Below, piece by piece: positions 1 through 64,000 of a DNA stretch of 64,000 nucleotides. The stretch is from Acidimicrobiales bacterium. GTDB taxonomy: Bacteria > Actinomycetota > Acidimicrobiia > Acidimicrobiales > Aldehydirespiratoraceae. Position numbers and translations under genes: made by a program. The DNA is taken from NCBI GenBank assembly GCA_033344915.1, contig JAWPML010000001.1, positions 1,298,369 to 1,362,368 on the forward strand, given 5' to 3'. Within the stretch, counting starts at the first letter, position 1. Each line of letters begins with the position of its first letter. Under the pieces are notes generated by a model, which was not told the DNA's origin, ran no database searches, and saw only the letters and a program-made list of their open reading frames with translations.

Positions 1-1
1 G

Positions 2-574
2 GACGCGGTCAGTTCGCTCGATCGCCTCGATGCGAGCCTGCTGCAGAACCTGCTCGTGACCCACGAGTCGTCCGGCCTGCTCATCCTCCCGGCCCCGCTC
101 GAGCCCGCCTTCGCGGACCAGATCGGCGCCACCGAGATGATGCAGATCGTGGAGGTGCTCCGGCGCTTCTGCAGCCACGTCATCGTGGACACGCCGGCCT
201 ACTTCAACGACGTGGTGCTCGGCATGATCGAGATCAGCGACGAGGTCATGCTCGTCGCCGGCATGGACATCCCGAACATCAAGAACGTGAAGATCGGTCT
301 GCAGACGCTGCGGCTGCTCAACACGCCGATGGAGAAGCTCCATCTGATCCTGAACCGGGCCAACTCGAAGGTGAAGCTCGACGTCACCGAGGTCGAACGG
401 ACGCTCCAGGTGAGTGCCGACATCCTCATCCCGAGCGACATCGTCGTGCCCCAGTCGGTCAACCGTGGTGTGCCCGTCGTCCAGAGCTCGCCCCGTTCCG
501 GCGTGGCGAAGTCCCTCGAGGAGCTCGCCAGCATGTTCCTTCCCGCCAACGCGGGCAAGGGACGCAAGAAGTAG
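2..574 (+). CDS. TadZ/CpaE-like pilus-assembly ATPase (5' end outside window)
   Basis: The reading frame is open from the first bases of the window, so the N-terminus (with the Walker A region expected for this MinD/ParA-like family) is missing. The visible part corresponds to the C-terminal half: a hydrophobic strand with VIVDTPAYFND, then VMLVAGMDIPNIKN and LILNRANSK, which match the switch II and base-recognition segments of CpaE/TadZ proteins. TadZ proteins position the Tad pilus machine at the membrane or pole. It lies 73 bases upstream of the tadA ATPase gene in the same direction, as in tad operons. The internal GTG at 56 is not the real start. The assignment rests on both family motifs and context. 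Confidence 0.85.
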   Translation, partial: DAVSSLDRLDASLLQNLLVTHESSGLLILPAPLEPAFADQIGATEMMQIVEVLRRFCSHVIVDTPAYFNDVVLGMIEISDEVMLVAGMDIPNIKNVKIGLQTLRLLNTPMEKLHLILNRANSKVKLDVTEVERTLQVSADILIPSDIVVPQSVNRGVPVVQSSPRSGVAKSLEELASMFLPANAGKGRKK

Positions 575-647
575 CCCGCCCGCCCTTTCCGAAGTCCAGA
601 GCCAACCACCGAATGCCGGGACCTGATCCCGGGAGGAATCGACGAAC

Positions 648-2069
648 ATGAGTCTCTACAAGCGTCTCCATGAGGTCCAGCAGGGGGCCGAAGAAGACAA
701 CGCCGCTTCCGGCGGTTCGGGTGGCGGCATCGCCGCTGCGGCCAAGGCCGCGCAGGCCGGCGGCACCGCCGCTCGGCGAGACCCCGTGCTCGACGAACTC
801 CGGCAGCGGATCCACCACAGCCTCATCGAAGAGCTGGGCCCGATCCTCTACGACAGTCGGCTCTCGGAAGAGGACCTCCGCAAGAAGGTCCACGAGCAGC
901 TCCACCATGCCCTCGCCCTTGAGCGGGCGCCCCTGTCGGCGTCCGACAAGGCGCAGCTGATCCAGGACGTCTCGGACGACATCCTCGGCTACGGCCCGAT
1001 CGACCCGCTCCTGCGGGACGACGACGTGTCGGAAATCATGGTGAACGGCCCCGACTCGGTCTACGTCGAGCGCAGCGGCAAGCTGTCGAAGGATCCGGTG
1101 ACCTTCGTCGACGAGGCGCATCTGCGTCGCATCATCGACAAGATCGTGGGTCAGGTCGGCCGTCGCATCGACGAGTCCACCCCGATGTGTGACGCCCGTC
1201 TGCCCGACGGTTCCCGTGTGAACGCGATCATCTCGCCGCTCACCATCGGCGGACCGTTCCTCACCATCCGTAAGTTCAAGGCCGATCCGCTTCAGGTCGA
1301 CGACCTGATCCGCTTCGGCACGATGGACGCCAACGCCGCCCGCTTCCTGCAGGCCTGCGTGGTCGGTCGACTGAACATGATCGTCTCCGGTGGTACCGGT
1401 ACCGGTAAGACGACGACCCTCAACGTCATGTCGTCGTTCATTCCGGAGGGCGAGCGCATCGTCACGGTGGAGGACGCCAAGGAGCTCCAGCTCCACCAGG
1501 ATCACGTGCTCTGCCTCGAGACCCGCCCGCCGAACATCGAAGGCCGGGGCGCCGTCTCCATCCGCGATCTCGTGAAGAACTCCCTGCGTATGCGGCCCGA
1601 CCGCATCGTCGTCGGTGAGTGTCGTGCCGGTGAGGCGTTGGACATGCTCCAGGCCATGAACACGGGCCACGACGGCTCGCTGACCACGGTCCACGCCAAC
1701 ACCCCGCGAGACACGCTCAGCCGTCTCGAGACCCTGACCCTCATGGCCGGCTTCGACCTGCCGGTGCGGGCGATCCGTGAACAGATGGCCTCGGCCATCG
1801 ACGTGATCGTGCAGATCGCCCGTCTGCGTGACGGCTCGCGTCGCATCACCCACATCACCGAGGTCCAGGGCATGGAGGGTGACGTGATCACGCTCCAGGA
1901 CATCTTCCTGTTCGACTTCAGCGCCGGTGTCGACGACAACGGCCGCTACCGCGGTGTGCTCAAGCCCACCGGTATCCGCCCCAAGTTCGCGGAGAAGCTC
2001 ACCGCCGAAGGCATCCGCCTCGGTCCGGAGACCTTCCAGCCGAACGGCGGGGGCATGGGGGCACAGTGA
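648..2069 (+). CDS. tadA: TadA/CpaF type IV pilus assembly ATPase
   Basis: This is a 473-residue secretion ATPase of the VirB11/PulE superfamily that powers Flp/Tad pilus assembly from the cytoplasmic face. It has a poorly conserved Gly/Ala-rich N-terminus (residues 20-45), an N-terminal domain with the DILGYGPIDPLL and EIMVNGPDSVYVE motifs (about 110-142), Walker A GGTGTGKTTT near residue 248, and the Walker B/His-box segment VVGECRAGEALDML followed by TTVHANTP (about 320-353). All catalytic motifs look intact. The ATG at 648 follows a GGAGG Shine-Dalgarno element 12 bases upstream. Its stop codon overlaps the start of tadB (GTGA), indicating translational coupling. Confidence 0.95.
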   Translation: MSLYKRLHEVQQGAEEDNAASGGSGGGIAAAAKAAQAGGTAARRDPVLDELRQRIHHSLIEELGPILYDSRLSEEDLRKKVHEQLHHALALERAPLSASDKAQLIQDVSDDILGYGPIDPLLRDDDVSEIMVNGPDSVYVERSGKLSKDPVTFVDEAHLRRIIDKIVGQVGRRIDESTPMCDARLPDGSRVNAIISPLTIGGPFLTIRKFKADPLQVDDLIRFGTMDANAARFLQACVVGRLNMIVSGGTGTGKTTTLNVMSSFIPEGERIVTVEDAKELQLHQDHVLCLETRPPNIEGRGAVSIRDLVKNSLRMRPDRIVVGECRAGEALDMLQAMNTGHDGSLTTVHANTPRDTLSRLETLTLMAGFDLPVRAIREQMASAIDVIVQIARLRDGSRRITHITEVQGMEGDVITLQDIFLFDFSAGVDDNGRYRGVLKPTGIRPKFAEKLTAEGIRLGPETFQPNGGGMGAQ

Positions 2070-4024
2070 CCTTCCGTTCCGCCTTCCGACTCCGCGGGAG
2101 CCGCGTCGCCGGGGTGTTCGCCGCGATCTTGATGATCATGGGCGGACTCCAGGTGTCGATCGCCGCGGCCCAGGACGACACCGAGGCCGAGGAAGCGGTC
2201 GCGCCGCCCGTCCTCATGCTCGTCGACACGGTCGACGACCCCTACGTGCTCGTCCGCTACGCCGTCGAGCCGACGACCGCGACCGTCACCATCTCGGGGA
2301 CGGACGCCGAGACCGGTTCGCCCGTGGCCATCGCCGACTCCGATCTGGCGGTCCAGACCGCCATCGTGATCGACAACAGTGCGGCCTCGGCCGAGCACCT
2401 CGACGCGTTCATCGACGCGGCCGAGGCCTACATCGCCGGCGCCGGGGAGAACGAGGAGATCTCGATCTGGACCACGGGCGGCGTCGCTCGGGTCCGTGTC
2501 GGCCTCAACGACGACCACGCCCGGACGGACGCGATCGTCGAGGGCATCGTGTCCGCCGCCGGCGGCAACATGCTCTTCGACGGCATCCGCAGCGCGGCTC
2601 TCGAACTCGGTTCGACCGGTGCCGGAGCGACCAACCTCCTGGTCCTCGCCGGTTCGATCGACGGCGGCTCGGTCGCCGACGCATCCGCCGCCCGTGGCGC
2701 GGCCCAGGCGGCCGACGCGTCGGGCTTCGCGGTCGCGGCCGACGAGTCCGTCGTCGGCTCCATGCGGGGCTTCGTGTCCTCCACCTACGGCGGCGCCTTC
2801 GCCGCCACCGAGGTCGCCGAGGAGATCGCCGGCTACGGCGGATCCGTTTCCCAGGTCGTCAACAACACCTGGCAGATTCCCTTCGAATCCGAGCAGATGG
2901 CCGATGCCAACCAGCTCACCGTCACCGTCGACGACACGTCGATCCGCGCCTCCTTCACGGCCGGTTCCACGACGTCGGGTGTGGCCCTCGCCCCGTTCGC
3001 GGAGCAGGGTGACAGCAATCTGCCCGGGCTCGGCTTCCTGCAGAGCGACACCGGCCGGATGCTCGGCGTGCTCTTCGGTGCCATCGCGGCGGGACTGGGT
3101 GCCTACGCGGTCGTCATGCTCACGCAGAAGGACGAGTCCGGACTCAAGAACGTGCTGCGGGCCTACGACGATCCGTACGGCCAGACCGTGGTCGAGGACG
3201 ACGGCGAGTCGGCCATGGCCCGGAGCGCGCTGCTCAAGCGTGCCGTCGAGATCACCGAGGGCCTGGCCGAGCGTCGAGGCATGCTCGCCCGCCTCGAGCA
3301 GACACTCGAGCAGGCGGACCTTCCCCTTCGCGCCGGTGAGGCACTCACCGCCGGCGCCGGTATCGCCGCCGCCTTCTTCGTGGTCGGCCTCCTGCTGACC
3401 GGCTCGTGGCCGGGCATGCTCGTCCTGGGCATCCTCGGCATCCTGGTGCCGGGTTTCCTGGTTCGCTTCAAGGCATCCAAGCGCCAGAAGGCGTTCATGT
3501 CGCAGCTCCCGGACACCCTCCAGCTGCTGTCGTCGACCCTCAAGGCCGGCTACTCGTTCATGCAGGGTGTGGAAGCCGTCTCCCAGGAGGTCGAGGACCC
3601 GATGGGTGGCGAACTCCGCCGCATCGTGACCGAGGCCCAGCTGGGCCGCCCGCTCGAAGAGGCCATGGACGCCTCCGCCGAGCGCATGGACTCGCCGGAC
3701 TTCGCCTGGGCCGTCATGGCCGTGAAGATCCAGCGGGAGGTCGGCGGCAACCTGTCGGAGCTCCTCCTCACCGTCGCCGAGACGATGACGGAACGCGAGC
3801 GCCTCCGTCGAGACGTCGCCACGCTGACCGCCGAAGGAAAGATGAGCGCCATCGTTCTCGGCGCCCTCCCGATCCTGCTCGGTCTCGCCATGTGGGGCAT
3901 CAACCCCACCTACATCAACACCCTCTTCACCGACGGCTTCGGCAAGGTGCTGCTGGGCATGTCCATCGTTGCGGCTCTCGCCGGCTTCGCATGGATGAAG
4001 AAGATCATCAACATCGACATCTGA
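2066..4024 (+). CDS. tadB: TadB-like platform protein with N-terminal secreted VWA-like domain
   Basis: The protein has 652 residues, about twice the length of ordinary TadB. Residues 1-35 look like a signal peptide ending at SIAAAQ. Residues about 95-265 form a von Willebrand A-like Rossmann domain (strand AIVIDNSAAS, then SIWTTG, then LLVLAGS). A membrane segment follows at about 332-352. The C-terminal half is a GspF/TadB platform: hydrophobic segments at about 428-465, the T2SSF domain at about 480-605, and final membrane helices at 597-645. The MIDAS site is degenerate: D103 and S105 are present, but the third position is Ala and the usual Thr and Asp of the other loops are replaced. The GTG start overlaps the tadA stop. 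The inferred topology puts the VWA domain outside the membrane, where it could touch the pilus or envelope. Confidence 0.85.
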   Translation: MTFRSAFRLRGSRVAGVFAAILMIMGGLQVSIAAAQDDTEAEEAVAPPVLMLVDTVDDPYVLVRYAVEPTTATVTISGTDAETGSPVAIADSDLAVQTAIVIDNSAASAEHLDAFIDAAEAYIAGAGENEEISIWTTGGVARVRVGLNDDHARTDAIVEGIVSAAGGNMLFDGIRSAALELGSTGAGATNLLVLAGSIDGGSVADASAARGAAQAADASGFAVAADESVVGSMRGFVSSTYGGAFAATEVAEEIAGYGGSVSQVVNNTWQIPFESEQMADANQLTVTVDDTSIRASFTAGSTTSGVALAPFAEQGDSNLPGLGFLQSDTGRMLGVLFGAIAAGLGAYAVVMLTQKDESGLKNVLRAYDDPYGQTVVEDDGESAMARSALLKRAVEITEGLAERRGMLARLEQTLEQADLPLRAGEALTAGAGIAAAFFVVGLLLTGSWPGMLVLGILGILVPGFLVRFKASKRQKAFMSQLPDTLQLLSSTLKAGYSFMQGVEAVSQEVEDPMGGELRRIVTEAQLGRPLEEAMDASAERMDSPDFAWAVMAVKIQREVGGNLSELLLTVAETMTERERLRRDVATLTAEGKMSAIVLGALPILLGLAMWGINPTYINTLFTDGFGKVLLGMSIVAALAGFAWMKKIINIDI

Positions 4025-4030
4025 GGCATC

Positions 4031-4960
4031 GTGTTCGATCTGTCACCCCAAATCGCAACGGCCCTGTTCGGCGGCGGCATCGCCCTCGCCATCTGGGCAA
4101 TCGCCTCGCAGGCGCACGAGAAGTCGGTCGTTCGCGACTCGCTTCGGGCGCTCGAGGACTATGAGGTCGAGTCGGTCCGCGATCAGGAGCTCCTGAACCC
4201 GCTCGCCCAGCGGGCGCTGCTCCCGATCCTCGGTGCGCTCACGTCACTCGGTCGGCGCCTGACGCCGGTCGGCTACATCGACGGTGTCCGTCACAAGTTC
4301 GTCCTCTCGGGGCGTCCGCAGACGGAGGTCATCGATCGCTTCCTCGCGATGCGCGTGGTCACCGTCGTGATGGTGCCCGTCGCGTTCTACGTCTTCTACA
4401 TCTGGAACCCGATCGGCCTCGGCGGCACGACCCAGCTCGGCGTGACCGCGCTGGCGTGTCTGCTCCTGATCGTCGGCCCCGATGCCCAGCTCAACCGGGC
4501 GGTCGAGGATCGCCAGAAGCAGATCCTTCGAGGACTGCCGGACATCATCGACCTCCTGGTGATCTCCGTGGAGGCCGGACTCGGTTTCGAGCAGGCCCTC
4601 CAGCGCACGATCGTCAGTGTCCCGGGCTCGCTCAGCGACGAGTTCGCCCGCATGCTCGGTGAGGTCCGCGCCGGTTCGACCCGGGCCGAGGCGATGCGGG
4701 CCATGGACGCCCGCATCGAGGTCTCCGAGGTCCGCAGCTTCGTGCTGGCGATCCTCCAGGCCGACACGTTCGGTGTCTCCATCGGTCGTGTGCTTCGCGG
4801 CCAGGCCGAGGAGATGCGTATCAAGCGTCGTCAGATCGCGCAGGAAAAGGCGCAGAAGGCGCCCGTCAAGATGCTGATCCCGATGGTGTTCTGCATCTTC
4901 CCGGCGCTCTTCACGATCGTGCTGGGTCCGGCCGTGATCCGGATCATGAACAACTTCTGA
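4031..4960 (+). CDS. tadC: TadC-like pilus inner-membrane platform protein
   Basis: This 309-residue polytopic protein is the second GspF-family platform component of a Tad pilus and presumably pairs with TadB. Visible features are an N-terminal helix (about 8-25), paired helices at about 110-155, a T2SSF domain with LPDIIDLLVISVEAGLGFEQAL (key residues P, D, L, E, A, G) at about 175-200, and a C-terminal helix containing MLIPMVFCIFPALF. The GTG start lies six bases after the tadB stop, so the two are almost certainly co-transcribed. Length and motif order are normal for the family. Confidence 0.92.
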   Translation: MFDLSPQIATALFGGGIALAIWAIASQAHEKSVVRDSLRALEDYEVESVRDQELLNPLAQRALLPILGALTSLGRRLTPVGYIDGVRHKFVLSGRPQTEVIDRFLAMRVVTVVMVPVAFYVFYIWNPIGLGGTTQLGVTALACLLLIVGPDAQLNRAVEDRQKQILRGLPDIIDLLVISVEAGLGFEQALQRTIVSVPGSLSDEFARMLGEVRAGSTRAEAMRAMDARIEVSEVRSFVLAILQADTFGVSIGRVLRGQAEEMRIKRRQIAQEKAQKAPVKMLIPMVFCIFPALFTIVLGPAVIRIMNNF

Positions 4961-4979
4961 CGTTTCCGTCGAGTCGATC

Positions 4980-6422
4980 ATGACCTCCACCGAGCCGACG
5001 CAGGAGTCGCCGGCTCCCCGGTTCCCGTTGAACCTGGGCGTGCTCTTCGGCTTCGCCATGGCCCTCGTGGGCATGGGCTTCGGGGCGACCCGCATCTCGG
5101 ACAACAGCTTCCTGACGCACCTGGCCACCGGCCGGGAGATGTTCGACGGCGGCTCGTTGCGCATCGTGCGCGAGGACGTCTTCACCTGGACGTCCGGCGG
5201 CGACAGCGTCGTCGTCCAGTCCTGGCTCGCGTCGCTCGTCTACGGGCTGGTCGACGAGATCGCCGGCTTCCACGGGCTCCGCCTGCTCACCGCGGTGCTC
5301 GCGGCCGCGCTCGCGGCGATCGCCTGGCGCCTCACGGCCGCCCAGCCCAGCATCGTCACCCGGCTCGCGATCATGGTGCCGCTGCTCGCCATCGGTTTCG
5401 TCAACTGGTCCGAGCGGCCGTTGCTCATCGCCTTCGTGCTCTTCGGGGCCACGATGCTCGTGGCCGAGGGCGACGGTCGCCCGCGATGGCTCGCGGTCAT
5501 CGGTGCGTTGTGGATCAACGTCCACGGCAGCTGGCCGCTGGGCATCGTCTATCTCGTCGCCCGCGGCTTCGGCGCGTTCGCCGACCGCGAGGACTGGCGC
5601 CGCGAGCGCGACGGCGTGGTCGCGCTCGGGGCCGGAATGCTCGTCGGCGGGGTGGTCAATCCCTACGGCCCGGCACTGCTGTTCTTCCCGCTCGAGCTCC
5701 TCGGCCGCCAGGAGGTCCTGGCCCACGTCGTCGAATGGCAGTCGCCCGAGTTCGATCGACTCTGGACCCGGGCGTTCCTGGTGATGGTGGCAGCCGTCGT
5801 CGTGGCGCTCATGCGGCGGCCGCGCTGGCGTGACGCCGTGCCCGCGCTCGTCTTTCTCGCCGCGGCGCTCGTGGGGCGACGCAACATCGCCCTCGCGTCG
5901 CTGGTCATGCTGCCCGTCCTGGCCCGGGGTCTCCCCGCGATCGGTCGCCTGGGCGCGGCGTACACCACCGATGCCGTGCGTCGTGCCGTGCCGCTCCTGG
6001 CGGTGCTGCTCGTCGCGGTTCCCCTGCTCGCGATGGACCGGCCCCATGTCGACGTCTCCCGCTTCCCCGAGGATGCCGTCACCGCCATGGAGGACGAGCT
6101 CGACCTCGTCCCGGGCGAGACCCGGATCATCCACCAGGACTTCGTCGGGAACTATCTGGGGGCGCGCTACGGCGATGCCCGCGCCGCGTGGATCGACGAC
6201 CGCTTCGAGCTCCACGACCCCTCCTTGGTGGAGGACTACATCACGCTGCTCGACGGCGACCCCGCCTGGTCGACGGTCCTCGACCGCTACGAGGCCGAGG
6301 CGATCCTCTGGCCGTCCGACGGGGTCCTCGTGGAGCTCGCCACCGGCATCGGCGGATGGACGCCGGTGTGGTCCGACGACGACTGGACGGTGCTCTGCAA
6401 CCCGGCCCGGAGGCTCTGTTGA
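4980..6422 (+). CDS. Polytopic membrane protein of unknown function
   Basis: This 480-residue protein has roughly ten hydrophobic segments between residues about 15 and 345 and a soluble C-terminal domain of about 110 residues (motifs TRIIHQDFVGNYLG and WIDDRFELHD). The layout of many helices plus a small extracytoplasmic tail resembles GT-C-fold glycosyltransferases and related uncharacterised actinobacterial membrane proteins, but no catalytic motif is secure. It starts 19 bases after tadC and probably belongs to that transcript. A role in glycosylating or anchoring the pilus is a guess from position only. Confidence 0.6.
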   Translation: MTSTEPTQESPAPRFPLNLGVLFGFAMALVGMGFGATRISDNSFLTHLATGREMFDGGSLRIVREDVFTWTSGGDSVVVQSWLASLVYGLVDEIAGFHGLRLLTAVLAAALAAIAWRLTAAQPSIVTRLAIMVPLLAIGFVNWSERPLLIAFVLFGATMLVAEGDGRPRWLAVIGALWINVHGSWPLGIVYLVARGFGAFADREDWRRERDGVVALGAGMLVGGVVNPYGPALLFFPLELLGRQEVLAHVVEWQSPEFDRLWTRAFLVMVAAVVVALMRRPRWRDAVPALVFLAAALVGRRNIALASLVMLPVLARGLPAIGRLGAAYTTDAVRRAVPLLAVLLVAVPLLAMDRPHVDVSRFPEDAVTAMEDELDLVPGETRIIHQDFVGNYLGARYGDARAAWIDDRFELHDPSLVEDYITLLDGDPAWSTVLDRYEAEAILWPSDGVLVELATGIGGWTPVWSDDDWTVLCNPARRLC

Positions 6423-6517
6423 CTTGCGGGGCGCAACTCCTTTCTCCGGCCCTTCCGCTGCCGATGGGAACAGCCCCACAGGCGTGGACCGACTTCCCGG
6501 GGTGAGACGTGGACATC

Positions 6518-8332
6518 ATGAGTGATCTCAAGACGCCGAACGAGGCGTCTCCGGCCGACGCAGAGCGCCTGCGTAAGCCGTCGAGTCACCGGGCCAACTC
6601 CTGGCTGCGTCCTCTTGCCCGCATCGGCCGGGCCAGCGACGGCTACGAGGGCCCGACGCCGGGACCGGCCATGGTCGACCGCGTCGACCGGCTGGCCAGC
6701 TTCGCGCCGGCGATCCTCGCGATCCGTTGGGGTATGACGGCGGTCTCGCTCGCCCTCTCGGGGACCGCCTTCGTCAACTCGGACTGGGAGGTCGTGCTGT
6801 GGTGCATGGGCCTCGTGAGCTACACGGTGATCCGCACGATCACCCCGCTGCGCTACAACGGCGACGTCCGCTCGCTCATCCAGGTCTTCTTCGAGATCGC
6901 CCTCCACGTCGCGGCGGTCGCCTCCACCGACTACTGGGAGTCGCCGTTCGTCTTCTCGCTGATGACGGCGATCATCGTCGCCGGCTTCGCCCGCGGCTTC
7001 GGCTTCGGCCTGCGGATCGCGATCGGTGCCGCGCTCGCGCTGGCGCTGGGTGACGCCGCCCGGGCGGGCTACGAGCTCCAGGACCTCCGCGTCTCGCTCC
7101 AGTGGTCGGCCGTCCTCCTCCTCGTGGGCGTGGTCGCCGGCTACGCCCGGCGGATCAGCGGCGAAGCCGATCTCCAGCACTCGCTCGCCCTCGATCGCCT
7201 CGACCGGCTCTCCGATGCGAATGCGCTGCTCTTCTCGCTGCACCGCGTCGCCCAGACGCTGCCGGCGTCGCTCGACCTCGGTGACGTGCTCGACACCACC
7301 GTCGCCCGCCTTCGCGGCCTCGTCGACTTCGACGCCGTCGCCGTGCTCGTCTTCGACGACACCGATGCCAGCTGGCAGGTCATCCGCCGGGAGGGGGCGG
7401 CCTTGCCGAGTCGTCTCGGCCCGACCGAGCTGCCGCGACCACTCATGGACGCGATGTCGTCCAACCGCATGGTCGAGGAGCCCGACCTGAGCCAGCCCCG
7501 CGGCCCGGGCATCTCGCCGATGTCGTCCTCGGGCATCTACACGGTACTCCCGGCTCGCGGCTCGATCATCGGGCTGCTGGCCGTCGAGTCCCGGCAGCCC
7601 AACGCCTTCGGTCGACGTGACATCGAACTCCTGAACGGCTTCGTCGAGCCGGTCGCGCTCGCGATCGACAACGCCCGCTGGTTCGCCCGTCTGCGGACGG
7701 TCGGCGCCGACGAGGAGCGCACCCGCATCGCCCGCGATCTCCACGACAACATCGGTCAGTCGCTCGCCTATCTGGCGTTCGAACTCGATCGTCTGGTCAG
7801 CAAGAACGCGAAGGAAGAGGACCTGGGCGGCTCGCTCGAGCAGCTGCGCAGCGATCTCCGCGGTGTCATCGGCGAGGTCCGCGACACGCTCTACGACCTG
7901 CGCACCGATGTGTCCGACCAGCTCGAGATCGGCGAGGTGCTCGAACAGTTCGGGGCCCGGGTCATGGAACGCACGGACCTCGACATCCGCGTCTACGCCG
8001 ATCGGAGCGGGCCCCGTCTGCCGCTGCTCCAGGAGCGGGAGATGTGGCGGATCGCCCAGGAGGCGATCGTCAACGTCGAACGCCACGCCGAAGCCAACGG
8101 CGTCGCCATCCGCTGGCGCTGCGACGGCGAAGCCGCCGCCCTCGAGATCGCCGACGACGGCAAGGGATTCCCGGTCGGGAAGGCCGGCCGGATCGACTCC
8201 TACGGGATCATGGGGATGCGCGAACGAGCGTCCTCCATCGGCGCCACGCTCGAGCTGCACACCGAGGAAGGACGCGGCACCGTCGTGCGCTGCTTCCTCG
8301 CCGCCGACCGCAACGCAGGACGGCGTTCGTGA
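6518..8332 (+). CDS. Membrane-bound NarL-type sensor histidine kinase with GAF domain
   Basis: The order is a short cytoplasmic N-terminus, about five or six membrane helices (residues about 65-210), a GAF domain (about 245-390), a HisKA_3 dimerisation/phosphoacceptor helix with TRIARDLHDNIGQSLAYLAF, and a HATPase_c domain (NVERHAEAN N-box, ADDGKGF G1 box, SYGIMGMRERA G2 box). The conserved His, Asn and Gly residues are present, so it should be active. The ATG at 6518 is preferred over the in-frame GTG at 6509 because the GGTGAG element at 6501 is too close to the GTG. The cognate regulator follows 133 bases downstream. Confidence 0.9.
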   Translation: MSDLKTPNEASPADAERLRKPSSHRANSWLRPLARIGRASDGYEGPTPGPAMVDRVDRLASFAPAILAIRWGMTAVSLALSGTAFVNSDWEVVLWCMGLVSYTVIRTITPLRYNGDVRSLIQVFFEIALHVAAVASTDYWESPFVFSLMTAIIVAGFARGFGFGLRIAIGAALALALGDAARAGYELQDLRVSLQWSAVLLLVGVVAGYARRISGEADLQHSLALDRLDRLSDANALLFSLHRVAQTLPASLDLGDVLDTTVARLRGLVDFDAVAVLVFDDTDASWQVIRREGAALPSRLGPTELPRPLMDAMSSNRMVEEPDLSQPRGPGISPMSSSGIYTVLPARGSIIGLLAVESRQPNAFGRRDIELLNGFVEPVALAIDNARWFARLRTVGADEERTRIARDLHDNIGQSLAYLAFELDRLVSKNAKEEDLGGSLEQLRSDLRGVIGEVRDTLYDLRTDVSDQLEIGEVLEQFGARVMERTDLDIRVYADRSGPRLPLLQEREMWRIAQEAIVNVERHAEANGVAIRWRCDGEAAALEIADDGKGFPVGKAGRIDSYGIMGMRERASSIGATLELHTEEGRGTVVRCFLAADRNAGRRS

Positions 8333-8465
8333 CGCGGCGCGACCACGCCGTGCCCGGATTGCCTAATGAAGTGGTCCGGACGACCGATGGATTCTCGGGC
8401 CGGAGAGGGCCCACTGACACATGGCGGCCACCCTGGTCGCCGACGTATCGAGGAAATCAGGCACG

Positions 8466-9110
8466 ATGACCATTCGATTGATGCTCGCTGATGACCACCG
8501 GATGCTCCGGGAGGGACTCAGCCGTTCGATGTCCGAACATGGTTTCGACGTCGTCGGGGAGGCCCGCGACGGTGTGGAAGCCGTCAACATGGCGTACTCC
8601 CTCACGCCGGACGTCGTGCTGATGGATGTCTCGATGCCGGAGATGGACGGCGTGGAGGCATGCCGCCAGGTCCGCATGGCCGTCCCCGGCACCAAGGTCG
8701 TGATGCTGACGATGCACGCCGATCAGGACGTGCTGGCCAACGCCATTCGTGCCGGCGCCTGCGGCTATCTCGTCAAGGACTGCTCGACCGAGGAGATCGC
8801 CGACGCCGTCCGCATGGCTTCCAACGGCGACACCGCCCTCTCACCCCAACTCGCCGCCTCGATGCTCGACGAAGTCCGCAAGCTCGACCAGGCCCCCACC
8901 CGCGAGGACCGTGTGGTCACGAAGCGCGAAGAGGAAGTGCTCCAGCTCATCGCCGACGGCTGCTCCACGTCCGAGGTCGCCGAACAGATGTACATCAGCC
9001 AGAAGACGGTGAAGAACCACCTCGCCTCGATCTACCAGAAGCTGGATGCCCGGGACCGCACGCAGGCCGTGCTCCAGGCGGTGCGGATGGGCATCGTCTC
9101 CCTCGAGTAG
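8466..9110 (+). CDS. NarL/LuxR-family response regulator
   Basis: This 214-residue regulator has a receiver domain (acidic pair D9-D10, phosphoacceptor D54 in VLMDVSMPEMDG, the Lys in YLVKD) and a C-terminal LuxR HTH (TKREEEVLQLIADGCSTSEV, then SQKTVKNHLASIYQKL). The ATG at 8466 is chosen over the upstream in-frame ATG at 8421 because AGGAAA lies ten bases before it and the receiver fold begins immediately. It is the natural partner of the kinase upstream. It lies between the tad genes and the prepilin gene, which suggests control of the pilus, although this is inference. Confidence 0.92.
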   Translation: MTIRLMLADDHRMLREGLSRSMSEHGFDVVGEARDGVEAVNMAYSLTPDVVLMDVSMPEMDGVEACRQVRMAVPGTKVVMLTMHADQDVLANAIRAGACGYLVKDCSTEEIADAVRMASNGDTALSPQLAASMLDEVRKLDQAPTREDRVVTKREEEVLQLIADGCSTSEVAEQMYISQKTVKNHLASIYQKLDARDRTQAVLQAVRMGIVSLE

Positions 9111-9154
9111 TCGACCTCGGCCGGAGACTCTCCTCTCCACGAACGTGATGCGGG

Positions 9155-9172
9155 ACCGCCCTCCGGGGCGGT
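9155..9172 (+). terminator. Hairpin terminator after the response regulator gene
   Basis: A perfect 7-bp stem ACCGCCC / GGGCGGT closes a TCCG tetraloop and is followed by TTTCG. It begins 44 bases after the regulator stop. The T tract is short, so termination strength is uncertain. Confidence 0.6.
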
Positions 9173-9184
9173 TTCGCCGTTTTC

Positions 9185-9258
9185 GGCCCACCTGGGCCGT
9201 TCGGCCGGGGTCATGGGCCGTGGGTCCCATGCGATGGGTCGAACGGGCCATCTAGGCC
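9185..9258 (+). promoter_or_regulatory. Palindrome-rich leader upstream of the prepilin gene (region A)
   Basis: The gap between regulator and prepilin genes contains a palindrome GGCCCA-CC-TGGGCC (9185-9198), CATGGGCCGTG (9212-9222), GATGGGTC (9233-9240) and a GAACGGGCCAT block ending in GGCC (9241-9258). ATGGG at 9213 and CCCAT at 9226 can also pair. The same blocks occur in the same order upstream of the sugar transferase gene near 17.7 kb. They may be operator sites or part of a structured leader RNA. No protein ligand can be named. Confidence 0.55.
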
Positions 9259-9324
9259 GTTTGCCCCAGTGACGAAAACAACGGTGACAGAGACCGACCA
9301 GTTTCGAGCGGGAGTCCGACCCTC

Positions 9325-9516
9325 ATGAACCGTCACAGCCACCAGGATCCCGGGACCGAGCGCGGTGCCTCGCTGGTCGAATACGTGCTGATGATCTCCC
9401 TGATCCTGCTCGTGGCGCTCGCCGGTGTCTCCGCATTCGGCGAGACGCTCACCGGCAACGTCAACGACTCGGCGAGCCGCGTCGTGTCCGCCCAGGGCGG
9501 CAACTTCGGCCCCTGA
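9325..9516 (+). CDS. Flp-type prepilin
   Basis: This 63-residue protein has a short basic leader ending at G14 and the mature start ASLVEYVLMISLILL. Glu at mature position 5 followed by Tyr is the hallmark of Flp/Fap pilins cleaved by a prepilin peptidase. One hydrophobic helix (about residues 15-38) precedes a short polar tail ending in NFGP. It is the likely major subunit assembled by the TadA/B/C machine encoded upstream. A GGGAG element precedes the ATG by about 11 bases. The gene sits in its own unit behind a terminator and the palindrome-rich leader, so it is probably expressed separately from the assembly genes. Confidence 0.85.
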   Translation: MNRHSHQDPGTERGASLVEYVLMISLILLVALAGVSAFGETLTGNVNDSASRVVSAQGGNFGP

Positions 9517-9521
9517 CCGGC

Positions 9522-9527
9522 TACCGT
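9522..9527 (+). promoter_or_regulatory. -10 element of coaE
   Basis: TACCGT ends 7 bases before the GTG start of coaE, the spacing expected for a leaderless transcript. Confidence 0.5.
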
Positions 9528-9534
9528 CCCCGCC

Positions 9535-10158
9535 GTGATCGAGATCGGATTGACGGGCGGGATCGGAAGCGGCAAGTCGACGGTGGCCGATGCACTCGTC
9601 GAGCGGGGAGCGGTCCTCATCGACGCCGATCGCATCGTCCGGGAGCTCCAGGAACCCGGCCGACCGGTGTTCGACGCCATGGTCGAGCGGTGGGGGAAGA
9701 AGATCGTCGCGAAGGACGGCACGCTCGACCGGGCAAAGGTCGCCGAGATCGCGTTCAGTGACGAGGACGAACTGAAGGCGCTCAACGACATCGTGCATCC
9801 CGCCGTCGGCCGGGAGATGGTGGCGCGGCGCAAGGCGGTGGAAGGCACCGACGCCGTCGTCATCCTCGACATTCCGCTGCTGGTGCGGGCGGACGGCACG
9901 TCCATCGCCGACCAGTACAGCAACCTCGCCGGCATCATCGTGGTGGACATCGATCCGGACCTCGCCGTCAAGCGACTGGTGAAGCACCGGGGGTTCACCC
10001 GGGCGGACGCCCGGGCCCGGATCGCCAATCAGGCCAGCCGCGAGGCCCGTCGGGCGGTGGCGGACCGTGTGATCGACAACTCGGGAACGCTCGAGGAGCT
10101 CGAGCCGCAGATCCGCTTCGTCTGGTCCTGGATCAAGACGCTCCCGCACCCCGCCTGA
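9535..10158 (+). CDS. coaE: Dephospho-CoA kinase
   Basis: This 207-residue kinase phosphorylates dephospho-CoA, the last step of coenzyme A synthesis. The N-terminal P-loop is GLTGGIGSGKSTV. The substrate-binding segment LIDADRIVRELQEPG follows, and the lid region FTRADARARIANQ matches the family. The length is standard. The GTG start has no Shine-Dalgarno but carries a -10-like hexamer just upstream, suggesting a leaderless mRNA. The coaE-uvrB neighbourhood is common in actinobacteria. Here an opposing gene lies between them. Confidence 0.95.
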   Translation: MIEIGLTGGIGSGKSTVADALVERGAVLIDADRIVRELQEPGRPVFDAMVERWGKKIVAKDGTLDRAKVAEIAFSDEDELKALNDIVHPAVGREMVARRKAVEGTDAVVILDIPLLVRADGTSIADQYSNLAGIIVVDIDPDLAVKRLVKHRGFTRADARARIANQASREARRAVADRVIDNSGTLEELEPQIRFVWSWIKTLPHPA

Positions 10159-10178
10159 CCGGCGCCCCGCCGGCAGGT

Positions 10179-10203
10179 GAAGCGGGGGTCAGACCCCTGC
10201 TTC
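10179..10203. terminator. Bidirectional hairpin between convergent coaE and the Thr-rich protein gene
   Basis: Two 12-base arms, GAAGCGGGGGTC and GACCCCTGCTTC, meet around a single A and pair except for one G-T wobble; in RNA the loop would be TCAGA. The right arm reaches into the stop codon of the minus-strand gene. Its place between convergent genes suits a shared terminator. The GGGGTC/GACCCC core could also mark a small dispersed repeat, but no second full copy is seen here. Confidence 0.55.
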
Positions 10204-10954
10204 ATTCGCAGATGTCGAAGGCCCGGTAGCCGACATAGTCCATCGGGGCGTCGACGTTGTCGGCTCCCGCTCGATAGTCGCCCTCGCCGTCGTGGCTGAC
10301 GAACACCAGGGGGAACTCGGGTGCGATCTGAGTCGTTCCGTCGACCGCGGCGGCGACGACACCGATCGTCTGGTTCCAGGCGACACCGTCGTCCATCACG
10401 ATGTCGTCCGGCGTCGGCCCCTCGGGATCGAAGAATCCCGCAGCGCCGCGCTGGTAGGCCCACCCGGCCAGGACGTCGCCGTCGGCGTCACGGAAGAAGC
10501 GGATCCGGAGATTGCCCCACGAGATACGGCGTTCGTCGTCCTCGGTGCCCCCGTCGAGCGGGCAGCCGACGTTCCAGCCGGTGTCGGCGTCGGGCGCGCC
10601 ATAGATGGCCGTCATGGCGTCGATCACGGTGTCGGCGGTCGTGCCGAGCGGGAGACCGAGGATCTCGCCGTTCACCGCGTTGGCCACCGGCGCCGGGGGA
10701 GGGGGCTCCGTGGTCGTGGTGGTCGTGGTCGTCGTGGAGGTGGTGGTGGTCGAGGTGGTGGTGGACGACGTCGTGGTCGTCGACTCCGATGTCGTCGGGG
10801 CTTCGGTCGTGGTGGTCGATGTGGTCGAGGTCGTGCCGTCGCCGGTCTCGGTGTCGTCGCCGTCGTCACCGCCGAAGGAGGCGAACAGGAGACCGAGGAG
10901 GATGCCGATCAACAGGACCACGATCGCCGCGAGGATCTGTTCACGTCGTGACAT
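10202..10954 (-). CDS. Membrane-anchored protein with Ser/Thr-rich stalk, unknown function
   Basis: This 250-residue protein has an N-terminal membrane helix (about residues 8-27, IVVLLIGILLGLLFASF). An acidic then almost pure Thr/Ser stalk follows (about 35-85), then PPPP, and a C-terminal globular domain of about 160 residues with several Trp and two Cys (NVGCPLDG and the terminal DICE). The arrangement fits a cell-surface protein held off the membrane by a flexible, possibly glycosylated linker. The globular domain is not recognised. The stalk is encoded by a degenerate GTGGTCGTC-type repeat, so its length probably varies between strains. Confidence 0.7.
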   Translation of the reverse strand: MSRREQILAAIVVLLIGILLGLLFASFGGDDGDDTETGDGTTSTTSTTTTEAPTTSESTTTTSSTTTSTTTTSTTTTTTTTTEPPPPAPVANAVNGEILGLPLGTTADTVIDAMTAIYGAPDADTGWNVGCPLDGGTEDDERRISWGNLRIRFFRDADGDVLAGWAYQRGAAGFFDPEGPTPDDIVMDDGVAWNQTIGVVAAAVDGTTQIAPEFPLVFVSHDGEGDYRAGADNVDAPMDYVGYRAFDICE

Positions 10955-10980
10955 CTACGCAGCCTGTCACACCCCCTCGG

Positions 10981-10986
10981 TAGGTT
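10981..10986 (+). promoter_or_regulatory. -10 element of uvrB
   Basis: TAGGTT ends six bases before the uvrB ATG, and no Shine-Dalgarno is present, so a leaderless transcript is predicted. No GAACN4GTTC SOS box is visible upstream. Confidence 0.5.
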
Positions 10987-10992
10987 GTCGGG

Positions 10993-13038
10993 ATGGCACC
11001 GGTGACCGTCCCCTCCGACCGCATCCCGCTCAAGGTGGTCTCCGACTTCACCCCGGCGGGTGATCAGCCGGCCGCGATCGAGGCGCTCGCGGCGGGAATC
11101 GAGGACGGTGAGCGCTTCCAGACCCTGCTCGGCATCACCGGCTCCGGCAAGAGCGCCACGATCGCGTGGACGATCGAGAAGGTGCAGCGGCCCACCCTGG
11201 TGCTCGCGCCCAACAAGTCGCTCGCGGCCCAGCTCGCCAACGAACTGAAGGAGTTCTTCCCCGACAACCGGGTCGAGTACTTCGTGTCGTACTACGACTA
11301 CTACCAGCCCGAGGCCTACATGCCTTCGAGCGACACCTACATCGAGAAGGACTCGTCGGTGAACGACGAGATCGACCGCCTGCGTCACTCGGCCACCTCG
11401 TCGCTGCTCACCCGCCGCGACACCATCGTCGTGGCGTCGGTGTCCTGCATCTACGGCCTCGGTTCGCCGGAGGAGTACGAGACCCAGCTCCTCGTGGTCC
11501 ACAAGGGCGAGGAGCACGACCAGCGGTCGATCCTGCGCCGTTTGGTGGACCTCCAGTACGAGCGCAACGACATGAACCTCGTCCGGGGCAAGTTCCGGGT
11601 ACGGGGCGACACGATCGAGATCCACCCCGCCTACGACGAGACCGCCGTGCGTATCGAGCTGTTCGGCGACGAGGTGGAGCAGATCACGGTCGTCGATCCG
11701 CTCACCGGCGAACGCATCGAGACGTTGGACGACCTGGTGATCTTCCCGGCAACCCACTACGCCACCAGTGAGGAGCGGATGCAGGCCGCGGTGAAGCGGA
11801 TCGAGGCCGAGCTGGCGGATCAGCTCCAGCACTTCGAGAAGGAGGGCAAGCTCCTCGAGGCCCAACGTCTGCGCATGCGCACCGAATACGACCTCGAGAT
11901 GATGCAGGAGCTCGGCTACTGCAACGGCATCGAGAACTACTCGGGCCCGATCGACGGTCGCAGCCCGGGCGAGGCGCCCTACACCCTGCTCGACTACTTC
12001 CCCGACGACTGGCTGATGGTGATCGACGAGAGCCATGTCGCCGTTCCCCAGCTCCACGGCCAGTACGAGGGCGACCGGAGTCGCAAGCAGACCCTCATCG
12101 AACACGGGTTCCGGCTGCCCTCGGCGGCGGACAACCGGCCCCTGCGGTTCGAGGAGGTCATGGAGCGGCTCAATCAGGTCGTGTTCCTGTCGGCCACCCC
12201 GGGCGCCTACGAGCTGGAGCGGTCGAGTCAGGTCGTCGAGCAGATCGTCCGCCCCACGGGTCTCATCGACCCGGAGGTGATCGTGAAGCCCACCAAGGGC
12301 CAGATCGACGACCTCCAGGAGCTGATCCAGGGGCGGGTCGACAAGAACGAGCGGGTGCTGGTCACCACCCTCACCAAGAAGATGGCGGAGGACCTCACCG
12401 ACTACCTGCTCGAGCTCGGCGTGCGGGTCCGCTACCTCCACAGCGAGGTCGACACGATCCAACGGATCGAGATCCTGCGGGATCTGCGACTCGGCGAGTT
12501 CGACGTGCTCGTGGGCATCAACCTGCTCCGTGAGGGCCTCGACCTCCCCGAGGTGTCGCTCGTCGCGATCCTCGACGCCGACAAGGAGGGGTTCCTCCGC
12601 AGCGAGACCTCGCTCATCCAGATGATCGGTCGTGCCGCCCGAAACGTGGCGGGCCAGGTCGTGATGTACGCCGACCAGATGACCGATTCGATGCAGCGGG
12701 CCATCTCCGAGACGATGCGGCGCCGGGGGGTGCAGGAGCGCTACAACGAGGAGCACGGGATCGACCCCACGTCGATCCGCAAGGAGATCACCGACATCCT
12801 GTCGATGATCCGCCCCGCGGAGGACCGCGCCCCCGTGCCCGAAGCGCTCAGCGAGCTCGGCGCGAAACGGCGGGCCACCGAGGATCTCAGCGACCTCCCC
12901 GAGGACGAGCTGGAGCGGCTCATCCGCACCCTCGAACAGGAGATGCGCGACGCCGCGGTCGATCTGCGTTTCGAGTACGCGGCCCGCCTGCGCGACGAGA
13001 TCAAGGACCTGAAGCGCGAACTGCGCGAGATGCGCTGA
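10993..13038 (+). CDS. uvrB: Excinuclease ABC subunit UvrB
   Basis: This 681-residue DNA-damage verification helicase of nucleotide excision repair has a complete set of motifs. These are Walker [13 protein letters not shown] (about 52-63), the DNA-strand-clamping beta-hairpin region [18 protein letters not shown]-type VIDESH, helicase motifs [25 protein letters not shown] and QMIGRAARN, and a C-terminal UVR motif ending in [15 protein letters not shown] that contacts UvrC. The length is normal. It is separated from uvrA by a membrane protein gene. Confidence 0.97.
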
Positions 13039-13077
13039 CCGTCCTCCACTGGGGTCGATCGCGGCCGATAGGGGTTC

Positions 13078-14766
13078 GTGGCGACCACGACGAGACTCGC
13101 GCCTGCCCCCGCGCTCGAACCGACCCATTGGTACGAGCGCCCCCATCTCGCGGTGCCCGGGCTCGCCGCCCTGTTGATAGCCCTGCTCCTGCTGACCGAC
13201 CCGATGGGATTCCTGTCGACCGATGTGGGCGGCAAGCTCGCCACCCTCGAAGCCATGGACCGCAACGGCGGCGTCTCACCGGATCTCGGTTACTGGGCGG
13301 CCGACGTCGATCCGGACGGATCGCTGTACCCCATGTTCCGCACGTCGCGGGTCGGCGACGCCTGGGTCAACGTCACCACGGTGCCGATGCTCCTGTTGGC
13401 CCTTCCCCTCTATCTGATGGGCGGCGCCCTCGCGGCCGGGCTCATCCCGGTGGCCGGCACGGTTCTCGCCGCGCTCGGCGCCCGGGCGCTCGCCCGTCGA
13501 CTGGGCGCGGACGGCACGGCCGCCTTCTGGATCGTCGGCGCGGCATCGCCGCTGACCATCTACGCGCTCGACTTTTGGGAACACTCCCTCGGCGTCGCCT
13601 TGATGGTGTGGGCGGTCGCGCTCGCGCTCGACGCCTCGCAGCCCGACGGGCGAGCCCGCGGTGCGGTCGTCGTCGGCGTCCTCTTCGGGCTCGCTGCGGC
13701 GATGCGCCAGGAGGCGCTCGTCTACGGCTTCGTGACCGGGGCCGCGCTGGGCATCCGTCTCCTCGCGGGTGGCCGCCTCCTCCACGCCCTCGCGCGGGGC
13801 GGGGCGCTCCTGGCCGGTTTCGCCGCTGCGTTCGCCGCCAACTCCGTGGTCGAGGATCTCGTGATCGGCGACAGCCGGCGGGCCGGACGTTCGGCCGGCA
13901 CCGCCTCGCGCGTCGGTGGCGACCTCGCCCTGCGGGCGGAGGAGGCCGTCATGACGCTGGCCTCGCCGTTCGCCCGCAGCCAGACCGTCTACCTCGTACT
14001 CGCGCTCGTGCTGCTGGGCGGTCTCGTCGAACTCGGACGTCGGGCCGATCTCGACACCGACGCCGTGCGGCCGATCGCGCTTTTGGTCGGCGCCATCGGC
14101 GCCCTCCTGGTCGTCGACATCGCGGCGAGCGGCATGGCCTTCGTGCCGGGACTCGCCGCGACCACGCCCGTCGCCGCGCTCGCGATCGGTCGCGGTTGGG
14201 GCAACGGCGACCAGCGCCTCGTGGCCGCGATCGCCCTCGTCTCGCTCCCGCTCGTCTGGGCCGTGCAGTACACCGGCGGCGCCGGCCCCCAGTGGGGCGG
14301 TCGCTACATCCTGTTGACCGGCACCCTCCTGACCGTGCTCGCGACCGTGGTGCTGCGAAGCGACCGGGCGCGTGTCGTGCTCCGTCGCGTCGCCCTGGCC
14401 GGTGCCGCGGTCACCCTCATCGGTGTGGCGTGGACGGTGCAGCGCACCCATGGCTTCGCCGACGCGGTGCAGAGCCTGGCCGACCGCGACGAACCGGTGC
14501 TCGTCTTCCACGATCCGCACCTGGCCCGCGAGGGCGGGGTGCTGGTGCTCGACGAGCAGTGGCTCGCGGCGACCGGCGACGAGGCGCGGGCCGAAGCGGC
14601 CGGCGTGCTCGCTGCGCTCGGCGTCGAGGAGATCGGGTTCGTCCAGCACGATCGGGGCGACGAACCGATCGTCCTTCCCGGCTGGGAGGTCGTCGCCGAG
14701 GAGCAGATCCCGCTCGTGAGCGGGCTGTACCTCCTCGTCTCCACCCAGGTACCCGCGAGCACCTGA
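13078..14766 (+). CDS. Polytopic membrane protein, GT-C glycosyltransferase-like
   Basis: This 562-residue protein has about eleven hydrophobic segments (residues about 24-45, 100-160, 175-240, 300-425) and a soluble tail of about 100 residues. An early acidic loop with LSTDVGGKLATLEA, and a Glu/Trp-containing loop (DFWEHSLGVAL) after the helical pairs, are reminiscent of GT39/GT87-type polyprenyl-phosphate-sugar-dependent transferases. No catalytic pair can be fixed without alignment. It starts 39 bases after uvrB and is probably co-transcribed with it. Nothing in the repair pathway explains it. Confidence 0.6.
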   Translation: MATTTRLAPAPALEPTHWYERPHLAVPGLAALLIALLLLTDPMGFLSTDVGGKLATLEAMDRNGGVSPDLGYWAADVDPDGSLYPMFRTSRVGDAWVNVTTVPMLLLALPLYLMGGALAAGLIPVAGTVLAALGARALARRLGADGTAAFWIVGAASPLTIYALDFWEHSLGVALMVWAVALALDASQPDGRARGAVVVGVLFGLAAAMRQEALVYGFVTGAALGIRLLAGGRLLHALARGGALLAGFAAAFAANSVVEDLVIGDSRRAGRSAGTASRVGGDLALRAEEAVMTLASPFARSQTVYLVLALVLLGGLVELGRRADLDTDAVRPIALLVGAIGALLVVDIAASGMAFVPGLAATTPVAALAIGRGWGNGDQRLVAAIALVSLPLVWAVQYTGGAGPQWGGRYILLTGTLLTVLATVVLRSDRARVVLRRVALAGAAVTLIGVAWTVQRTHGFADAVQSLADRDEPVLVFHDPHLAREGGVLVLDEQWLAATGDEARAEAAGVLAALGVEEIGFVQHDRGDEPIVLPGWEVVAEEQIPLVSGLYLLVSTQVPAST

Positions 14767-14769
14767 AAA

Positions 14770-14783
14770 CGAACACGTGTTCG
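14770..14783 (+). promoter_or_regulatory. LexA (SOS) box of uvrA
   Basis: CGAACACGTGTTCG is a perfect 14-base palindrome matching the Gram-positive LexA operator core GAACN4GTTC. It covers the expected -35 region of the uvrA promoter (-10 at 14799). LexA should therefore repress uvrA until DNA damage. This is a sequence match to a well-known operator and was not tested. Confidence 0.8.
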
Positions 14784-14798
14784 GCGTGTGTATCCCGC

Positions 14799-14804
14799 TA
14801 GAGT
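14799..14804 (+). promoter_or_regulatory. -10 element of uvrA
   Basis: TAGAGT ends six bases before the GTG start, with no Shine-Dalgarno between, so a leaderless mRNA is expected. It lies 15 bases downstream of the SOS box. Confidence 0.55.
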
Positions 14805-14810
14805 GCCGCC

Positions 14811-17654
14811 GTGGCCGATCGACTCGTCATTCAAGGCGCCCGTGAACACAATCTTCGAGACGTCGATCTCGAGCTCCCGCGCGACCGGCTCATCGTGTTC
14901 ACCGGCCTGTCGGGGAGCGGCAAGTCATCCCTCGCGTTCGACACGATCTACGCCGAGGGCCAACGGCGTTATGTGGAGTCGCTGAGCGCCTACGCCCGTC
15001 AGTTCCTCGGTCAGATGGACAAGCCCGATGTCGACTTCATCGAAGGCCTGTCGCCCGCGATCTCGATCGACCAGAAGAGCGCGTCGCGCAACCCGCGGTC
15101 CACGGTCGGCACCGTCACCGAGGTCTACGACTACCTGCGGCTGCTGTTCGCCCGGATCGGCGTTCCCCACGACCCGGAGACGGGTGAGGAACTCGTCCGC
15201 CAGACCCCCCAGCAGATCGTCGACAAGATCCTCGCGATGGACGAGGGCACCCGCTTCCAGGTGCTCGCACCGGTCGTCCGGGGCCGGAAGGGCACCTACG
15301 ACACCCTCCTGCAGGATCTCGCCGGGCAGGGGTTCGCCCGGGCGATCGTGGACGGCGAGCCGCTCGAGCTCGCGGAAGAGCTCGAGCTGGAGTTGGAACG
15401 CTACGAGACCCACGACGTCTCGGTCGTGGTCGACCGTCTCGTCCTGCGTGAGGGCATCGAGCGGCGCCTCACCGACTCGATCGAGACCGCGCTCACCCTC
15501 ACGGGCGGCGTCGCCGAGATGCAGATCGTGCCGAAGGAGGGCGACGGTGACCCGGAGACGATCGTCTTCAGCCAGCACCTCTCACGGCCCTCCGACGGCA
15601 AGTCGTTCGAGGAGCTCGCGCCCCGCAACTTCTCGTTCAACTCGCCCTACGGCGCATGCACCCACTGTGACGGGCTCGGCACCGTCTTCGAGGTCGACCC
15701 CCAGCTCGTGGTGCCCGATCCCGACGCCACGGTCGAAGGCGGCGCGATCAGTCCGTGGGCGGGCGGCCGGAGTCGCTACTTCTCGCGTCTCGTCGAGTCG
15801 ATCTGCGACGAATACGACATCCCGATGGACAAGCCGTGGGAGAAGCTGACCAAGAAGCAGCGTGACCTGCTGCTCTACGCCAAGGGCGTGAAGGGCCGGC
15901 TCCAGGTCCGCTACAAGAACCGCTACGGCCGCACCCGCACCTATCAGGCCAAGTACGAGGGCGTCGTTCCCTATCTGATGCGCCGCCACACCGAGTCGGA
16001 GAGCGACGCGGCCCGAGAGGCCATCGAGGGCTACATGCGCCTGGTGCACTGCACCGAATGCGGGGGCTCGAGGCTGAACCCGCTGTCCATGGCGGTCACG
16101 ATCGACGGCCACACGATCCACGACCTGTGCTCGATGTCGATCGCCGAGGCCGCGAAGACCCTCGGCGAGATGCAGCTCAACGACCGCGACACGATCATCG
16201 CCGAGCAGGTGTTGAAGGAGATCAACGCCCGTCTCGGCTTCCTGCTCGACGTGGGCCTCGACTATCTGAGCATGTCGCGCAACGCGGCAACGCTCGCCGG
16301 CGGCGAGGCGCAGCGCATCCGCCTGGCCTCGCAGGTGGGCTCCGGGCTGGTCGGCGTGCTCTACGTGCTCGACGAACCGTCGATCGGGCTGCACCAGCGG
16401 GACAACCAGCGGCTGATCGAGACCCTGCTGCGCATGCGCGATCTCGGCAACACGGTCCTCGTCGTCGAGCACGACGAGGACACGATGAAGGTCGCCGACC
16501 ATGTGGTCGACATCGGGCCGGGCGCGGGGGAGCACGGCGGTCGGATCGTCCACTCCGGTACCTACAAACAGCTCCTGAAGAACAAGGACTCCATCACCGG
16601 GCAGTACCTGACCGGCAAGCGGGAGATCGCGGTTCCCGCCGTACGGCGGATCGGCGACGGCAGCAAGGTGGTCGTGCGCGGCGCCCGGGAGAACAACCTC
16701 AAGAACATCGACGTCGAGTTCCCGCTCGGCATGTTCGTCTGTGTGTCCGGGGTCTCCGGCTCGGGCAAGAGCTCCCTCGTGAACGAGATCCTCCATCGGG
16801 CCCTGATGCAACGGATCTACTCGTCGAAGGTGCCTCCCGGTCTCCACACCCGAGTCGAAGGCATCGACAACCTGGACAAGGTGATCGGCATCGACCAGTC
16901 GCCGATCGGGCGGACCCCCCGGTCCAACCCGGCCACCTACACCGGCGTGTTCGACCACGTCCGCAAGCTCTTCGCCCAGACCCAGGAGGCGAAGGTCCGC
17001 GGCTACCTCCCCGGCCGCTTCTCGTTCAACGTGAAGGGCGGCCGCTGCGAGGCATGCCAGGGTGACGGCACGATCAAGATCGAGATGCACTTCCTGCCGG
17101 ACGTCTACGTCCCTTGTGAGGTGTGCAAGGGCGAGCGCTACAACCGCGACACGCTCGAGATCACCTTCAAGGGCAAGAACATCTCCGAGGTCCTGCAGAT
17201 GCCGTGTGAGGAGGCGCTCGAGTTCTTCCAGAACCAGCCGGTGATCGCCCGGCACATGCAGACGCTCGTCGATGTCGGACTCGGGTATGTGCGCCTCGGA
17301 CAGCCTGCGCCCACCCTCTCGGGTGGCGAAGCGCAGCGGGTCAAGCTCGCCAGCGAACTCGCGAAGCGATCCACCGGCCACACCTGCTACATCCTCGACG
17401 AGCCCACCACGGGCCTCCACTTCGAGGACATCCGCAAGCTGCTCGGCGTGCTCGGTCGTCTCGTCGATCAGGGCAACTCGGTGCTGGTGATCGAGCACAA
17501 CCTCGACGTGCTGAAGACGGCGGACTGGCTGATCGATCTCGGTCCGGAGGGTGGCTCGGGCGGCGGCCAGCTGGTCGGCTGCGGCACCCCGGAGGAGATC
17601 GCCGAACTCCCCGAGAGCCACACCGGCCGTTTCCTCGCCCCATTGTTGGGCTGA
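14811..17654 (+). CDS. uvrA: Excinuclease ABC subunit UvrA with incomplete first zinc module
   Basis: This 947-residue damage-recognition ATPase has two ABC modules. Walker A1 is [14 protein letters not shown] (near residue 35), with signature [12 protein letters not shown] and [16 protein letters not shown]. Walker A2 is [13 protein letters not shown], with [12 protein letters not shown] and [11 protein letters not shown]. The second zinc module (CEACQGDG, then [10 protein letters not shown]) is intact, as is the CTECGGSRL pair. The first zinc module is odd: its second pair is present (C283 and C286 in ACTHCDG), but the first ligand pair, CxxC or CxxGH in relatives, is replaced by SRPSDGK near residue 258. 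The length is normal. The gene is SOS-controlled by position. Confidence 0.96.
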
Positions 17655-17710
17655 GCAGGGGGTTCGCCGGCCGTCGGGCCCGTTCGACCGGGACGGTCAC
17701 CGACTGATTT

Positions 17711-17788
17711 GGCCCCGTCTGGGCCTTGAGAACCATGGGCCTGTGCCGATGGGACTGCATGGAGAGGTTCCGAACGGCCCATGAGGCC
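17711..17788 (+). promoter_or_regulatory. Palindrome-rich leader upstream of the polysaccharide cluster (region B)
   Basis: This gap holds GGCCC-N5-GGGCC (17711-17725, preceded by TTT), CATGGGCCTGTG (17734-17745), GATGGGAC (17748-17755) and GAACGGCCCATGAGGCC (17772-17788), which ends 20 bases before the sugar transferase ATG. All four blocks recur in the same order upstream of the prepilin gene. The first also recurs beside uvrC as TTTGGCCC-AGTCC-GGGCC. Spacing between blocks varies, which fits several protein sites better than a rigid riboswitch. Confidence 0.55.
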
Positions 17789-17808
17789 GCGGCGACGGGC
17801 GCAGGCAC

Positions 17809-19152
17809 ATGCTGACCCGCCGGTTCCCCTTCGTTCTCGCGTACGGCGGCATCGCCGCGGTGATCCTCGGCTCGTCCAAGGCGCACGCCGCCTGGATCGC
17901 CGAGCACCCCTACGACTTCACCTCCAGTTTCCGGCTGCCGTGGGCGATCGCCTTCATCGCCCTCGTCGCCATGGCCACCTACTCGGTCGGGCTGCCCGAC
18001 GTGCCCCGCCGGCCCCGCCAGATCGCCGCGGCGGCGATCGCCGCGGTGGTGGGTGGCGTCGTTGCCGTGTCGGCCCTGCAGCTGATGGTCGGCGCCGTGT
18101 CGATGCCCCGGTTCGTCATCGTCGCGTCGGCCCTCACGCTGATGCCGTGGCTGGCGCTCACCGCGGTGGTTGCGGCCCGCAGTCACACGCGGGCCCGCGG
18201 GCAGGACCGGGCGGTCGTCATCGGCGCCCAGGAGGACAGCCGAACGCTCATCCACGAGCTCGACGAGCGGTCCGAGCGGCCCGGCCATGTCGTCGCGGTG
18301 CTTCATCCCGACGAGGCTCGACCGACGGCGCAAGACCGCATGCCGATCCGTTCGTTGGTCGACGCGGAGGACGCGACCGTGGTGGTGCTCGACCGCGACG
18401 CCCAGTCCTGCCAACCGATCGTGGACCAGGTCGCCCTGCTCCACGAGCAGGGCACCCGCGTGCGGACGCTCTCGCTCTTCTACGAGCAGTGGCTCGGCAA
18501 GTTCCCGATCGGGGAACTCGAGCGGGTGTCGCTCATGTTCGACATCGGCGAGATCCACCGGTTGCGGTACGGCCGCCTCAAGCGGTTGATGGACCTGTCC
18601 GTGGCCGTGTTGCTCCTCCCGGCCCTCGCGCTCGCCATCCCCCTCGTCGCGCTCGGGAACCTCCTCGGCAACCGGGGACCGCTGTTCTTCCACCAGGACC
18701 GGGTCGGCAAGGGGGGCCGGGTCTTTCGCATCCACAAGTTCCGCACGATGGTGCCGGAGCTCGATCCGCCGGACGACTGGTCGCCGTGGACCGACGTCGA
18801 GGACAGTCGGGTGACACCGTTCGGGGCGTTCCTGCGGTCGACCCACGTCGACGAGCTCCCCCAGCTGTTGAACATCCTCAAGGGCGAGCTGTCGCTGGTC
18901 GGGCCCCGTCCGGAGCAGCCCCACTATGTCGATCAGCTTGCGGCGAAGCTGCCCTACTACCAGCTCCGCCACCTCGTGCAGCCGGGCCTGACCGGCTGGG
19001 CGCAGGTGAAGTTCCGCTACGCCCGCTCCGAGGCCGATGCCCTCGAGAAGCTCCAGTACGAGTTCTACTACCTGAGGCGCCAGTCGCTGGCCGTCGACCT
19101 CAGGATCCTCGCCCGCACCGCGCGGACGATCGTCCCGATGGGAGACCGCTGA
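17809..19152 (+). CDS. Polyprenyl-phosphate sugar-1-phosphate transferase (WbaP/CpsE type)
   Basis: This 447-residue initiating enzyme transfers a sugar-1-phosphate to undecaprenyl phosphate to begin repeat-unit assembly at the membrane. N-terminal helices (about 5-120) precede a cytoplasmic Rossmann-like domain (about 140-240). The bacterial sugar transferase domain follows (about 260-447): a re-entrant helix at DLSVAVLLLPALALAIP, then GPLFFHQDRVGKGG, FRIHKFRTM, THVDELPQLLNILKGE, SLVGPRPE and PGLTGWAQV. All of these are core family motifs. It is the first gene of a forward operon, and its stop overlaps the next start (TGATG). Confidence 0.93.
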   Translation: MLTRRFPFVLAYGGIAAVILGSSKAHAAWIAEHPYDFTSSFRLPWAIAFIALVAMATYSVGLPDVPRRPRQIAAAAIAAVVGGVVAVSALQLMVGAVSMPRFVIVASALTLMPWLALTAVVAARSHTRARGQDRAVVIGAQEDSRTLIHELDERSERPGHVVAVLHPDEARPTAQDRMPIRSLVDAEDATVVVLDRDAQSCQPIVDQVALLHEQGTRVRTLSLFYEQWLGKFPIGELERVSLMFDIGEIHRLRYGRLKRLMDLSVAVLLLPALALAIPLVALGNLLGNRGPLFFHQDRVGKGGRVFRIHKFRTMVPELDPPDDWSPWTDVEDSRVTPFGAFLRSTHVDELPQLLNILKGELSLVGPRPEQPHYVDQLAAKLPYYQLRHLVQPGLTGWAQVKFRYARSEADALEKLQYEFYYLRRQSLAVDLRILARTARTIVPMGDR

Positions 19153-20243
19153 TGGCCGTGACCGCGCTCGCACTCGACGCATCCTCCGACCCCCGCCCGG
19201 CCCAGCCGGTGGTGTCGATCGCGGTCCCGATGCTGAACGAGGCCCGCTACATCCTGGCGTGCCTCGACAGCTTCGCCGCCCAGGACTACCCGCTCGACCA
19301 CCTCGACATGATGGTGATCGACGGCGGCTCCGACGACGGGAGTCGCATCGTCGTCGAGGCCTATGCCAAGGAGCATCCGTGGGTGCGGGTGGTCGACAAC
19401 CCGGTCGGCACCGCGGCCGCGGCGTTCAACGTCGGCATGTACGAAGCCCACGGTCAGGTGGTCTGCCTCTTCTCCTCGCACGGGGTCGCCGATCCGACAT
19501 TCGTTTCGGCCAGCGTCGACGCCCTGCACCGCTCCGGCGCGGCCGGCGTGGGCGGCGAGTACCGCCACGAAGGGACCGACCCCCGCTCGGCGTCGATCGG
19601 CGCGGCGATGGTCTCACCCGTCGGCATGGCGTCCCCCCACCGCTTCGCCTCCGAAGCGCGGGACGTGGACACGATCTCGCATCCCGTCTACTGGCGCGAC
19701 GCGATGCTCGCGACGGGGCCGTTCGACGAAGCGCTGAAGCGCAACTCCGACTACGAGTTCAACTATCGCGTCCGGGCCGGCGGGGAGCGCCTGCACTTCG
19801 ACCCGGCGATCGGTTCGGTCTACCGCCCCCGTCCGACGCTCAACGCGTTGTTCCGCCAGTTCTGGTTCTACGGCAAGTGGAAGGCCCGGGTCGCGGAGCG
19901 CTACCCGGCCACACTGCGGCCTCGCCACCTCGTCGCTCCGGCCGCGGTGGTCGGTGCGGTCGCGGCGCCGTTCGCGCTGCTGGTTCGCCCGCTGCGGGTC
20001 CCGGTGGCCGTGGTCGCGGGGCTCTACGCGTCCCTGGTCGCCCTGGGTACCGCGAAGGCGTCGCGGGGCCGCGACGACCTCCACGTTCCGACCCTGGCGG
20101 CCGCGTTCCCGGTGATGCACAGCGCGTGGGGTGCGGGCTTCCTCGCATCGACCCTTCGCCGCCTCTTCGGCGGCCCTCGACTCTCCTCCGAGCAGGTGTC
20201 CGTCTCCGGACCCACTTCGGACTCTGAAAGGAACCCGACATGA
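19152..20243 (+). CDS. Family 2 glycosyltransferase
   Basis: This 363-residue inverting GT-A enzyme is a likely glycan chain builder. The nucleotide-sugar fold begins VSIAVPMLNEARYI. The acidic motif appears as VIDGGSDDGS, NPVGTAAAAFNVGM follows, and a lysine/arginine acceptor loop precedes C-terminal helices (about 260-310), suggesting membrane association. The frame is open far upstream into the previous gene, but the ATG that overlaps the upstream stop is the sensible start. The next gene begins within its last four bases. Confidence 0.88.
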   Translation: MAVTALALDASSDPRPAQPVVSIAVPMLNEARYILACLDSFAAQDYPLDHLDMMVIDGGSDDGSRIVVEAYAKEHPWVRVVDNPVGTAAAAFNVGMYEAHGQVVCLFSSHGVADPTFVSASVDALHRSGAAGVGGEYRHEGTDPRSASIGAAMVSPVGMASPHRFASEARDVDTISHPVYWRDAMLATGPFDEALKRNSDYEFNYRVRAGGERLHFDPAIGSVYRPRPTLNALFRQFWFYGKWKARVAERYPATLRPRHLVAPAAVVGAVAAPFALLVRPLRVPVAVVAGLYASLVALGTAKASRGRDDLHVPTLAAAFPVMHSAWGAGFLASTLRRLFGGPRLSSEQVSVSGPTSDSERNPT

Positions 20244-21265
20244 GCATCGGAGTGGCCGTCATCGGCTACGGATACTGGGGGGTCAACCTGGCCCGCAACG
20301 TCGCTGCGGTTGCGGCGACCGACGTCATCGGCGTGGCCGATCCGAGCGCCGACCGCCGCGCGTTGGCCGCCGCCAACCTTCCCGGGATCGAGACCTGGGA
20401 CACGCTCGAGGACGCGTTGGACGACCCGCGGGTCGACGCCGTCGTGCTCGCCACTCCTGCGTCGACTCACACGTCCATGGCGCTCGCCTCGCTCGAGGCG
20501 GGGCGCGATGTGCTGGTCGAGAAGCCGCTCGCCGAGACCTCGGCCGACGCCGAGAAGCTCCTCGACGTCGCCCGGGACCGCGGCCGCATGCTCATGGTCG
20601 GGCACACGTTCCTGTACTCGCCGACCGTGCTGGCCCTCGGTGACATGATCGACGCCGGTGAACTCGGCGCGATCCAGTACCTGTACTCGCAGCGCCTGAG
20701 CCTCGGCCGCATCCGCCGCGACTGCAACGCTCTGTGGAACTTCGCGCCCCACGACATCTCGATCATGCTCCACCTCCTGGACGACACGGTCACCGAGGTC
20801 ACGGCCAAGGGCTTCTCGTTCATCGAGCCCGGGATCGACGACGTCTGCTTCGCCAGCCTCACGTTCGCGTCGGGGATCGGCGCCAACCTCCATGTGAGCT
20901 GGATCGATCCCCGCAAGACCCGCCTCATGACGGTGGTCGGCGACGAGAAGATGGCGATCTACAACGACGTCTCGGTGGACCAGCCCCTGTGGGTCGTGGA
21001 CTCGGGTGTGGCCAAGGACCAGGACCTCGGCGAGTACGAGAGCATGGGCGACTTCCAGTGGCGGACCCGCTCGGGTGACATCGTCATCCCCCGCATCGAG
21101 ATGTCCGAGCCGCTCCGCAACGAGATCTCGGCGTTCGCCGACGCCTGCGAGACCCGCGTGCCTCCCCGCACCGACGGACAGCACGGCCTGGAGGTCGTCC
21201 GGGTGCTGGAGGCGATCGACCGATCCGCCGGTGCGGCCGGCCGACCCGTGGAGCTCGACCGATGA
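20240..21265 (+). CDS. Gfo/Idh/MocA-family sugar oxidoreductase (WbpB/WlbA-like)
   Basis: This 341-residue NAD(P)-dependent dehydrogenase has an N-terminal Rossmann domain with VAVIGYGYWGVNLARN, the ATPASTH strand, the conserved EKP (VLVEKPLAE) and a C-terminal Gfo-type sheet domain. Followed directly by an aminotransferase and a left-handed-helix acetyltransferase, it matches the WbpB-WbpE-WbpD/WlbABC order, in which UDP-GlcNAcA is oxidised at C3, aminated and acetylated. The exact substrate is inferred from this context. Confidence 0.88.
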   Translation: MSIGVAVIGYGYWGVNLARNVAAVAATDVIGVADPSADRRALAAANLPGIETWDTLEDALDDPRVDAVVLATPASTHTSMALASLEAGRDVLVEKPLAETSADAEKLLDVARDRGRMLMVGHTFLYSPTVLALGDMIDAGELGAIQYLYSQRLSLGRIRRDCNALWNFAPHDISIMLHLLDDTVTEVTAKGFSFIEPGIDDVCFASLTFASGIGANLHVSWIDPRKTRLMTVVGDEKMAIYNDVSVDQPLWVVDSGVAKDQDLGEYESMGDFQWRTRSGDIVIPRIEMSEPLRNEISAFADACETRVPPRTDGQHGLEVVRVLEAIDRSAGAAGRPVELDR

Positions 21266-22365
21266 CCTCGACGCAACCGACCACGACGCCGGTTCCGTTC
21301 CAGGATCTCACCCGGCTCCACCGCAGCATCGCCGCCGAGATCGACGCCGCGATCGCCGATGTGATCGCTCGCTCCGCCTTCGTCGGGGCGGCATCGTCTG
21401 CACGTTTCGAGCAGGCCTTCGCCGCGGCCCACGGCGTGGACCACGCCCTCGGCGTCGGCTCCGGCACGGACGCGCTCGCGCTCGCGCTGCGGGCCCTCGG
21501 TGTCGGCCCCGGCGACGAGGTGATCGTGCCGGCCATGACGTTCGTCGCCACCGCCGAGGCGGTCGTCCACGCCGGCGCCGTCCCGGTGATCGCCGACGTC
21601 GACCCGACAACGCTCCTGCTCGACGAGCCGAGCGTCGCCGCCGTCCGCACCGATCGGACCGCGGCCGTCATGCCCGTCGACCTCTTCGGACACGTCGTGC
21701 CGTTCGCCACGATCGACAGCTGGCAGGCGGACGGACTCGCCGTCGTCGAGGATGCCGCCCAGGCGCATCTCGCCACATGGGAAGGCCGATCCGTCGGCGC
21801 GGTCGCCGACGCCGCGTGTTTCAGCTTCTACCCGGGAAAGAACCTGGGAGGCTTCGGTGACGGCGGCGCCGTCATCACGAACCGGGCCGACGTCGCCACG
21901 GGAGTCGCGAAGTTGCGGGACCACGGCCGCGAATCGAAGTACCTCCACGACGAGATCGGGTTCTGCAGCCGGCTCGACGGCCTCCAGGCCGCGGTCCTCG
22001 AGGTCAAACTCCGTCATCTGCCGACATGGACCGAGCAGCGGCGGACACTGGCCGATCGCTACCAGGAGCGCCTCGGCAGCCGTCTGGTGCCCTGGGAGGC
22101 GGGGGCGGTGCACCACCTGCTGGTGATGCGGGCCGACCCGGCCGGACGGGACCGCCTGCTCGACGCGCTGCGGGCCGAGGGGCTCGGCGTCGGTGTGCAC
22201 TATCCGGTCGCGCTGACCCAGCAACCCTCGCTCGCTCCCTACCTGACCGCCCCGTGCCCGCACGCCGAGGCGGCGGCTGCGTCGGTGCTCTCGCTTCCGA
22301 TGGACCCGCTCATGACGCTGACGCAGGTCGAGTACGTCTGTGACCTCGTGGAGGAGCTCAGCTGA
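21262..22365 (+). CDS. DegT/DnrJ/EryC1 sugar aminotransferase (WbpE-like)
   Basis: This 367-residue PLP enzyme is expected to aminate the keto-sugar made by the preceding dehydrogenase. The GSGTDAL phosphate-binding segment, EDAAQAHLA, and the PLP-lysine motif [16 protein letters not shown] (Lys in PGKN) are intact, as is RDHG. Start and stop overlap both neighbours (ATGA, TGATG), showing a tight operon. Confidence 0.92.
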
Positions 22366-22976
22366 TGCCGACGGCCGACACGCTCCAGCGGGGCGAGGCC
22401 CCGCTCGCCGACGACGCGCGGGGGTTCGTGCACGAGACGTCGCGGGTCGATGCCGGCGCGACGGTCGGCGACCGGACGCGGATCTGGCACTTCAGCCATG
22501 TCCTGCGCGACGCTCGCATCGGCGCCGGCTGCAACATCGGCCAGAACGTCATGATCGGTGCGGCCGTGGTGGTCGGTGATCACTGCAAGATCCAGAACAA
22601 CGTGAGCGTGTACGAGGGCGTCACCCTGGAGGACGGTGTGTTCTGTGGCCCCAGCTGCGTCTTCACCAATGTGGTGAATCCGCGCGCGGAGATCGAGCGC
22701 AAGGACGAGTTGCGGGAGACCCGGGTCGGCCGGGGCGCGACGATCGGCGCCAACGCGACCATCGTCTGCGGGCACGACGTCGGCGCCTACGCCTTCATCG
22801 CCGCCGGTGCTGTCGTGACGGCCCCGGTGCCGGCGCACGCACTCGTGGTCGGTGTTCCGGGCCGACAGATCGGGTGGGTGAGCCGCGGTGGCCACCGGCT
22901 CGCCGACGACCTCGTCTGTCCCGAGACGGGTGAGCGCTACGTCGAGACGGCCGACGGCCTTCAGCTCGTCAGCTGA
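22365..22976 (+). CDS. Left-handed beta-helix sugar N-acetyltransferase (WbpD-like)
   Basis: This 203-residue hexapeptide-repeat protein should acetylate the 3-amino group made by the preceding aminotransferase. Successive coils such as [26 protein letters not shown] and [18 protein letters not shown]-type turns form the helix, with [18 protein letters not shown] as the usual C-terminal cap. Its 3' end overlaps the convergent sulfotransferase gene by 16 bases. Confidence 0.9.
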
Positions 22977-23875
22977 GCGGCGCTCGGCGAGAACCGCTCC
23001 GGCACCAGGTGCCCGGGTCGACGCCGATCGACTCCCGTCGCCCGCTCCACAGCCGCGGCGACGCTCTCGAGCACGGACTGCGGAGCCGTCACCAGCGTCT
23101 CGTAGTCGGTGTCGACCCATGTGACCTGGGGAAACGCCTCGTGGGCAGCGTCGAGGGCCAAACGCACGCCGTGGATCTGCCCGCGGACCTGCTCCTCGGG
23201 TGAGCGGGCTCGGAGCGCCTCGACGTCGCGGGGTTCGACGGACCACCAGTTGTCGACGGAACCGGTCTCGCTCGCTCGAGCGCGGAGGATGCTCGCCGCC
23301 GTGTCGCCGGCATCGCGCCGGACGTCGATGACGATCGCCTCGGGGACGGCCGCCAGGATCGGCTCGAGCCGGACGCTGTTGACGACGTTCTTCCACACGA
23401 CCGGCCGGTCGGCGCGCTGGATGAGCGCGCTCATGGAGCGGCGGAGGGCGAGGCGCGACCGCGGGGCGACGTCGTCGGCGGCGACCGCCTGCGGGGAGCG
23501 GGGAAAGAATCGATACCACCAGGTCGCCCCTTCGTGGGGTTCGCGGAGTGATCGGCCTCGTCCGTGGTCCGACCGGAAGTGTGTCGCGATCCCGGACTGC
23601 AGCCGGGTCGACACGAGGGCCGCCGGCGCGCCGGCGGCCACGTTGTGCCAGCCGGAGAACCACCCGATGTCGAGGCCGGCGATCAGCACCTGCTGGAGCA
23701 GCGACGTGCCCGAACGGGGCGCGCCGACGACGAGCAGGGGCGGGTGGAGGAGGGGGTCCGGCGCACGGTGGGCACGCTCGAGAACCGAGACGAGCGCCAC
23801 CGTGCCGTGATGGGCGCGGCGAGCCGGAGCACGAAGGGGTCGCACCCCCTCCCATCGGCGGGCCCGGCCCGACAA
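22961..23875 (-). CDS. PAPS-dependent sulfotransferase family protein (1)
   Basis: The PAPS 5'-phosphosulfate loop is [14 protein letters not shown], and a later [14 protein letters not shown] segment resembles the 3'-phosphate-binding region. The product probably sulfates a glycan or a small molecule. The gene faces the amino-sugar operon and diverges from the flippase gene. The start is unsure: the longest frame begins with TTG, but a GTG at 23800 leaves a more typical lead of about 20 residues before the loop. Confidence 0.75.
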
Positions 23876-23924
23876 TTAGCGGGGATTGGCTCATCGCCGT
23901 GCGGCGAATTGCCGATGGAAGAAC

Positions 23925-25256
23925 GTGGAAAACGTGAGGGATGCGGGCCGCCGCGGTTGGATTCGTGATGTCGGCGTCCTGATGGGGGGCAGCGCCGGTG
24001 GCCAGGTCCTCGCCGTCGCCGTCCTTCCGGTGACGAGCCGGCTCTTCGATCCGTCCGAGCTCGGCACCTTTGCGGTGTTCCTCGCGGCGGTGACGATCCT
24101 CTACGCGATGGCCGCACTGCGCTTCGACGCGGCAATCCCGGTTCCCGAGCGGGAGGACGTCGCGTCGTCGCTGACGACGATCGCCCTTCGCACCGCAGCC
24201 GCGATCGGCCTGGTCGTGGCGCTGGTCGGCGCCGTGTTCGGCCCGGTCCTCGGCGACGCGATGGGTATCGGCGGCGTGGCGTCCTGGGTCTGGCTGATCG
24301 GGCCCACGGTCTTCGTGGCCAGTGCCTTCCAGACCCTCGTCACCTGGAACACCCGCATCGGTTCGTTCGGTGTCATCTCGGTCGCCCGGCTCCTCCAGGG
24401 CGTCGGACTCGCCGGTGGCCAGATCGTGGCCGGCCTCATGGGGGCCGGCGCCGTCGGTCTGCTCTTCGTCCCGATCATCGCCTGGAGCGTCGCGAGCGCC
24501 TTTCTGCTCTTCCGCCTGATCCGAACCGGTGGCCTCCCGCCCGGGACGCCGTCGCTGGGCGAGGTCGTGTCCCGCTACCGCCGCTTCCCGCTGATCATGT
24601 CGTGGTCGGTCGTCGCGAACCGGATCTCGACGGAGATCGCGCCGGCGGCGATCGCGGCGATCCACGACCCGAAGATCGCCGGCCTCTTCCTCCTCGCCTC
24701 GCGGATCACGTATCGCCCGGTCAGCGTCATCACCCAGAGCATGAGCCAGGTCTACGTGCACCGGGCGGCCCGGGTGTGGGCCACCGAACCCGCCGCGCTG
24801 CGGCGCATCATCGCGGGGCTGTCCCGCAATCTGCTGCTCGTGGCCGCGCTGCCGGCCCTGATCGGCGTCCTGTTCGCGCCGCAGATCTTCGCCGTCGCCC
24901 TCGGCGAGTCCTGGCGTGAGGCCGGCCGCTACGCGACCTACCTCGTGCCGATGGCGATCGCCGGCCTCGTGTCGACGTCGTTCACCCCCACCTTCGCCGT
25001 CACCGAGCGTCAGGACCTCCAGCTCTACCGCGAGCTCATGCGCCTGGTCGTCGTGCTCGGTTCCTTCGGCTTTGCGCTGGTCGTGGACGCGTCACCGGGC
25101 GCGACGGTGGCGCTCTACAGCGGCGCCGCGACCGTCGGCTACCTGCTCCTGCTCGCGATGGTCTGGCGAGCGGCCGACCCGGACGAGGCGCGGACGCCGG
25201 GGCATGTGCGGGAGGCCCCCACCGCCCCGGATGCGGCACAGGGGGCGCTCGCATGA
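23925..25256 (+). CDS. Wzx-like polysaccharide flippase (MOP superfamily)
   Basis: The product has about 443 residues with twelve to fourteen hydrophobic segments. It opens with a basic stretch and VGVLMGGSAGGQVLAVAVLPV, then SRLFDPSELGTFAVF, a segment typical of lipopolysaccharide/teichoic-acid flippases. It should move lipid-linked repeat units across the membrane. The start is uncertain: TTG at 23886 and GTG at 23925 or 23934 are all in frame, and GTG at 23925 has a weak GGAAGA upstream. It overlaps the next gene by four bases. Confidence 0.85.
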   Translation: MENVRDAGRRGWIRDVGVLMGGSAGGQVLAVAVLPVTSRLFDPSELGTFAVFLAAVTILYAMAALRFDAAIPVPEREDVASSLTTIALRTAAAIGLVVALVGAVFGPVLGDAMGIGGVASWVWLIGPTVFVASAFQTLVTWNTRIGSFGVISVARLLQGVGLAGGQIVAGLMGAGAVGLLFVPIIAWSVASAFLLFRLIRTGGLPPGTPSLGEVVSRYRRFPLIMSWSVVANRISTEIAPAAIAAIHDPKIAGLFLLASRITYRPVSVITQSMSQVYVHRAARVWATEPAALRRIIAGLSRNLLLVAALPALIGVLFAPQIFAVALGESWREAGRYATYLVPMAIAGLVSTSFTPTFAVTERQDLQLYRELMRLVVVLGSFGFALVVDASPGATVALYSGAATVGYLLLLAMVWRAADPDEARTPGHVREAPTAPDAAQGALA

Positions 25257-26224
25257 ACGCGCCCTTCGTCTTCATCGTCGGGTGCGGTCGGTCCGGCACG
25301 ACCATGCTGCGGTCGATGCTGGACAGCCATCCGGAGGTCGCGATCCCTCGCGAGTCCTACTTCATCGACACCATGCGGCGCCGCCGGGACGGCTACGTCG
25401 GCGCGACGGGCTTCGACGTCGAGCGATTCCTCGACGATCTGCTCCCCGATGTGCGTTTCCGCCGCTGGGAGCTCGATCCCGAGATGGTCGCGGACGCGGT
25501 GCGGGCGGCGGAACCGGCCGACCTGGGCGCCGCCTGTCGCGCCGTCTACGACGTCTTTGCCCGGGAGCAGGGGGCGACGCGGCCGTTCGACAAGACGCCG
25601 ATGTACGCCCTGTGCGTGCCCGAGCTGCATCAGCTCTTCCCGGACGCCCGCTTCGTGCACCTCGTGCGCGACGGTCGCGACGTCGCCGCGAGCTACGCAG
25701 AGACGGACTTCGGTCCCCGCGGCCTCGCCGCGGCGGCGTCCTACTGGCGGCGGGTGATCCGTGCGGTCGACGCCGCGAGTGCCGTCGTCGGGCCGGAGCA
25801 GCTCCGGACATTCCGCTACGAGGACCTCGCCGCCGACCCGGCCGGGACCCTCCAGGCGATCAGCGCGTTCGTCGAGCTGGACTACGACGAGCGCATGCTC
25901 GACTTCGCCACCCACATGAAGACGCGACCCCGCCGTCAGCCGGCCGCGACGAAGCAGAAGCTCGCCGGCCCTGCGGCGGCCGGAGTGCGCAACTGGACCC
26001 AGATGGCGCCCGCGGACGTGCGTCTCGTCGAGTCCGTCGCCGGCGCCGAACTCCGGGGCGCCGGCTATGCCCTGTCCGACTACCCGGTGTCCGCGGTTCA
26101 GCGGCGCGCGGCGCGGGCTCGGGCGGTGTCGGCCGGGGCCGTCCACCGGGCCGAGCTCGGCCTCCGGCGCACCCGGATGTTCAACCGGCTGCGACCGGCG
26201 AAGGGTGTGTGGGCGGGGGCGTGA
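25253..26224 (+). CDS. PAPS-dependent sulfotransferase family protein (2)
   Basis: This 323-residue protein has the 5'-PSB loop FIVGCGRSGTTMLRSML at the N-terminus and the 3'-PB-type segment FVHLVRDGRDVAASYAE near residue 140, both well conserved. GVRNWTQM late in the protein also fits sulfotransferases. It is translationally coupled to the flippase gene (ATGA), which supports modification of the exported glycan. The 3' end overlaps the convergent deacetylase gene by 44 bases. Confidence 0.88.
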   Translation: MNAPFVFIVGCGRSGTTMLRSMLDSHPEVAIPRESYFIDTMRRRRDGYVGATGFDVERFLDDLLPDVRFRRWELDPEMVADAVRAAEPADLGAACRAVYDVFAREQGATRPFDKTPMYALCVPELHQLFPDARFVHLVRDGRDVAASYAETDFGPRGLAAAASYWRRVIRAVDAASAVVGPEQLRTFRYEDLAADPAGTLQAISAFVELDYDERMLDFATHMKTRPRRQPAATKQKLAGPAAAGVRNWTQMAPADVRLVESVAGAELRGAGYALSDYPVSAVQRRAARARAVSAGAVHRAELGLRRTRMFNRLRPAKGVWAGA

Positions 26225-27596
26225 CCCGTTCCGTGTCGGCCGCGAGGCCGCACGCGGCGAGTCGGCCGCGAACCGCGGTCTCGATCTCGGCCAGGGTCAC
26301 CCAGTCGTGGCGGTCGGGATCGTGGAGTTCCCAGTAGAGGTCTGCGAAGCGGCGGGGGAGTTGGAAGCCCTGCAACACGGGGTCGTGCCAGAGCACGGAC
26401 ACGCCGCCGAGCCCGTGCTCGTCGACGGCGTCCAGCACCGCCTCGCACTCCTCGCGCCACGCCGGGCAGGTCGTGCTGCGGTCGGCGACGGCCACGTCCA
26501 TGATCGGAGTGGGGATCTCGATCACCGGGCTCACGGTGTCGCGGTCGAGGTCGTAGAGCGGATGCGGGTGGGCGATGCCCGTGCGGAAGCCGATGCGGTC
26601 CGAGAAGCCGGCCGAGGCGTCGTAACGAGCGCCGGCATCCTCGAGGGCCCCGATGAGCTCGGTGGTGGACCCATAACGCAGCCAGTGCTGACGGCTGCCG
26701 CAGAGGTCGGGGACGGTCGAGCGCAGCCGGTCGTATTCCTCGGCCAAACGCCCGCGGGCCTCCAGGGAGGTGTAGCTGCCGTGCACGGCGTGTTCGTGAC
26801 CGAAGGCGGCGATGCGGTTCAGCCGCCCGGTGAACGCCGGGCCGGCCGCGACGTAGCGGGCATCGCGGGGGTGCTCGTCGCGGACCAGCCAGGTGTAGGT
26901 GGCCCGGATCCCGCGGTCGTGTTCGCGGCGGGCGACCCGTTCGATCCCGCGATCGAGTCGGCCGCTCGCGGCGCGTGCGGCGCCGGCGGTGAGGAGCCGG
27001 GCCGCATGGCCCGGCGCGCGAAAGCGCGTCGTGGCCGCAGCCGCCCACACCGCGAGGCGGCGCGCCGTGTCGCGTCGCGATGTCGGGAGGAAGTCGACGT
27101 CGTGCGACGCACCGATGAGCCGGCGGCCGCCGCCGAGGGTGGACGGGGCGGAGACGATCCCGAGCGCATCGGCGAGCTGCCGTTGCAGCGCGTCGACGAG
27201 GCGAGACCCCCAGGGGACGACCGGGGAGAGGGCCGCACGAACCGCGAGAGTGTCCGCGGACGGGACGCGGCCGACGTCGTCGCCTCGCTCGGTCGCCGCC
27301 TCGTGGGCCGACGATGCCCACTCGAAGATCTCGGCGAGCAGATCGGGACCGTGCGCCGTCTGCGGGTGGTGGAGGGGGAGTCCGTCCCACATCGTCGGCT
27401 GGGGGGCGGGCACGGCGAGGGGGCGCCAGCGCGGCGTCGCCGGCAGGAGCGGCGAGCCGTAGGTCAGGACGTGGTCGGCCCCAGTCGGCGCGACGATCTC
27501 GTGCCCGTGGGCGAGCGCCCAGATCCCGGCCGCGAACCGCACGCGCGGCGCGACGGTCGCGTACTCGTCGGGGACGACGAGCGCGACGCGGCTCAC
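26181..27596 (-). CDS. Polysaccharide deacetylase family protein (CE4-like)
   Basis: This protein has 471 residues. The first part (about 1-140) is a family-specific N-terminal domain. The catalytic NodB-like domain begins near ASHDVDFLP (metal Asp/His) and includes the His pair in FGHEHAVHGSYTS, then VIEIPTPIMDVAV and VSVLWHDPVLQG as later barrel strands. Such proteins occur in exopolysaccharide loci, where they trim N-acetyl groups. The GTG at 27596 overlaps the upstream stop (GTGA) and is preferred to a longer frame with a low-complexity Arg/Pro start. It is the third gene of a minus-strand operon. Confidence 0.82.
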   Translation of the reverse strand: MSRVALVVPDEYATVAPRVRFAAGIWALAHGHEIVAPTGADHVLTYGSPLLPATPRWRPLAVPAPQPTMWDGLPLHHPQTAHGPDLLAEIFEWASSAHEAATERGDDVGRVPSADTLAVRAALSPVVPWGSRLVDALQRQLADALGIVSAPSTLGGGRRLIGASHDVDFLPTSRRDTARRLAVWAAAATTRFRAPGHAARLLTAGAARAASGRLDRGIERVARREHDRGIRATYTWLVRDEHPRDARYVAAGPAFTGRLNRIAAFGHEHAVHGSYTSLEARGRLAEEYDRLRSTVPDLCGSRQHWLRYGSTTELIGALEDAGARYDASAGFSDRIGFRTGIAHPHPLYDLDRDTVSPVIEIPTPIMDVAVADRSTTCPAWREECEAVLDAVDEHGLGGVSVLWHDPVLQGFQLPRRFADLYWELHDPDRHDWVTLAEIETAVRGRLAACGLAADTERVTPPPTHPSPVAAG

Positions 27597-28522
27597 CGGC
27601 CCGCCAGGTGTCGGGCGGCCTCGACGGCGCGGTAGCCGGCGCCGGCCACTCGGCCGAAGTGGAGGTACTGGAACCAGATCTGCTGGTGGGCGCCGAATCC
27701 GCGGAAGAACCGCTCGATGCCGGGAACCATGGATCCTTCGAAGTCGAAGACCCGGCTCGTCGTGGCCGCGTGCTTGATCGCCTCCCACAGCAGGAGGCTC
27801 TGGGCGCCGGAGGAGCGCAGGTCCGGGTCGGCGCCGCCGCCGAGGTAGTAGGTCCGGTCGTCGTCCCAGGCGAGGAGGACGGAGGCATGCAGCCGCCCGT
27901 CGTCGTCGAGCGCGCTGAGCGTCATGCCCTGGCCCCGCTCGGTGCTTTCGCGCACGACGCGGTGGAGCAGGGCTTCGTCGACCGGGGCGCGGCGGTCCTG
28001 GCGCTCGAACGTCGCGCTCATCATCCGATGCAGTTCACCGGCATCGCCGCGGCTCACGACGGTGAGGCGCTTCTCGGCCTTGCGGATGGCCCGGCGGGTG
28101 GACTCGCTGCAGTCCTTCCAGCGGGCCTCCTGGTCGTGCAGCTCCCGGAGCTCGTAGGTCACGCGGGGCCGGACGTCGAAGCCGGCCCAGCCGAAGGGAA
28201 GATGGTTGAGATCGTCGGGCGGTGACCCGAAGAGCAGCATGTCGTGGCGGGGGAGTGCGGCGATCAGCTCCTGCTTGAGGTCGTGATCCCGGCTCAGCAG
28301 CTTGGTGCGCTTCCCCTCGCCGGGCGCGATCTCGGGACCGAGGTAGGGCGTGAGCGGCGGGGCGCCGAGTTGGGTGAGACCGAAGCGTCGCCGCCGGGCG
28401 AAGCGCCAACGGCCGACGGGCCCCTGGTCGCCGTCGACGGTGACCTCGTCCCAGGAGTCGGGGGCGACGGCGTCGAGCCACCACGATTCGTGGAACACGG
28501 TGCGAGGCGTCAGGTCGGCCAT
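27593..28522 (-). CDS. FemAB-like GNAT acyltransferase
   Basis: This 309-residue protein is of the acetyltransferase type seen in cellulose and exopolysaccharide loci. Features are FHESWWLDAVAPDSW at the start, an RRAIRKAEKRL helix before the second fold, and the C-terminal GNAT repeat with LSALDDDGRLHASVLLAWD, YYLGGGADPDLR and VFDFEGSMVPGIERFFRGFG. The last motif (GS, E, FKR-like) is characteristic of FemAB-related enzymes that work on cell-wall or glycan substrates. The ATG lies one base after the upstream sulfotransferase stop. Confidence 0.82.
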   Translation of the reverse strand: MADLTPRTVFHESWWLDAVAPDSWDEVTVDGDQGPVGRWRFARRRRFGLTQLGAPPLTPYLGPEIAPGEGKRTKLLSRDHDLKQELIAALPRHDMLLFGSPPDDLNHLPFGWAGFDVRPRVTYELRELHDQEARWKDCSESTRRAIRKAEKRLTVVSRGDAGELHRMMSATFERQDRRAPVDEALLHRVVRESTERGQGMTLSALDDDGRLHASVLLAWDDDRTYYLGGGADPDLRSSGAQSLLLWEAIKHAATTSRVFDFEGSMVPGIERFFRGFGAHQQIWFQYLHFGRVAGAGYRAVEAARHLAGR

Positions 28523-28523
28523 C

Positions 28524-29528
28524 TCAGACCCCTGCGGACGCGCCGGCCCGCTTCGTGATGCGCCGCATCGCCGCCCGGCGATCGTCGCGGGCGGCATCGT
28601 CGGAGCGCAGCATGACTCGGACCCGTTCTCGGGCATAGGTCGTCGTGTCGACGACGCGTTCGAGGGGCCGCAGCGGACGGCGCACGCCGTCCGCGAAGGC
28701 GGGTCGGTAGCCGAGCCGGAGCAGCATGTCGCCGGCCCGGCGCTCGAATCGTTCGACATCGGCCTCGGCCGCTTCGTGGCGCCACTTCTCGCTGTTGTCG
28801 GCGTTCACGGGCTTGTCGAGGTTGCGCCACATCTCGAGCCGGGTGGCGTCCTCGCGCGCCCGGGCACTCTGCTCGGGCGCGGTCATCGCGTCCTGGAAGG
28901 GAAGGTCGATCGCCGCGCAGGCGGCCCGCAGCGTGCCCTCCGGATCCGCGGTGAGTGCCTCGTAGGCGATCGTCGTCGTGGGCACGGCGCCCGTGAGCCG
29001 CTCCATGGTGTCGAGGCACGCCTCCTGCTCGGCCCGCCACTTGTCGGCGAGACGGGGCCAGGTGTGGGCGACGCGACCGCTCTTGCGGTAGCTGAGGGCG
29101 GCGTCGCGTCCGTCACGATGGAGATGGATGACCCGAGCGCCGGGAATCTCGGCGAGCTCGTCGGCGAAGCGCCAGAGTTCGTTCTCCTTGCAGAACCAGT
29201 CGTGGGCGCCATCGGCTGCCGCTTCGGCCGCGTACGTCGCTGCGACCAGGCCGGGGATGGTGCGCCCGTGGGCCGAGGCCACGATCCGGGCCTCGTCGTG
29301 GGGTCGGGTCCACGGTCCGGTGTTCGTCCGGCACAGTTCGAGCACGTCGCGCACGACGGCCCGGGCCCGCTCGTCGTCGGTCAGGTCGCCGTAGGCCGCG
29401 GCGAGCGGGGTGAGCGTCCGCAGCAGGTGCGGCGCGGGCGGTCCGGACACGTCCGAGTGGCGGTCGAACATCACCCGCAGGAGGTTCGTGCCCGACCGTT
29501 CGGACGCGAGAAGGAGGATCGGAGCCAT
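28524..29528 (-). CDS. PAPS-dependent sulfotransferase family protein (3)
   Basis: This 334-residue protein has the 5'-PSB loop ILLLASERSGTNLLRVMFD at the very N-terminus and VIHLHRDGRDAALSYRKSG as the 3'-PB region. It contains KWRAEQE and NSEKWRHE blocks found in many bacterial sulfotransferases. It heads the minus-strand operon sulfotransferase-GNAT-deacetylase and diverges from uvrC across 87 bases that contain a GGCCC-N5-GGGCC palindrome. Confidence 0.88.
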   Translation of the reverse strand: MAPILLLASERSGTNLLRVMFDRHSDVSGPPAPHLLRTLTPLAAAYGDLTDDERARAVVRDVLELCRTNTGPWTRPHDEARIVASAHGRTIPGLVAATYAAEAAADGAHDWFCKENELWRFADELAEIPGARVIHLHRDGRDAALSYRKSGRVAHTWPRLADKWRAEQEACLDTMERLTGAVPTTTIAYEALTADPEGTLRAACAAIDLPFQDAMTAPEQSARAREDATRLEMWRNLDKPVNADNSEKWRHEAAEADVERFERRAGDMLLRLGYRPAFADGVRRPLRPLERVVDTTTYARERVRVMLRSDDAARDDRRAAMRRITKRAGASAGV

Positions 29529-29572
29529 GATGGCGTTCCCATCGGCCTCGGCGGCAGGCGACTGAGGCTTTT

Positions 29573-29587
29573 GGCCCAGTCCGGGCC
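29573..29587. promoter_or_regulatory. GGCCC-N5-GGGCC palindrome in the uvrC / sulfotransferase divergent region (region C)
   Basis: TTTGGCCC-AGTCC-GGGCC is nearly identical to the first block at 17708-17725 (consensus TTTGGCCCMGTCYGGGCC). It overlaps the expected -35 position of the uvrC promoter and lies 45 bases upstream of the sulfotransferase start, so it could act on either gene. Confidence 0.5.
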
Positions 29588-29603
29588 GATACACCCGCGC
29601 CCC

Positions 29604-29609
29604 TAGAGT
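29604..29609 (+). promoter_or_regulatory. -10 element of uvrC
   Basis: TAGAGT ends six bases before the ATG, the same hexamer and spacing as at uvrA. A leaderless mRNA is predicted. There is no SOS box. Confidence 0.55.
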
Positions 29610-29615
29610 GGCCGC

Positions 29616-31532
29616 ATGGTGCAGCGCCCGCCGGCCGGGTCGATCCCCGACACGCCCGGCTCGTATCAGTTCAAGGACGCCGAAGGCCGCGTGATCTACG
29701 TCGGCAAGGCGAAGAGCCTGCGGTCGCGCCTGTCCAACTACTTCCAGAACCCGCGGAACCTCCCCACCCGCACCCGGCAGATGGTGGAGACCGCCGAGTC
29801 GGTCGAGTGGATCCAGGTGGCCAACGAGGTCGAGGCGCTGATGCTCGAGTTCTCCTTGATCCAGCGCCACAAGCCGCGTTTCAACGTGCGCTACACCGAC
29901 GACAAGTCCTACCCGTTCCTGTGCCTGACGACGGTCGACGAGTGGCCGCGGGCGATGGTGATGCGGGGCAAGCGCAAGAAGGGGAACCGCTACTTCGGGC
30001 CCTACGGGCAGGCGTACGCGATCCGCGACACGCTCGATCTGCTGCTGCGGACCTTCCCGATCCGCACGTGCACGGACAACAAGTTCCGGCACCACGAGAA
30101 GCTCGGCAAGCCGTGCCTGCTGTTCCACATCGAGAAGTGCGCCGGGCCCTGCGTGGGGGAGATCGAGAAGCCGGCCTACGACGAGATGGTCGAGGAGCTG
30201 ATCTCGTTCCTCGAGGGTGACACCGACGAGATCGTCGCCAAGCTCGAAGCGCAGATGCAGACGGCCTCGGAGGATCTCGAGTTCGAACTCGCGGCGCATC
30301 TGCGGGATCGGCTCACGGCGGTGCGCAAGGCGATCGAGAAGCAGCAGATGGTCTTCGCCCGCAACGAGGACGTCGACGTGATCGGGCTCCACGGCGACGA
30401 GCTGGAGACGGCCGTCCAGGTGTTCTACGTGCGCAAGGGCCGGGTGATGGGACGGCGCGGCTTCGTGGTCGACAAGGCCGAGGAGCTCGACGGGCCGGAG
30501 CTGGTGAGCCGGGTGCTCGAGCGCCTCTACTTCGAGGACAATCCGGTCGGGTCGCCGAAGGAGGTGCTCGTCCCGGAGCTTCCGAGCGATCCGGCGTTGT
30601 ACGAGGAGTGGCTGACCGAGGCGCGCGAGTCGAAGGTGCAGATCCGGGTGCCCCAGCGGGGCGACAAGCGCAAGCTCCAGGAGACGGTCACCCAGAACGC
30701 CCAGGAGTCCTTCAATCGGCACCGCCTCAAGCGGACCAACGACCACAACAGCCGGGCGCGGGCGCTCAACGAACTCCAGGAGCACCTGGATCTGCCGCTC
30801 GCGCCCCTGCGGATCGAGTGCTACGACATGAGCCACATCCAGGGGTCGGACTATGTCGGCTCGATGGTGGTGATGGAGGACGGCCTGCCGAAGAAGTCCG
30901 ACTACCGCCGCTTCAAGATCCAGACGGTGCCGGGCAACGACGACTTCGCGGCCATGGAGGAGGTGCTCACCCGCCGGTTCACCGCCTACCTGCGGGAGCG
31001 CAAGGTGCCGGTGGAGGAGCGCGAGGGTCGGTTCTCGTATCCGCCGCAGCTGCTCGTCGTGGACGGCGGCAAGGGGCAGCTGAGCGTCGCCACCCGCGTG
31101 CTGGACGAGCTCGGGCTGCGCGACGAGATCCCCGTCGTCTCGCTCGCGAAGCAGTTCGAGGAGGTGTTCGTGCCCGGGCGCAGCGAGTCGATCCGCCTTC
31201 CCCGACAGTCCGAGGCGCTCTACCTCCTCCAGCGCATCCGCGACGAGAGCCACCGCTTCGCCATCACGTTCCACCGCCAGCTGCGGGACAAACGGATGAC
31301 GAAATCCGCACTCGACGGCATCGAAGGGCTGGGCCCGGCCCGCAAGAAGCGGCTCGCCAAGGAGCTGGGCGGCGTCAACGCGGTCAAGCGTGCCGAACTC
31401 GAGGACCTCAAGAAGCTGTCCTGGTTGCCCGACGAGGTAGCAGAGAACGTTTTTCGCGCACTGCACCGGGTGGGTTCATCCGGGACGGACACGCGACGTC
31501 GGCTCCCACCGCCCGTGGAGGGTGCCGAGTAG
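29616..31532 (+). CDS. uvrC: Excinuclease ABC subunit UvrC
   Basis: This 638-residue dual-incision nuclease of excision repair has an N-terminal GIY-YIG domain (GSYQFKD, then VIYVGKAKSLRSRL), a Cys cluster near residue 155 (KCAGPCVGEI), a UVR motif around residue 205, a C-terminal RNase H-like nuclease (CYDMSHIQG with its Asp, LVVDGGKGQL) and helix-hairpin-helix motifs (DGIEGLGPARKKRL). All domains are complete and the length is normal. Confidence 0.97.
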   Translation: MVQRPPAGSIPDTPGSYQFKDAEGRVIYVGKAKSLRSRLSNYFQNPRNLPTRTRQMVETAESVEWIQVANEVEALMLEFSLIQRHKPRFNVRYTDDKSYPFLCLTTVDEWPRAMVMRGKRKKGNRYFGPYGQAYAIRDTLDLLLRTFPIRTCTDNKFRHHEKLGKPCLLFHIEKCAGPCVGEIEKPAYDEMVEELISFLEGDTDEIVAKLEAQMQTASEDLEFELAAHLRDRLTAVRKAIEKQQMVFARNEDVDVIGLHGDELETAVQVFYVRKGRVMGRRGFVVDKAEELDGPELVSRVLERLYFEDNPVGSPKEVLVPELPSDPALYEEWLTEARESKVQIRVPQRGDKRKLQETVTQNAQESFNRHRLKRTNDHNSRARALNELQEHLDLPLAPLRIECYDMSHIQGSDYVGSMVVMEDGLPKKSDYRRFKIQTVPGNDDFAAMEEVLTRRFTAYLRERKVPVEEREGRFSYPPQLLVVDGGKGQLSVATRVLDELGLRDEIPVVSLAKQFEEVFVPGRSESIRLPRQSEALYLLQRIRDESHRFAITFHRQLRDKRMTKSALDGIEGLGPARKKRLAKELGGVNAVKRAELEDLKKLSWLPDEVAENVFRALHRVGSSGTDTRRRLPPPVEGAE

Positions 31533-31562
31533 GTTGAGATCTCGCGGGTCGAGGAGTCTGGC

Positions 31563-33083
31563 ATGAGCGACACACCGAACACCGGCGACACGAACGAGGC
31601 CAACGAGGGCGTTCTGCGCCCGTTCGAGGCACCGGCGTCGGAGCCACTTCCGCCGGTCGAGCCGTCACGCGTCGTTCCCGAAGCGCCCACCATCACCGAA
31701 GAGCTCGAGCCGATCGACGCACTCGCCGACGAGCCGTTCAGTGTGGACGCGAGTGACGTGGACGACGTCTGGTCGCCGAGCGCGATCGACGCACCGGTGG
31801 TGCCTGCGCCACCCCAGAACGAGATCAACGCGGACGACCTCAGCGACCCGTTGATCGCCCCCGAGATCGACGAACCGGCCGACGACGGCGCGGCGCCCGC
31901 CACCGTCGAGGCCCACCCCGTGGCCACAGGCGGTTCGAACACCGTCACGTTGCCCCGCAAAGTCTTCCTGGCCGGGCTCGGCGCGGCCGGCCTCGTCATC
32001 CTCCTTCTCCTCGTGCTCTGGCAGTCCGCCGGCGGTGACGACGCCCCGCTGGCGGTGACCGCTGACGACGGCGGCGGCGACGGAACGGTCGATCCCGACC
32101 CCGTCGACGGCACGGAGACGCCGGTCGACGGCGCGGCCGCCGGACTCGAGGCGGAGCTCGCCGACGCCAACGCGACGGTCGCCAGTCTCGAGGCGGTCGT
32201 GGAAGATCTCGAGACGCGTCCGCCGCCGGCCCTGCCCGGCGACGCCATGCGGCGGATCGTGGTCGGTGCCGATGCGAACTTCATCAGCGCCCGCAACGAC
32301 AGCATCGCCGTGGTCGGTGGCTTCGGCGGCCTGTCGCTGATCGACCCGGACCGCAACCAGGTCACCGCCAACGGCAACATCGCCGATTCGGCGAACCGGG
32401 TGATGCGCACCCAGTCCTCGGTGTGGATCACGAACTACCAGGACAACCAGATCATCCAGGTCGACCCGGGCACGAACACCGTGCAGGCGACCTTCCCGTT
32501 CCCCGGCCCCGACGGCATCGCCAAGGTCGGCGACTTCATCGTGGTCGCCTCGTTCGACGAGGGCTTCGTGGCGAAGATCGACCCGGTCACCGGCGAGATC
32601 GTCACGCAGGTCGACGTCGGTGGCAGCCCCACCGCGGTCTACAACGGCCCGCACGGGCTGTGGGTCACCATCTTCGACACCGGCGAGCTGGTTCGCCTGA
32701 CCCGCAGCAGCCTCGACACCAACGAGCGCATCGTGGTCGGGGCCGGCCCGGTGGGTATCGGCGGCGACGCCACGCATCTGTGGGTCACCAACAACGACGA
32801 GGGCACCGTGGCCAAGGTCGACCCCGAGACCGCTGAGGTCGTCATGACCGTCGCGGTCGGCGAGGGACCCGCCGAGGTCGTCTCCGTCCAGGGCTCGGCC
32901 TGGGTGACGGTGAGCGACGACGGCACGCTCGTGCAGATCGACGCGGCCAGCGGGCGGATCCAGTCCGTGACGCCGCTCGGCGGCGCCATCGCCGGCGGCG
33001 GCCCGACCGGCATCGACTTCGCCGCCGGCGCGCTCTGGATCGCCATGCAAGGCGAACAGTCCGTCGTCCGCATCGACCTCTGA
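31563..33083 (+). CDS. Membrane-anchored beta-propeller protein, unknown function
   Basis: The 506 residues are ordered as an acidic, disordered cytoplasmic N-terminus (about 1-125), one membrane helix (about 133-156, VFLAGLGAAGLVILLLLVLW), a linker with a short heptad stretch (about 190-215), and a repeat domain (about 225-506). In that domain, units of about 40 residues recur with LWVTI/LWVTN and VDPETAEV-type strands. This is the pattern of YncE/Vgb-like YVTN propellers. No enzymatic residues can be assigned, so it may be a surface binding protein. It starts 30 bases after uvrC. Confidence 0.75.
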   Translation: MSDTPNTGDTNEANEGVLRPFEAPASEPLPPVEPSRVVPEAPTITEELEPIDALADEPFSVDASDVDDVWSPSAIDAPVVPAPPQNEINADDLSDPLIAPEIDEPADDGAAPATVEAHPVATGGSNTVTLPRKVFLAGLGAAGLVILLLLVLWQSAGGDDAPLAVTADDGGGDGTVDPDPVDGTETPVDGAAAGLEAELADANATVASLEAVVEDLETRPPPALPGDAMRRIVVGADANFISARNDSIAVVGGFGGLSLIDPDRNQVTANGNIADSANRVMRTQSSVWITNYQDNQIIQVDPGTNTVQATFPFPGPDGIAKVGDFIVVASFDEGFVAKIDPVTGEIVTQVDVGGSPTAVYNGPHGLWVTIFDTGELVRLTRSSLDTNERIVVGAGPVGIGGDATHLWVTNNDEGTVAKVDPETAEVVMTVAVGEGPAEVVSVQGSAWVTVSDDGTLVQIDAASGRIQSVTPLGGAIAGGGPTGIDFAAGALWIAMQGEQSVVRIDL

Positions 33084-33133
33084 CCTGACGCCTTCCGTCA
33101 CGGATCGGTGAGACATCCGGGCATGCTGGGCGG

Positions 33134-33874
33134 GTGACGGAGCCGCGCTGGGACGAGCACGCCGACTGGTGGCAACGGGAGTTCACCGACGGCGTGGACC
33201 CCGAATACGTCGAGCAGATCATCCCGCTCGCTCGCGAGCACCTGCACGCCCGGGCCCGGGTCCTCGACATCGGCACCGGGGAAGGCCAGATCGCCCGCGC
33301 CCTGGCCGCCGACGGGGCCGAGGTGGTCGGACTGGACCCCACGCCTTCACAGATCGACGTCGCGGTCGGCCGTGGCGGTGGGCCGGTCTACGGGCTGGCC
33401 GGGTCGGACGCGCTCCCGATCGCAGACGCTTCCATGGACGCCGTCGTCGTCTGCCTCGTCTTCGAGCACGTCGACGCGATCGACGAATCCCTGGCCGAGG
33501 TCGCCCGGGTGCTGCGGCCCGGCGGTCGCTTCGTCCTCTTCCTGAACCATCCGCTCCTCCAGACCCCCGACAGCGGGATGATCATCGATCACATGATCGA
33601 TCCGCCCGAGACGTATTGGCGGATCGGGCCGTACCTGCGTGAGGCCGTGACGGTCGAGGAGGTGCAGAAGGGCGTGTTCGTGCGCTTCGTGCACCGACCG
33701 CTGAGCCGCTATGTGAACGGCATGATCGACGCCGGGATCGACATCGTGCGGCTGCTCGAACCGGCGCCGCCACCGGGCTTTCTCGCCAAGGCGCCGGAGT
33801 ACGAGGAGGACGTGGTCGTCACGACCCCTCGATTGCTGTGCGTGGTGGGTGACCGCCGTTCCTCAGACGGCTGA
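33134..33874 (+). CDS. Class I SAM-dependent methyltransferase
   Basis: This 246-residue protein has motif I VLDIGTGEGQIARAL, the acidic end of strand 2 (VVGLDPTPSQ), motif II-like GSDALPIADASMDAVVVCLV, and LRPGGRFVLFLNHP. This is the Methyltransf_11 pattern. The substrate is unknown. It uses a GTG start and stands alone between the propeller protein and rapZ. Confidence 0.85.
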   Translation: MTEPRWDEHADWWQREFTDGVDPEYVEQIIPLAREHLHARARVLDIGTGEGQIARALAADGAEVVGLDPTPSQIDVAVGRGGGPVYGLAGSDALPIADASMDAVVVCLVFEHVDAIDESLAEVARVLRPGGRFVLFLNHPLLQTPDSGMIIDHMIDPPETYWRIGPYLREAVTVEEVQKGVFVRFVHRPLSRYVNGMIDAGIDIVRLLEPAPPPGFLAKAPEYEEDVVVTTPRLLCVVGDRRSSDG

Positions 33875-33912
33875 CCGAGCGGCCGACTGGCGAGAAGTAC
33901 GATCGGAGACGC

Positions 33913-34770
33913 GTGAGTGAACTGGTGGTGATCGCAGGGATGTCGGGAGCGGGGCGAACCGTCGCGGCCGACAATCTCGAGGACCTCGGCTGGTTCGTCA
34001 TGGACAATCTCCCGCCGGCGCTGATCCCCAAGGTCGCGGAGCTGGCCGACGGCTCGTCCAGCGCGGGGGACCGGATGGCTCTGGTGGTCGGCTCCGGCCG
34101 GTACCACGAGGAGATGGCGCCGCTCGTCGCCGTGCTGCGCTCCAAGTTCAGCCGCGTGCAGCTCGTGTTCCTCGACTGTTCCACCGAGGTGTTGGTGCGT
34201 CGCTACGAGTCGAGCCGACGGGTGCATCCCTTCGGCGCCCACGAGAGCGGCACCCTGGTCGAGATGATCGAAGCCGAGCGGATCGCGCTCGAACCCCTCC
34301 GGGCCGGGGCCGACCTCGTGCTGGACACGACCGACCTCAACGTCCACCAGCTGCGTGACCGGATGGTCGACGCGTTCAGCGACGGCGGGACGGGGCACGC
34401 GATGCAGACCACCGTCACGTCGTTCGGCTACAAGCACGGCCTGCCCCTCGATGTCGACATGGTGTTCGACTGCCGCTTCCTGCCGAACCCGCACTGGGTC
34501 GAGGAGCTGCGCCCGCTCACCGGCATGGACGAGCCGGTGGCGGCCTACGTGCTCGAGCAGCCGGTGACGGGCGCGTTCCTGGCCCGGCTCGAACGCCTCC
34601 TGGCCCTCGTGATGCCGTTCTACGTGCAGGAGGGCAAGTCCTACCTGACTATCGCCTTCGGGTGCACCGGCGGCCGTCACCGTTCGGTCGCGATCGCCGA
34701 GCGGATGGCGAAGGTCCTCGAGGGTCTGGGCCACGCCCCGGCGGTCGTGCATCGGGATGTGGGCAAATGA
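33913..34770 (+). CDS. rapZ: RapZ-family nucleotide-binding protein
   Basis: This 285-residue protein (YvcJ/RapZ) has Walker A GMSGAGRTVAADNLEDLG and VMDNLPPALIP. It ends with the conserved C-terminal domain SFGYKHGLPLDVDMVFDCRFLPNP and AFGCTGGRHRSVAIAE, all classical signatures. In other bacteria the family tunes amino-sugar synthesis or competence. The exact role here is not shown. A TACGAT hexamer and GGAG lie just upstream. It is coupled to yvcK by an ATGA overlap. Confidence 0.95.
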   Translation: MSELVVIAGMSGAGRTVAADNLEDLGWFVMDNLPPALIPKVAELADGSSSAGDRMALVVGSGRYHEEMAPLVAVLRSKFSRVQLVFLDCSTEVLVRRYESSRRVHPFGAHESGTLVEMIEAERIALEPLRAGADLVLDTTDLNVHQLRDRMVDAFSDGGTGHAMQTTVTSFGYKHGLPLDVDMVFDCRFLPNPHWVEELRPLTGMDEPVAAYVLEQPVTGAFLARLERLLALVMPFYVQEGKSYLTIAFGCTGGRHRSVAIAERMAKVLEGLGHAPAVVHRDVGK

Positions 34771-35636
34771 GTGCGCCCCGGATCGTCGCGATCGGTGGCG
34801 GGCACGGTCTCGCGATGTCGCTCGAAGCCATGCGGGACCTCGCCGGCGAGCTCACCGCCGTGGTGTCCGTGGCCGACGACGGCGGGTCCAGCGGCCGGCT
34901 CCGTCGCGAACTCGGCATCATGGCGCCCGGCGACATGCGCCGGTGTCTCGCCGCGCTGACACCGCCCGGCCTCGTCCGAGACGCACTGGACCATCGGTTC
35001 GACGAGGGTGCGCTCACCGGGCACCCCGCCGGCAACCTGCTCCTCGCCGCACTGCTGGAGAACTGTGACGATCCCGTCGTGGCGATGGACGCCGCGGTGG
35101 AGATGGTCGGCGCCCGGGGCCGGATCCTGCCGGCGTCGCGCTCGCGAGTGGATCTGCTCGCCGACACCGGGCGAGGTGTCGTGCGGGGCCAGGTGGCCGT
35201 GTCGCGCAGCCGGGACATCCAACGGCTCCACGTGTCGCCGGCGGACCCGCCGGTCCCCCTCGAGGTCCAAGCCGCGATCGGTGCCGCCGACGTCATCCTC
35301 CTCGGCCCTGGATCGCTCTACACGTCGGTGCTCGCCGCCGCGCTCCCCGGCGTCCGCCACGCCATCGACGCCTCGGACGCACTGGTCATCTATGTCGCCA
35401 ACCTCGGCCCCGAGCCCGGGGAGACGGACGGCTACACGCTGGCGGACCACATCGAGGCGGTGCGGGCCCATGGCGTGCAGCCGGACGTCGTGCTGGCGGA
35501 CGCCGGCCTGGACGTGGATCCGGCGCACCGCGACCTCGTCGTCCAGCGGGGGCTGCGCCTTCCCGACACGCTGGCCCACGAGCCGTCATTGCTGGCCGCG
35601 GGTGTCTCCGAGTTGGTAACCGGCGTCCGTTCCTGA
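34767..35636 (+). CDS. yvcK: YvcK/CofD-like gluconeogenesis factor
   Basis: This 289-residue protein has the N-terminal GGGHGLAMSLEAM, VSVADDGGSSGRLR and PGDMRRCLAAL motifs of the YvcK branch of the CofD fold. DVILLGPGSLYTSVLAAL-type residues bind UDP-sugars in relatives. In actinobacteria (CuvA) it is linked to cell-wall precursor metabolism. The overlap with the rapZ stop fixes the start. The expected next gene, whiA, is absent. Confidence 0.94.
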   Translation: MSAPRIVAIGGGHGLAMSLEAMRDLAGELTAVVSVADDGGSSGRLRRELGIMAPGDMRRCLAALTPPGLVRDALDHRFDEGALTGHPAGNLLLAALLENCDDPVVAMDAAVEMVGARGRILPASRSRVDLLADTGRGVVRGQVAVSRSRDIQRLHVSPADPPVPLEVQAAIGAADVILLGPGSLYTSVLAAALPGVRHAIDASDALVIYVANLGPEPGETDGYTLADHIEAVRAHGVQPDVVLADAGLDVDPAHRDLVVQRGLRLPDTLAHEPSLLAAGVSELVTGVRS

Positions 35637-35762
35637 TCGTCTGGTGTCGGCTTCGTTCCCGGACCCGTGATTCGTCGCGGCCGATCGTCGCTTTCTGCAG
35701 CCCGATGTGATTCCATCTGGCATGGCCGACAGGCCGAGTACTCAACCCTGGGAGATCCCAAC

Positions 35763-36854
35763 ATGACCGTACGCGTCGGTATCAACGGCTTCGGCCGGAT
35801 CGGCCGCAACTTCTTCCGCGCTGCCAAGGCGTCGGGCGCCGACATCGACTTCGTCGCCGTCAACGATCTCGGCTCACGGGAGACGATGGCCCATCTGCTG
35901 GCCAACGACTCCGTGCACGGCAGCTTCGGCGGCAAGATCAAGGCGACCCGCCAGGGCATCAACGTGGACGGCGACGTCCTCCAGGTGCTCTCCGAGCGGA
36001 ACCCGGAGGACCTTCCGTGGGGGGACCTCGGCGTCGACGTGGTCATCGAGTCCACCGGCTTCTTCACGAAGAAGGAAGCCGCCTCGGGCCATCGCAAGGC
36101 CGGCGCGCCGAAGGTGATCATCTCCGCCCCGTCGGGCGACTGTGACGCGACGTTCGTGGTGGGTGTGAACGAGCACATCTACAACCCGGCCCGTCACCAC
36201 ATCATCTCCAACGCCTCGTGCACCACCAACTGCTTCGTGCCGATGATCAAGGTCCTCGACGACGCGTTCGGCGTGAAGCAGGGCCTGATGACCACGGTCC
36301 ACGCCTACACGGGCGACCAGGCCCTCGTCGACGGTCCCCACAGCGATCTCCGCCGGGCTCGCGCCGCGGCCGTCAACATCGTGCCCACGTCCACCGGTGC
36401 CGCTCGTGCGACCGGGCTCGTGATGAAGAAGATGCAGGGCAAGCTGGACGGCACCTCGATGCGCGTCCCGATCCCGGACGGTTCGATCACGGACTTCACC
36501 GGCATCCTCAAGAAGGACGTCACCGTCGAGCAGATCAACGCCGCGTTCAAGAAGGCCGCGTCGTCCGGCCCGCTGCGCAACGTCCTCGTCTACTCGGAGG
36601 ACCCGCTGGTTTCGTCCGACATCGTCGGCTCGCCGGCGAGCTGCACGTTCGACTCCGGTCTGACCATGGCCCAGGGGAGCCTCGTCAAGATCTTCGGCTG
36701 GTACGACAACGAGATGGGCTACTCGAACCGCCTCGTCGACCTCGCCGTGCTCGTCGGCAAGAAGAAGGCCCCCGCGAAGAAGCGGGCCCCGAAGAAGGCC
36801 GCCCCGGCCAAGAAGCCGGCCGCCAAGAAGAAGGCTGCGGCGAAGAAGAAGTGA
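35763..36854 (+). CDS. gap: Glyceraldehyde-3-phosphate dehydrogenase with Lys/Ala/Pro-rich tail
   Basis: The glycolytic core of about 332 residues is complete: NAD-binding RVGINGFGRIGRNFFR, catalytic SNASCTTNC, NIVPTSTGAA and WYDNEMGYSNRLVDL. It is followed by a tail of 31 residues (333-363) made of 15 Lys, one Arg, Ala and Pro in KKAPAKK-type repeats, resembling histone H1 or HU-family tails rather than any GAPDH. The tail is in frame, ends at the pgk overlap and keeps normal codon usage, so it is not a sequencing artefact of obvious kind. It heads the gap-pgk-tpiA operon. The real ATG is at 35763, not the longer frame. Confidence 0.96.
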   Translation: MTVRVGINGFGRIGRNFFRAAKASGADIDFVAVNDLGSRETMAHLLANDSVHGSFGGKIKATRQGINVDGDVLQVLSERNPEDLPWGDLGVDVVIESTGFFTKKEAASGHRKAGAPKVIISAPSGDCDATFVVGVNEHIYNPARHHIISNASCTTNCFVPMIKVLDDAFGVKQGLMTTVHAYTGDQALVDGPHSDLRRARAAAVNIVPTSTGAARATGLVMKKMQGKLDGTSMRVPIPDGSITDFTGILKKDVTVEQINAAFKKAASSGPLRNVLVYSEDPLVSSDIVGSPASCTFDSGLTMAQGSLVKIFGWYDNEMGYSNRLVDLAVLVGKKKAPAKKRAPKKAAPAKKPAAKKKAAAKKK

Positions 36855-37981
36855 GCTCCGTCCCCCGGCTCGAGGACCTGGGTGATCTGAACGGGAAGTC
36901 TGTCCTGCTTCGGGCCGACTTCAACGTGCCGATCGCCGACGGTGTGATCACCGATGACCTGCGCATTCGCGCCGCGCTGCCGACCATCCGGTGGCTGCTC
37001 GACCAGGGGGCGTCGGTCACCGCGTGCACTCATCTCGGGCGTCCGAAGGGCGTTCCGGACCCGGCCTTCTCGGTCGAACCGGTACGGGCCCGTCTGGCCG
37101 AGCTCGTGCCGGAGGTCGAGCTGCTCGACAACCTCCGGTTCGACCCGGGGGAGACCGCCAACGACGAGGCGTTCGTCGCCCGGCTCATCGGAGGCCACGA
37201 CGCCTACGTGAACGACGCCTTCGGCGCGTCGCACCGGGCCCATGCGTCCATCGTCGGCCCGCCGAAGCATCTGCCGTCGGCCGCCGGCCGGCTGCTGCAG
37301 CGCGAGGTGGAGGTGCTCGGTGGACTGCGGGAGGGGCCCCGCAAGCCGTTCGTGGCGGTCATGGGCGGCTCGAAGGTGAGCGACAAGCTCGCCGTGATCG
37401 AGGCGCTGCTGGAGTCGGTCGACTCGCTGATCGTCGGCGGCGGCATGTGCTTCACGTTCCTCAAGGCACAGGGCCACTCCATCGGGGCGTCGCTGTGTGA
37501 GGACGACATGGTCGACACCTGTGCCCGGCTGCTCGAAGGACCCAAGACGATCCATCTGCCCTACGACATCACGGCGATGGGACCGGGCGGCAAGCTGTTC
37601 GAGCCCGAGGCCGGCGGCGAGGTGCGCCAGATGGGGGCGAACCTGCCCGACGGCTGGATGGGCGTCGACATCGGCCCCGGCTCCGCGGCCCAGTTCGGCG
37701 ACGTCATCCACGAGGCCGGCACCGTGCTGTGGAACGGACCGATGGGCGTTTTCGAGGATCCCCGCTTCGGCGGTGGCACCGGCGCGGTCGCCCACGCGAT
37801 GGCGCAGACCCGAGCGTTCACCGTGGTGGGTGGCGGCGACAGTGCCGCGGCGGCCAAGGTGTTCGGAGTCGAGAAGGACATGGACCACGTCTCCACCGGT
37901 GGGGGAGCCTCGCTCGAGTTGATCGAGAAGGGTGACCTGCCGGGGCTGGAGGCCCTACGAGGAGCTCCGAACAATGGCTGA
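36851..37981 (+). CDS. pgk: Phosphoglycerate kinase
   Basis: This 376-residue glycolytic kinase has VLLRADFNVPIADG, CTHLGRPKG, the substrate-binding AYVNDAFGASHRAH, MGGSKVSDKL, GPMGVFEDPRF and the hinge GGGDSAAAAKVFG...HVSTGGGASLELIE, all present. It is slightly shorter than typical, the linker near residue 80 being compact. The GTG start overlaps the gap stop. Confidence 0.96.
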   Translation: MSSVPRLEDLGDLNGKSVLLRADFNVPIADGVITDDLRIRAALPTIRWLLDQGASVTACTHLGRPKGVPDPAFSVEPVRARLAELVPEVELLDNLRFDPGETANDEAFVARLIGGHDAYVNDAFGASHRAHASIVGPPKHLPSAAGRLLQREVEVLGGLREGPRKPFVAVMGGSKVSDKLAVIEALLESVDSLIVGGGMCFTFLKAQGHSIGASLCEDDMVDTCARLLEGPKTIHLPYDITAMGPGGKLFEPEAGGEVRQMGANLPDGWMGVDIGPGSAAQFGDVIHEAGTVLWNGPMGVFEDPRFGGGTGAVAHAMAQTRAFTVVGGGDSAAAAKVFGVEKDMDHVSTGGGASLELIEKGDLPGLEALRGAPNNG

Positions 37982-37989
37982 GACGAACA

Positions 37990-38772
37990 ATGGCTGATCG
38001 CAAGCCGCTCATCAGCGGCAACTGGAAGATGCACCACAACCACTTCGAGGCGATCCAGACCGTCCAGAAGCTGGCCTACGCGTTGTCGTCCGAGGACTAC
38101 GAGCACGTCGACGTGTCGGTGCATCCGCCGTTCACCGATCTGCGCTCCGTGCAGACGGTGCTCCAGTCCGACGACGTCCCCATCGCGCTCGGGGCTCAGA
38201 ACGTGCACCAGGAGGAGAAGGGTGCCTTCACCGGCGAGGTGTCGCCGGGGATGCTCCAGAAGCTCGACGTCACCTACGTGATCGTCGGCCACTCCGAGCG
38301 GCGGGAGCTGTTCGGCGAGACCGACGAGATCGTCAACGCGAAGGCGATCGCCGTCCTGAAGGAAGGCATGACGCCGATCGTGTGCTGCGGCGAGACGCTC
38401 GACGAACGCCAGGCCGGTCAGGCCGAGTCCAGGGTCGCGTCACAGATCGCCGGCTCGCTCGCGAACCTGACCGCGGAGGTCGTCGGGGAGCTCGTGATCG
38501 CGTACGAGCCGATCTGGGCGATCGGCACCGGGGAGACGGCATCGTCCGATGACGCCCAGCAGATGTGCGCCCACATCCGTTCGCTCGTGAAGGACCAGTG
38601 GGGCGCCGACGCGGCGTCGACGGTGCGGATCCAGTACGGCGGCTCCGTCAAGCCCGGCAATGCGCCCGAGCTGATGGCCCAGCCCGATATCGACGGCGCG
38701 CTCGTCGGCGGCGCCTCCCTCGACCCCGACGACTTCTCCCGCATCGTCAACTTCCGCCTCTACCAGACCTGA
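37990..38772 (+). CDS. tpiA: Triosephosphate isomerase
   Basis: This 260-residue TIM barrel has Lys in GNWKMHH, catalytic His in VIVGHSERRELFGE, Glu in AYEPIWAIGTG and phosphate-loop YGGSVKPGN and GGASLDP. The length is standard. It is separated from pgk by eight bases. Confidence 0.97.
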   Translation: MADRKPLISGNWKMHHNHFEAIQTVQKLAYALSSEDYEHVDVSVHPPFTDLRSVQTVLQSDDVPIALGAQNVHQEEKGAFTGEVSPGMLQKLDVTYVIVGHSERRELFGETDEIVNAKAIAVLKEGMTPIVCCGETLDERQAGQAESRVASQIAGSLANLTAEVVGELVIAYEPIWAIGTGETASSDDAQQMCAHIRSLVKDQWGADAASTVRIQYGGSVKPGNAPELMAQPDIDGALVGGASLDPDDFSRIVNFRLYQT

Positions 38773-38814
38773 CCCGCGAGGAGCCCTCCCCCGAGAGCAA
38801 GCCCGCCCCCGAGA

Positions 38815-38984
38815 GCAATCTCTGGTCAGGAAAGGGTCGTGCGCTGGGGGTGACGGCGCCCCACCCGCGCAATCTCTGGTCAGGAAAGGGTCGTTCGACG
38901 TGGGGTGGACGCGAACCTTTCCTGACCAGAGATTGCTCGTAGTGGGGGTTTTCGGGGGGTTTTCCGACCCTTTCGTGACCAGAA
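38815..38984. repeat. Four-copy short repeat cluster between tpiA and secG
   Basis: Two identical 26-base direct repeats with core CTCTGGTCAGGAAAGG lie at 38815-38840 and 38869-38894. A perfect inverted copy of 21 bases is at 38916-38936 and a degenerate inverted copy at 38965-38984. Copy 2 and copy 3 can fold into a 21-bp hairpin that may stop transcription of the glycolytic operon. The direct-plus-inverted layout resembles REP/BIME elements. A diverged relative (ATCCCTGGTCAGGGAGGG) lies near 41012. Confidence 0.8.
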
Positions 38985-39001
38985 AAGCCGGTGGGGGGCG
39001 C

Positions 39002-39007
39002 TAGCCT
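39002..39007 (+). promoter_or_regulatory. -10 element of secG
   Basis: TAGCCT ends seven bases before the GTG start, with no Shine-Dalgarno, suggesting a leaderless transcript independent of tpiA. Confidence 0.45.
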
Positions 39008-39014
39008 TCGCGGC

Positions 39015-39239
39015 GTGATTTGGATCGTCGGCTCTCTGCACGTCATCTCGGCCCTGACGTTGGTCTTCCTCGTGCTGCTCCACAGCGGCAAGGGCGGCGG
39101 CCTCTCCGACATGTTCGGCGGCGGCGCCGGCGCGGCGGCTGCGGGCTCGACGGTCGTCGAGCGCAACCTGGACCGCATCACGGTGATCGCGGCGTTGGTC
39201 TTCGGCTTCGCCTCGGTCTCGTACGCCCTGATCTTCTGA
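39015..39239 (+). CDS. secG: Preprotein translocase subunit SecG
   Basis: This 74-residue protein has two membrane helices (about 2-22 and 55-73) around the conserved loop HSGKGGGLSDMFGGG. It is an auxiliary subunit of the SecYEG channel. The GTG at 39015 gives the family-typical start (VIWIVGSLHV). A longer frame upstream adds residues with no family match. Its place after tpiA is conserved in many actinobacteria. Confidence 0.93.
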   Translation: MIWIVGSLHVISALTLVFLVLLHSGKGGGLSDMFGGGAGAAAAGSTVVERNLDRITVIAALVFGFASVSYALIF

Positions 39240-39250
39240 CCCAAGGCTGA

Positions 39251-39272
39251 ATCGGCCGTCGGGCCGGCCGAT
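39251..39272 (+). terminator. Stem-loop between secG and the lipoprotein gene
   Basis: ATCGGCC and GGCCGAT form a perfect 7-bp stem with an 8-base loop, ending just before the GGAGG of the next gene. There is no T tract, so it may be an attenuator or merely shield the ribosome site. Confidence 0.4.
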
Positions 39273-39280
39273 GGAGGCAG

Positions 39281-40702
39281 ATGCGCCGTGCCTGGCTCTC
39301 CCTCCTCGCGATCCTGCTGTTCGCCGCTGCATGCGCAGGGGAGCGGCCGTCCTTCGAAGACGGCGCCGCCCGGGAGGTACCCAGCGACGCCGACGGTGAG
39401 GTAGCTGCCGCCGATCCGATCCGCGTCCGTCTCGCCGTGCCCGACGGCTGGTCGCTGGATCCTGCGGAGGCGAGTCCCGCCTCGGTGACGAACCGTGTCC
39501 TTGCGGACCTGCTCTACGAGGGTCTGCCGATCCTCGCCGACAACTGGTTCGTGAGCGACGACCGGACGGTGTGGACGTTCGTGCTGCCCGCGGGCCTCGT
39601 CGACGGCGAGGGCGTCGTGGTCACCGCCCGCGACGTCAAGCACTCCCTCGAACGCGTCGCCGCCCGTGGGCCGGCCGACCAGTCGGCGCTGTCGCTCATG
39701 GCGATCACCGGGTGGCACGAACGCATGACGGGCGCCGCCGGCGGCGTCGCCGGCATCTCGGCACCGGATGCGTCGACCCTGGTCATCCGGCTGGACGCGC
39801 CCTTCGAGCCGCTCATCGACGTGCTCGCGTCGCCCGCGTTCGGGGTGACCGGGACGGGCGACAACGGTCTGCTGCGCACCACCGGCGCCTACCGCCGTAC
39901 CGACGATCCGGCGCTCCTGGTGGCTCGGGATGACGGCGCCGCCGTCGCCGAGATCGAACTCGTGACCCATCCGGACGGGCCCGGCGGTGCGCTCGGCGCC
40001 GGCGACGCCGACTGGGCAGTGCTGGCCGACGGGACGTCCAGCGTCGGGCTCGACGCCGACATCGTCCGTCAGCCGCTCTGGCTCCAACTGGCGCTCGTGG
40101 CACGCCACGCCGACCGTGCGGAGCGGCTCGGGGTCCTCGGCGCACTCGAACCCCTCCTTCTCGCCGGTGAGGTCCCGGGCCTCACCGCCCGGCTCGCACC
40201 GGCTGCCTCCGAGTCCGGCACGGAGTCGACCTCGGTGGCGATCGATGTGCCGAGGGGCGAGCTGCAAGCCCTGGCCCGCTTGGCTGCGGACCAGTTCGAG
40301 GCCGCAGGGGCGACGGTCGAGATCGTGGCGTCGGATCCGACGGTGTTCGCCGCCCGCGTGTCGACGGGCGAGGCGACGCTGTTCCCCATCGTGCTCGCCA
40401 GCGGAGCCGACGGCTCACTCGGTGTCCTCCAGTTGGCGACACCGGGGGGAGCGGACGATGCGTTCGGACCGGAGTCTGAGGCTCGGGCCGCGCTCGCGGC
40501 GGCCATCGCGGCCGAGTCCGACCCGGCGCAGCGAGCCCTGTTCATCGAAGCACTCGAGCAGGCCCTGATCGAGGACGGACTACTGCTCCCGATCGGCCGC
40601 TACGAGGTGCGGGTGGCGATCGGACGACGATTGGACGGACTCCGGCACCGCGCCGACGGGACGCTCGACCTCAGCCGGGTCGCGCTGACAGCGGAAGGCT
40701 GA
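39281..40702 (+). CDS. OppA-like solute-binding lipoprotein
   Basis: This 473-residue protein has a lipoprotein signal peptide (lipobox FAAAC with Cys18). It is an SBP family 5 protein, which binds peptides or similar ligands for ABC import. Family features are LLYEGLPILADNW, WTFVLPAGLVDGEGVVVTARDVKHSLERV, and a C-terminal ALEQALIEDGLLLPIGRYEV. No permease or ATPase gene lies nearby, so it may serve a remote transporter or act as a sensor. A strong GGAGG precedes the ATG. Confidence 0.85.
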   Translation: MRRAWLSLLAILLFAAACAGERPSFEDGAAREVPSDADGEVAAADPIRVRLAVPDGWSLDPAEASPASVTNRVLADLLYEGLPILADNWFVSDDRTVWTFVLPAGLVDGEGVVVTARDVKHSLERVAARGPADQSALSLMAITGWHERMTGAAGGVAGISAPDASTLVIRLDAPFEPLIDVLASPAFGVTGTGDNGLLRTTGAYRRTDDPALLVARDDGAAVAEIELVTHPDGPGGALGAGDADWAVLADGTSSVGLDADIVRQPLWLQLALVARHADRAERLGVLGALEPLLLAGEVPGLTARLAPAASESGTESTSVAIDVPRGELQALARLAADQFEAAGATVEIVASDPTVFAARVSTGEATLFPIVLASGADGSLGVLQLATPGGADDAFGPESEARAALAAAIAAESDPAQRALFIEALEQALIEDGLLLPIGRYEVRVAIGRRLDGLRHRADGTLDLSRVALTAEG

Positions 40703-40732
40703 TACCGGGGTGTGGCGGCTGGGCCACGCCGC

Positions 40733-40738
40733 TACGAT
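40733..40738 (+). promoter_or_regulatory. -10 element of the tRNA-Leu gene
   Basis: TACGAT lies 32 bases before the mature tRNA 5' end, consistent with a promoter producing a short 5' leader for RNase P. Confidence 0.45.
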
Positions 40739-40770
40739 TGCGCTTCGCATCCACCTCGGTGGGTGGCCAC

Positions 40771-40855
40771 GTCGGAGTGGCGGAATTGGCAGACGCGCTA
40801 GCTTGAGGGGCTAGTGCCCGATAAGGGCGTGGGGGTTCAAGTCCCCCCTCCGACA
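40771..40855 (+). tRNA. tRNA-Leu (anticodon GAG)
   Basis: It has 85 nucleotides with a long variable arm (class II). The acceptor arms GTCGGAG and CTCCGAC pair fully, the discriminator is A and CCA is not encoded. The anticodon stem CTAGC/GCTAG encloses TTGAGGG with GAG at 40805-40807. The T arm is GTGGGGGTTCAAGTCCCCCC-like with GGGGG/CCCCC and the TTCAAGT loop. The 3' end acts as the attachment site of the island that follows. Confidence 0.97.
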
Positions 40856-40858
40856 CGT
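40841..40858 (+). other. attL-like site in the tRNA-Leu 3' end
   Basis: GTCCCCCCTCCGACACGT spans the T-arm 3' strand, the acceptor 3' strand and three bases beyond the tRNA. It matches 17 of 18 bases of the copy at 45522. Confidence 0.65.
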
Positions 40859-40867
40859 TTGGCATAA

Positions 40868-40904
40868 GCCCTGGTCAGAGCGTTTTCAACGCTGTGACTG
40901 GGGC
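40868..40904 (+). terminator. Hairpin downstream of tRNA-Leu
   Basis: AGCGTT and AACGCT enclose a TTC loop. The stem extends outward through CCCTGGTCAG / TGACTGGGG with a few mismatches or wobbles and is followed by ATTGTTGTG. Probably the tRNA transcription terminator. Its outer arm contains CTGGTCAG, the core of the tpiA-secG repeats. Confidence 0.5.
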
Positions 40905-41046
40905 ATTGTTGTGTCGGAGCAGATGCAGTTGCAGGCCTGTGACCTGCGGTTTTGTGGGGTGTCGGAGGGGTGGACCGTCAGGATTCCGCCCATTGCTCGA
41001 CCACCATGAAATCCCTGGTCAGGGAGGGTTCTCGGCGGTAGGGGTG

Positions 41047-41074
41047 TCGTTTGCAAATGGATTTGCAAATGACA
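41047..41074. repeat. 28-base nested palindrome just inside the island
   Basis: Two copies of TTTGCAAAT (each extendable to the self-complementary ATTTGCAAAT) are flanked by GTC and GAC, so that the whole 28 bases are also an imperfect palindrome with GG at the centre. Its AT-rich core stands out from the surrounding DNA. It could be a recombinase or excisionase arm site or a regulator operator. Confidence 0.5.
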
Positions 41075-41114
41075 GGGTCCGAGATCCTCGTCGATCCAGC
41101 CGGTCCTGCTCGGC

Positions 41115-41717
41115 TCACGCGGGGGTCGTCGGACAACCCGCGATCGCTGCGAGGGTTTCGCGGAACCGGCTTTCGGTGGTCGGGTCGGCCGTTAGGTGCT
41201 GTGCGGTGGTGTGGAGGAGGTAGCCGTCGACGATGACGTCGAGGCGTTGCGCCAGCTCGATCGGATCGGACACGGAGGGGAGCTCCTCGGCGTTGATTGC
41301 TTGGGTGAGGAGTGCGGCGATGCCATGGATCGACTCGGACACGATGCGCCGCTGGATCGGTCCGACGATGGGATCTCGGGCGGCGGCTGCGGCGAGTGCA
41401 ACCCACGCGATCGCTTCTTGTCGGCTGTCTTCGTCGTGTGGCAGCAGCGTCAAGAGTCGTTCGGTCAGTGTGTCGAACAGGGTCGTCGAGCGCGGAACGC
41501 CCATCGCTCGGGCTTGTTGACGTCGTGCTGTGCGTTCGAGTGTGGCGACGACGAGGTCGGCGCGGGTCGGATAGTGGTGTTGCACGGTTCCGATCGCGAC
41601 GCCGGCCTCGGAGGCGACGCGGCGGATGCTGAGCGCATCGAGGCCGTCGCGGGCGATGACCGTGATCGCAGCGTCTGCGATGCGCCGTCTGGCGTTGTCT
41701 TGGGCGTCGTCGGCCAT
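41115..41717 (-). CDS. TetR-family repressor (1)
   Basis: This 200-residue protein has an N-terminal HTH (ALSIRRVASEAGVAIGTVQH HYPTR pattern, about 28-52) and an all-helical ligand domain of the BetI/TetR_C_6 type. It diverges from the monooxygenase gene. A perfect 14-base palindrome covers its own start codon, so it likely represses itself and the divergent pair. The effector is unknown. Confidence 0.9.
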   Translation of the reverse strand: MADDAQDNARRRIADAAITVIARDGLDALSIRRVASEAGVAIGTVQHHYPTRADLVVATLERTARRQQARAMGVPRSTTLFDTLTERLLTLLPHDEDSRQEAIAWVALAAAAARDPIVGPIQRRIVSESIHGIAALLTQAINAEELPSVSDPIELAQRLDVIVDGYLLHTTAQHLTADPTTESRFRETLAAIAGCPTTPA

Positions 41718-41728
41718 ACGATCGTATG
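41715..41728. promoter_or_regulatory. Operator palindrome of TetR (1)
   Basis: CATACGATCGTATG is perfectly self-complementary. It lies between a minus-strand -10 hexamer (TACCAT, 41731-41726) and the repressor ATG, which it includes. It is a classic site for autorepression. Confidence 0.65.
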
Positions 41729-41773
41729 GTAGCGTTCGGTGCCGGACCGGGTTCGGCAGCCTGAGATTGAGAG

Positions 41774-42148
41774 GTGACTGAGGTGGATGAGATCAAGGGG
41801 ATTGCTCGGGTGGTGTTCAAGGCCGGCAAGCTCGATGAGTGGAAGCGTTTGACGGAGCAGGCGATGGAGATCGTGCGCTCCCGGGATCCGGGGACGTTGC
41901 AGTACGAGGTGTTCTTCAACGCCGATGAGTCCGAAGCGATCGTTTTCGAGCGCTATCGAGATGCCGAGTCGGCGTTGGCGCACTTCGAGAACATCGGACA
42001 CTTGATGGAGCCGTTGATGGACACCGCGACGGTGACCGGAGAGCTGCTCGGCACACCGAACGAGGAGATGCGCGGAAATCTCGACCCGAACGGTCAGCCG
42101 AAGCTGTTCACCCCGTGGATGGCGGCGGGCCCGCCACGCGAGCGGTGA
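41774..42148 (+). CDS. Antibiotic biosynthesis monooxygenase (ABM) domain protein
   Basis: This 124-residue ferredoxin-like alpha/beta protein has IARVVFKAGKLDEWKRLTEQ, DPGTLQYEVFFNADES and FERYRDAESALAHFEN, the standard ABM strand and helix order. Members are cofactor-free monooxygenases or heme-degrading/quinone-modifying enzymes; the substrate cannot be told. GTG at 41774 or 41783 may be the start. The stop overlaps the next start (GTGA). Confidence 0.85.
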   Translation: MTEVDEIKGIARVVFKAGKLDEWKRLTEQAMEIVRSRDPGTLQYEVFFNADESEAIVFERYRDAESALAHFENIGHLMEPLMDTATVTGELLGTPNEEMRGNLDPNGQPKLFTPWMAAGPPRER

Positions 42149-42963
42149 TCGCGTCGGGTGAGCTGGCTCGACGGATGTTTGAGCTGACTGAGCCGATTGC
42201 GGTCGTCACCTACATGGAAGACGAGCCGACTGCGGCGGTGATGGCGCTCGGCTTGGACGATTCGTGGGACGCATACTTCGCCGGTCGAGCAGCATCGGCG
42301 GAGTTGGTGGATGCGTTGTTCTACAACTTCGCCGATGGCGAGGTCGCCCGCCACATTCCTGGCGTCTGGGACAAGGTGCTACCTGAGGCAGCGAACCTCG
42401 CTCGACAGGACGGCTCGGTGGCGGCGCTTCGGCGCCTCCTCGGCGACACGTACGACTCGCCGTCCATCGAACGAGCCGGCGACACCCTGATCGAAGCAGC
42501 CCGCATGGCGTCACACGCCGGGCGGGCACTCTTCGCTGCGGTGCGGACGTTGCCGGTCCCGGTCGAGCCGGTCGCACGGTTGTGGTTCGGCGCGAACCTG
42601 CTTCGTGAGCATCGCGGCGATGGCCACGTCGCAGCCCTCGTCACCCTCGGAAAATCCGGGACCGAGTCCCACGTATTGCACACACTGGCCGACGGTGTCC
42701 CGGCCGAGCAGTTCGGTCGGCTCTGGCACTTGGACTCCGGATATCTCGATCGGGTGATCGGCAGAATGCGCGAGCGTGGTCTCGTCGGCGGCGATGGGTG
42801 GCTCACCGCCGATGGTGCCCAACTCAAGGAGCGCCTCGAGGCGCTGACCGACGAGTTGGCAGCACCCGCCTATACGTCGCTCAGCGAGGAGCAACTCGTC
42901 CCGCTGATGGCTGACCTGCGACCGCTCGCCGACCGACTCACCCTGAATGGGTCGTCGACGTAG
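42145..42963 (+). CDS. SCO6745-family protein
   Basis: This 272-residue protein belongs to an actinobacterial family of unknown function. Typical features are LARRMFELTEPIAVVTYMED at the start, DSWDAYFAGRAA, ALFYNFADGEVARHIPGVW and the central RLWFGANLLREHRGDGHVAAL. The C-terminal third resembles a winged helix, so a regulatory role is possible. It is coupled to the monooxygenase gene, and its 3' end overlaps the convergent TetR by 26 bases. Confidence 0.8.
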   Translation: MIASGELARRMFELTEPIAVVTYMEDEPTAAVMALGLDDSWDAYFAGRAASAELVDALFYNFADGEVARHIPGVWDKVLPEAANLARQDGSVAALRRLLGDTYDSPSIERAGDTLIEAARMASHAGRALFAAVRTLPVPVEPVARLWFGANLLREHRGDGHVAALVTLGKSGTESHVLHTLADGVPAEQFGRLWHLDSGYLDRVIGRMRERGLVGGDGWLTADGAQLKERLEALTDELAAPAYTSLSEEQLVPLMADLRPLADRLTLNGSST

Positions 42964-43507
42964 CGGCTGCTTCGGCGCCGTCGAGGTAGAGGTCGAGTTG
43001 GCGGTGCGCCAGCTTCGACTCGGTGTCCGAGTCGAGTCCGATCGCTAACGGTCGGGCGAACCGGATCGACGTGTAGGTGATGTCCGCTTCGGTGAAGGCC
43101 GGGCCGACGGTCGACGCCTCGCGTGCGTGGTGGAGGAGTCGTCGGGTCATCTTGGCGGCACGTTCGGTCAGGTCGGGCCAGTCGGTGTCGTCGAGCAACG
43201 GGTGGATGATGTTGACGACCCCGACCCCGTTGTCGATCGCCGCATGCAGATAGCGACGCAACGCTGTGCCGTCACCCGCCGCCTCGGCGAGGGCGACCTC
43301 GCCGGCCGTGATGGTGCGGTCGAGCACGTCGACCACGACCGCGCGCAACAGGGCCTGTTGATCGGGGAAGTGACGATAGAGGGTGCCGATCCCGACCCCA
43401 GCCCGCTGCGCGATCGCATCACGCGACGGCTCGCCACCGATCTCCAAGGCCAACTCGACGGCCGCCGCCAGCAGCCGTTCGCGGTTTCGACGCGCATCAG
43501 CCCGCAT
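42938..43507 (-). CDS. TetR-family repressor (2)
   Basis: This 189-residue protein has the HTH RDAIAQRAGVGIGTLYRHFP (about 28-48) and a helical effector domain. It is divergent from arr across 60 bases that contain an inverted repeat over a TATATT box, so arr is its likely target. Its own start is preceded by GAAGGGG. Confidence 0.9.
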   Translation of the reverse strand: MRADARRNRERLLAAAVELALEIGGEPSRDAIAQRAGVGIGTLYRHFPDQQALLRAVVVDVLDRTITAGEVALAEAAGDGTALRRYLHAAIDNGVGVVNIIHPLLDDTDWPDLTERAAKMTRRLLHHAREASTVGPAFTEADITYTSIRFARPLAIGLDSDTESKLAHRQLDLYLDGAEAAATSTTHSG

Positions 43508-43548
43508 GACGATGGCCCCTTCGTTGTGGGTATGGTTCTCGCATTAAA

Positions 43549-43565
43549 CGGAGTATATTCCTCCG
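43549..43565. promoter_or_regulatory. Operator and -10 element in front of arr
   Basis: CGGAG and CTCCG arms flank TATATTC. The TATATT hexamer (43554-43559) sits 8 bases before the arr ATG and would serve as a -10, so repressor binding would block the promoter directly. Confidence 0.55.
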
Positions 43566-43567
43566 CT

Positions 43568-44053
43568 ATGAACGAGGGTGTCAGTCAGCCAGACTCCGCC
43601 GATGAGTGGGTGCCGGTGACGTTCGATCACTACGAGCACGTCAAGGGTCCGTTCTTCCACGGCACCAAGCACCACTTCGCGCCCGGTGACCTCCTCGTTG
43701 CCGGTCGCCAGTCGAACTATCAGCACGGGCGGATCTCGAACAACGTCTACTTCGCTGCTCTCATCGAGCCGGCGATCTGGGGAGCCGAACTCGCTGTCGC
43801 CCAGGCCGCCGATGATGAAGACGCCCGCGCGCACATCTATGTGGTTGAGCCGACCGGACCGTACGAGGACGACCCGAACCTGACGAACAAGAAGTTCCCG
43901 GGCAACGTCACCCAGTCCTACCGGACCCGTCACCCGCTGCGCGTCGTGCGCGAAGTCACCGACTGGGAACCACACCCACCCGACGTACTGCAACAGATGC
44001 TCGACGGGCTCGCCGACCTGCGAGCCCGAGGCCTCGACGTGATCGAAGACTGA
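43568..44053 (+). CDS. arr: NAD(+)-rifampin ADP-ribosyltransferase
   Basis: This 161-residue protein inactivates rifamycins by ADP-ribosylating the ansa-chain hydroxyl. The family signature is almost complete: FDHYEHVKGPFFHGTKH, GDLLVAGRQSNY, VYFAAL, VYLVEPTGP-type AHIYVVEPTGPYEDDPN, NKKFPGNVTQSYR and REVTDW. It is about 20 residues longer than the classical enzyme because of an N-terminal lead. It is likely controlled by the divergent TetR. Confidence 0.93.
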   Translation: MNEGVSQPDSADEWVPVTFDHYEHVKGPFFHGTKHHFAPGDLLVAGRQSNYQHGRISNNVYFAALIEPAIWGAELAVAQAADDEDARAHIYVVEPTGPYEDDPNLTNKKFPGNVTQSYRTRHPLRVVREVTDWEPHPPDVLQQMLDGLADLRARGLDVIED

Positions 44054-44082
44054 CCACCACCCAACGACAGGAGGACTCACCG

Positions 44083-44838
44083 ATGAGCAATCAACCCGAA
44101 CCGATACGCATCGACAACCTGCCCCTGCCGCCCGTCGTCGAACGCGACACCTGGCTCGCCGAGATCGAACAACTCCGCATCCGAGAGAAGGCCCACACCC
44201 GAGAAGGCGACGCCATCGCCGCAGCCCGCCGTCGGCTCCCCGTCGTCGAGGTCGATGCTTCGATCGAAGTGATCGGTGCTGACGGAGCGGTCACGCTCCT
44301 CGACGCATTCGACGGCCGAACCCAGCTGATCGTCTACTTCCACGCCTGGTGGCCCGGACGCCCCGCCGCCGAGCAGTGCGAGGGCTGCACCCTCTTCAAC
44401 AGCCAGATCCCCGAACCCAGCTACCTCAACTCCCGCGACATCACCTACGCCGTGTTCTGCAAAGGCCCCTACGACCAGAGCATCCGCTACCGCAACTTCC
44501 TTGGCCTCACCATGCCCTGGTACTCCGCCGAACACACCGCACCACAACTCCTCGAAGGACGCGACTGGCAACGTCACTACCTCGTCGTCTACCTCCGCCA
44601 GCACAACCGCGTCTTCGAGACCTACTTCACCGGCGGACGCGGCGTCGAGCTCATGTCACCCACCCACAGCCTGTGGGACATCACCCCCTACGGGCGCCAA
44701 GAAGCCTGGGAAGACTCACCCGACCGATGGCCCAAACCATGGGCCCACGCCGAACGCGACTGGAGCACGAACGGCCGCCCCCTCAACCACTGGCCCCGAC
44801 TCGCCGCCGGCCACGACGACACACTCGACCACCCCTGA
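44083..44838 (+). CDS. DUF899 thioredoxin-fold protein
   Basis: This 251-residue protein has a family-typical RDTWLAEIEQLRIREKAHTR opening, an AARRRLPVVEVD segment, QLIVYFHAWW, CEGCTLFNSQ (a CxxC in thioredoxin position), and a C-terminal FETYFTGGRGVE followed by LMSPTHSLWDITPYGRQE. Its biochemical role is not established. It starts 29 bases after arr behind AGGAGG and is probably co-transcribed. Confidence 0.88.
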   Translation: MSNQPEPIRIDNLPLPPVVERDTWLAEIEQLRIREKAHTREGDAIAAARRRLPVVEVDASIEVIGADGAVTLLDAFDGRTQLIVYFHAWWPGRPAAEQCEGCTLFNSQIPEPSYLNSRDITYAVFCKGPYDQSIRYRNFLGLTMPWYSAEHTAPQLLEGRDWQRHYLVVYLRQHNRVFETYFTGGRGVELMSPTHSLWDITPYGRQEAWEDSPDRWPKPWAHAERDWSTNGRPLNHWPRLAAGHDDTLDHP

Positions 44839-44959
44839 CCGACGACAGGGACACGGTCTGGCCACACATCAGGCACCGACGCGCCCGGTGCGGCGCTCGA
44901 GAATGCTCGAACCGATCGGGAGATCCGAACCCGATGTCGGAGATGGGTATTGTGAGCCA

Positions 44960-45361
44960 GTGGCTCGCTACGTGACCGATGCACCAACGCTTTTGCGTCT
45001 CGTTGCTGACGACTTCGACGTCCATCGCGCACATCAACTCGTCGCTCCGAACCGCATTCGGTCTGAGGCGCTGTCACTGCTATTGACGGCAGTGAATCAA
45101 GGCGACATCACCGAGGACGTAGCGCTCCAGCGACACGAGCGCCTGACCGAGATCAAGATGCGACTACTCGGCGACCGCGTGTCGCGTCGTACCGCGTGGA
45201 GGATTGCTCGTGATCACGGCTGGGCGACGATCCTCGACGCCGAGTACCTCGCCGTCTGTCAGCTGCAGGCCGACGCTCTGATCACGATCGATCCGGAACT
45301 CGCCGTGAAGGCCGACGGGATCGTTCCGCTCGCACCGCTCGACGCCCTGTCCGTCGAGTGA
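44960..45361 (+). CDS. PIN-domain protein (VapC-like), no visible antitoxin
   Basis: This protein has about 133 residues. The acidic PIN residues are visible in YVTDAPTLL (Asp), RIRSEALSLLL (Glu), ILDAEYLAVCQL (Asp) and LITIDPELA (Asp). Most members are Mg-dependent RNases of toxin-antitoxin pairs. The 121 bases upstream contain no convincing antitoxin gene. GTG at 44960 fits the fold. An ATG at 44903 would add about 19 residues. The gene is the last in the island. Confidence 0.7.
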   Translation: MARYVTDAPTLLRLVADDFDVHRAHQLVAPNRIRSEALSLLLTAVNQGDITEDVALQRHERLTEIKMRLLGDRVSRRTAWRIARDHGWATILDAEYLAVCQLQADALITIDPELAVKADGIVPLAPLDALSVE

Positions 45362-45521
45362 TCTCGTCCTGCTCCCGCCGTCCGCAAGGGACCATCTCGA
45401 CGCACCTCAACAGCATCCGCTTCTGAAATCGCCGCCGCCGTCGGCGGAGCCTGGGCTAGGCGTTTCACGTCATGCGGCGGCGTAGGAGCCGGTCCAAGGA
45501 ATGTATGTACTTGGGGTTTGT

Positions 45522-45539
45522 GTCGCCCCTCCGACACGT
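45522..45539 (+). other. attR-like degraded copy of the tRNA-Leu 3' end
   Basis: GTCGCCCCTCCGACACGT matches the tRNA end with one mismatch. The preceding GGGGTT (45513-45518) also parallels the T arm. It marks the right edge of the putative island. Confidence 0.6.
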
Positions 45540-45653
45540 ACGGAACTTCGCACCTCTGGATTCGGCCAGGCACGTCGTTCGTAGCCTGCCCGAACGGTCC
45601 ACACGAGCGCGAGGTGCCCGGTCCAGTCCGATGAGATCGAGCCGGCCGACGCC

Positions 45654-46529
45654 TCAGGTCGGTAGTGGGACCCAGGGGTCGTGGTCGCCGGGAACGGTCG
45701 GGAAGGCCTGGCGTGTCCAGTCGTGTTTCGCCTGTTCGATCCGCTCGGCATCGGAATGGACGAAGTTCCACCAGATGTTTCTCGGGCCGACGGGTTCGCC
45801 GGCGATGACCATCGCTCGGCCCCGGCCCCCGACCACGGCGGGGGCGCCTGGCTCGAGGACCGCGAGCGTGGCCTCGGGAAGGGGAGTGTCGTTGAGGGTG
45901 ATGCCGTCGTCGATGGCGAGGAGGCCACGTTCGGCGAAGGTGGCGTCGACCGGCACGGAGGAACCGTCCGCGACATCGAGCTCGGCGAGGAGTAGCGGCG
46001 AGGAGGGCGACACCGGTGACTCGTGCCCGAAGCCGTTTCCCACGGCGACGCGGACGGTCGATGCACCATGGCGCTCGGTCGGGATCTCTTCGGCGGCGGT
46101 GTGCTCGAAGCGGGCCGGGCCGTCCTCCGCCTCGTCGGGCAGCGCCACCCAGGTCTGCAGTCCGTGCAGGAGACGATCGGTGGCCCGGTCGTCGGGGTGG
46201 CTCCGTTCGGTGTGGGTGGCTCCGGCCCCGGCGGTCATCCAGTTGACCGCCCCGGGTTCGATGGCCGCGACGGCGCCCGTCGAATCTCGATGGACCAGGC
46301 GTCCTGCGAAGAGGTAGGTGACCGCGGCCAGTCCGATGTGCGGGTGGGCGTCGACATCGGTGCCGGTGCCCGCGGCGAGCTGCACAGGACCCATCAGATC
46401 GACGAAGATGAACGGGCCGATCATGCGCCGTTTCCGGTAGGGGAGGAGGCGCCGGACCTGCCCGGTTCCCACCGGCCGTATCCGGGGTTCGATCAACATG
46501 GTGGCCGTCGCGTCGGAATCAGTCGCCAT
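45654..46529 (-). CDS. Pirin family protein (bicupin)
   Basis: This 291-residue protein has the metal-binding N-terminal cupin VDAHPHIGLAAVTYLFAG, HRDSTG and GAVNWMTAGAGATHTER, and a second cupin ending NIWWNFVHSDAERIEQAK. Known relatives have quercetinase-like activity or act as transcription cofactors. It is monocistronic by position. Confidence 0.9.
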   Translation of the reverse strand: MATDSDATATMLIEPRIRPVGTGQVRRLLPYRKRRMIGPFIFVDLMGPVQLAAGTGTDVDAHPHIGLAAVTYLFAGRLVHRDSTGAVAAIEPGAVNWMTAGAGATHTERSHPDDRATDRLLHGLQTWVALPDEAEDGPARFEHTAAEEIPTERHGASTVRVAVGNGFGHESPVSPSSPLLLAELDVADGSSVPVDATFAERGLLAIDDGITLNDTPLPEATLAVLEPGAPAVVGGRGRAMVIAGEPVGPRNIWWNFVHSDAERIEQAKHDWTRQAFPTVPGDHDPWVPLPT

Positions 46530-46632
46530 ACCGTCGATTGTCTCAGACGGTCGAGGCGCTGCGATAGGCGGCCGGGGCCCCGGCGTCAGTTGAGATCGAG
46601 CTCGGAGCGCTGGTCAAGCGTCAGATCAGCGG

Positions 46633-47022
46633 TCAGTCGGCCGAGCGAAAGCTGCGACCCGACCGGTGCCAGGCGACGGCGCCCGCAGTCGCTCCGAGAA
46701 GAAGGTTGACCGGCACGAAGCCGATGTCGCCGTTGACGACGTTGGTCAGGATGGCGCCCGCCATGACGGCGGCGATCACCAGTCCGCCGATCGGGCGGGT
46801 ACGGCGCCACAGCAGCGCCAAGCCGCCGCCGACCTCGGCGAATCCCACGGCGAAGTAGGTCCAGCGGGGCCAGCCGAACTCGGCGAAGGGCTCGTAGAGG
46901 CGGGCGTTGTCGGCCAACTTCGGGGCGCCGGCCAGGATCATGATCCCGCCGACGAGAAGGCTCGGAACGAGCTATCGAAGGGAGCTGCGCTGGGTGGTCG
47001 TGGGCGTATCGAGTGCGGTCAT
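46633..47022 (-). pseudogene. DoxX-like membrane protein gene with in-frame TAG
   Basis: Reading from the ATG at 47022, translation gives MTALDTPTTTQRSSLR and then meets TAG at 46974-46972 (codon 17). The same frame then continues with LVPSLLVGGIMILAGAPKLA and a full DoxX-type body of four helices to a normal stop. The nonsense codon could arise from one C-to-A change in TCG. Re-initiation at the ATG at 46941 would make 102 residues lacking part of helix 1. It is either a recent pseudogene or a shortened gene. Confidence 0.7.
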
Positions 47023-47142
47023 CGGACGTGGTCCTGTGGTGAGTTCGAGTGTTGCTTCTGCTTCCCATCTTCTGACGGCGGCGAGCACTCGGGAAGGTAG
47101 GACTGCGACACCTACCGGTCAGTTCGGGACACGTCGCGGGTT

Positions 47143-48390
47143 TCAGGCAACGCCCGCAGCGGTGCGGACCTTGTCGGCGATGAACTCGGCGTCGAGACCG
47201 CTGCCGTAGATCAGCCCCGATGACTGCTGCCGCAACCACGAGAACCCGACGAAGTACAGGCCGTCGACCGCGGAGACGCCGTCGTCGTGGATCGGTACGC
47301 CGGCCTCGTCGAACTCGAGGTCGAGATCGAGGTAGGAGAAGTCGCCACCGAAGCCGGTCGCCCAGATCACCGTGGAGATGCCCTGCTCGACGACGTCGAT
47401 CTCGCGGATCGCGGCCGTCTCCGCGAGTTGCGCATCCGGCTCGAGCGCGCCGTCGGCGGTCGCCGACGGGGCCTCGATGCCGTGCTCGGCGATGTAGGTG
47501 TCGATGTTCTCCCGCACCTGGGCGAGCGAGGCGAGACCCATCTCAGCCGCTTCGCCGAGGTTGTCGCCGATCTGGAGGCGAGTGCCCTCGGCGCCGACCA
47601 GACGGCCGACCACGGTGACGCCCCGGCGGGCGAGGCTGTGGAGCGAGATGGAGTGCCCGCCATCGTTGCCCGAGAGCATCGGTTGGGCCGCATAGCGGGC
47701 GCGGGGGTCCTCGAGCGCCCCGACCGGTGTGTGCGCCACTCCCATGTCCATCATCCAGGCCACGACGTCGCGCCCGCGATGGCGGCGGGGAACGCTGGCC
47801 ACGTTGCTGGCGCACAGGATCGTGGTGCGCCCGACGTCGGCCAGTTCCTCCGCGATCTGACACCCGCTCTGCGCGCTCCCGACCACGAGCACCGCCCCGT
47901 CTTCGAGTTGGTGGGGGTTGCGATACTCGGCGGCGTGAAGTTGTGCGACCCCTGACAGGTCATGGGCGAGATCGGGCAGCTTCGGCACGTTCTGCGAGCC
48001 CGAACACACGATGACGTTCTCGGCCACCCACTCCTCGCCGTCGGCCGCCTCGACCACGAAGTCGGCGCCCGACCGCGTGACGCGGTGGACGTCGGTGTTC
48101 TCCCGGATCGGCAGGCCGAAGTGCTCCACGAAGCTCTGCATCATCTCGCACAGCTGACGCACGTCCATGAAACCGTCGGGATCGCCCGGCACCTGGTCGA
48201 AGTCGACGAGCGCGCTGGACCACGACGGCGTGTTGAGCCGGAACGACTCCCACCGCTGGGTCCGCCAGGTCTCACCGACCCGGCCGCGCTCGAGGACGAC
48301 ATGGTCGATCCCGGCCCGCTGCAGGGCCCGACTCGTGTTGAGACCGGCGTGGCCTCCACCGATCACGACCGTGTGGATCCTCGTCCCCAT
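47143..48390 (-). CDS. Flavin-containing monooxygenase-like FAD/NAD(P) oxidoreductase
   Basis: This 415-residue protein has the FAD-binding VVIGGGHAGLNTSRAL at the N-terminus, the GETWRTQRWESFRLNTP active-site region, the second Rossmann motif VLVVGSAQSGCQIAEELA for NADPH, and WATGFGGDFSYL near the C-terminus. Family members oxygenate soft nucleophiles or ketones; the substrate is unknown. An AraC-type gene follows upstream in the same direction and may control it. Confidence 0.88.
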   Translation of the reverse strand: MGTRIHTVVIGGGHAGLNTSRALQRAGIDHVVLERGRVGETWRTQRWESFRLNTPSWSSALVDFDQVPGDPDGFMDVRQLCEMMQSFVEHFGLPIRENTDVHRVTRSGADFVVEAADGEEWVAENVIVCSGSQNVPKLPDLAHDLSGVAQLHAAEYRNPHQLEDGAVLVVGSAQSGCQIAEELADVGRTTILCASNVASVPRRHRGRDVVAWMMDMGVAHTPVGALEDPRARYAAQPMLSGNDGGHSISLHSLARRGVTVVGRLVGAEGTRLQIGDNLGEAAEMGLASLAQVRENIDTYIAEHGIEAPSATADGALEPDAQLAETAAIREIDVVEQGISTVIWATGFGGDFSYLDLDLEFDEAGVPIHDDGVSAVDGLYFVGFSWLRQQSSGLIYGSGLDAEFIADKVRTAAGVA

Positions 48391-48481
48391 CTGTCCTCTC
48401 CTTCGTCACGCTCCGGCGGGAGCTCCTGGGGCCAAGTGTGACGATGCCGTCGGGGCGTGGCTTGGACAAACGTGCTGCATG

Positions 48482-49285
48482 TCATGGCGCCGGCATGCTG
48501 AGGCACACCTCGATCGTGATGTCGGGGTGCGCCGCGAAATCAGTCGGCCGGAGCCCCAGGTACTGCTGGACGGAACGGTTGAGGTGCGGAGCATCGAAGA
48601 ACCCGGCTGCTGCCGCCGCGTCGGTGACGCTCTCGCCGTCCGCGACGCGCCGCAGGGCGTCGGTGAGCCGCAGCCACTGAAGATGAGGGCGCAAGGGGGT
48701 GCCCATCTGCTCGGTGAAGAGATGCAGGAAGCGACTCGTCGACAACGCCACGCGCGAGGCGAGCTCCTTGGCCGAGATCGCGAACTGGGGCTGCGCATCG
48801 ATGATCTCCATCGCGTCGCGGATCGCGGGATGAAGATCGGCCGAGTTCGACCACGGCTCGTCCACCATCGCGCCCAGGAATCGATCGCAGACGGGCGAGA
48901 TCTCGCGCCCGGTCCAGCCTTCTTCGATCGCCGGCCCCAACTCGGCCACGGGCAGGCCGGCCACGACATCGTCGGGGATCACGCCGAAGCCCTCGTCGTC
49001 GAGGTACGTCGAGCCGAGGTGATGTCCCAGCGTGCTCTCGGGCGCGATCCAGATCAGCACCTGCTTCCCGGAACAGCTGTTCAGCGTGTGAGGCTTGTTG
49101 GGGCCGGTGAGATGTCCCAGGGCACGACGACGTGCGTCCTTGTGAGGCCCGACCTCGTGGGCGCAACCGTCGACGGAGACCGACAGCTGATAGGCGCCGT
49201 GCTTGTGCACATCGGCGTCGAGTCCGTCGACCAGCTGGGCGATGTAGTTGTCGAAGACGTACACGTTGGTCTTGCTCGCGTCCAC
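48482..49285 (-). CDS. AraC-family transcriptional regulator
   Basis: This protein has about 267 residues. A cupin-like N-terminal sensor domain (VHKHGAYQLSVSVDG region) is followed by two HTH motifs (AISAKELASRVALSTSRFLH and VTDAAAAAGFFDAPHLNRSV). The GTG at 49285 follows GGGAGG. A longer in-frame start exists at 49339. It probably regulates the adjacent monooxygenase gene. Confidence 0.85.
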   Translation of the reverse strand: MDASKTNVYVFDNYIAQLVDGLDADVHKHGAYQLSVSVDGCAHEVGPHKDARRRALGHLTGPNKPHTLNSCSGKQVLIWIAPESTLGHHLGSTYLDDEGFGVIPDDVVAGLPVAELGPAIEEGWTGREISPVCDRFLGAMVDEPWSNSADLHPAIRDAMEIIDAQPQFAISAKELASRVALSTSRFLHLFTEQMGTPLRPHLQWLRLTDALRRVADGESVTDAAAAAGFFDAPHLNRSVQQYLGLRPTDFAAHPDITIEVCLSMPAP

Positions 49286-49430
49286 GCCGCCTCCCGTCGG
49301 CACCCCTCGGCAGCCGAACCTAACGCACGCGCGGGCCACCGGGTCGGGCTCGGTCGACTCGGCGAGCCACGGTCGGACCCTTGGCGCGATCGATCAAGTC
49401 CGCTCGGGAGAAGCACCGTACGGTGTTGGG

Positions 49431-50327
49431 ATGTCACGTCGGCCCGAGGGCCTCCTGTCGGTGCTCTCCGGGATGGTCGAGAGCGAGCAGCCCGTCCCGT
49501 TGGCCGCTGCCGCCCGCCGAGCGGCCCTGTCCCCATCTCATTTCCGGCGGGAGTTCGAGGCGTTCGCCGGGGAGAGTCCCGCGCGCTTTCAACGGCGTCT
49601 TCGGCTCGAACGGGGCGCGGCCCTGTTGGCGGCGGGCGAGCAGCGGATCATCGACGTCGCCATCGACACCGGCTTCGGGAGCCACGAGGCGTTCACGCGG
49701 GCGTTCCGGTCCCACTTCGGGTCGACCCCGAGCGAGTACCGGCGTCGGGCCGTCGCGGGGACTCCCGACGCCTTGCGGTGGGTGACCTCGATCGGGCCGT
49801 GTACCGGCCTCTACCAGATCCCTCTGACCCCGAGCATCAAGGAGCCATTCGTGGCCTACACAATCCAGGTCGAGACGCTCGACGAGATGCCGGTGGTGTT
49901 CGGCCGACGCCGCGTCGACCGCGACGACATGACCGAGGCACTGGCGGAGCTCATCCCGGCGGCCTACGGCTACGCGGTCGAATCCGGACTCACGCTGGCC
50001 GGCCCGCCGTACGTCCGCTACGTCGACCAGTCGGCGGCCTTCTTCCACATCGAGGCGGGCGTGCCGGTTCTCGAATCGGCCGTCGTGCCGGAGTCCCGTC
50101 CGGACATCCTGGCGGGGGCGCTCCCCGCCGGTGCGGCGGCGACCACCGTCCACGTGGGCCCCTACGACACGCTCGGCGACGCGCACGTCGCGCTGGACCG
50201 GTGGATCCACGAGTCCGGCGCCACCCCCACCGGGGGAGCGTGGGAGGTCTACCTCACCGATCCCGGTGAGGTCCCGAACCCGGCCGATTGGCGCACGAAG
50301 GTCATCTGGCCCATCCGCGAACCGTAG
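49431..50327 (+). CDS. AraC-type regulator with GyrI-like effector domain
   Basis: This 298-residue protein has a DNA-binding domain at the N-terminus (LAAAARRAALSPSHFRREF and IIDVAIDTGFGSHEAFTRAF) followed by a GyrI/BmrR-type ligand domain (about 140-298) ending WEVYLTDPGE. This matches the Rob/SoxS-like multidrug sensor layout. TACGGT at 49419-49424 lies six bases before the ATG, suggesting a leaderless mRNA. Confidence 0.9.
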   Translation: MSRRPEGLLSVLSGMVESEQPVPLAAAARRAALSPSHFRREFEAFAGESPARFQRRLRLERGAALLAAGEQRIIDVAIDTGFGSHEAFTRAFRSHFGSTPSEYRRRAVAGTPDALRWVTSIGPCTGLYQIPLTPSIKEPFVAYTIQVETLDEMPVVFGRRRVDRDDMTEALAELIPAAYGYAVESGLTLAGPPYVRYVDQSAAFFHIEAGVPVLESAVVPESRPDILAGALPAGAAATTVHVGPYDTLGDAHVALDRWIHESGATPTGGAWEVYLTDPGEVPNPADWRTKVIWPIREP

Positions 50328-50346
50328 GTCCCGCGCCGGCGGATGC

Positions 50347-51528
50347 TCAGAGCGAATAGAGATTGGCGACGTTGGTGCGGGTGATCTTGTCGCGCGTCTC
50401 GGCCGAATAGTCCTCGAACATCTCGTCGAGCACCTCGGTCGAACACGGCCACGTCGAGTCCGTGTGCGGATAGTCCGAGCCCCACAGCAGTGTCTCCTCG
50501 CCGATCAGGTCGCGCGTGCGGAGCGCGGCCGTGTCGTCCTCGATCGTGGCGAAGAACTGGCGCTTCCAGATCTCGAGCACGTCGGAGGGTGGCGTGCTCG
50601 TGGTGTCACGCGCGTGCTCCCGGGCCCAGCCCTGTTGCACCTTGTCGAGCCAGTGGGCGACCCAGCCGGCGTTGAACTCGGCGAGCACGAACTTGAGCCC
50701 GGGGAAGTCGGCGCACACACCGCGCACCATCAACTCGACCAGCGTGTCGTGGATGAGCGCCGGTGAGCCGGCGTACTGGACGATCGGATCGCGGCCGTTC
50801 ATCGCCTTCAGCCAGTCGGGCACGTGGGACATGCACGCCACGTGGAACGCCACCGGCAGGCCGGCCTCCTCGGCCCGGGCCCACATCGGGGCGTAGTCCG
50901 CGTCGCTGTAGCGCCGGCCCCGAGGCGCATTGCTGGGCAGCACGATCCCCTTGAACCCGAGATCGATGACCCGCTCGAGTTCCGCCGTGGCGACCTCAGG
51001 CAACTGGACCGGCAGGGCGGCGAGTCCGATCAGGCGGCCCCTCGACGCCACGAACTGCTCGTGCATCCAGTCGTTGTAGTTGCGCTGCAAGGCGACCATG
51101 AGGTCGAGGTCGGCGAGGCTGAACATGGGGAACCAGCCCGGGTAGAGGATCTCGGCCGCCACGCCGTCGAGGTCCTGGTCGTCGGGCCGCCGGGCACCGT
51201 CGGTCAGACCGGGCCGCATCGCGGCGTAGCCGCCCGTGAAGTACGCCTGGATCTCCGGATCGTCGATCGAGCCGGTGCCGGGCTTCGACGCGTGCTCGCG
51301 GGGGAGCGGCGTCTCGTAGTCGAGCCGGGTGCCGGCCAGGGCCATCACGGCGACGTTGCGGGACCGCCCGGGACTGTTGGGGATGGTGATGAAGTCGCCC
51401 TCGCCGTCCTTGTGGACGACGCGCGGCGCATCGTCGCCGAACCGCTCGGCCAGGCCCTCGAACACCTCGGGGCCCTCGAGTGCGTGCGAGTCGGCCGAGA
51501 TCGGGCGGGGATCGTCGAGCAGTGTCAC
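50347..51528 (-). CDS. Amidohydrolase family 2 protein
   Basis: This 393-residue protein has a metal-dependent TIM barrel: the ISADSHALEGPEVFE opening, GLAALPVQLPEVATAELERV, VAFHVACMS, and the C-terminal LLWGSDYPHTDSTWP that carries the catalytic Asp. Relatives are decarboxylases or hydrolases of aromatic acids. The GTG start overlaps the stop of the TetR gene (GTGA) and has AGGAG upstream. Confidence 0.9.
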   Translation of the reverse strand: MTLLDDPRPISADSHALEGPEVFEGLAERFGDDAPRVVHKDGEGDFITIPNSPGRSRNVAVMALAGTRLDYETPLPREHASKPGTGSIDDPEIQAYFTGGYAAMRPGLTDGARRPDDQDLDGVAAEILYPGWFPMFSLADLDLMVALQRNYNDWMHEQFVASRGRLIGLAALPVQLPEVATAELERVIDLGFKGIVLPSNAPRGRRYSDADYAPMWARAEEAGLPVAFHVACMSHVPDWLKAMNGRDPIVQYAGSPALIHDTLVELMVRGVCADFPGLKFVLAEFNAGWVAHWLDKVQQGWAREHARDTTSTPPSDVLEIWKRQFFATIEDDTAALRTRDLIGEETLLWGSDYPHTDSTWPCSTEVLDEMFEDYSAETRDKITRTNVANLYSL

Positions 51529-52142
51529 GGGGAGTCTCCTGTGGTGATGGATCGGATCAGGGCATCGATCATCTCGGTGGAGATGGTCCTGCCGTCGGTG
51601 AGTTCGTAGGTGTCGATGTTGATCGGGAGGGCAAGGGCGCCGTGCACGCCGGACCACAACACCTGGGCCAGCGTGCGGGCGTCGCCGTCGCGAATCGTTC
51701 CGGCGGCTTGGCCGGCCTCGACCGCGCGGCGAAGGGAGGCGAAGAGGGCCAGCCCGTCGGGGTCGTCGTGGCGGTCGGTGGTCGAGTCGGGAGCGCGGAC
51801 GAAGAGGAGGAGCCCGCGGTGCGTCTCGACGTCCGTCTCCGCGAAGTCGACATACGCCAGCAGCAGGCGACGGATGCGCTCGATCGGGTCGGCTTCCGCC
51901 TCCTCGATGGCGGTGAGGACGCGACCCAGTTTGGCGATGGGAGCCATCCAGAGCGAGCGCATCAGGTCCGAGAGGTTGGCGAAGTAGCTGTAGAGCAGGC
52001 CGGTCGACACGCCCGCTCGCTTGGCGACGGCGCGGACGGTCACCGCTGCCGCGCCGCCCTCCTTATGGAGCTCAGAAGCGGCGCGCCGGAGCCGGCGACG
52101 CTGTTCGTCCCGTTCTTCCTCGCTGGCGGCGGCGCGGGGCAT
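51525..52142 (-). CDS. TetR-family repressor (3)
   Basis: This 205-residue protein has the HTH VTVRAVAKRAGVSTGLLYSYF (about 34-54) and a helical effector domain. It is co-transcribed with the amidohydrolase gene and therefore probably regulates its own operon. A minus-strand TACCGT (52155-52150) seven bases before the ATG predicts a leaderless mRNA, with a candidate operator just upstream. Confidence 0.9.
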   Translation of the reverse strand: MPRAAASEEERDEQRRRLRRAASELHKEGGAAAVTVRAVAKRAGVSTGLLYSYFANLSDLMRSLWMAPIAKLGRVLTAIEEAEADPIERIRRLLLAYVDFAETDVETHRGLLLFVRAPDSTTDRHDDPDGLALFASLRRAVEAGQAAGTIRDGDARTLAQVLWSGVHGALALPINIDTYELTDGRTISTEMIDALIRSITTGDSP

Positions 52143-52166
52143 GCCGGCGACGGTAGCAGGGAACGC

Positions 52167-52178
52167 TGAACACGTTCA
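52167..52178. promoter_or_regulatory. Candidate operator of TetR (3)
   Basis: TGAAC-AC-GTTCA is an inverted repeat lying between the predicted -10 and -35 regions of the repressor gene. The two-base spacer rules out a LexA site. Confidence 0.45.
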
Positions 52179-52306
52179 ATAAATTGCGACACGGCACCCG
52201 CGTCGACTCCCGCGGGTCTCGGTGGGCGGCGGCGGGTCGTTCGTGCCAATCTCGTGCGGCAACGGATGGACGAGTTGCCATCACGCCCGAGCACCGAGGG
52301 AGCTTC

Positions 52307-52801
52307 ATGACCGCCAATCGAATCGAGGTGTCGCGAAACATCGCCGCGGAGCCCGCCGTGATCTTCGAGATCCTCCGGAGCCCGGACGGACATGTGCAGA
52401 TCGACGCGTCGGGGATGCTGATGTGGGCCGAGGGCGAGCCGGCCACGGCCGCGGGAGACCGCTTCCGGATGCACATGGACCGCGACGCGCTGCGCGACTT
52501 CGACATCGGGGAGTACGAACTCGATGTCGTGTTCACCCGCGTCGAGTCGGATCGGGCCATCGAGTGGGGTGTCGAGAGTCCGCTCTTCGATCCGCCGATC
52601 GGGCACGTCTACGGCTACGAACTCGAGCCGATCGATGGCGGCACTCGGGTGACGCAGTACTACGACTGGTCGAACCTCCACCCCAACTACCAGGACACAC
52701 TCGGCGCCTCGTTCCCGATCGTGCCCGAGCGCGCGTTGCTGGGGACCCTGGGCATCCTCGCCCGCACCGTGGCGCCGGGGAAGTCGCGCCCCGGGGCCTG
52801 A
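52307..52801 (+). CDS. SRPBCC-family protein
   Basis: This 164-residue protein has a START/Bet-v1-like fold (VSRNIAAEPAVIFEILRSPD at the start, GYELEPIDGGTRVTQYYDWS in the middle). The fold binds hydrophobic ligands in polyketide cyclases and related proteins. The function is unknown. GGGAG precedes the ATG. It diverges from the TetR-amidohydrolase operon. Confidence 0.82.
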   Translation: MTANRIEVSRNIAAEPAVIFEILRSPDGHVQIDASGMLMWAEGEPATAAGDRFRMHMDRDALRDFDIGEYELDVVFTRVESDRAIEWGVESPLFDPPIGHVYGYELEPIDGGTRVTQYYDWSNLHPNYQDTLGASFPIVPERALLGTLGILARTVAPGKSRPGA

Positions 52802-52879
52802 GGCGCCGCGGCAAGTTCTGACCCCGCGCCACAGTTCTCCGAGCTGCGCGAAACTGGGACGAGCCACTTGGGGGATTCG

Positions 52880-53491
52880 ATGACCGATCGAGTGCACGAC
52901 TATCACGAGGGGAACCGGTACTTCCACGACCGGTTCGACACGCGGCGGCTTGCCGATCGAGCGGTCGAGGTGCGCAACTCGGACCGGTTCGAGGACTGGG
53001 CGGTCGAGGTGATCGCGGATGCGAACATGTTCTTCCTGGCCACGTGTGATCATCGAGGGCTGCCGACGTGTTCGTACAAGGGCGGTGAGCGGGGTTTCGT
53101 GCGCATCCTCGACGATCGAGAGCTGGCGTTCCCGAACTATGACGGCAACGGCCGGTATCTCTCGATGGGAAACCTCCGGGTGAACCCGAACGTCGGGATG
53201 CTGTTCATCGACTTCGAGGACCGACGGCGGGTCCGGGTGCAGGGCACGGCGTCGATCGACGAGTCCGACGACCTGCTGGACGGCTATCCGGGTGCACAGT
53301 TCATCGTTCGGGTGCAGGCGACCGAGGTGTTCCGCAACTGCCCCCGGTACATCCATCACTACCGCTTCGAGGAGACGTCGGAGTACGTGCCGGCCGTCGA
53401 CCACGAGCCGCCGATCCCGGAGTGGAAGTTCCTCCCGGAGCTGAACGCTTACCTGCCGGCCGACGACCCGGCCCGGGGCAAGCCTCGGTGA
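52880..53491 (+). CDS. Pyridoxamine 5'-phosphate oxidase-like flavin-binding protein
   Basis: This 203-residue protein has the split-barrel motif FFLATCDHRGLPTCSYKGG, then LAFPNYDGNGRYLSMGNLRV and VGMLFIDFEDRRRVRVQGTA, which form the FMN-binding core. These proteins are FMN or F420-dependent reductases. The ATG at 52880 is chosen because GGGGGA stands just before it; a TTG at 52868 is also in frame. Confidence 0.87.
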   Translation: MTDRVHDYHEGNRYFHDRFDTRRLADRAVEVRNSDRFEDWAVEVIADANMFFLATCDHRGLPTCSYKGGERGFVRILDDRELAFPNYDGNGRYLSMGNLRVNPNVGMLFIDFEDRRRVRVQGTASIDESDDLLDGYPGAQFIVRVQATEVFRNCPRYIHHYRFEETSEYVPAVDHEPPIPEWKFLPELNAYLPADDPARGKPR

Positions 53492-53528
53492 ACGCGGGCG
53501 TCGAGCGGCAGCCGGGAGGGCAGCGTGC

Positions 53529-53948
53529 CTAATCGTAGGTGCGGAGCTCGATTCGGTTCCCGGATGGGTCGTCGAGGTAGACGCCGCGGCCGCGACCGCG
53601 TGCTCCGCCCAATTCGGCGGGGCCCATTCTGATGTCGTCGGTGTGGGTCCTGATGAAGGCTTCGAAGCTGTCCGGGTCGGTGGTGAAAGCAACGTGGTCG
53701 ATGTTCCTGCCGTCGAGGGAGCTGGCGAACAGATCCAGGATCAGGGTCTCCGAGACCCGGATCCAGGGGAATGGGGCGTTGCCGGCGCGCCAGTCATCGA
53801 GTCGCTCCGCCTCGAGGCCGAACCGGTCGCGCCACCACTCGACGGTGAGTTCGATGTCGTCGACGTTGAACACGATGTGATCGACGTGGGTGAGCGGGAC
53901 GACGGTGGGGGAGGAGAAGGCATTCGTTCGGGAAGTGGACTGGGGCAT
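53529..53948 (-). CDS. VOC (glyoxalase/dioxygenase) family protein
   Basis: This 139-residue protein has two beta-alpha-beta-beta-beta units: HVDHIVFNVDDIELTVEWWR with the metal His, then IDHVAFTTDP, and a C-terminal YLDDPSGNRIELRTYD with the metal Glu. The substrate is unknown. The ATG at 53948 gives a normal family start; the longer frame upstream is low complexity. Confidence 0.88.
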   Translation of the reverse strand: MPQSTSRTNAFSSPTVVPLTHVDHIVFNVDDIELTVEWWRDRFGLEAERLDDWRAGNAPFPWIRVSETLILDLFASSLDGRNIDHVAFTTDPDSFEAFIRTHTDDIRMGPAELGGARGRGRGVYLDDPSGNRIELRTYD

Positions 53949-54068
53949 GGGTTTCCTTCGTAGCTGGGGTTCTGGTGGTCGTGTGAGATCGCGGGATCGA
54001 CAGCCGAGCGGGCCAGGCCGAGGAATCGCGGGTGGGTGGCGCCGGACGGGGGTCGACGGTGCTGTCTC

Positions 54069-54108
54069 GTCATCATCACCACGCTTCTCGTCCCGTGGTG
54101 ATGATGAC
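54069..54108. terminator. Long hairpin at the 3' end of the quinone oxidoreductase gene
   Basis: A perfect 15-bp inverted repeat (GTCATCATCACCACG and its complement) encloses a 10-base loop and covers the stop codon at 54076. It has no T tract. It could terminate, stabilise the 3' end or slow ribosomes at the stop. Confidence 0.55.
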
Positions 54109-55119
54109 CTTGCCGCGGGCTGGCGCCGACTCGATGTCGGTAATGGCGTCGACGGCACGGGCGAGGTCGAAGGTGCGGTCGACGACGGGCCGGATCGTGC
54201 CGGCGTCGACCATCTCGACCAGGAGTGCGAGGTCGTCGGGGTCCGGTTTGGAGAAGAGCGGAACCAGACGCTGAGACACGAACGGTGACCGCAGTGCGGC
54301 AGCGACGAAACGACTCATGCCGGTGAGCGACCGGGGGTTGTTTCCGCCGACGATGACCAGGGTGCCATCGGGCGAAAGGGCCCGGCGGACGTCGCTGAGC
54401 GGCTGATTGCCGACGAGGTCGATGATGACCTCGTAGCGGCCGGCGTGCCGGGTGAAATCCTCCTGTGTGTAATCGATCGCCGCCTCGGCGCCGAGGCCGC
54501 GGACGAGTCCGGTGTTGCGACCGCTGGCGACCCCGGTGACCCGGGCGCCCAGGTGGGCGGCGGCGATCTGGACGGCGAAACTCCCGACCCCGCCCGAAGC
54601 GCCGACGACGAGCACCTCCATGCCCGAGGCGACCCGCCCGGCATCGCGTACGGCTTGCAACGCCGCCACACCCGCCGTCGGTATCGCTGACGCCATGTCG
54701 AACGCGAGCGAGTCGGGCTTGGGGACCACCAACGTCGCATCGGCGGTCGCGTACTGGGCGAACGCACCGCTCGCAGCCCATCCGACGACGTGGTCGCCGA
54801 CTCCGAGGCCGTCGACGCCTGGGCCGATGGCGATGACACGGCCGGCCACATCGGTGCCGGGTACGGCGCGGCGGGGATGGGTGGGCCCGTAGCTGAGCCG
54901 GGCGACGTAGGGCCAGCCACGCATGGCCAGCGCATCGCCCCGGTTGACGCCGGCAGCGCCGACCTCGATCAGGACTTCGCCGTATGCGGCCGCCGGCATC
55001 GCCGCGGTCTCGAGCGCCAACGCGTCGGGTGCGCCGTAGCGCCGCTGGATGACCGCGTCCATTGTCGAGGGCAGGCCGGATGTTGCCAGGTTCAGGGGAG
55101 CAGGTGTGGTCGGGCTCAT
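54076..55119 (-). CDS. MDR/zinc-independent quinone oxidoreductase-like dehydrogenase
   Basis: This 347-residue protein has a GroES-like N-terminal domain (EVLIEVGAAGVNRGDALAM, PGTDVAGRVIAIGPGV), NADP-binding VLVVGASGGVGSFAVQIA, and AIDYTQEDF. No zinc Cys cluster is present, so it fits the quinone reductase branch. The ATG at 55119 overlaps the stop of the DUF4386 gene (ATGA). Confidence 0.9.
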   Translation of the reverse strand: MSPTTPAPLNLATSGLPSTMDAVIQRRYGAPDALALETAAMPAAAYGEVLIEVGAAGVNRGDALAMRGWPYVARLSYGPTHPRRAVPGTDVAGRVIAIGPGVDGLGVGDHVVGWAASGAFAQYATADATLVVPKPDSLAFDMASAIPTAGVAALQAVRDAGRVASGMEVLVVGASGGVGSFAVQIAAAHLGARVTGVASGRNTGLVRGLGAEAAIDYTQEDFTRHAGRYEVIIDLVGNQPLSDVRRALSPDGTLVIVGGNNPRSLTGMSRFVAAALRSPFVSQRLVPLFSKPDPDDLALLVEMVDAGTIRPVVDRTFDLARAVDAITDIESAPARGKVIITTGREAW

Positions 55120-55916
55120 GCCGGAACGCTGATCCGACGGGCTGTGGACGGGACAGCAGCGGGGGAGTCCGGGGTTGCTCCGGAGTCGGCGAGGCGGTGG
55201 GCCCGGGTTAGCAGCCACAGTGCGAACCAGGCCTCTGAGATGACGGCGGGCGCGAGCACGATGGGCGAGGCCGATCCGTCATAGCCGGGAATCATGAAGA
55301 ACATGGCCGAGTCGATGACGTAGCCGGCACCGGCGAGCCCCAGGACCAGCCCGAGTGCGGTGGGCATACGCCGGGACGTAGTCGCCACGTAGCCGATGAT
55401 CATGGTTGCCACGCCGAAGAAGGTCAGGCCGAGGATGTAGCCGTACTTGTGGGTGTCGAGGGTCAGCAGGGCGAGAGCCTCGACGCCTTCGGCTCCAAAG
55501 GAGTCGAGGTACTCGGCGTCGTCGAGGATGCGCACGGCGTTGAACATGTTCAACAGGTTCATGCCGATGATGGCGGTCTGGGTCAGGCGGAACGCGGCGG
55601 CCGCCATCGACAGGATGCGGCTCAGCGGTTTGAGGAGCTCGTAGAGCACCACCGCGAGGGCCACATCAGCCAGGAACACCACCAGGTCCGCGGCGAAACC
55701 GGCCCGGAACAGCCACGCCGACTCCATGATGTTCGAGGCGGTCGTGGCGGGATCGCCGGCCTCGACGAGCCGCGCTCGGACACCGACTTCGGCGAACAGC
55801 CCGAAGACGACGATGATCACGTACAACAGCCCGGCAACGCGGGCGGTGGCATAGGGGTGGCGCGAGGCGCCCGGGTCGACCGTGATGGTCGTGGGTGGTT
55901 GGTGCTTGGTGTTCAC
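55116..55916 (-). CDS. DUF4386 membrane protein
   Basis: This 266-residue protein has about six hydrophobic helices starting with YATARVAGLLYVIIVVFGLFAE. The family is common near regulators and stress genes in actinobacteria. Its function is not known. GTG start with AAGGAGAA upstream. It lies in a probable operon with the EamA gene before it and the dehydrogenase gene after it. Confidence 0.85.
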   Translation of the reverse strand: MNTKHQPPTTITVDPGASRHPYATARVAGLLYVIIVVFGLFAEVGVRARLVEAGDPATTASNIMESAWLFRAGFAADLVVFLADVALAVVLYELLKPLSRILSMAAAAFRLTQTAIIGMNLLNMFNAVRILDDAEYLDSFGAEGVEALALLTLDTHKYGYILGLTFFGVATMIIGYVATTSRRMPTALGLVLGLAGAGYVIDSAMFFMIPGYDGSASPIVLAPAVISEAWFALWLLTRAHRLADSGATPDSPAAVPSTARRISVPA

Positions 55917-55951
55917 GGTGATTCTCCTTCTCCGTTTGGGGGTTGGTGGGG

Positions 55952-56893
55952 TCAGCGGCTGCCGGTGCGAGCGGCCGGTTCGTCAGGCGCGGGTCGCTGG
56001 CCGATCCAGATGGCGGTCAACACCAGCGCTCCTCCGACGAGCTGAGCGGGCGTGAGGGTCTGGCCCAACACGGCGAACCCGGCGAATGTCGCGACGGTCG
56101 GGCTGGCCAGTCCCAACAGTGAGACCTGGGCGACCGGTAGGCGGGCGATACCGCGGAACCACACCAGATAGGCGACGGCGGTCCCGCCGGTGGCGAGCCA
56201 GGCATAGCCGATTGCGTTGGCCGCCGTGAGTGCCGGTGGGCCGCCCTCGGTCGCCAGGGCGACGGGGGCCAGCAGGAGTCCGCCGGCGATGAGCTGCCAG
56301 GCCGTGAAGGCGGGCAGCGAGACCGGTCGCCCCCAGCGCTTGGTCAACACAACGCCGGTGGCCATCGACACCGCTCCGGTGAGACCGGCCAGAACGCCGA
56401 CCGGGTCCAGCGCGGCGTTCGACCGCAGGACCAACAGGGCCACTCCGACGATCCCGAGTATCCCGGCGACGGCGGTGGCGGTCCGGAATCGCTCGCGCAA
56501 GAGGACGGCCGCCAGTCCGGCGGCGACCAGGGGTTGGATGCTGCCCAAGGTGGCCGCGACGCCGCCGGGGAGCCGGTAGGCGGCGACGAACAACAGGGCG
56601 AAGAACGCTCCGATGTTCAACGCGCCGAGAACGGCGGCCTTCCACCACCAGGGTCCGGTCGGTCGCTGCCGCGTAATCGCGGCGAGTGCCATCCCGGCCG
56701 GCAGAGCGCGTAGCACGGCGGTCAACATCGGGCGGTCGGGCGGCAACAGCTCGGTGGTGACGATGTAGGTCGTGCCCCACGCCGCCGGCGCGAAGGCGGT
56801 GATCAACAGATCAGCCCGGCTCGCGGAGGCGAGTGAACGCACGGAGGCGCCCGAGGCTTTGACCTCCACAGCCAGCGACGTAGCTGCCCTCAT
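55952..56893 (-). CDS. EamA/DMT-family exporter
   Basis: This 313-residue protein has ten helices in two EamA repeats (AFAPAAWGTTYIVTTELLPP, then the second repeat after about residue 160). The family exports amino acids, metabolites or drugs. A good AGGAGG precedes the ATG. It diverges from the MarR gene over a perfect palindrome, so it is probably the MarR target. Confidence 0.9.
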   Translation of the reverse strand: MRAATSLAVEVKASGASVRSLASASRADLLITAFAPAAWGTTYIVTTELLPPDRPMLTAVLRALPAGMALAAITRQRPTGPWWWKAAVLGALNIGAFFALLFVAAYRLPGGVAATLGSIQPLVAAGLAAVLLRERFRTATAVAGILGIVGVALLVLRSNAALDPVGVLAGLTGAVSMATGVVLTKRWGRPVSLPAFTAWQLIAGGLLLAPVALATEGGPPALTAANAIGYAWLATGGTAVAYLVWFRGIARLPVAQVSLLGLASPTVATFAGFAVLGQTLTPAQLVGGALVLTAIWIGQRPAPDEPAARTGSR

Positions 56894-56940
56894 CTCCGAA
56901 CCTCCTGGCGTAGTTGATCGCCAGAAAGTGTCTCGCTGGC

Positions 56941-56960
56941 GTGATACTTCCGAGTATCAC
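56941..56960. promoter_or_regulatory. MarR operator between divergent EamA and MarR genes
   Basis: GTGATACT and AGTATCAC are perfect 8-base arms around TCCG, placed about 50 bases from each start. Direct repeats of GTCTCGCTGG flank it (56930-56939 and 56984-56993), suggesting extra contact sites. Confidence 0.7.
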
Positions 56961-56993
56961 CATGAGGAGACTTGCTGTCAAGAGTCTCGCTGG

Positions 56994-56999
56994 TAAGAT
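56994..56999 (+). promoter_or_regulatory. -10 element of the marR-type gene
   Basis: TAAGAT ends six bases before the GTG start, so the mRNA is predicted to be leaderless. Confidence 0.5.
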
Positions 57000-57005
57000 T
57001 CTCTC

Positions 57006-57518
57006 GTGGAGCCAGACAAGACGACTGACGCGATCGACGAGATCATCGACGACCTGCACGAGCACTACCCCGAGCTCGACGCGGTCGGCCTGCCGGTCGC
57101 CGGGCGGATCCTCCGCCTTGCTCGGTACCTGGAAGCACGCCGCGAGGACCAGCTCGACGACTACGACCTCACCCCGGCTGACTTCGACGTGCTGGCGACC
57201 CTGCGACGCAAGGCAAGCCAATCCGCCATCAATGTCCGAGAGCTCCAGCACTCCTTGATGCTGTCCTCCGGTGGGATGACGAAGCGGTTGGACCGGCTCG
57301 AGGTCGCCGACTTGTTGGAACGACGACGCGATCCCGATGACCGACGCGGTGTGCTCATCGCCATCACCGACGCGGGCCGCGACCTGATCGACCGGGTCCT
57401 GCCAGCGGTCACGAACGCTGAGAGCGACCTCATCGCCGCCGCGATCCCCACCGCCGAGCGACGAGCCCAGGTCGCCGCTGAGCTACGCCACCTCTTGATC
57501 GCCCAAGAGGCGGACTGA
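57006..57518 (+). CDS. MarR-family transcriptional regulator
   Basis: This 170-residue winged-helix protein has LTPADFDVLATLRRKA, INVRELQHSLMLSSGGMTKR (recognition helix), LERRRDPDDRRGVLIAITDAG (wing) and helical dimerisation ends. It probably represses the divergent exporter operon and itself through the palindrome between them. Confidence 0.93.
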   Translation: MEPDKTTDAIDEIIDDLHEHYPELDAVGLPVAGRILRLARYLEARREDQLDDYDLTPADFDVLATLRRKASQSAINVRELQHSLMLSSGGMTKRLDRLEVADLLERRRDPDDRRGVLIAITDAGRDLIDRVLPAVTNAESDLIAAAIPTAERRAQVAAELRHLLIAQEAD

Positions 57519-57663
57519 ACGGCCGCCAGCGCAGTCCCGCGGGGAGTGGCGCCTGGGAGCGGCTCCGCTGCCTGGGCGACTGCCCGCACATTCGCTTGAA
57601 CTCCCGCCTGGAGTGCGAGGGGCGTGCGTATCCCACCCCCACCGCTGCTTCGGTGCCGATCGT

Positions 57664-57774
57664 CTAGAAGGGCAATTCGGTCTCGAGCAGCGGATGGGTG
57701 GCGGCGGCGCGCCGCGACACGATTCGGCAGAACTCGACGGCGTCGAGTTCGAGCGTCAACCCGCGGCGGGCGGT
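57664..57774 (-). pseudogene. C-terminal fragment of a mycothiol-dependent maleylpyruvate isomerase-family protein
   Basis: Directly after the TGA of the aminotransferase, and in the same frame, 36 codons follow with LELDAVEFCRIVSRRAAATH and PLLETELPF before TAG. This pattern (DAVEFCR, then a G/A-rich turn and a final PF) resembles the C-terminus of TIGR03083/DinB-type actinobacterial enzymes. No upstream body of that protein is present, so a deletion joined two genes. The family name is a recollection from motif similarity, not a search. Confidence 0.45.
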
Positions 57775-58931
57775 TCAGTCGGCGGTGAGCTCGGCGGCAA
57801 TCTGCTCGATGTCGTCCTCGTGGTTGTAGAAGTGGATCGCGAGACGCAGGTTGCCGTCGCGGGCCGAGCACACGATCCCTCGTCGCTTCAGCGACTCCAG
57901 GAATCCGGCCGGGTCGATGTCACCGAGCGGCACCGACACGATCGTGCTGCGGTTCGTTGCCGGAAGGTCCACGGGTGCTCGGCCGATGTCGGCCAGCGTC
58001 GAGCGGAGCAGGTCGGCCAGTTCTCCGTTGCGGCCGAAGATCGCGTCGGCACCGAAGGTGTCGAAGACCGACAGCGCGGCCTCGTCACCGATCGCCGCGA
58101 GCCAGCTGATCGAGTTGTCGAACCGCGACGCGGTGGGGGAGAGGTCCATGGCCGGCCCGAAGAAGCTGGCGAACGGTGTGCGTCCGGCCTTCCAGCCGGC
58201 GCTGACCGGGACGAAGCGGTCCTGCATGTCCGGCGAGAGGTAGCAGTACCCGACGCCGCGACCGGCGTTCATCAGGAACTTGTGATCGGACGTGGCGAGC
58301 TCTTCGATGTGGGGGAGGAGACCGGCCACGGGAACCGCGCCGACCATCTGTGAGCCGTCGACGAACACCACGGCACCCACGTTGCGAGCGGCCGCGCTGA
58401 TCCTGGCGATGTCGGAGCGGTGCCCGGACGCGGTCTGAACGCCGCTGAAGGCGACCAGTTGTGTGCCGCCATCGAGGTGGCGTGCGACGTCATCGGGCTC
58501 GAGGCCGCCGTTGCGAAACGGCACCTGGCGCACCTCGTAGCCCTTGCCGGCGAGCAAGCGCCAGGGGAAGTGGTTCGAGCTGTACTCGCGTTCGCCGATC
58601 ACGACGTTGTGCCCGCTGCGGGCGGGTCCGAACTGCGCGGCAACGAGACCCGCGGCCGCAGACACGGACGCGATCAACGCGACGTTGGCCGGGTCGGTAC
58701 CGATGAGCGACGCGACCGCCGTCCGTGCCGCTTCTGCCGCGGCTTCACGCGGACGTAGTCGAGCCCGGAACGGGACCATTCGTCGATGTAGCGGTGATAC
58801 GCCGAGGTCGTAGCAAGGCTCGACAGTCCCACGGCTGCGGTGTTGAAGTACGCGCAGTCCCCCGTGGCCGGGAAGAGATGCCGGGCATTGCGCACGTCGA
58901 CAATCGAATCGGGCGCGGTGTCGTTGCTCAC
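57775..58931 (-). pseudogene. Class V aminotransferase gene with a frameshift
   Basis: The N-terminal part (GTG at 58931) reads VRNARHLFPATGDCAYFNTA and SAYHRYIDEWSRSG in one frame. The rest (REAAAEAARTAVASLIGTD, VFVDGSQMVGAVPV, then TSDHKFLMNAGRG with the PLP lysine, to the stop at 57775) is in the next frame. The switch falls around 58745-58762 and fits loss of one base. All catalytic segments are otherwise intact, so it is a recent frameshift or a sequencing error. The intact form would have about 385 residues, like SufS/isopenicillin-epimerase relatives. Confidence 0.75.
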
Positions 58932-59051
58932 CGGCGAACCGTAGCCGTCGACATCACTCCGCGGGCGAACGAATGCCGCGGTCGCGGGCGTCAAACGCTG
59001 CGTCAAACGGAACCAGGGTTCGATGCGGTTCCACGACAGACAGGATCCGAC

Positions 59052-59303
59052 ATGCCGCTCTTCATGGACGTACACAACATCGAAGGAGGGGTCTCGGCGA
59101 GCGACGTCGCCGGCGCCCACGAGGCCGACCTCGCCCACCAAGGCGCCCACGGTGTCAACTACCTCCGGTACTGGGTCGACGAGGAGGCCGGCAAGATCTT
59201 CTGCCTGGTCGAGGCACCTGACGCCGAAGCGGCGCACGCGGTACACCGTGAGGCGCACGGTCTCGTCGCCGACGAGATCTACCCGGTGAGCGAGCACACG
59301 TGA
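59052..59303 (+). CDS. DUF4242 (nickel-binding-like) small protein
   Basis: This 83-residue protein has PLFMDVHNIEGGVSASDVAG at the start, then HQGAHGVNYLRYWVDEEAGK and LVEAPDAEAAHAVHREAHGL. It has the ferredoxin-like SCO4226-type fold, in which the His residues bind a metal. AGGA lies before the ATG. It is coupled to the next gene by GTGA. Confidence 0.85.
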   Translation: MPLFMDVHNIEGGVSASDVAGAHEADLAHQGAHGVNYLRYWVDEEAGKIFCLVEAPDAEAAHAVHREAHGLVADEIYPVSEHT

Positions 59304-59986
59304 GCACCGCCCCGACGAACGTGCTCGACGCACTGATCGTGCAGGCGGAGGCCGAGTGGCTCCAACGCTTCGCCGAAGGCCCGACCGAGCCGGAGGGCAC
59401 GGGGCTGCGGGGCGGGACACCGGCTCCGGATCTCGTACTTGCCGACCACACGGGAGCGAGCCGGTCGCTGTCGGAGTTCTGGGCCGTCGGTCCGGCGCTG
59501 CTCATGTTCTGGCGTCACTTCGGCTGCGGGTGTGGTGTCGATCGGGCCGCGCTCCTCCTCGAGGAATACGCCGCGTACGAAGAGGCGGGCCTCACGCCGG
59601 TGATCGTCGCCCAGGGCGAGCCGGCACGCGCTTCCGCCTACCGCGATCAGCTCGGCTTGCCGTGCCCTGTGCTGTGTGACCCGGATCAGGAGGCGTACCG
59701 CGCCTACGGCGTCGGCCATTGGTCGGTCGAACGCATCCTGTTCGACGCACCCGCCGAATACTGGGCGCATCCCCACGACCTCGGAGCAAGCTTTCAGGAC
59801 GAGCGCCGGAAGGGTGGCCGCCCGCTCGTCGACGATCCCTGGCGGGCGACCGCAGAGTTCGTGATCGGCACCGACGGCGCGGTGCGGCTGGCGCACCTCT
59901 ACCAGCATTGCGAGGATTTCCCGGAACCCCGGGTGCTGACGGCCGCCGCCCATCTCGCGGAAGGCGGAAGTTCGACCGGCGCGTGA
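59300..59986 (+). CDS. AhpC/TSA-like thioredoxin-fold protein
   Basis: This 228-residue protein has a peroxiredoxin-like fold: LRGGTPAPDLVLADHTGASR, LLMFWRHFGCGCGVDRAALL with the Cys pair at the active-site helix, then VIVAQGEPARASAYRDQLGL and VLCDPDQEAYRAYGV. This matches the SelL/AhpC-TSA-2 group, whose true activity is uncertain. It stands between the DUF4242 gene and the BTAD regulator and probably shares their transcript. Confidence 0.82.
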   Translation: MSTAPTNVLDALIVQAEAEWLQRFAEGPTEPEGTGLRGGTPAPDLVLADHTGASRSLSEFWAVGPALLMFWRHFGCGCGVDRAALLLEEYAAYEEAGLTPVIVAQGEPARASAYRDQLGLPCPVLCDPDQEAYRAYGVGHWSVERILFDAPAEYWAHPHDLGASFQDERRKGGRPLVDDPWRATAEFVIGTDGAVRLAHLYQHCEDFPEPRVLTAAAHLAEGGSSTGA

Positions 59987-60002
59987 GAGTATTCGATCGC
60001 CC

Positions 60003-61865
60003 ATGACCCTGACCCTTCACTTCCTCGGTCGTCCGCGGATCGAGAACTCGTCGAAGGACGCCTACCAGTTCCGGAGCCGCAAGAGCTGGGCTCTCCTCGC
60101 GTTCCTCGTTCTCGGGGAACGCCCGCCGTCGAGACGACAGCTCGCGGAGCTGTTGTTCTCCGAGGCGAACGACCCGCTGCGGGCGTTGCGGTGGAGTCTG
60201 TCGGAAGTGCGTCGGGGCCTCGGCGACGGAGGATCGCTCGAGGGTGACCCGGTCGTGCTCGAACTCCCACCTGACTCGGTCGTCGACATCGTCCTGCTGG
60301 CGAAGGGAGCGTGGATCGACGCCATCGGTCTCCCTGGGTTGGGATCGGACCTCCTCGACGGGATCACGCTGCACGGAGCGCCGGCCTTCGAATCCTGGTT
60401 GTTGTCCGAACAGCGGCACGTGGCGGCTGCATCAGAGGCGATTCTGCACGAGGCGGCGCTCGGTTCGATGTCCCGTGGTGATGTGCACGCAGCCCTGGCG
60501 TACGCGATGCGGGCGGCGATGATGAGTCCGCTCGACGAGAACCATCAAGCCTTGCTGATCCGGCTGTATCGGCTCACCGGGGACGACGACGCGGCCGAGC
60601 GTCAGTTCGAGGCGTGTCGGGTGTTGCTCGAGAGCGAGCTCGGCGTTGCGCCGGGACCCGTCGTGCACGCCGCACTGCACGCAACCCGCGGTGATGAGGG
60701 GACCGCGGCCGACCAGGCGTCGATCGACGCGATCGTCGAGGCCGGCGCGGCGGCCGTGGCGGCCGGGGCGGTCGACGCAGGTGTGCAGTCGCTGCGGGTC
60801 GCCGCCACGTTGGCGGACGCCGCTGGTCGGGACGACCTTCGCGTCAGTGCGCGGCTGGTGCTGGCCGAAGCGCTCGTGCACTCACTTCGGGGCTTCGACG
60901 AAGAAGGGGTCGCCGCGCTCTACGAGGCCGACGAGATCGCCCTGATGCGCGATGACCGTGCGTCCGTCGCCCAGGCGAGGGCGGAGGTCGGCTACGTCGA
61001 CTTCTTGCGTGGCCGATACGACCGAGCCGAGGTCTGGCTGAGCGATGCGCTCGCGTTCGCCGATGACTCGGCGGCGATGCTGGCCAAGGCGACGACGTAC
61101 CTCGGCGCGGTCGAGAGCGACCGGGCGAACTACCCAAAGGCGGTCGAACTGCTCGACCAGGCTCTCCGACTGTCGCGCGACGCCGGCGAACCACGTCGGG
61201 AGGCGTTCGGCCTCTCCATGCTCGGCCGCATCGACCTGCTCCGCGGCGATGTGGACTCGGCGGCCGAGCACCTCGATGCCTCCATCGAGCTGGCGCAGCG
61301 TGAACACTGGTTGGCCCTGCTTCCGTGGCCGCAGGCGCTGCGCGGTGAGGTGCAGTTGGCACGCGGTGACGTCGCGGGAGCGGAGCGGCTCCTGCATCAG
61401 GCCTTTGCCCGAGCCTGTCAGCTCGGGGATCCGTGCTGGGAGGGGATGTCGGCACGCGGGCTCGCGATGCTCGCGGCGGCGAAGGGCGAGGCGACGCAAG
61501 CCTTCGCACAACTCGCCGACGCGCGTCGTCGATGCAACCGACTTGCTGATCCCTACGTGTGGCTCGACGCCCACATCCTCGATGCTCAGTGCGGTCTCGG
61601 CGTGCACCACGGCCACCCCGACACCGAGCGATGGGTCGAGACACTGCGAGACCTTGCGTCGCGGACGGGTATGAGGGAACTCACTGTCCGGTCGCTCCTC
61701 CACGGGGCGGCGAGGGAGGACGCCGGTGGCGCAGGTGCCGCCGGCCTGCTCGGCGCCGAGATCGACAACCCCGTCGTCGGCGACCTGCTCAAACGCTGCC
61801 GATCCTCAGTCGGTCGGCTCGCCCTGCTCGACCAGACGCTCGATGGCAAAGACCGGGTCGAGTGA
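60003..61865 (+). CDS. BTAD-domain (SARP-like) regulator with TPR array
   Basis: The 620 residues comprise an OmpR-type winged helix (about 1-95, with SRKSWALLAFLVLGERPPSR and ALRWSLSEVRRGLG), a bacterial transcriptional activation domain (about 100-245, with DENHQALLIRLYRLTGDDDAA and ELGVAPGP), and a long series of TPR-like helices (about 255-590). Such proteins activate adjacent genes in actinobacteria. It lies 16 bases after the AhpC-like gene, so it may control that operon. Its 3' end overlaps the convergent gene by 60 bases. Confidence 0.88.
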   Translation: MTLTLHFLGRPRIENSSKDAYQFRSRKSWALLAFLVLGERPPSRRQLAELLFSEANDPLRALRWSLSEVRRGLGDGGSLEGDPVVLELPPDSVVDIVLLAKGAWIDAIGLPGLGSDLLDGITLHGAPAFESWLLSEQRHVAAASEAILHEAALGSMSRGDVHAALAYAMRAAMMSPLDENHQALLIRLYRLTGDDDAAERQFEACRVLLESELGVAPGPVVHAALHATRGDEGTAADQASIDAIVEAGAAAVAAGAVDAGVQSLRVAATLADAAGRDDLRVSARLVLAEALVHSLRGFDEEGVAALYEADEIALMRDDRASVAQARAEVGYVDFLRGRYDRAEVWLSDALAFADDSAAMLAKATTYLGAVESDRANYPKAVELLDQALRLSRDAGEPRREAFGLSMLGRIDLLRGDVDSAAEHLDASIELAQREHWLALLPWPQALRGEVQLARGDVAGAERLLHQAFARACQLGDPCWEGMSARGLAMLAAAKGEATQAFAQLADARRRCNRLADPYVWLDAHILDAQCGLGVHHGHPDTERWVETLRDLASRTGMRELTVRSLLHGAAREDAGGAGAAGLLGAEIDNPVVGDLLKRCRSSVGRLALLDQTLDGKDRVE

Positions 61866-62762
61866 CGCGGCAACCCACACGCAGGTGATGAAGACCTGTC
61901 CCTGGGCCGTGTCGCCCGTCCGGTTCTCGATGGATTCCCCGGCCCAGTGAGCGGTGAGAATCGCACCGGACATGATCGCGGTCTCCGGTGTACTCCCCGT
62001 GAAAATGCCCGCAGCCTCGAAGTCGAGCGGCGTCTCGCTGAACAGGTCCCACTCCTCGCCGGTGTTTCGGCTGGACGTGGCTCCGCCAGACCGTGACAGT
62101 CCGCCGAACGCGTTCTCTCCGTTGTCGGCCAGGGTCAGGAAGTCCGTCTGGGTCAAGCGGAACGACGCGTTGAAAACAGGCTCCCCGACCGGAGCGGCAC
62201 GGAGTCCGTACCCGTTGACAGTCAGGACGATCGGTTGGTTCACGAGGCAGCCTCCGTCGTCGACCGCGACCGCGTCGTCCAATGCGTCCTCGACACTAGG
62301 GGCGGCCCGAACGACGCAGTCGTCGTCGACGCGGACGACATCGAAGCGTGAGTCTTCCCACAACCGCCGTACGGACTCGTCCGGGAAGTGGACGAAATGG
62401 GCGCCTCCGCCGATGCCCGTCACCCGTCCCTCAGCAAAGAGCAAGACGAGTTGGTCCGGATGGACGCCGCGCTCCTCGGTGCTGCTGTCCGGTGGTTCGT
62501 TGCACGTGTCGTCGACGACGAGCGCCTCCGGCTCGCGGGCCTCCTCGTCGTCGACGTCGACCGACTCTGCCGGGAGGGCCTCGCCGTTCCCCTCGGTAGC
62601 CCCGTTGTCGCCGGCATCCGAGCCGCTGTCGCCCTCCGGCGGCGCGGCGAGTTCGGGAAGGGCCGGCGGCGGGCCGTCGTCTCGCAGTAGAACGCCGCCG
62701 ACGATCAGTCCGGCAGCGATCGCCCCGCCGATCCCCAGTGCCAAGGCCCCGATCTTCCACAT
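61806..62762 (-). CDS. Membrane-anchored protein of unknown function
   Basis: This 318-residue protein has an N-terminal helix (about 5-27, ALALGIGGAIAAGLIVGGVLL), an acidic Pro/Gly/Asp linker (about 30-90) and a C-terminal extracytoplasmic domain with four Cys that may form disulfides. No family is recognised. It may be a secreted sensor or binding protein anchored by its uncleaved helix. Confidence 0.65.
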   Translation of the reverse strand: MWKIGALALGIGGAIAAGLIVGGVLLRDDGPPPALPELAAPPEGDSGSDAGDNGATEGNGEALPAESVDVDDEEAREPEALVVDDTCNEPPDSSTEERGVHPDQLVLLFAEGRVTGIGGGAHFVHFPDESVRRLWEDSRFDVVRVDDDCVVRAAPSVEDALDDAVAVDDGGCLVNQPIVLTVNGYGLRAAPVGEPVFNASFRLTQTDFLTLADNGENAFGGLSRSGGATSSRNTGEEWDLFSETPLDFEAAGIFTGSTPETAIMSGAILTAHWAGESIENRTGDTAQGQVFITCVWVAASLDPVFAIERLVEQGEPTD

Positions 62763-62921
62763 CGCGACTCCTTCCTGAGTCCTCTGAGTCTTCCATGCCG
62801 GTGGGATCCTGGCGCCGTTCGTGCTTTAGCGTGCTGGAATACTCGGCCTACGGCAGCGGTTGTCGAATTGTCCGTACATTTACACCCGCCGGCGAGGTCG
62901 GCGTGACGAGAGGAATCAGAC

Positions 62922-63554
62922 ATGAGCCTGCACCTGGGCGACACCGCCCCCGACTTCACCGCCGACACGACCGACGGCGAGATCTCGTTCCACGACTGGA
63001 AGAAGGGGTCGTGGGCCGTCTTCTTCAGCCACCCGGCCGATTTCACGCCGGTGTGCACCACCGAGCTCGGCCGCACCGCGGCGCTGGAGAGCGAGTTCGC
63101 CAAGCGCAACACGAAGGCGATGGCGTTGTCGGTCGATCCGATCGAGGACCACAACAAGTGGGCGCCGGACATCGGCGAGGTGGGCGGCACGGCACTCAAC
63201 TTCCCGATCGTCGCCGACCCCGACCGCACGGTCGCCGAGCTGTACGACATGATCCACCCCGGCGAAGGCGACACGTCGACGGTGCGGTCGGTGTTCATCA
63301 TCGATCCCGACGACAAGCTGCGCCTGAGCTTGACCTACCCGAAGTCGGTGGGCCGCAACTTCGACGAGATCGTGCGCGTGATCGACGCCCTCCAGGCCAC
63401 TGATCGCGCGGCCATCGCGACGCCGGCCGACTGGACCCCCGGCGACCGGGTGATCGTGTCTCCCGGCATGTCGACGGAGGACGCCAAGGCCACCTTCCAG
63501 AACGTGGAAGAGGTCAAGCCCTACCTCCGCTACGCCGACGCGCCGGCGTCCTGA
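62922..63554 (+). CDS. 1-Cys peroxiredoxin (Prx6 type)
   Basis: This 210-residue protein has the active site SHPADFTPVCTTELG with the peroxidatic Cys, the catalytic Arg in TVRSVFIIDP, and the long C-terminal Prx6 domain with ATPADWTPGDRVIV. It lacks a resolving Cys. It reduces peroxides in the cytoplasm. GAGGA precedes the ATG, and the gene stands alone. Confidence 0.95.
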   Translation: MSLHLGDTAPDFTADTTDGEISFHDWKKGSWAVFFSHPADFTPVCTTELGRTAALESEFAKRNTKAMALSVDPIEDHNKWAPDIGEVGGTALNFPIVADPDRTVAELYDMIHPGEGDTSTVRSVFIIDPDDKLRLSLTYPKSVGRNFDEIVRVIDALQATDRAAIATPADWTPGDRVIVSPGMSTEDAKATFQNVEEVKPYLRYADAPAS

Positions 63555-63565
63555 GGGCGTCGCGG

Positions 63566-64000
63566 TCAGAACCCGATGTCGTTGTCGCCGGGGCTCGTGA
63601 GGCCGCTCTCGTAGGCGAAGACGACGGCCTGGGCGCGATCTCGAAGTCCCAGTTTGGTGAGGATGCTCGAGACGTGGCTCTTGACGGTGGCACCGCCGAT
63701 GTAGAGCGCCTCGGAGATCTCCGCGTTGGTAGATCCCTTCGCGAGCTCGCCGAGCACTTCGCGTTCGCGGTCGGTCAGGGTTTCGAGCCGGCCGGCGGTG
63801 GCGGTGTCGGACGCGAGCGTCCGTGCGAAACGGCTGATAAGGCGTCGGGTGATCGTGGGATCGAGGAGGGCGCCTCCGTCGGCGACGGTTCGTATGGCGG
63901 GAGCGAGATTCTCCGGAGGGATGTCCTTGAGGACGAATCCGGAGGCGCCGGCCTGAAGCGCCTGAAACACGTACTCGTCGGGGTCGAAGGTGGTCAGGAT
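63566..64000 (-). CDS. LuxR-family response regulator (5' end outside window)
   Basis: The C-terminal 144 codons are visible. The end of the receiver domain (ILTTFDPDEYVFQALQAGAS, then GFVLKD) and a LuxR HTH (LTDREREVLGELAKGSTNAE, then GGATVKSHVSSILTKLGLRD) are present. The frame is open to the edge. The kinase, if adjacent, would be outside the window. Confidence 0.9.
   Translation of the reverse strand: MLTTFDPDEYVFQALQAGASGFVLKDIPPENLAPAIRTVADGGALLDPTITRRLISRFARTLASDTATAGRLETLTDREREVLGELAKGSTNAEISEALYIGGATVKSHVSSILTKLGLRDRAQAVVFAYESGLTSPGDNDIGF

Follow-up and report, generated by a model that had tools for sequence, protein, structure and literature searches.

The window analysed here, 64,000 nucleotides from an uncultured actinobacterium (Acidimicrobiales bacterium), carries an 11.7-kb block of 11 genes (g1 to g11; 17809-29528) between uvrA (14811..17654, + strand; PF17755, PF17760) and uvrC (29616..31532, +; PF08459, 9.5e-56). 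The genes encode a priming transferase, a family 2 glycosyltransferase (GT2), three proteins of the 2,3-diamino-sugar type, a flippase, three PF13469 sulfotransferases, a CE4-like deacetylase and a FemAB-like acyltransferase. The block runs from the start of the priming transferase gene to an ATG at 29528 that fits the last sulfotransferase gene, g11. All parts named in a first-pass annotation were recovered where it had placed them, by Pfam or NCBIfam profile matches and open reading frames (ORFs), but its gene list had left out the CE4-like deacetylase (26181-27596) and the FemAB/GNAT gene (27593-28522). What it described as two divergent sub-operons are four strand blocks in the order +/-/+/- (17809-22976, 22961-23875, 23886-26224 and 26181-29528). 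At about 69-74% GC, with flanks of about 67-72%, the block does not bear the sign of a low-GC foreign island.

Gene content of the block

g1 (17809..19152, +) encodes a polyprenyl-phosphate sugar-1-phosphate (priming) transferase (PF02397, 9.1e-55; TIGR03025 at 284.6 bits, cut-off 295.55) and g2 (19152..20243, +) a glycosyltransferase of family 2 (PF00535, 5.2e-19); this one PF02397 and one GT2 protein complete the glycosyltransferase count of the block. g3 (20240..21265, +) encodes a Gfo/Idh/MocA oxidoreductase (PF01408, 6.9e-27) resembling UDP-GlcNAc(A) 3-dehydrogenases, the WbpB role; its best NCBIfam match is UDP-GlcNAc 3-dehydrogenase (1.3e-46, below cut-off), and none of its 42 PDB matches at 1e-10, many with generic names, is named WbpB or WlbA. 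The DegT/DnrJ/EryC1 aminotransferase of g4 (21262..22365, +; PF01041, 4.3e-94) would take the WbpE role and matches the WbpE structure 3nyu at 4.1e-64, ranked behind three other aminotransferases in the PDB search. A hexapeptide N-acetyltransferase in the WbpD/WlbB role is encoded by g5 (22365..22976, +; PF00132, 7.6e-20), with 3mqg, a lipopolysaccharide biosynthesis acetyltransferase, as best PDB match (1e-64). A nucleotide-sugar 6-dehydrogenase that might take the WbpA role lies elsewhere in the genome (L129; TIGR03026, over cut-off). The Wzx-type flippase gene, g7 (23886..25256, +; PF13440, 4.2e-12), may start further in, for example at 23982. Pfam searches matched no polymerase family among the 11 genes; three proteins over the PF04932 (Wzy_C) cut-off are encoded elsewhere in the genome.

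At the right end g11, g10 and g9 follow one another on the - strand, the first two 1 bp apart and the last two overlapping by 4 bp. g9 (26181..27596, -) appears to encode a CE4-type deacetylase distantly related to VimE. It has no Pfam match and scores 2.8e-6 against the NCBIfam VimE model (26.2 bits, cut-off 440); homologues in two other genomes score 1.4e-14 (G003) and 7.6e-46 (G233), all below cut-off. The stretches HDVD, HGSYTS, HWLR and VLWHD, which we take to be CE4 motifs, are wholly or nearly kept in the homologues. g10 (27593..28522, -) encodes a FemAB/GNAT acyltransferase by a PF13480 match (1.6e-18) on a longer ORF, 27596-28759. Against TIGR03019 it scores 9.9e-7 (28.1 bits, cut-off 260); this model is not VimA itself but is linked to VimA in the accessible text of PMC7468200, and g10, at a score far below cut-off, may be a distant relative of that family. 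PDB searches returned no credible match to solved structures for either protein, and the predicted structures are too poor to use (pLDDT 35 for g9 and 47 for g10).

In a sample of 248 genomes of the order g9 and g10 keep company, both occurring in the same two genomes, one being that studied here. This association failed in a phylum sample of 396 genomes, in which up to 4 to 9 candidates were scored per genome: g9-type genes occur in at least 13 genomes and g10 in at least one, own genome counted, and none of the at least 12 other genomes with a g9-type homologue had a g10 homologue at 1e-10 among the candidates scored (up to 5 per genome). Since the larger sample did not bear it out, co-travel is used only weakly here. 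G003 keeps the g9-g10 pair with g11 not beside it; in G233 the g10 homologue lies on a different contig from the g9 homologue and has no adjoining glycan genes.

Between uvrB and uvrA lies a gene (13078..14766, +) for a GT-C-like multi-spanning membrane protein with 10 hydrophobic segments. It has no Pfam match and, below cut-off, matches the LA_3751/LA_3752 family of putative glycosyltransferases in NCBIfam (4.8e-20; 72 bits, cut-off 200).

Sulfotransferases and PAPS supply

The three sulfotransferase genes are g6 (22961..23875, -; PF13469, 2.8e-16), g8 (25253..26224, +; PF13469, 6.3e-41) and g11 (28524..29528, -; ATG start; PF13469, 7.5e-22). All three products keep the RSGT of the PAPS loop, as RSGTS, RSGTT and RSGTN. 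The whole genome has 15 PF13469 matches, 14 of them over cut-off, and 3 of the 15 fall inside the block, for which the binomial chance is 8e-6 (for this block alone, computed after it was chosen). In a sulfotransferase tree read without support values, g8 and g11 fall together with L006 and L007, which belong to two other loci of the same genome holding ABC glycan-transporter-like genes; L011, a further sulfotransferase of one glycan-type locus, falls outside this group, and g6 joins the scattered kind, at their base. Five scattered sulfotransferases of the same genome have neighbouring genes that read as metabolic. In the PDB, protein-tyrosine sulfotransferases account for 7 of the 10 matches of g8 (best 2.1e-13) and 7 of the 9 of g11 (best 3e-6), with polyketide sulfotransferases next, and the search with g6 gave no match. 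Pfam, NCBIfam and PDB searches returned no N-sulfotransferase family.

A search for PAPS synthesis genes, suggested by the first-pass annotation, found an APS kinase gene in the same genome (3.4e-68), adjoined by ORFs that read by eye as cysN, cysD and CysQ-like; the cysD ORF also matches PF01507. These genes are weak evidence for glycan sulfation, because APS kinase is widespread (found in 55 of the 61 related genomes and in 11 of 14 controls) and also serves assimilation.

The uvrA-uvrC site in relatives

uvrA and uvrC lie on one contig in 43 of 61 related genomes (own genome included), for which the gaps were worked out by hand: 17 are of 0-200 bp, 13 of 200-5000 bp and 13 of at least 5 kb (5-15 kb). 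The two genes had been described as often neighbours, and in 17 of the 43 genomes they lie within 200 bp; the comparison across relatives that had been proposed shows the interval empty in some genomes, filled in others and with different contents in yet others. A priming-transferase homologue is present in 12 of the 13 intervals of at least 5 kb. Sulfotransferases are a minority feature of the site. Among these single-contig intervals they occur in that studied here and, as a weak match (2e-8), in G060, and the remaining 11 have none; three contig-broken intervals carry them at the uvrC side (G003 and G005, of the same genus, and the MAG contig L069). In L069, where UvrC is 75% identical and uvrA is outside the visible part of the contig, the arrangement of flippase then sulfotransferase genes recurs, as read by eye. 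Genes g1-g5 are found again in two genomes of the same genus, G003 and G004, and in one of another genus, G021, with a different right half, and the related cassette L034 holds more glycosyltransferases, two with Glycos_transf_1-type matches. For other cassettes the gene content is incomplete, as the GC-based gene caller overlooks genes in MAGs of lower GC. The uvrA-uvrC interval holds a swappable gene set, in whose place relatives have other sugar genes or lack them.

The GT-C-like gene follows this pattern. A homologue is present in 10 of 10 genomes of family f1 with a filled interval versus 0 of 10 fetched empty ones (Fisher 1e-5, relatedness ignored); G002 keeps the gene without glycan genes, and three genomes outside f1 with gaps of at least 5 kb have none upstream of uvrA. 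It is probably part of the glycan system.

Discussion

We propose that the locus is a cassette-type cell-surface glycan locus at a recurrent site of one Acidimicrobiales family, uvrB-[GT-C-like]-uvrA-[cassette]-uvrC, and that its product is likely to be a glycan that is flipped, carries sulfate and contains a 2,3-diamino sugar. Gene content, families and strand order are observed, as are the filling of the site across relatives and the APS kinase gene with its cysN- and cysD-like neighbours; we infer each reaction, the sulfation, the acyl swap, the GT-C-like role and the surface location. g1 would load a sugar phosphate onto the polyprenyl carrier at the cytoplasmic side and g2 would add a second sugar, with g3-g4-g5 supplying a UDP-2,3-diacetamido sugar. 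One N-acetyl group would probably be removed by g9, and g10 would probably install another acyl or amino-acyl group at the freed position. g8 and g11, perhaps also g6, would sulfate the glycan with PAPS that cysDNC supplies, and g7 would flip it. Outside, transfer or polymerisation would fall to the GT-C-like protein or to a Wzy-type protein encoded elsewhere. The first-pass annotation had predicted a sulfated, amino-sugar-rich glycan; the amino-sugar-type genes and PAPS-type sulfotransferases agree with this, but g6 sides with the scattered kind and sulfation is a prediction. The reading as a glycan locus is supported, but as no polymerase family was matched in the block, the product may be either a polysaccharide, as that annotation had it, or a short oligosaccharide.

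Because the block has no polymerase and one glycosyltransferase besides the primer, it may make no polysaccharide but a short sulfated oligosaccharide on a lipid carrier, or a glycolipid; the primer and the glycosyltransferase would build a disaccharide, which once flipped would be transferred by the GT-C-like protein to a lipid or a protein. We regard this as possible, though tentative: the tracking of the GT-C-like gene with the cassette favours it, whereas the three Wzy_C proteins encoded elsewhere and the additional glycosyltransferases of L034 speak against it. It is unlikely that some or all of the sulfotransferases are mere neighbours acting on protein tyrosine, lipids or small molecules. 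The mostly protein-tyrosine sulfotransferases among the nearest solved relatives of g8 and g11, the placing of g6 beside the scattered kind with no PDB match, and the rarity of sulfotransferases in the filled intervals of relatives would fit such a role, but g8 and g11 group with those of other glycan-type loci, the order of flippase and sulfotransferase recurs in L069, and three in one block are improbable by chance, on the post hoc estimate. By analogy with heparan N-deacetylase/N-sulfotransferase, g9 could free an amine that g11 then sulfates, as the consecutive placing of g11, g10 and g9 on one strand might suggest. This is very improbable: no N-sulfotransferase family was returned, and re-acylation fits better because G003 keeps the g9-g10 pair without an adjoining g11.

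The sulfated diamino-sugar glycan that we favour has partial counterparts in known systems. The Wbp/Vim pathway, described for Porphyromonas gingivalis and Tannerella forsythia in the accessible text of PMC7468200, combines a 3-oxidase, a 3-aminotransferase, a 3-N-acetyltransferase, a CE4 deacetylase and a GNAT-type transferase, the functions proposed here for g3-g5, g9 and g10; some other species are described there as having homologues of vimA and vimE next to the full set of Wbp genes. The g9/g10 pair resembles this linking-sugar pathway, yet lies far below the family cut-offs; here, moreover, the 6-dehydrogenase is encoded elsewhere, three sulfotransferases are added and the host is actinobacterial. 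The PF09721 profile found no exosortase in the genome, a difference also from the XrtA/PEP-CTERM EPS system. As in Wzx-dependent glycan loci, a priming transferase and a Wzx flippase are present, but Wzy was not found in the block. Fixed flanks, a conserved end gene and a variable interior make the Klebsiella K locus a serotype-type variable locus; here, by comparison, the flanks are nucleotide-excision-repair genes and the site is empty in many relatives.

Sulfotransferases within a Wzx-type glycan cluster are also found in the xss (synechan) cluster of Synechocystis, whose product is reported as sulfated; that cluster, in the part of PMC8205485 accessible to us, has eight glycosyltransferases, Wzy and PCP genes, whereas the block described here has one GT2 besides the primer, no recognised Wzy or PCP, and genes of the diamino-sugar type as a further difference. 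Closer in host is wps-1 of Actinoplanes missouriensis (PMC13390465), an actinobacterial Wzx cluster with two sulfotransferases for which a sulfated polysaccharide is predicted, with verification awaited. Its sulfotransferase domains are assigned to other InterPro types, the cluster includes Wzy and Wzz, and a deacetylase/FemAB pair is not mentioned in the accessible text.

It is improbable that the 2,3-diamino sugar of the sulfated product is N-aminoacylated and forms an actinobacterial Wbp/Vim counterpart to which exported proteins would be joined by an unrecognised enzyme, with uvrB-uvrA-uvrC as the variable surface-antigen locus of the family. Whether Wbp/Vim-type sugars take part in protein attachment beyond type IX secretion is named in PMC7468200 as a subject of future study, and the g9/g10 pair, if it acts as proposed, would bear on this.

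Sulfated bacterial polysaccharides are called essentially cyanobacterial in the accessible parts of PMC8205485 and PMC13390465; sulfated exopolymers in two Kiritimatiellae are given in the title of PMC7356697, and the actinobacterial case (PMC13390465) is a 2026 prediction, still unverified in the text accessible. Literature searches, at the level of titles and the starts of abstracts, on Acidimicrobiales or Acidimicrobiia sulfotransferases and sulfated polysaccharides, on uvrA/uvrC with polysaccharide loci and sulfotransferases in polysaccharide clusters, and on Wbp/Vim with actinobacteria or sulfotransferase returned no uvrA-uvrC glycan locus among the matches listed. The locus is a further actinobacterial sulfated-glycan candidate; its genome has PAPS genes, some relatives also carry sulfotransferases at this site, and the uvrA-uvrC site would provide a simple address for surface-glycan cassettes in uncultured Acidimicrobiales.

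Gene content of the block

The stretch 17809-29528 contains eleven genes, identified by Pfam and NCBIfam scans with their starts located separately, and is flanked by uvrA and uvrC (Pfam). Its left part encodes, on the + strand, a priming transferase (g1), a GT2 protein (g2), a Gfo/Idh oxidoreductase (g3), a DegT aminotransferase (g4) and a hexapeptide acetyltransferase (g5). These are followed by a sulfotransferase on the - strand (g6), a flippase and a second sulfotransferase on the + strand (g7, g8) and, at the right end on the - strand in order of transcription, a third sulfotransferase (g11), a FemAB/GNAT protein (g10) and a CE4-like deacetylase (g9). The first-pass annotation had described a surface-polysaccharide cluster with three sulfotransferases at exactly these coordinates; its observation is right and its interpretation largely sound, if unproven. 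It had proposed two divergent sub-operons where the strand order shows four blocks, and the deacetylase and FemAB genes were absent from its list.

The genome is a single contig of 4.48 Mb, 96% complete. Among 80 loci returned on named genome contigs, the closest UvrC match is from MAG DHS20C19 (98%), where homologues of g10 and g11 adjoin uvrC (92% identity). No description of this locus appeared among the titles and abstracts listed in literature searches. Elsewhere in the window, at 40000-46000, GC falls to ~65-67% with strong GC-skew changes relative to the remainder.

The uvrA-uvrC site in related genomes

Searches for UvrC and UvrA covered 61 genomes, including that studied here. Both genes lie on one contig in 43, separated by 0-200 bp in 17, 200-5000 bp in 13 and at least 5 kb in 13. 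A priming transferase homologue is found in 12 of the 13 longest intervals (the exception is G038) and in the contig-broken intervals of G003, G005, G006 and G048. It is absent from all eight intervals fetched of the 13 of intermediate length; six of these eight contain a quinolinate synthase family gene (one member identified by Pfam, the remainder grouped by similarity). The comparison that the first-pass annotation had called for shows a site that is empty, filled or differently filled in these relatives.

The g1-g5 block is common to this genome, two of the same genus (G003, G004) and one of another genus (G021), and the right half of the interval is unlike between them. In G004 and G021 the flippase is a different one, accompanied by a glycosyltransferase that carries a methyltransferase domain. 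G003, whose interval spans two contigs with an inferred join, has a flippase, a FAD-oxidoreductase-like gene, a sulfotransferase, a methyltransferase-like gene (read by eye) and the g9-g10 pair. The interval of G002, also of this genus, holds only a flavin monooxygenase. The common g1-g5, the variable right half and the different filling of the site in relatives support cassette change at a fixed site, and this recurrent site is part of what the analysis adds. Just upstream of uvrC, G041 encodes a 734-aa protein that, by eye, has membrane segments and resembles the alkaline phosphatase/sulfatase superfamily (L025:12952-15156).

Outside the block, between uvrB and uvrA, the GT-C-like membrane protein gene at 13078-14766 weakly matches a putative glycosyltransferase family (NCBIfam, below cut-off). 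All ten genomes of the same family with a single-contig interval of at least 5 kb have a homologue upstream of uvrA: the window, L054, L065 and L066 (taken as G015, G014 and G031) and six more, of which that of G004 shows 35% identity, that of G025 is in pieces and the others show 41-54%. None was detected (1e-5, 3.7 kb upstream of uvrA) in the ten fetched of 17 empty-site genomes; four of these ten likewise lack uvrB in that 3.7 kb. The contrast of 10/10 with 0/10 gives a Fisher value of 1e-5, kinship of the genomes being ignored. Exceptions are G002 (L047), with the gene and no cassette, and L056 (gap 288 bp), with a fragment of it; the three long-interval genomes of other families lack the gene. 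The gene, across uvrA from the cassette, is a further addition to the original observation and probably belongs to the glycan system. Since Wzy was not found among the genes of the block, its product is perhaps an outer-face transferase; three Wzy_C proteins score over cut-off elsewhere in the genome.

Sulfotransferases and PAPS supply

A profile of this genome's sulfotransferase domains was run on 111 loci (31 interval stretches and 80 named contigs, some contigs being in both). Sulfotransferases occur upstream of uvrC in G005, G003 and L069, with a weak one in G060; the two of L069 lie behind a flippase-like ORF on a contig without uvrA. In another seven loci the profile matched on the far, downstream side of uvrC and not in the interval itself. 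No match came from the 11 remaining long intervals with both uvr genes on one contig, so only a minority of these sites include sulfotransferases. In another genus, G013:C48:24104-46635 (L136 and L137) has at least seven PF13469 matches (eight in G013) and, in the same 22 kb, a match to APS kinase; it may be a dense locus for a sulfated glycan.

The genome itself has 15 matches to the sulfotransferase family PF13469, 14 over cut-off and three in the block; at least one match is present in 44 of the 61 relatives, against 2 of 14 controls. A tree built from 12 of the genome's domains, interpreted without support values, places g8 and g11 with L006 and L007, sulfotransferases from two further loci (L127 and L129), and g6 at the base of a group of scattered sulfotransferases. 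Neighbours of the five scattered ones were read as metabolic genes; readings for L126-L135 were made by eye from translations, with a family scan in named cases only. Both L127 and L129 have ABC-transporter-like genes, and L127 glycosyltransferase-like genes; L011, another L127 sulfotransferase, falls outside the g8/g11 group. L127 (G000:C1:3422000-3441900), the second locus of glycan type, encodes very large proteins that by eye resemble glycosyltransferases and two proteins with a sulfotransferase motif; two congeners have counterparts of it (L142, L143). In a third, L129 (G000:C1:3058000-3077900), the sulfotransferase adjoins ABC glycan-transporter-like genes some kilobases from a nucleotide-sugar 6-dehydrogenase.

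The suggested search for cysDNC located an APS kinase clustered at ~2.33 Mb with ORFs read as cysN, cysD and a CysQ-like gene, a finding not specific to sulfation. APS kinase is present in 55/61 relatives and 11/14 controls, and a further PF01507 match, at 403176, may correspond to CysH (PF01507 matches occur in 14/14 controls); PAPS therefore need not be reserved for sulfation. Synechan is described as a sulfated exopolysaccharide with a known gene cluster (PMC8205485), and an actinobacterial sulfated polysaccharide is presented as predicted, unverified, for Actinoplanes (PMC13390465).

Putative sugar-modifying steps

The closest solved structure to g5 is the LPS acetyltransferase 3mqg (1e-64), and g4 matches WbpE (4.1e-64) behind three other aminotransferases. 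The best NCBIfam model for g3 is UDP-GlcNAc 3-dehydrogenase, below cut-off; the names WbpB and WlbA do not occur among its 42 PDB matches. Together the three gene products fit UDP-2,3-diacetamido-sugar synthesis.

The g9-g10 pair may work like the Vim enzymes, with membership of that group not claimed. The counterparts in P. gingivalis and T. forsythia are proposed, in the account cited, to swap an N-acetyl group for an amino acid, the resulting sugar being the proposed attachment point for proteins (PMC7468200). By sequence, g9 resembles VimE at 26 bits and g10 the TIGR03019 FemAB family at 28 bits, far below cut-off; g9 homologues match VimE better (1.4e-14 in G003, 7.6e-46 in G233). Against this reading, no exosortase was found in the genome, no pairing of g9 and g10 homologues was seen among the candidates scored in the phylum sample, and their homologues in G233 lie on different contigs. 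A possible Vim-type step is also among the additions to the original observation. Deacetylases of g9 type also occur in other actinobacterial families (L151, L152, L156): by eye, that of L151 adjoins a flippase-like gene, and those of L152 and L156 open a frame of ~785 codons after an ATP-grasp-like gene.
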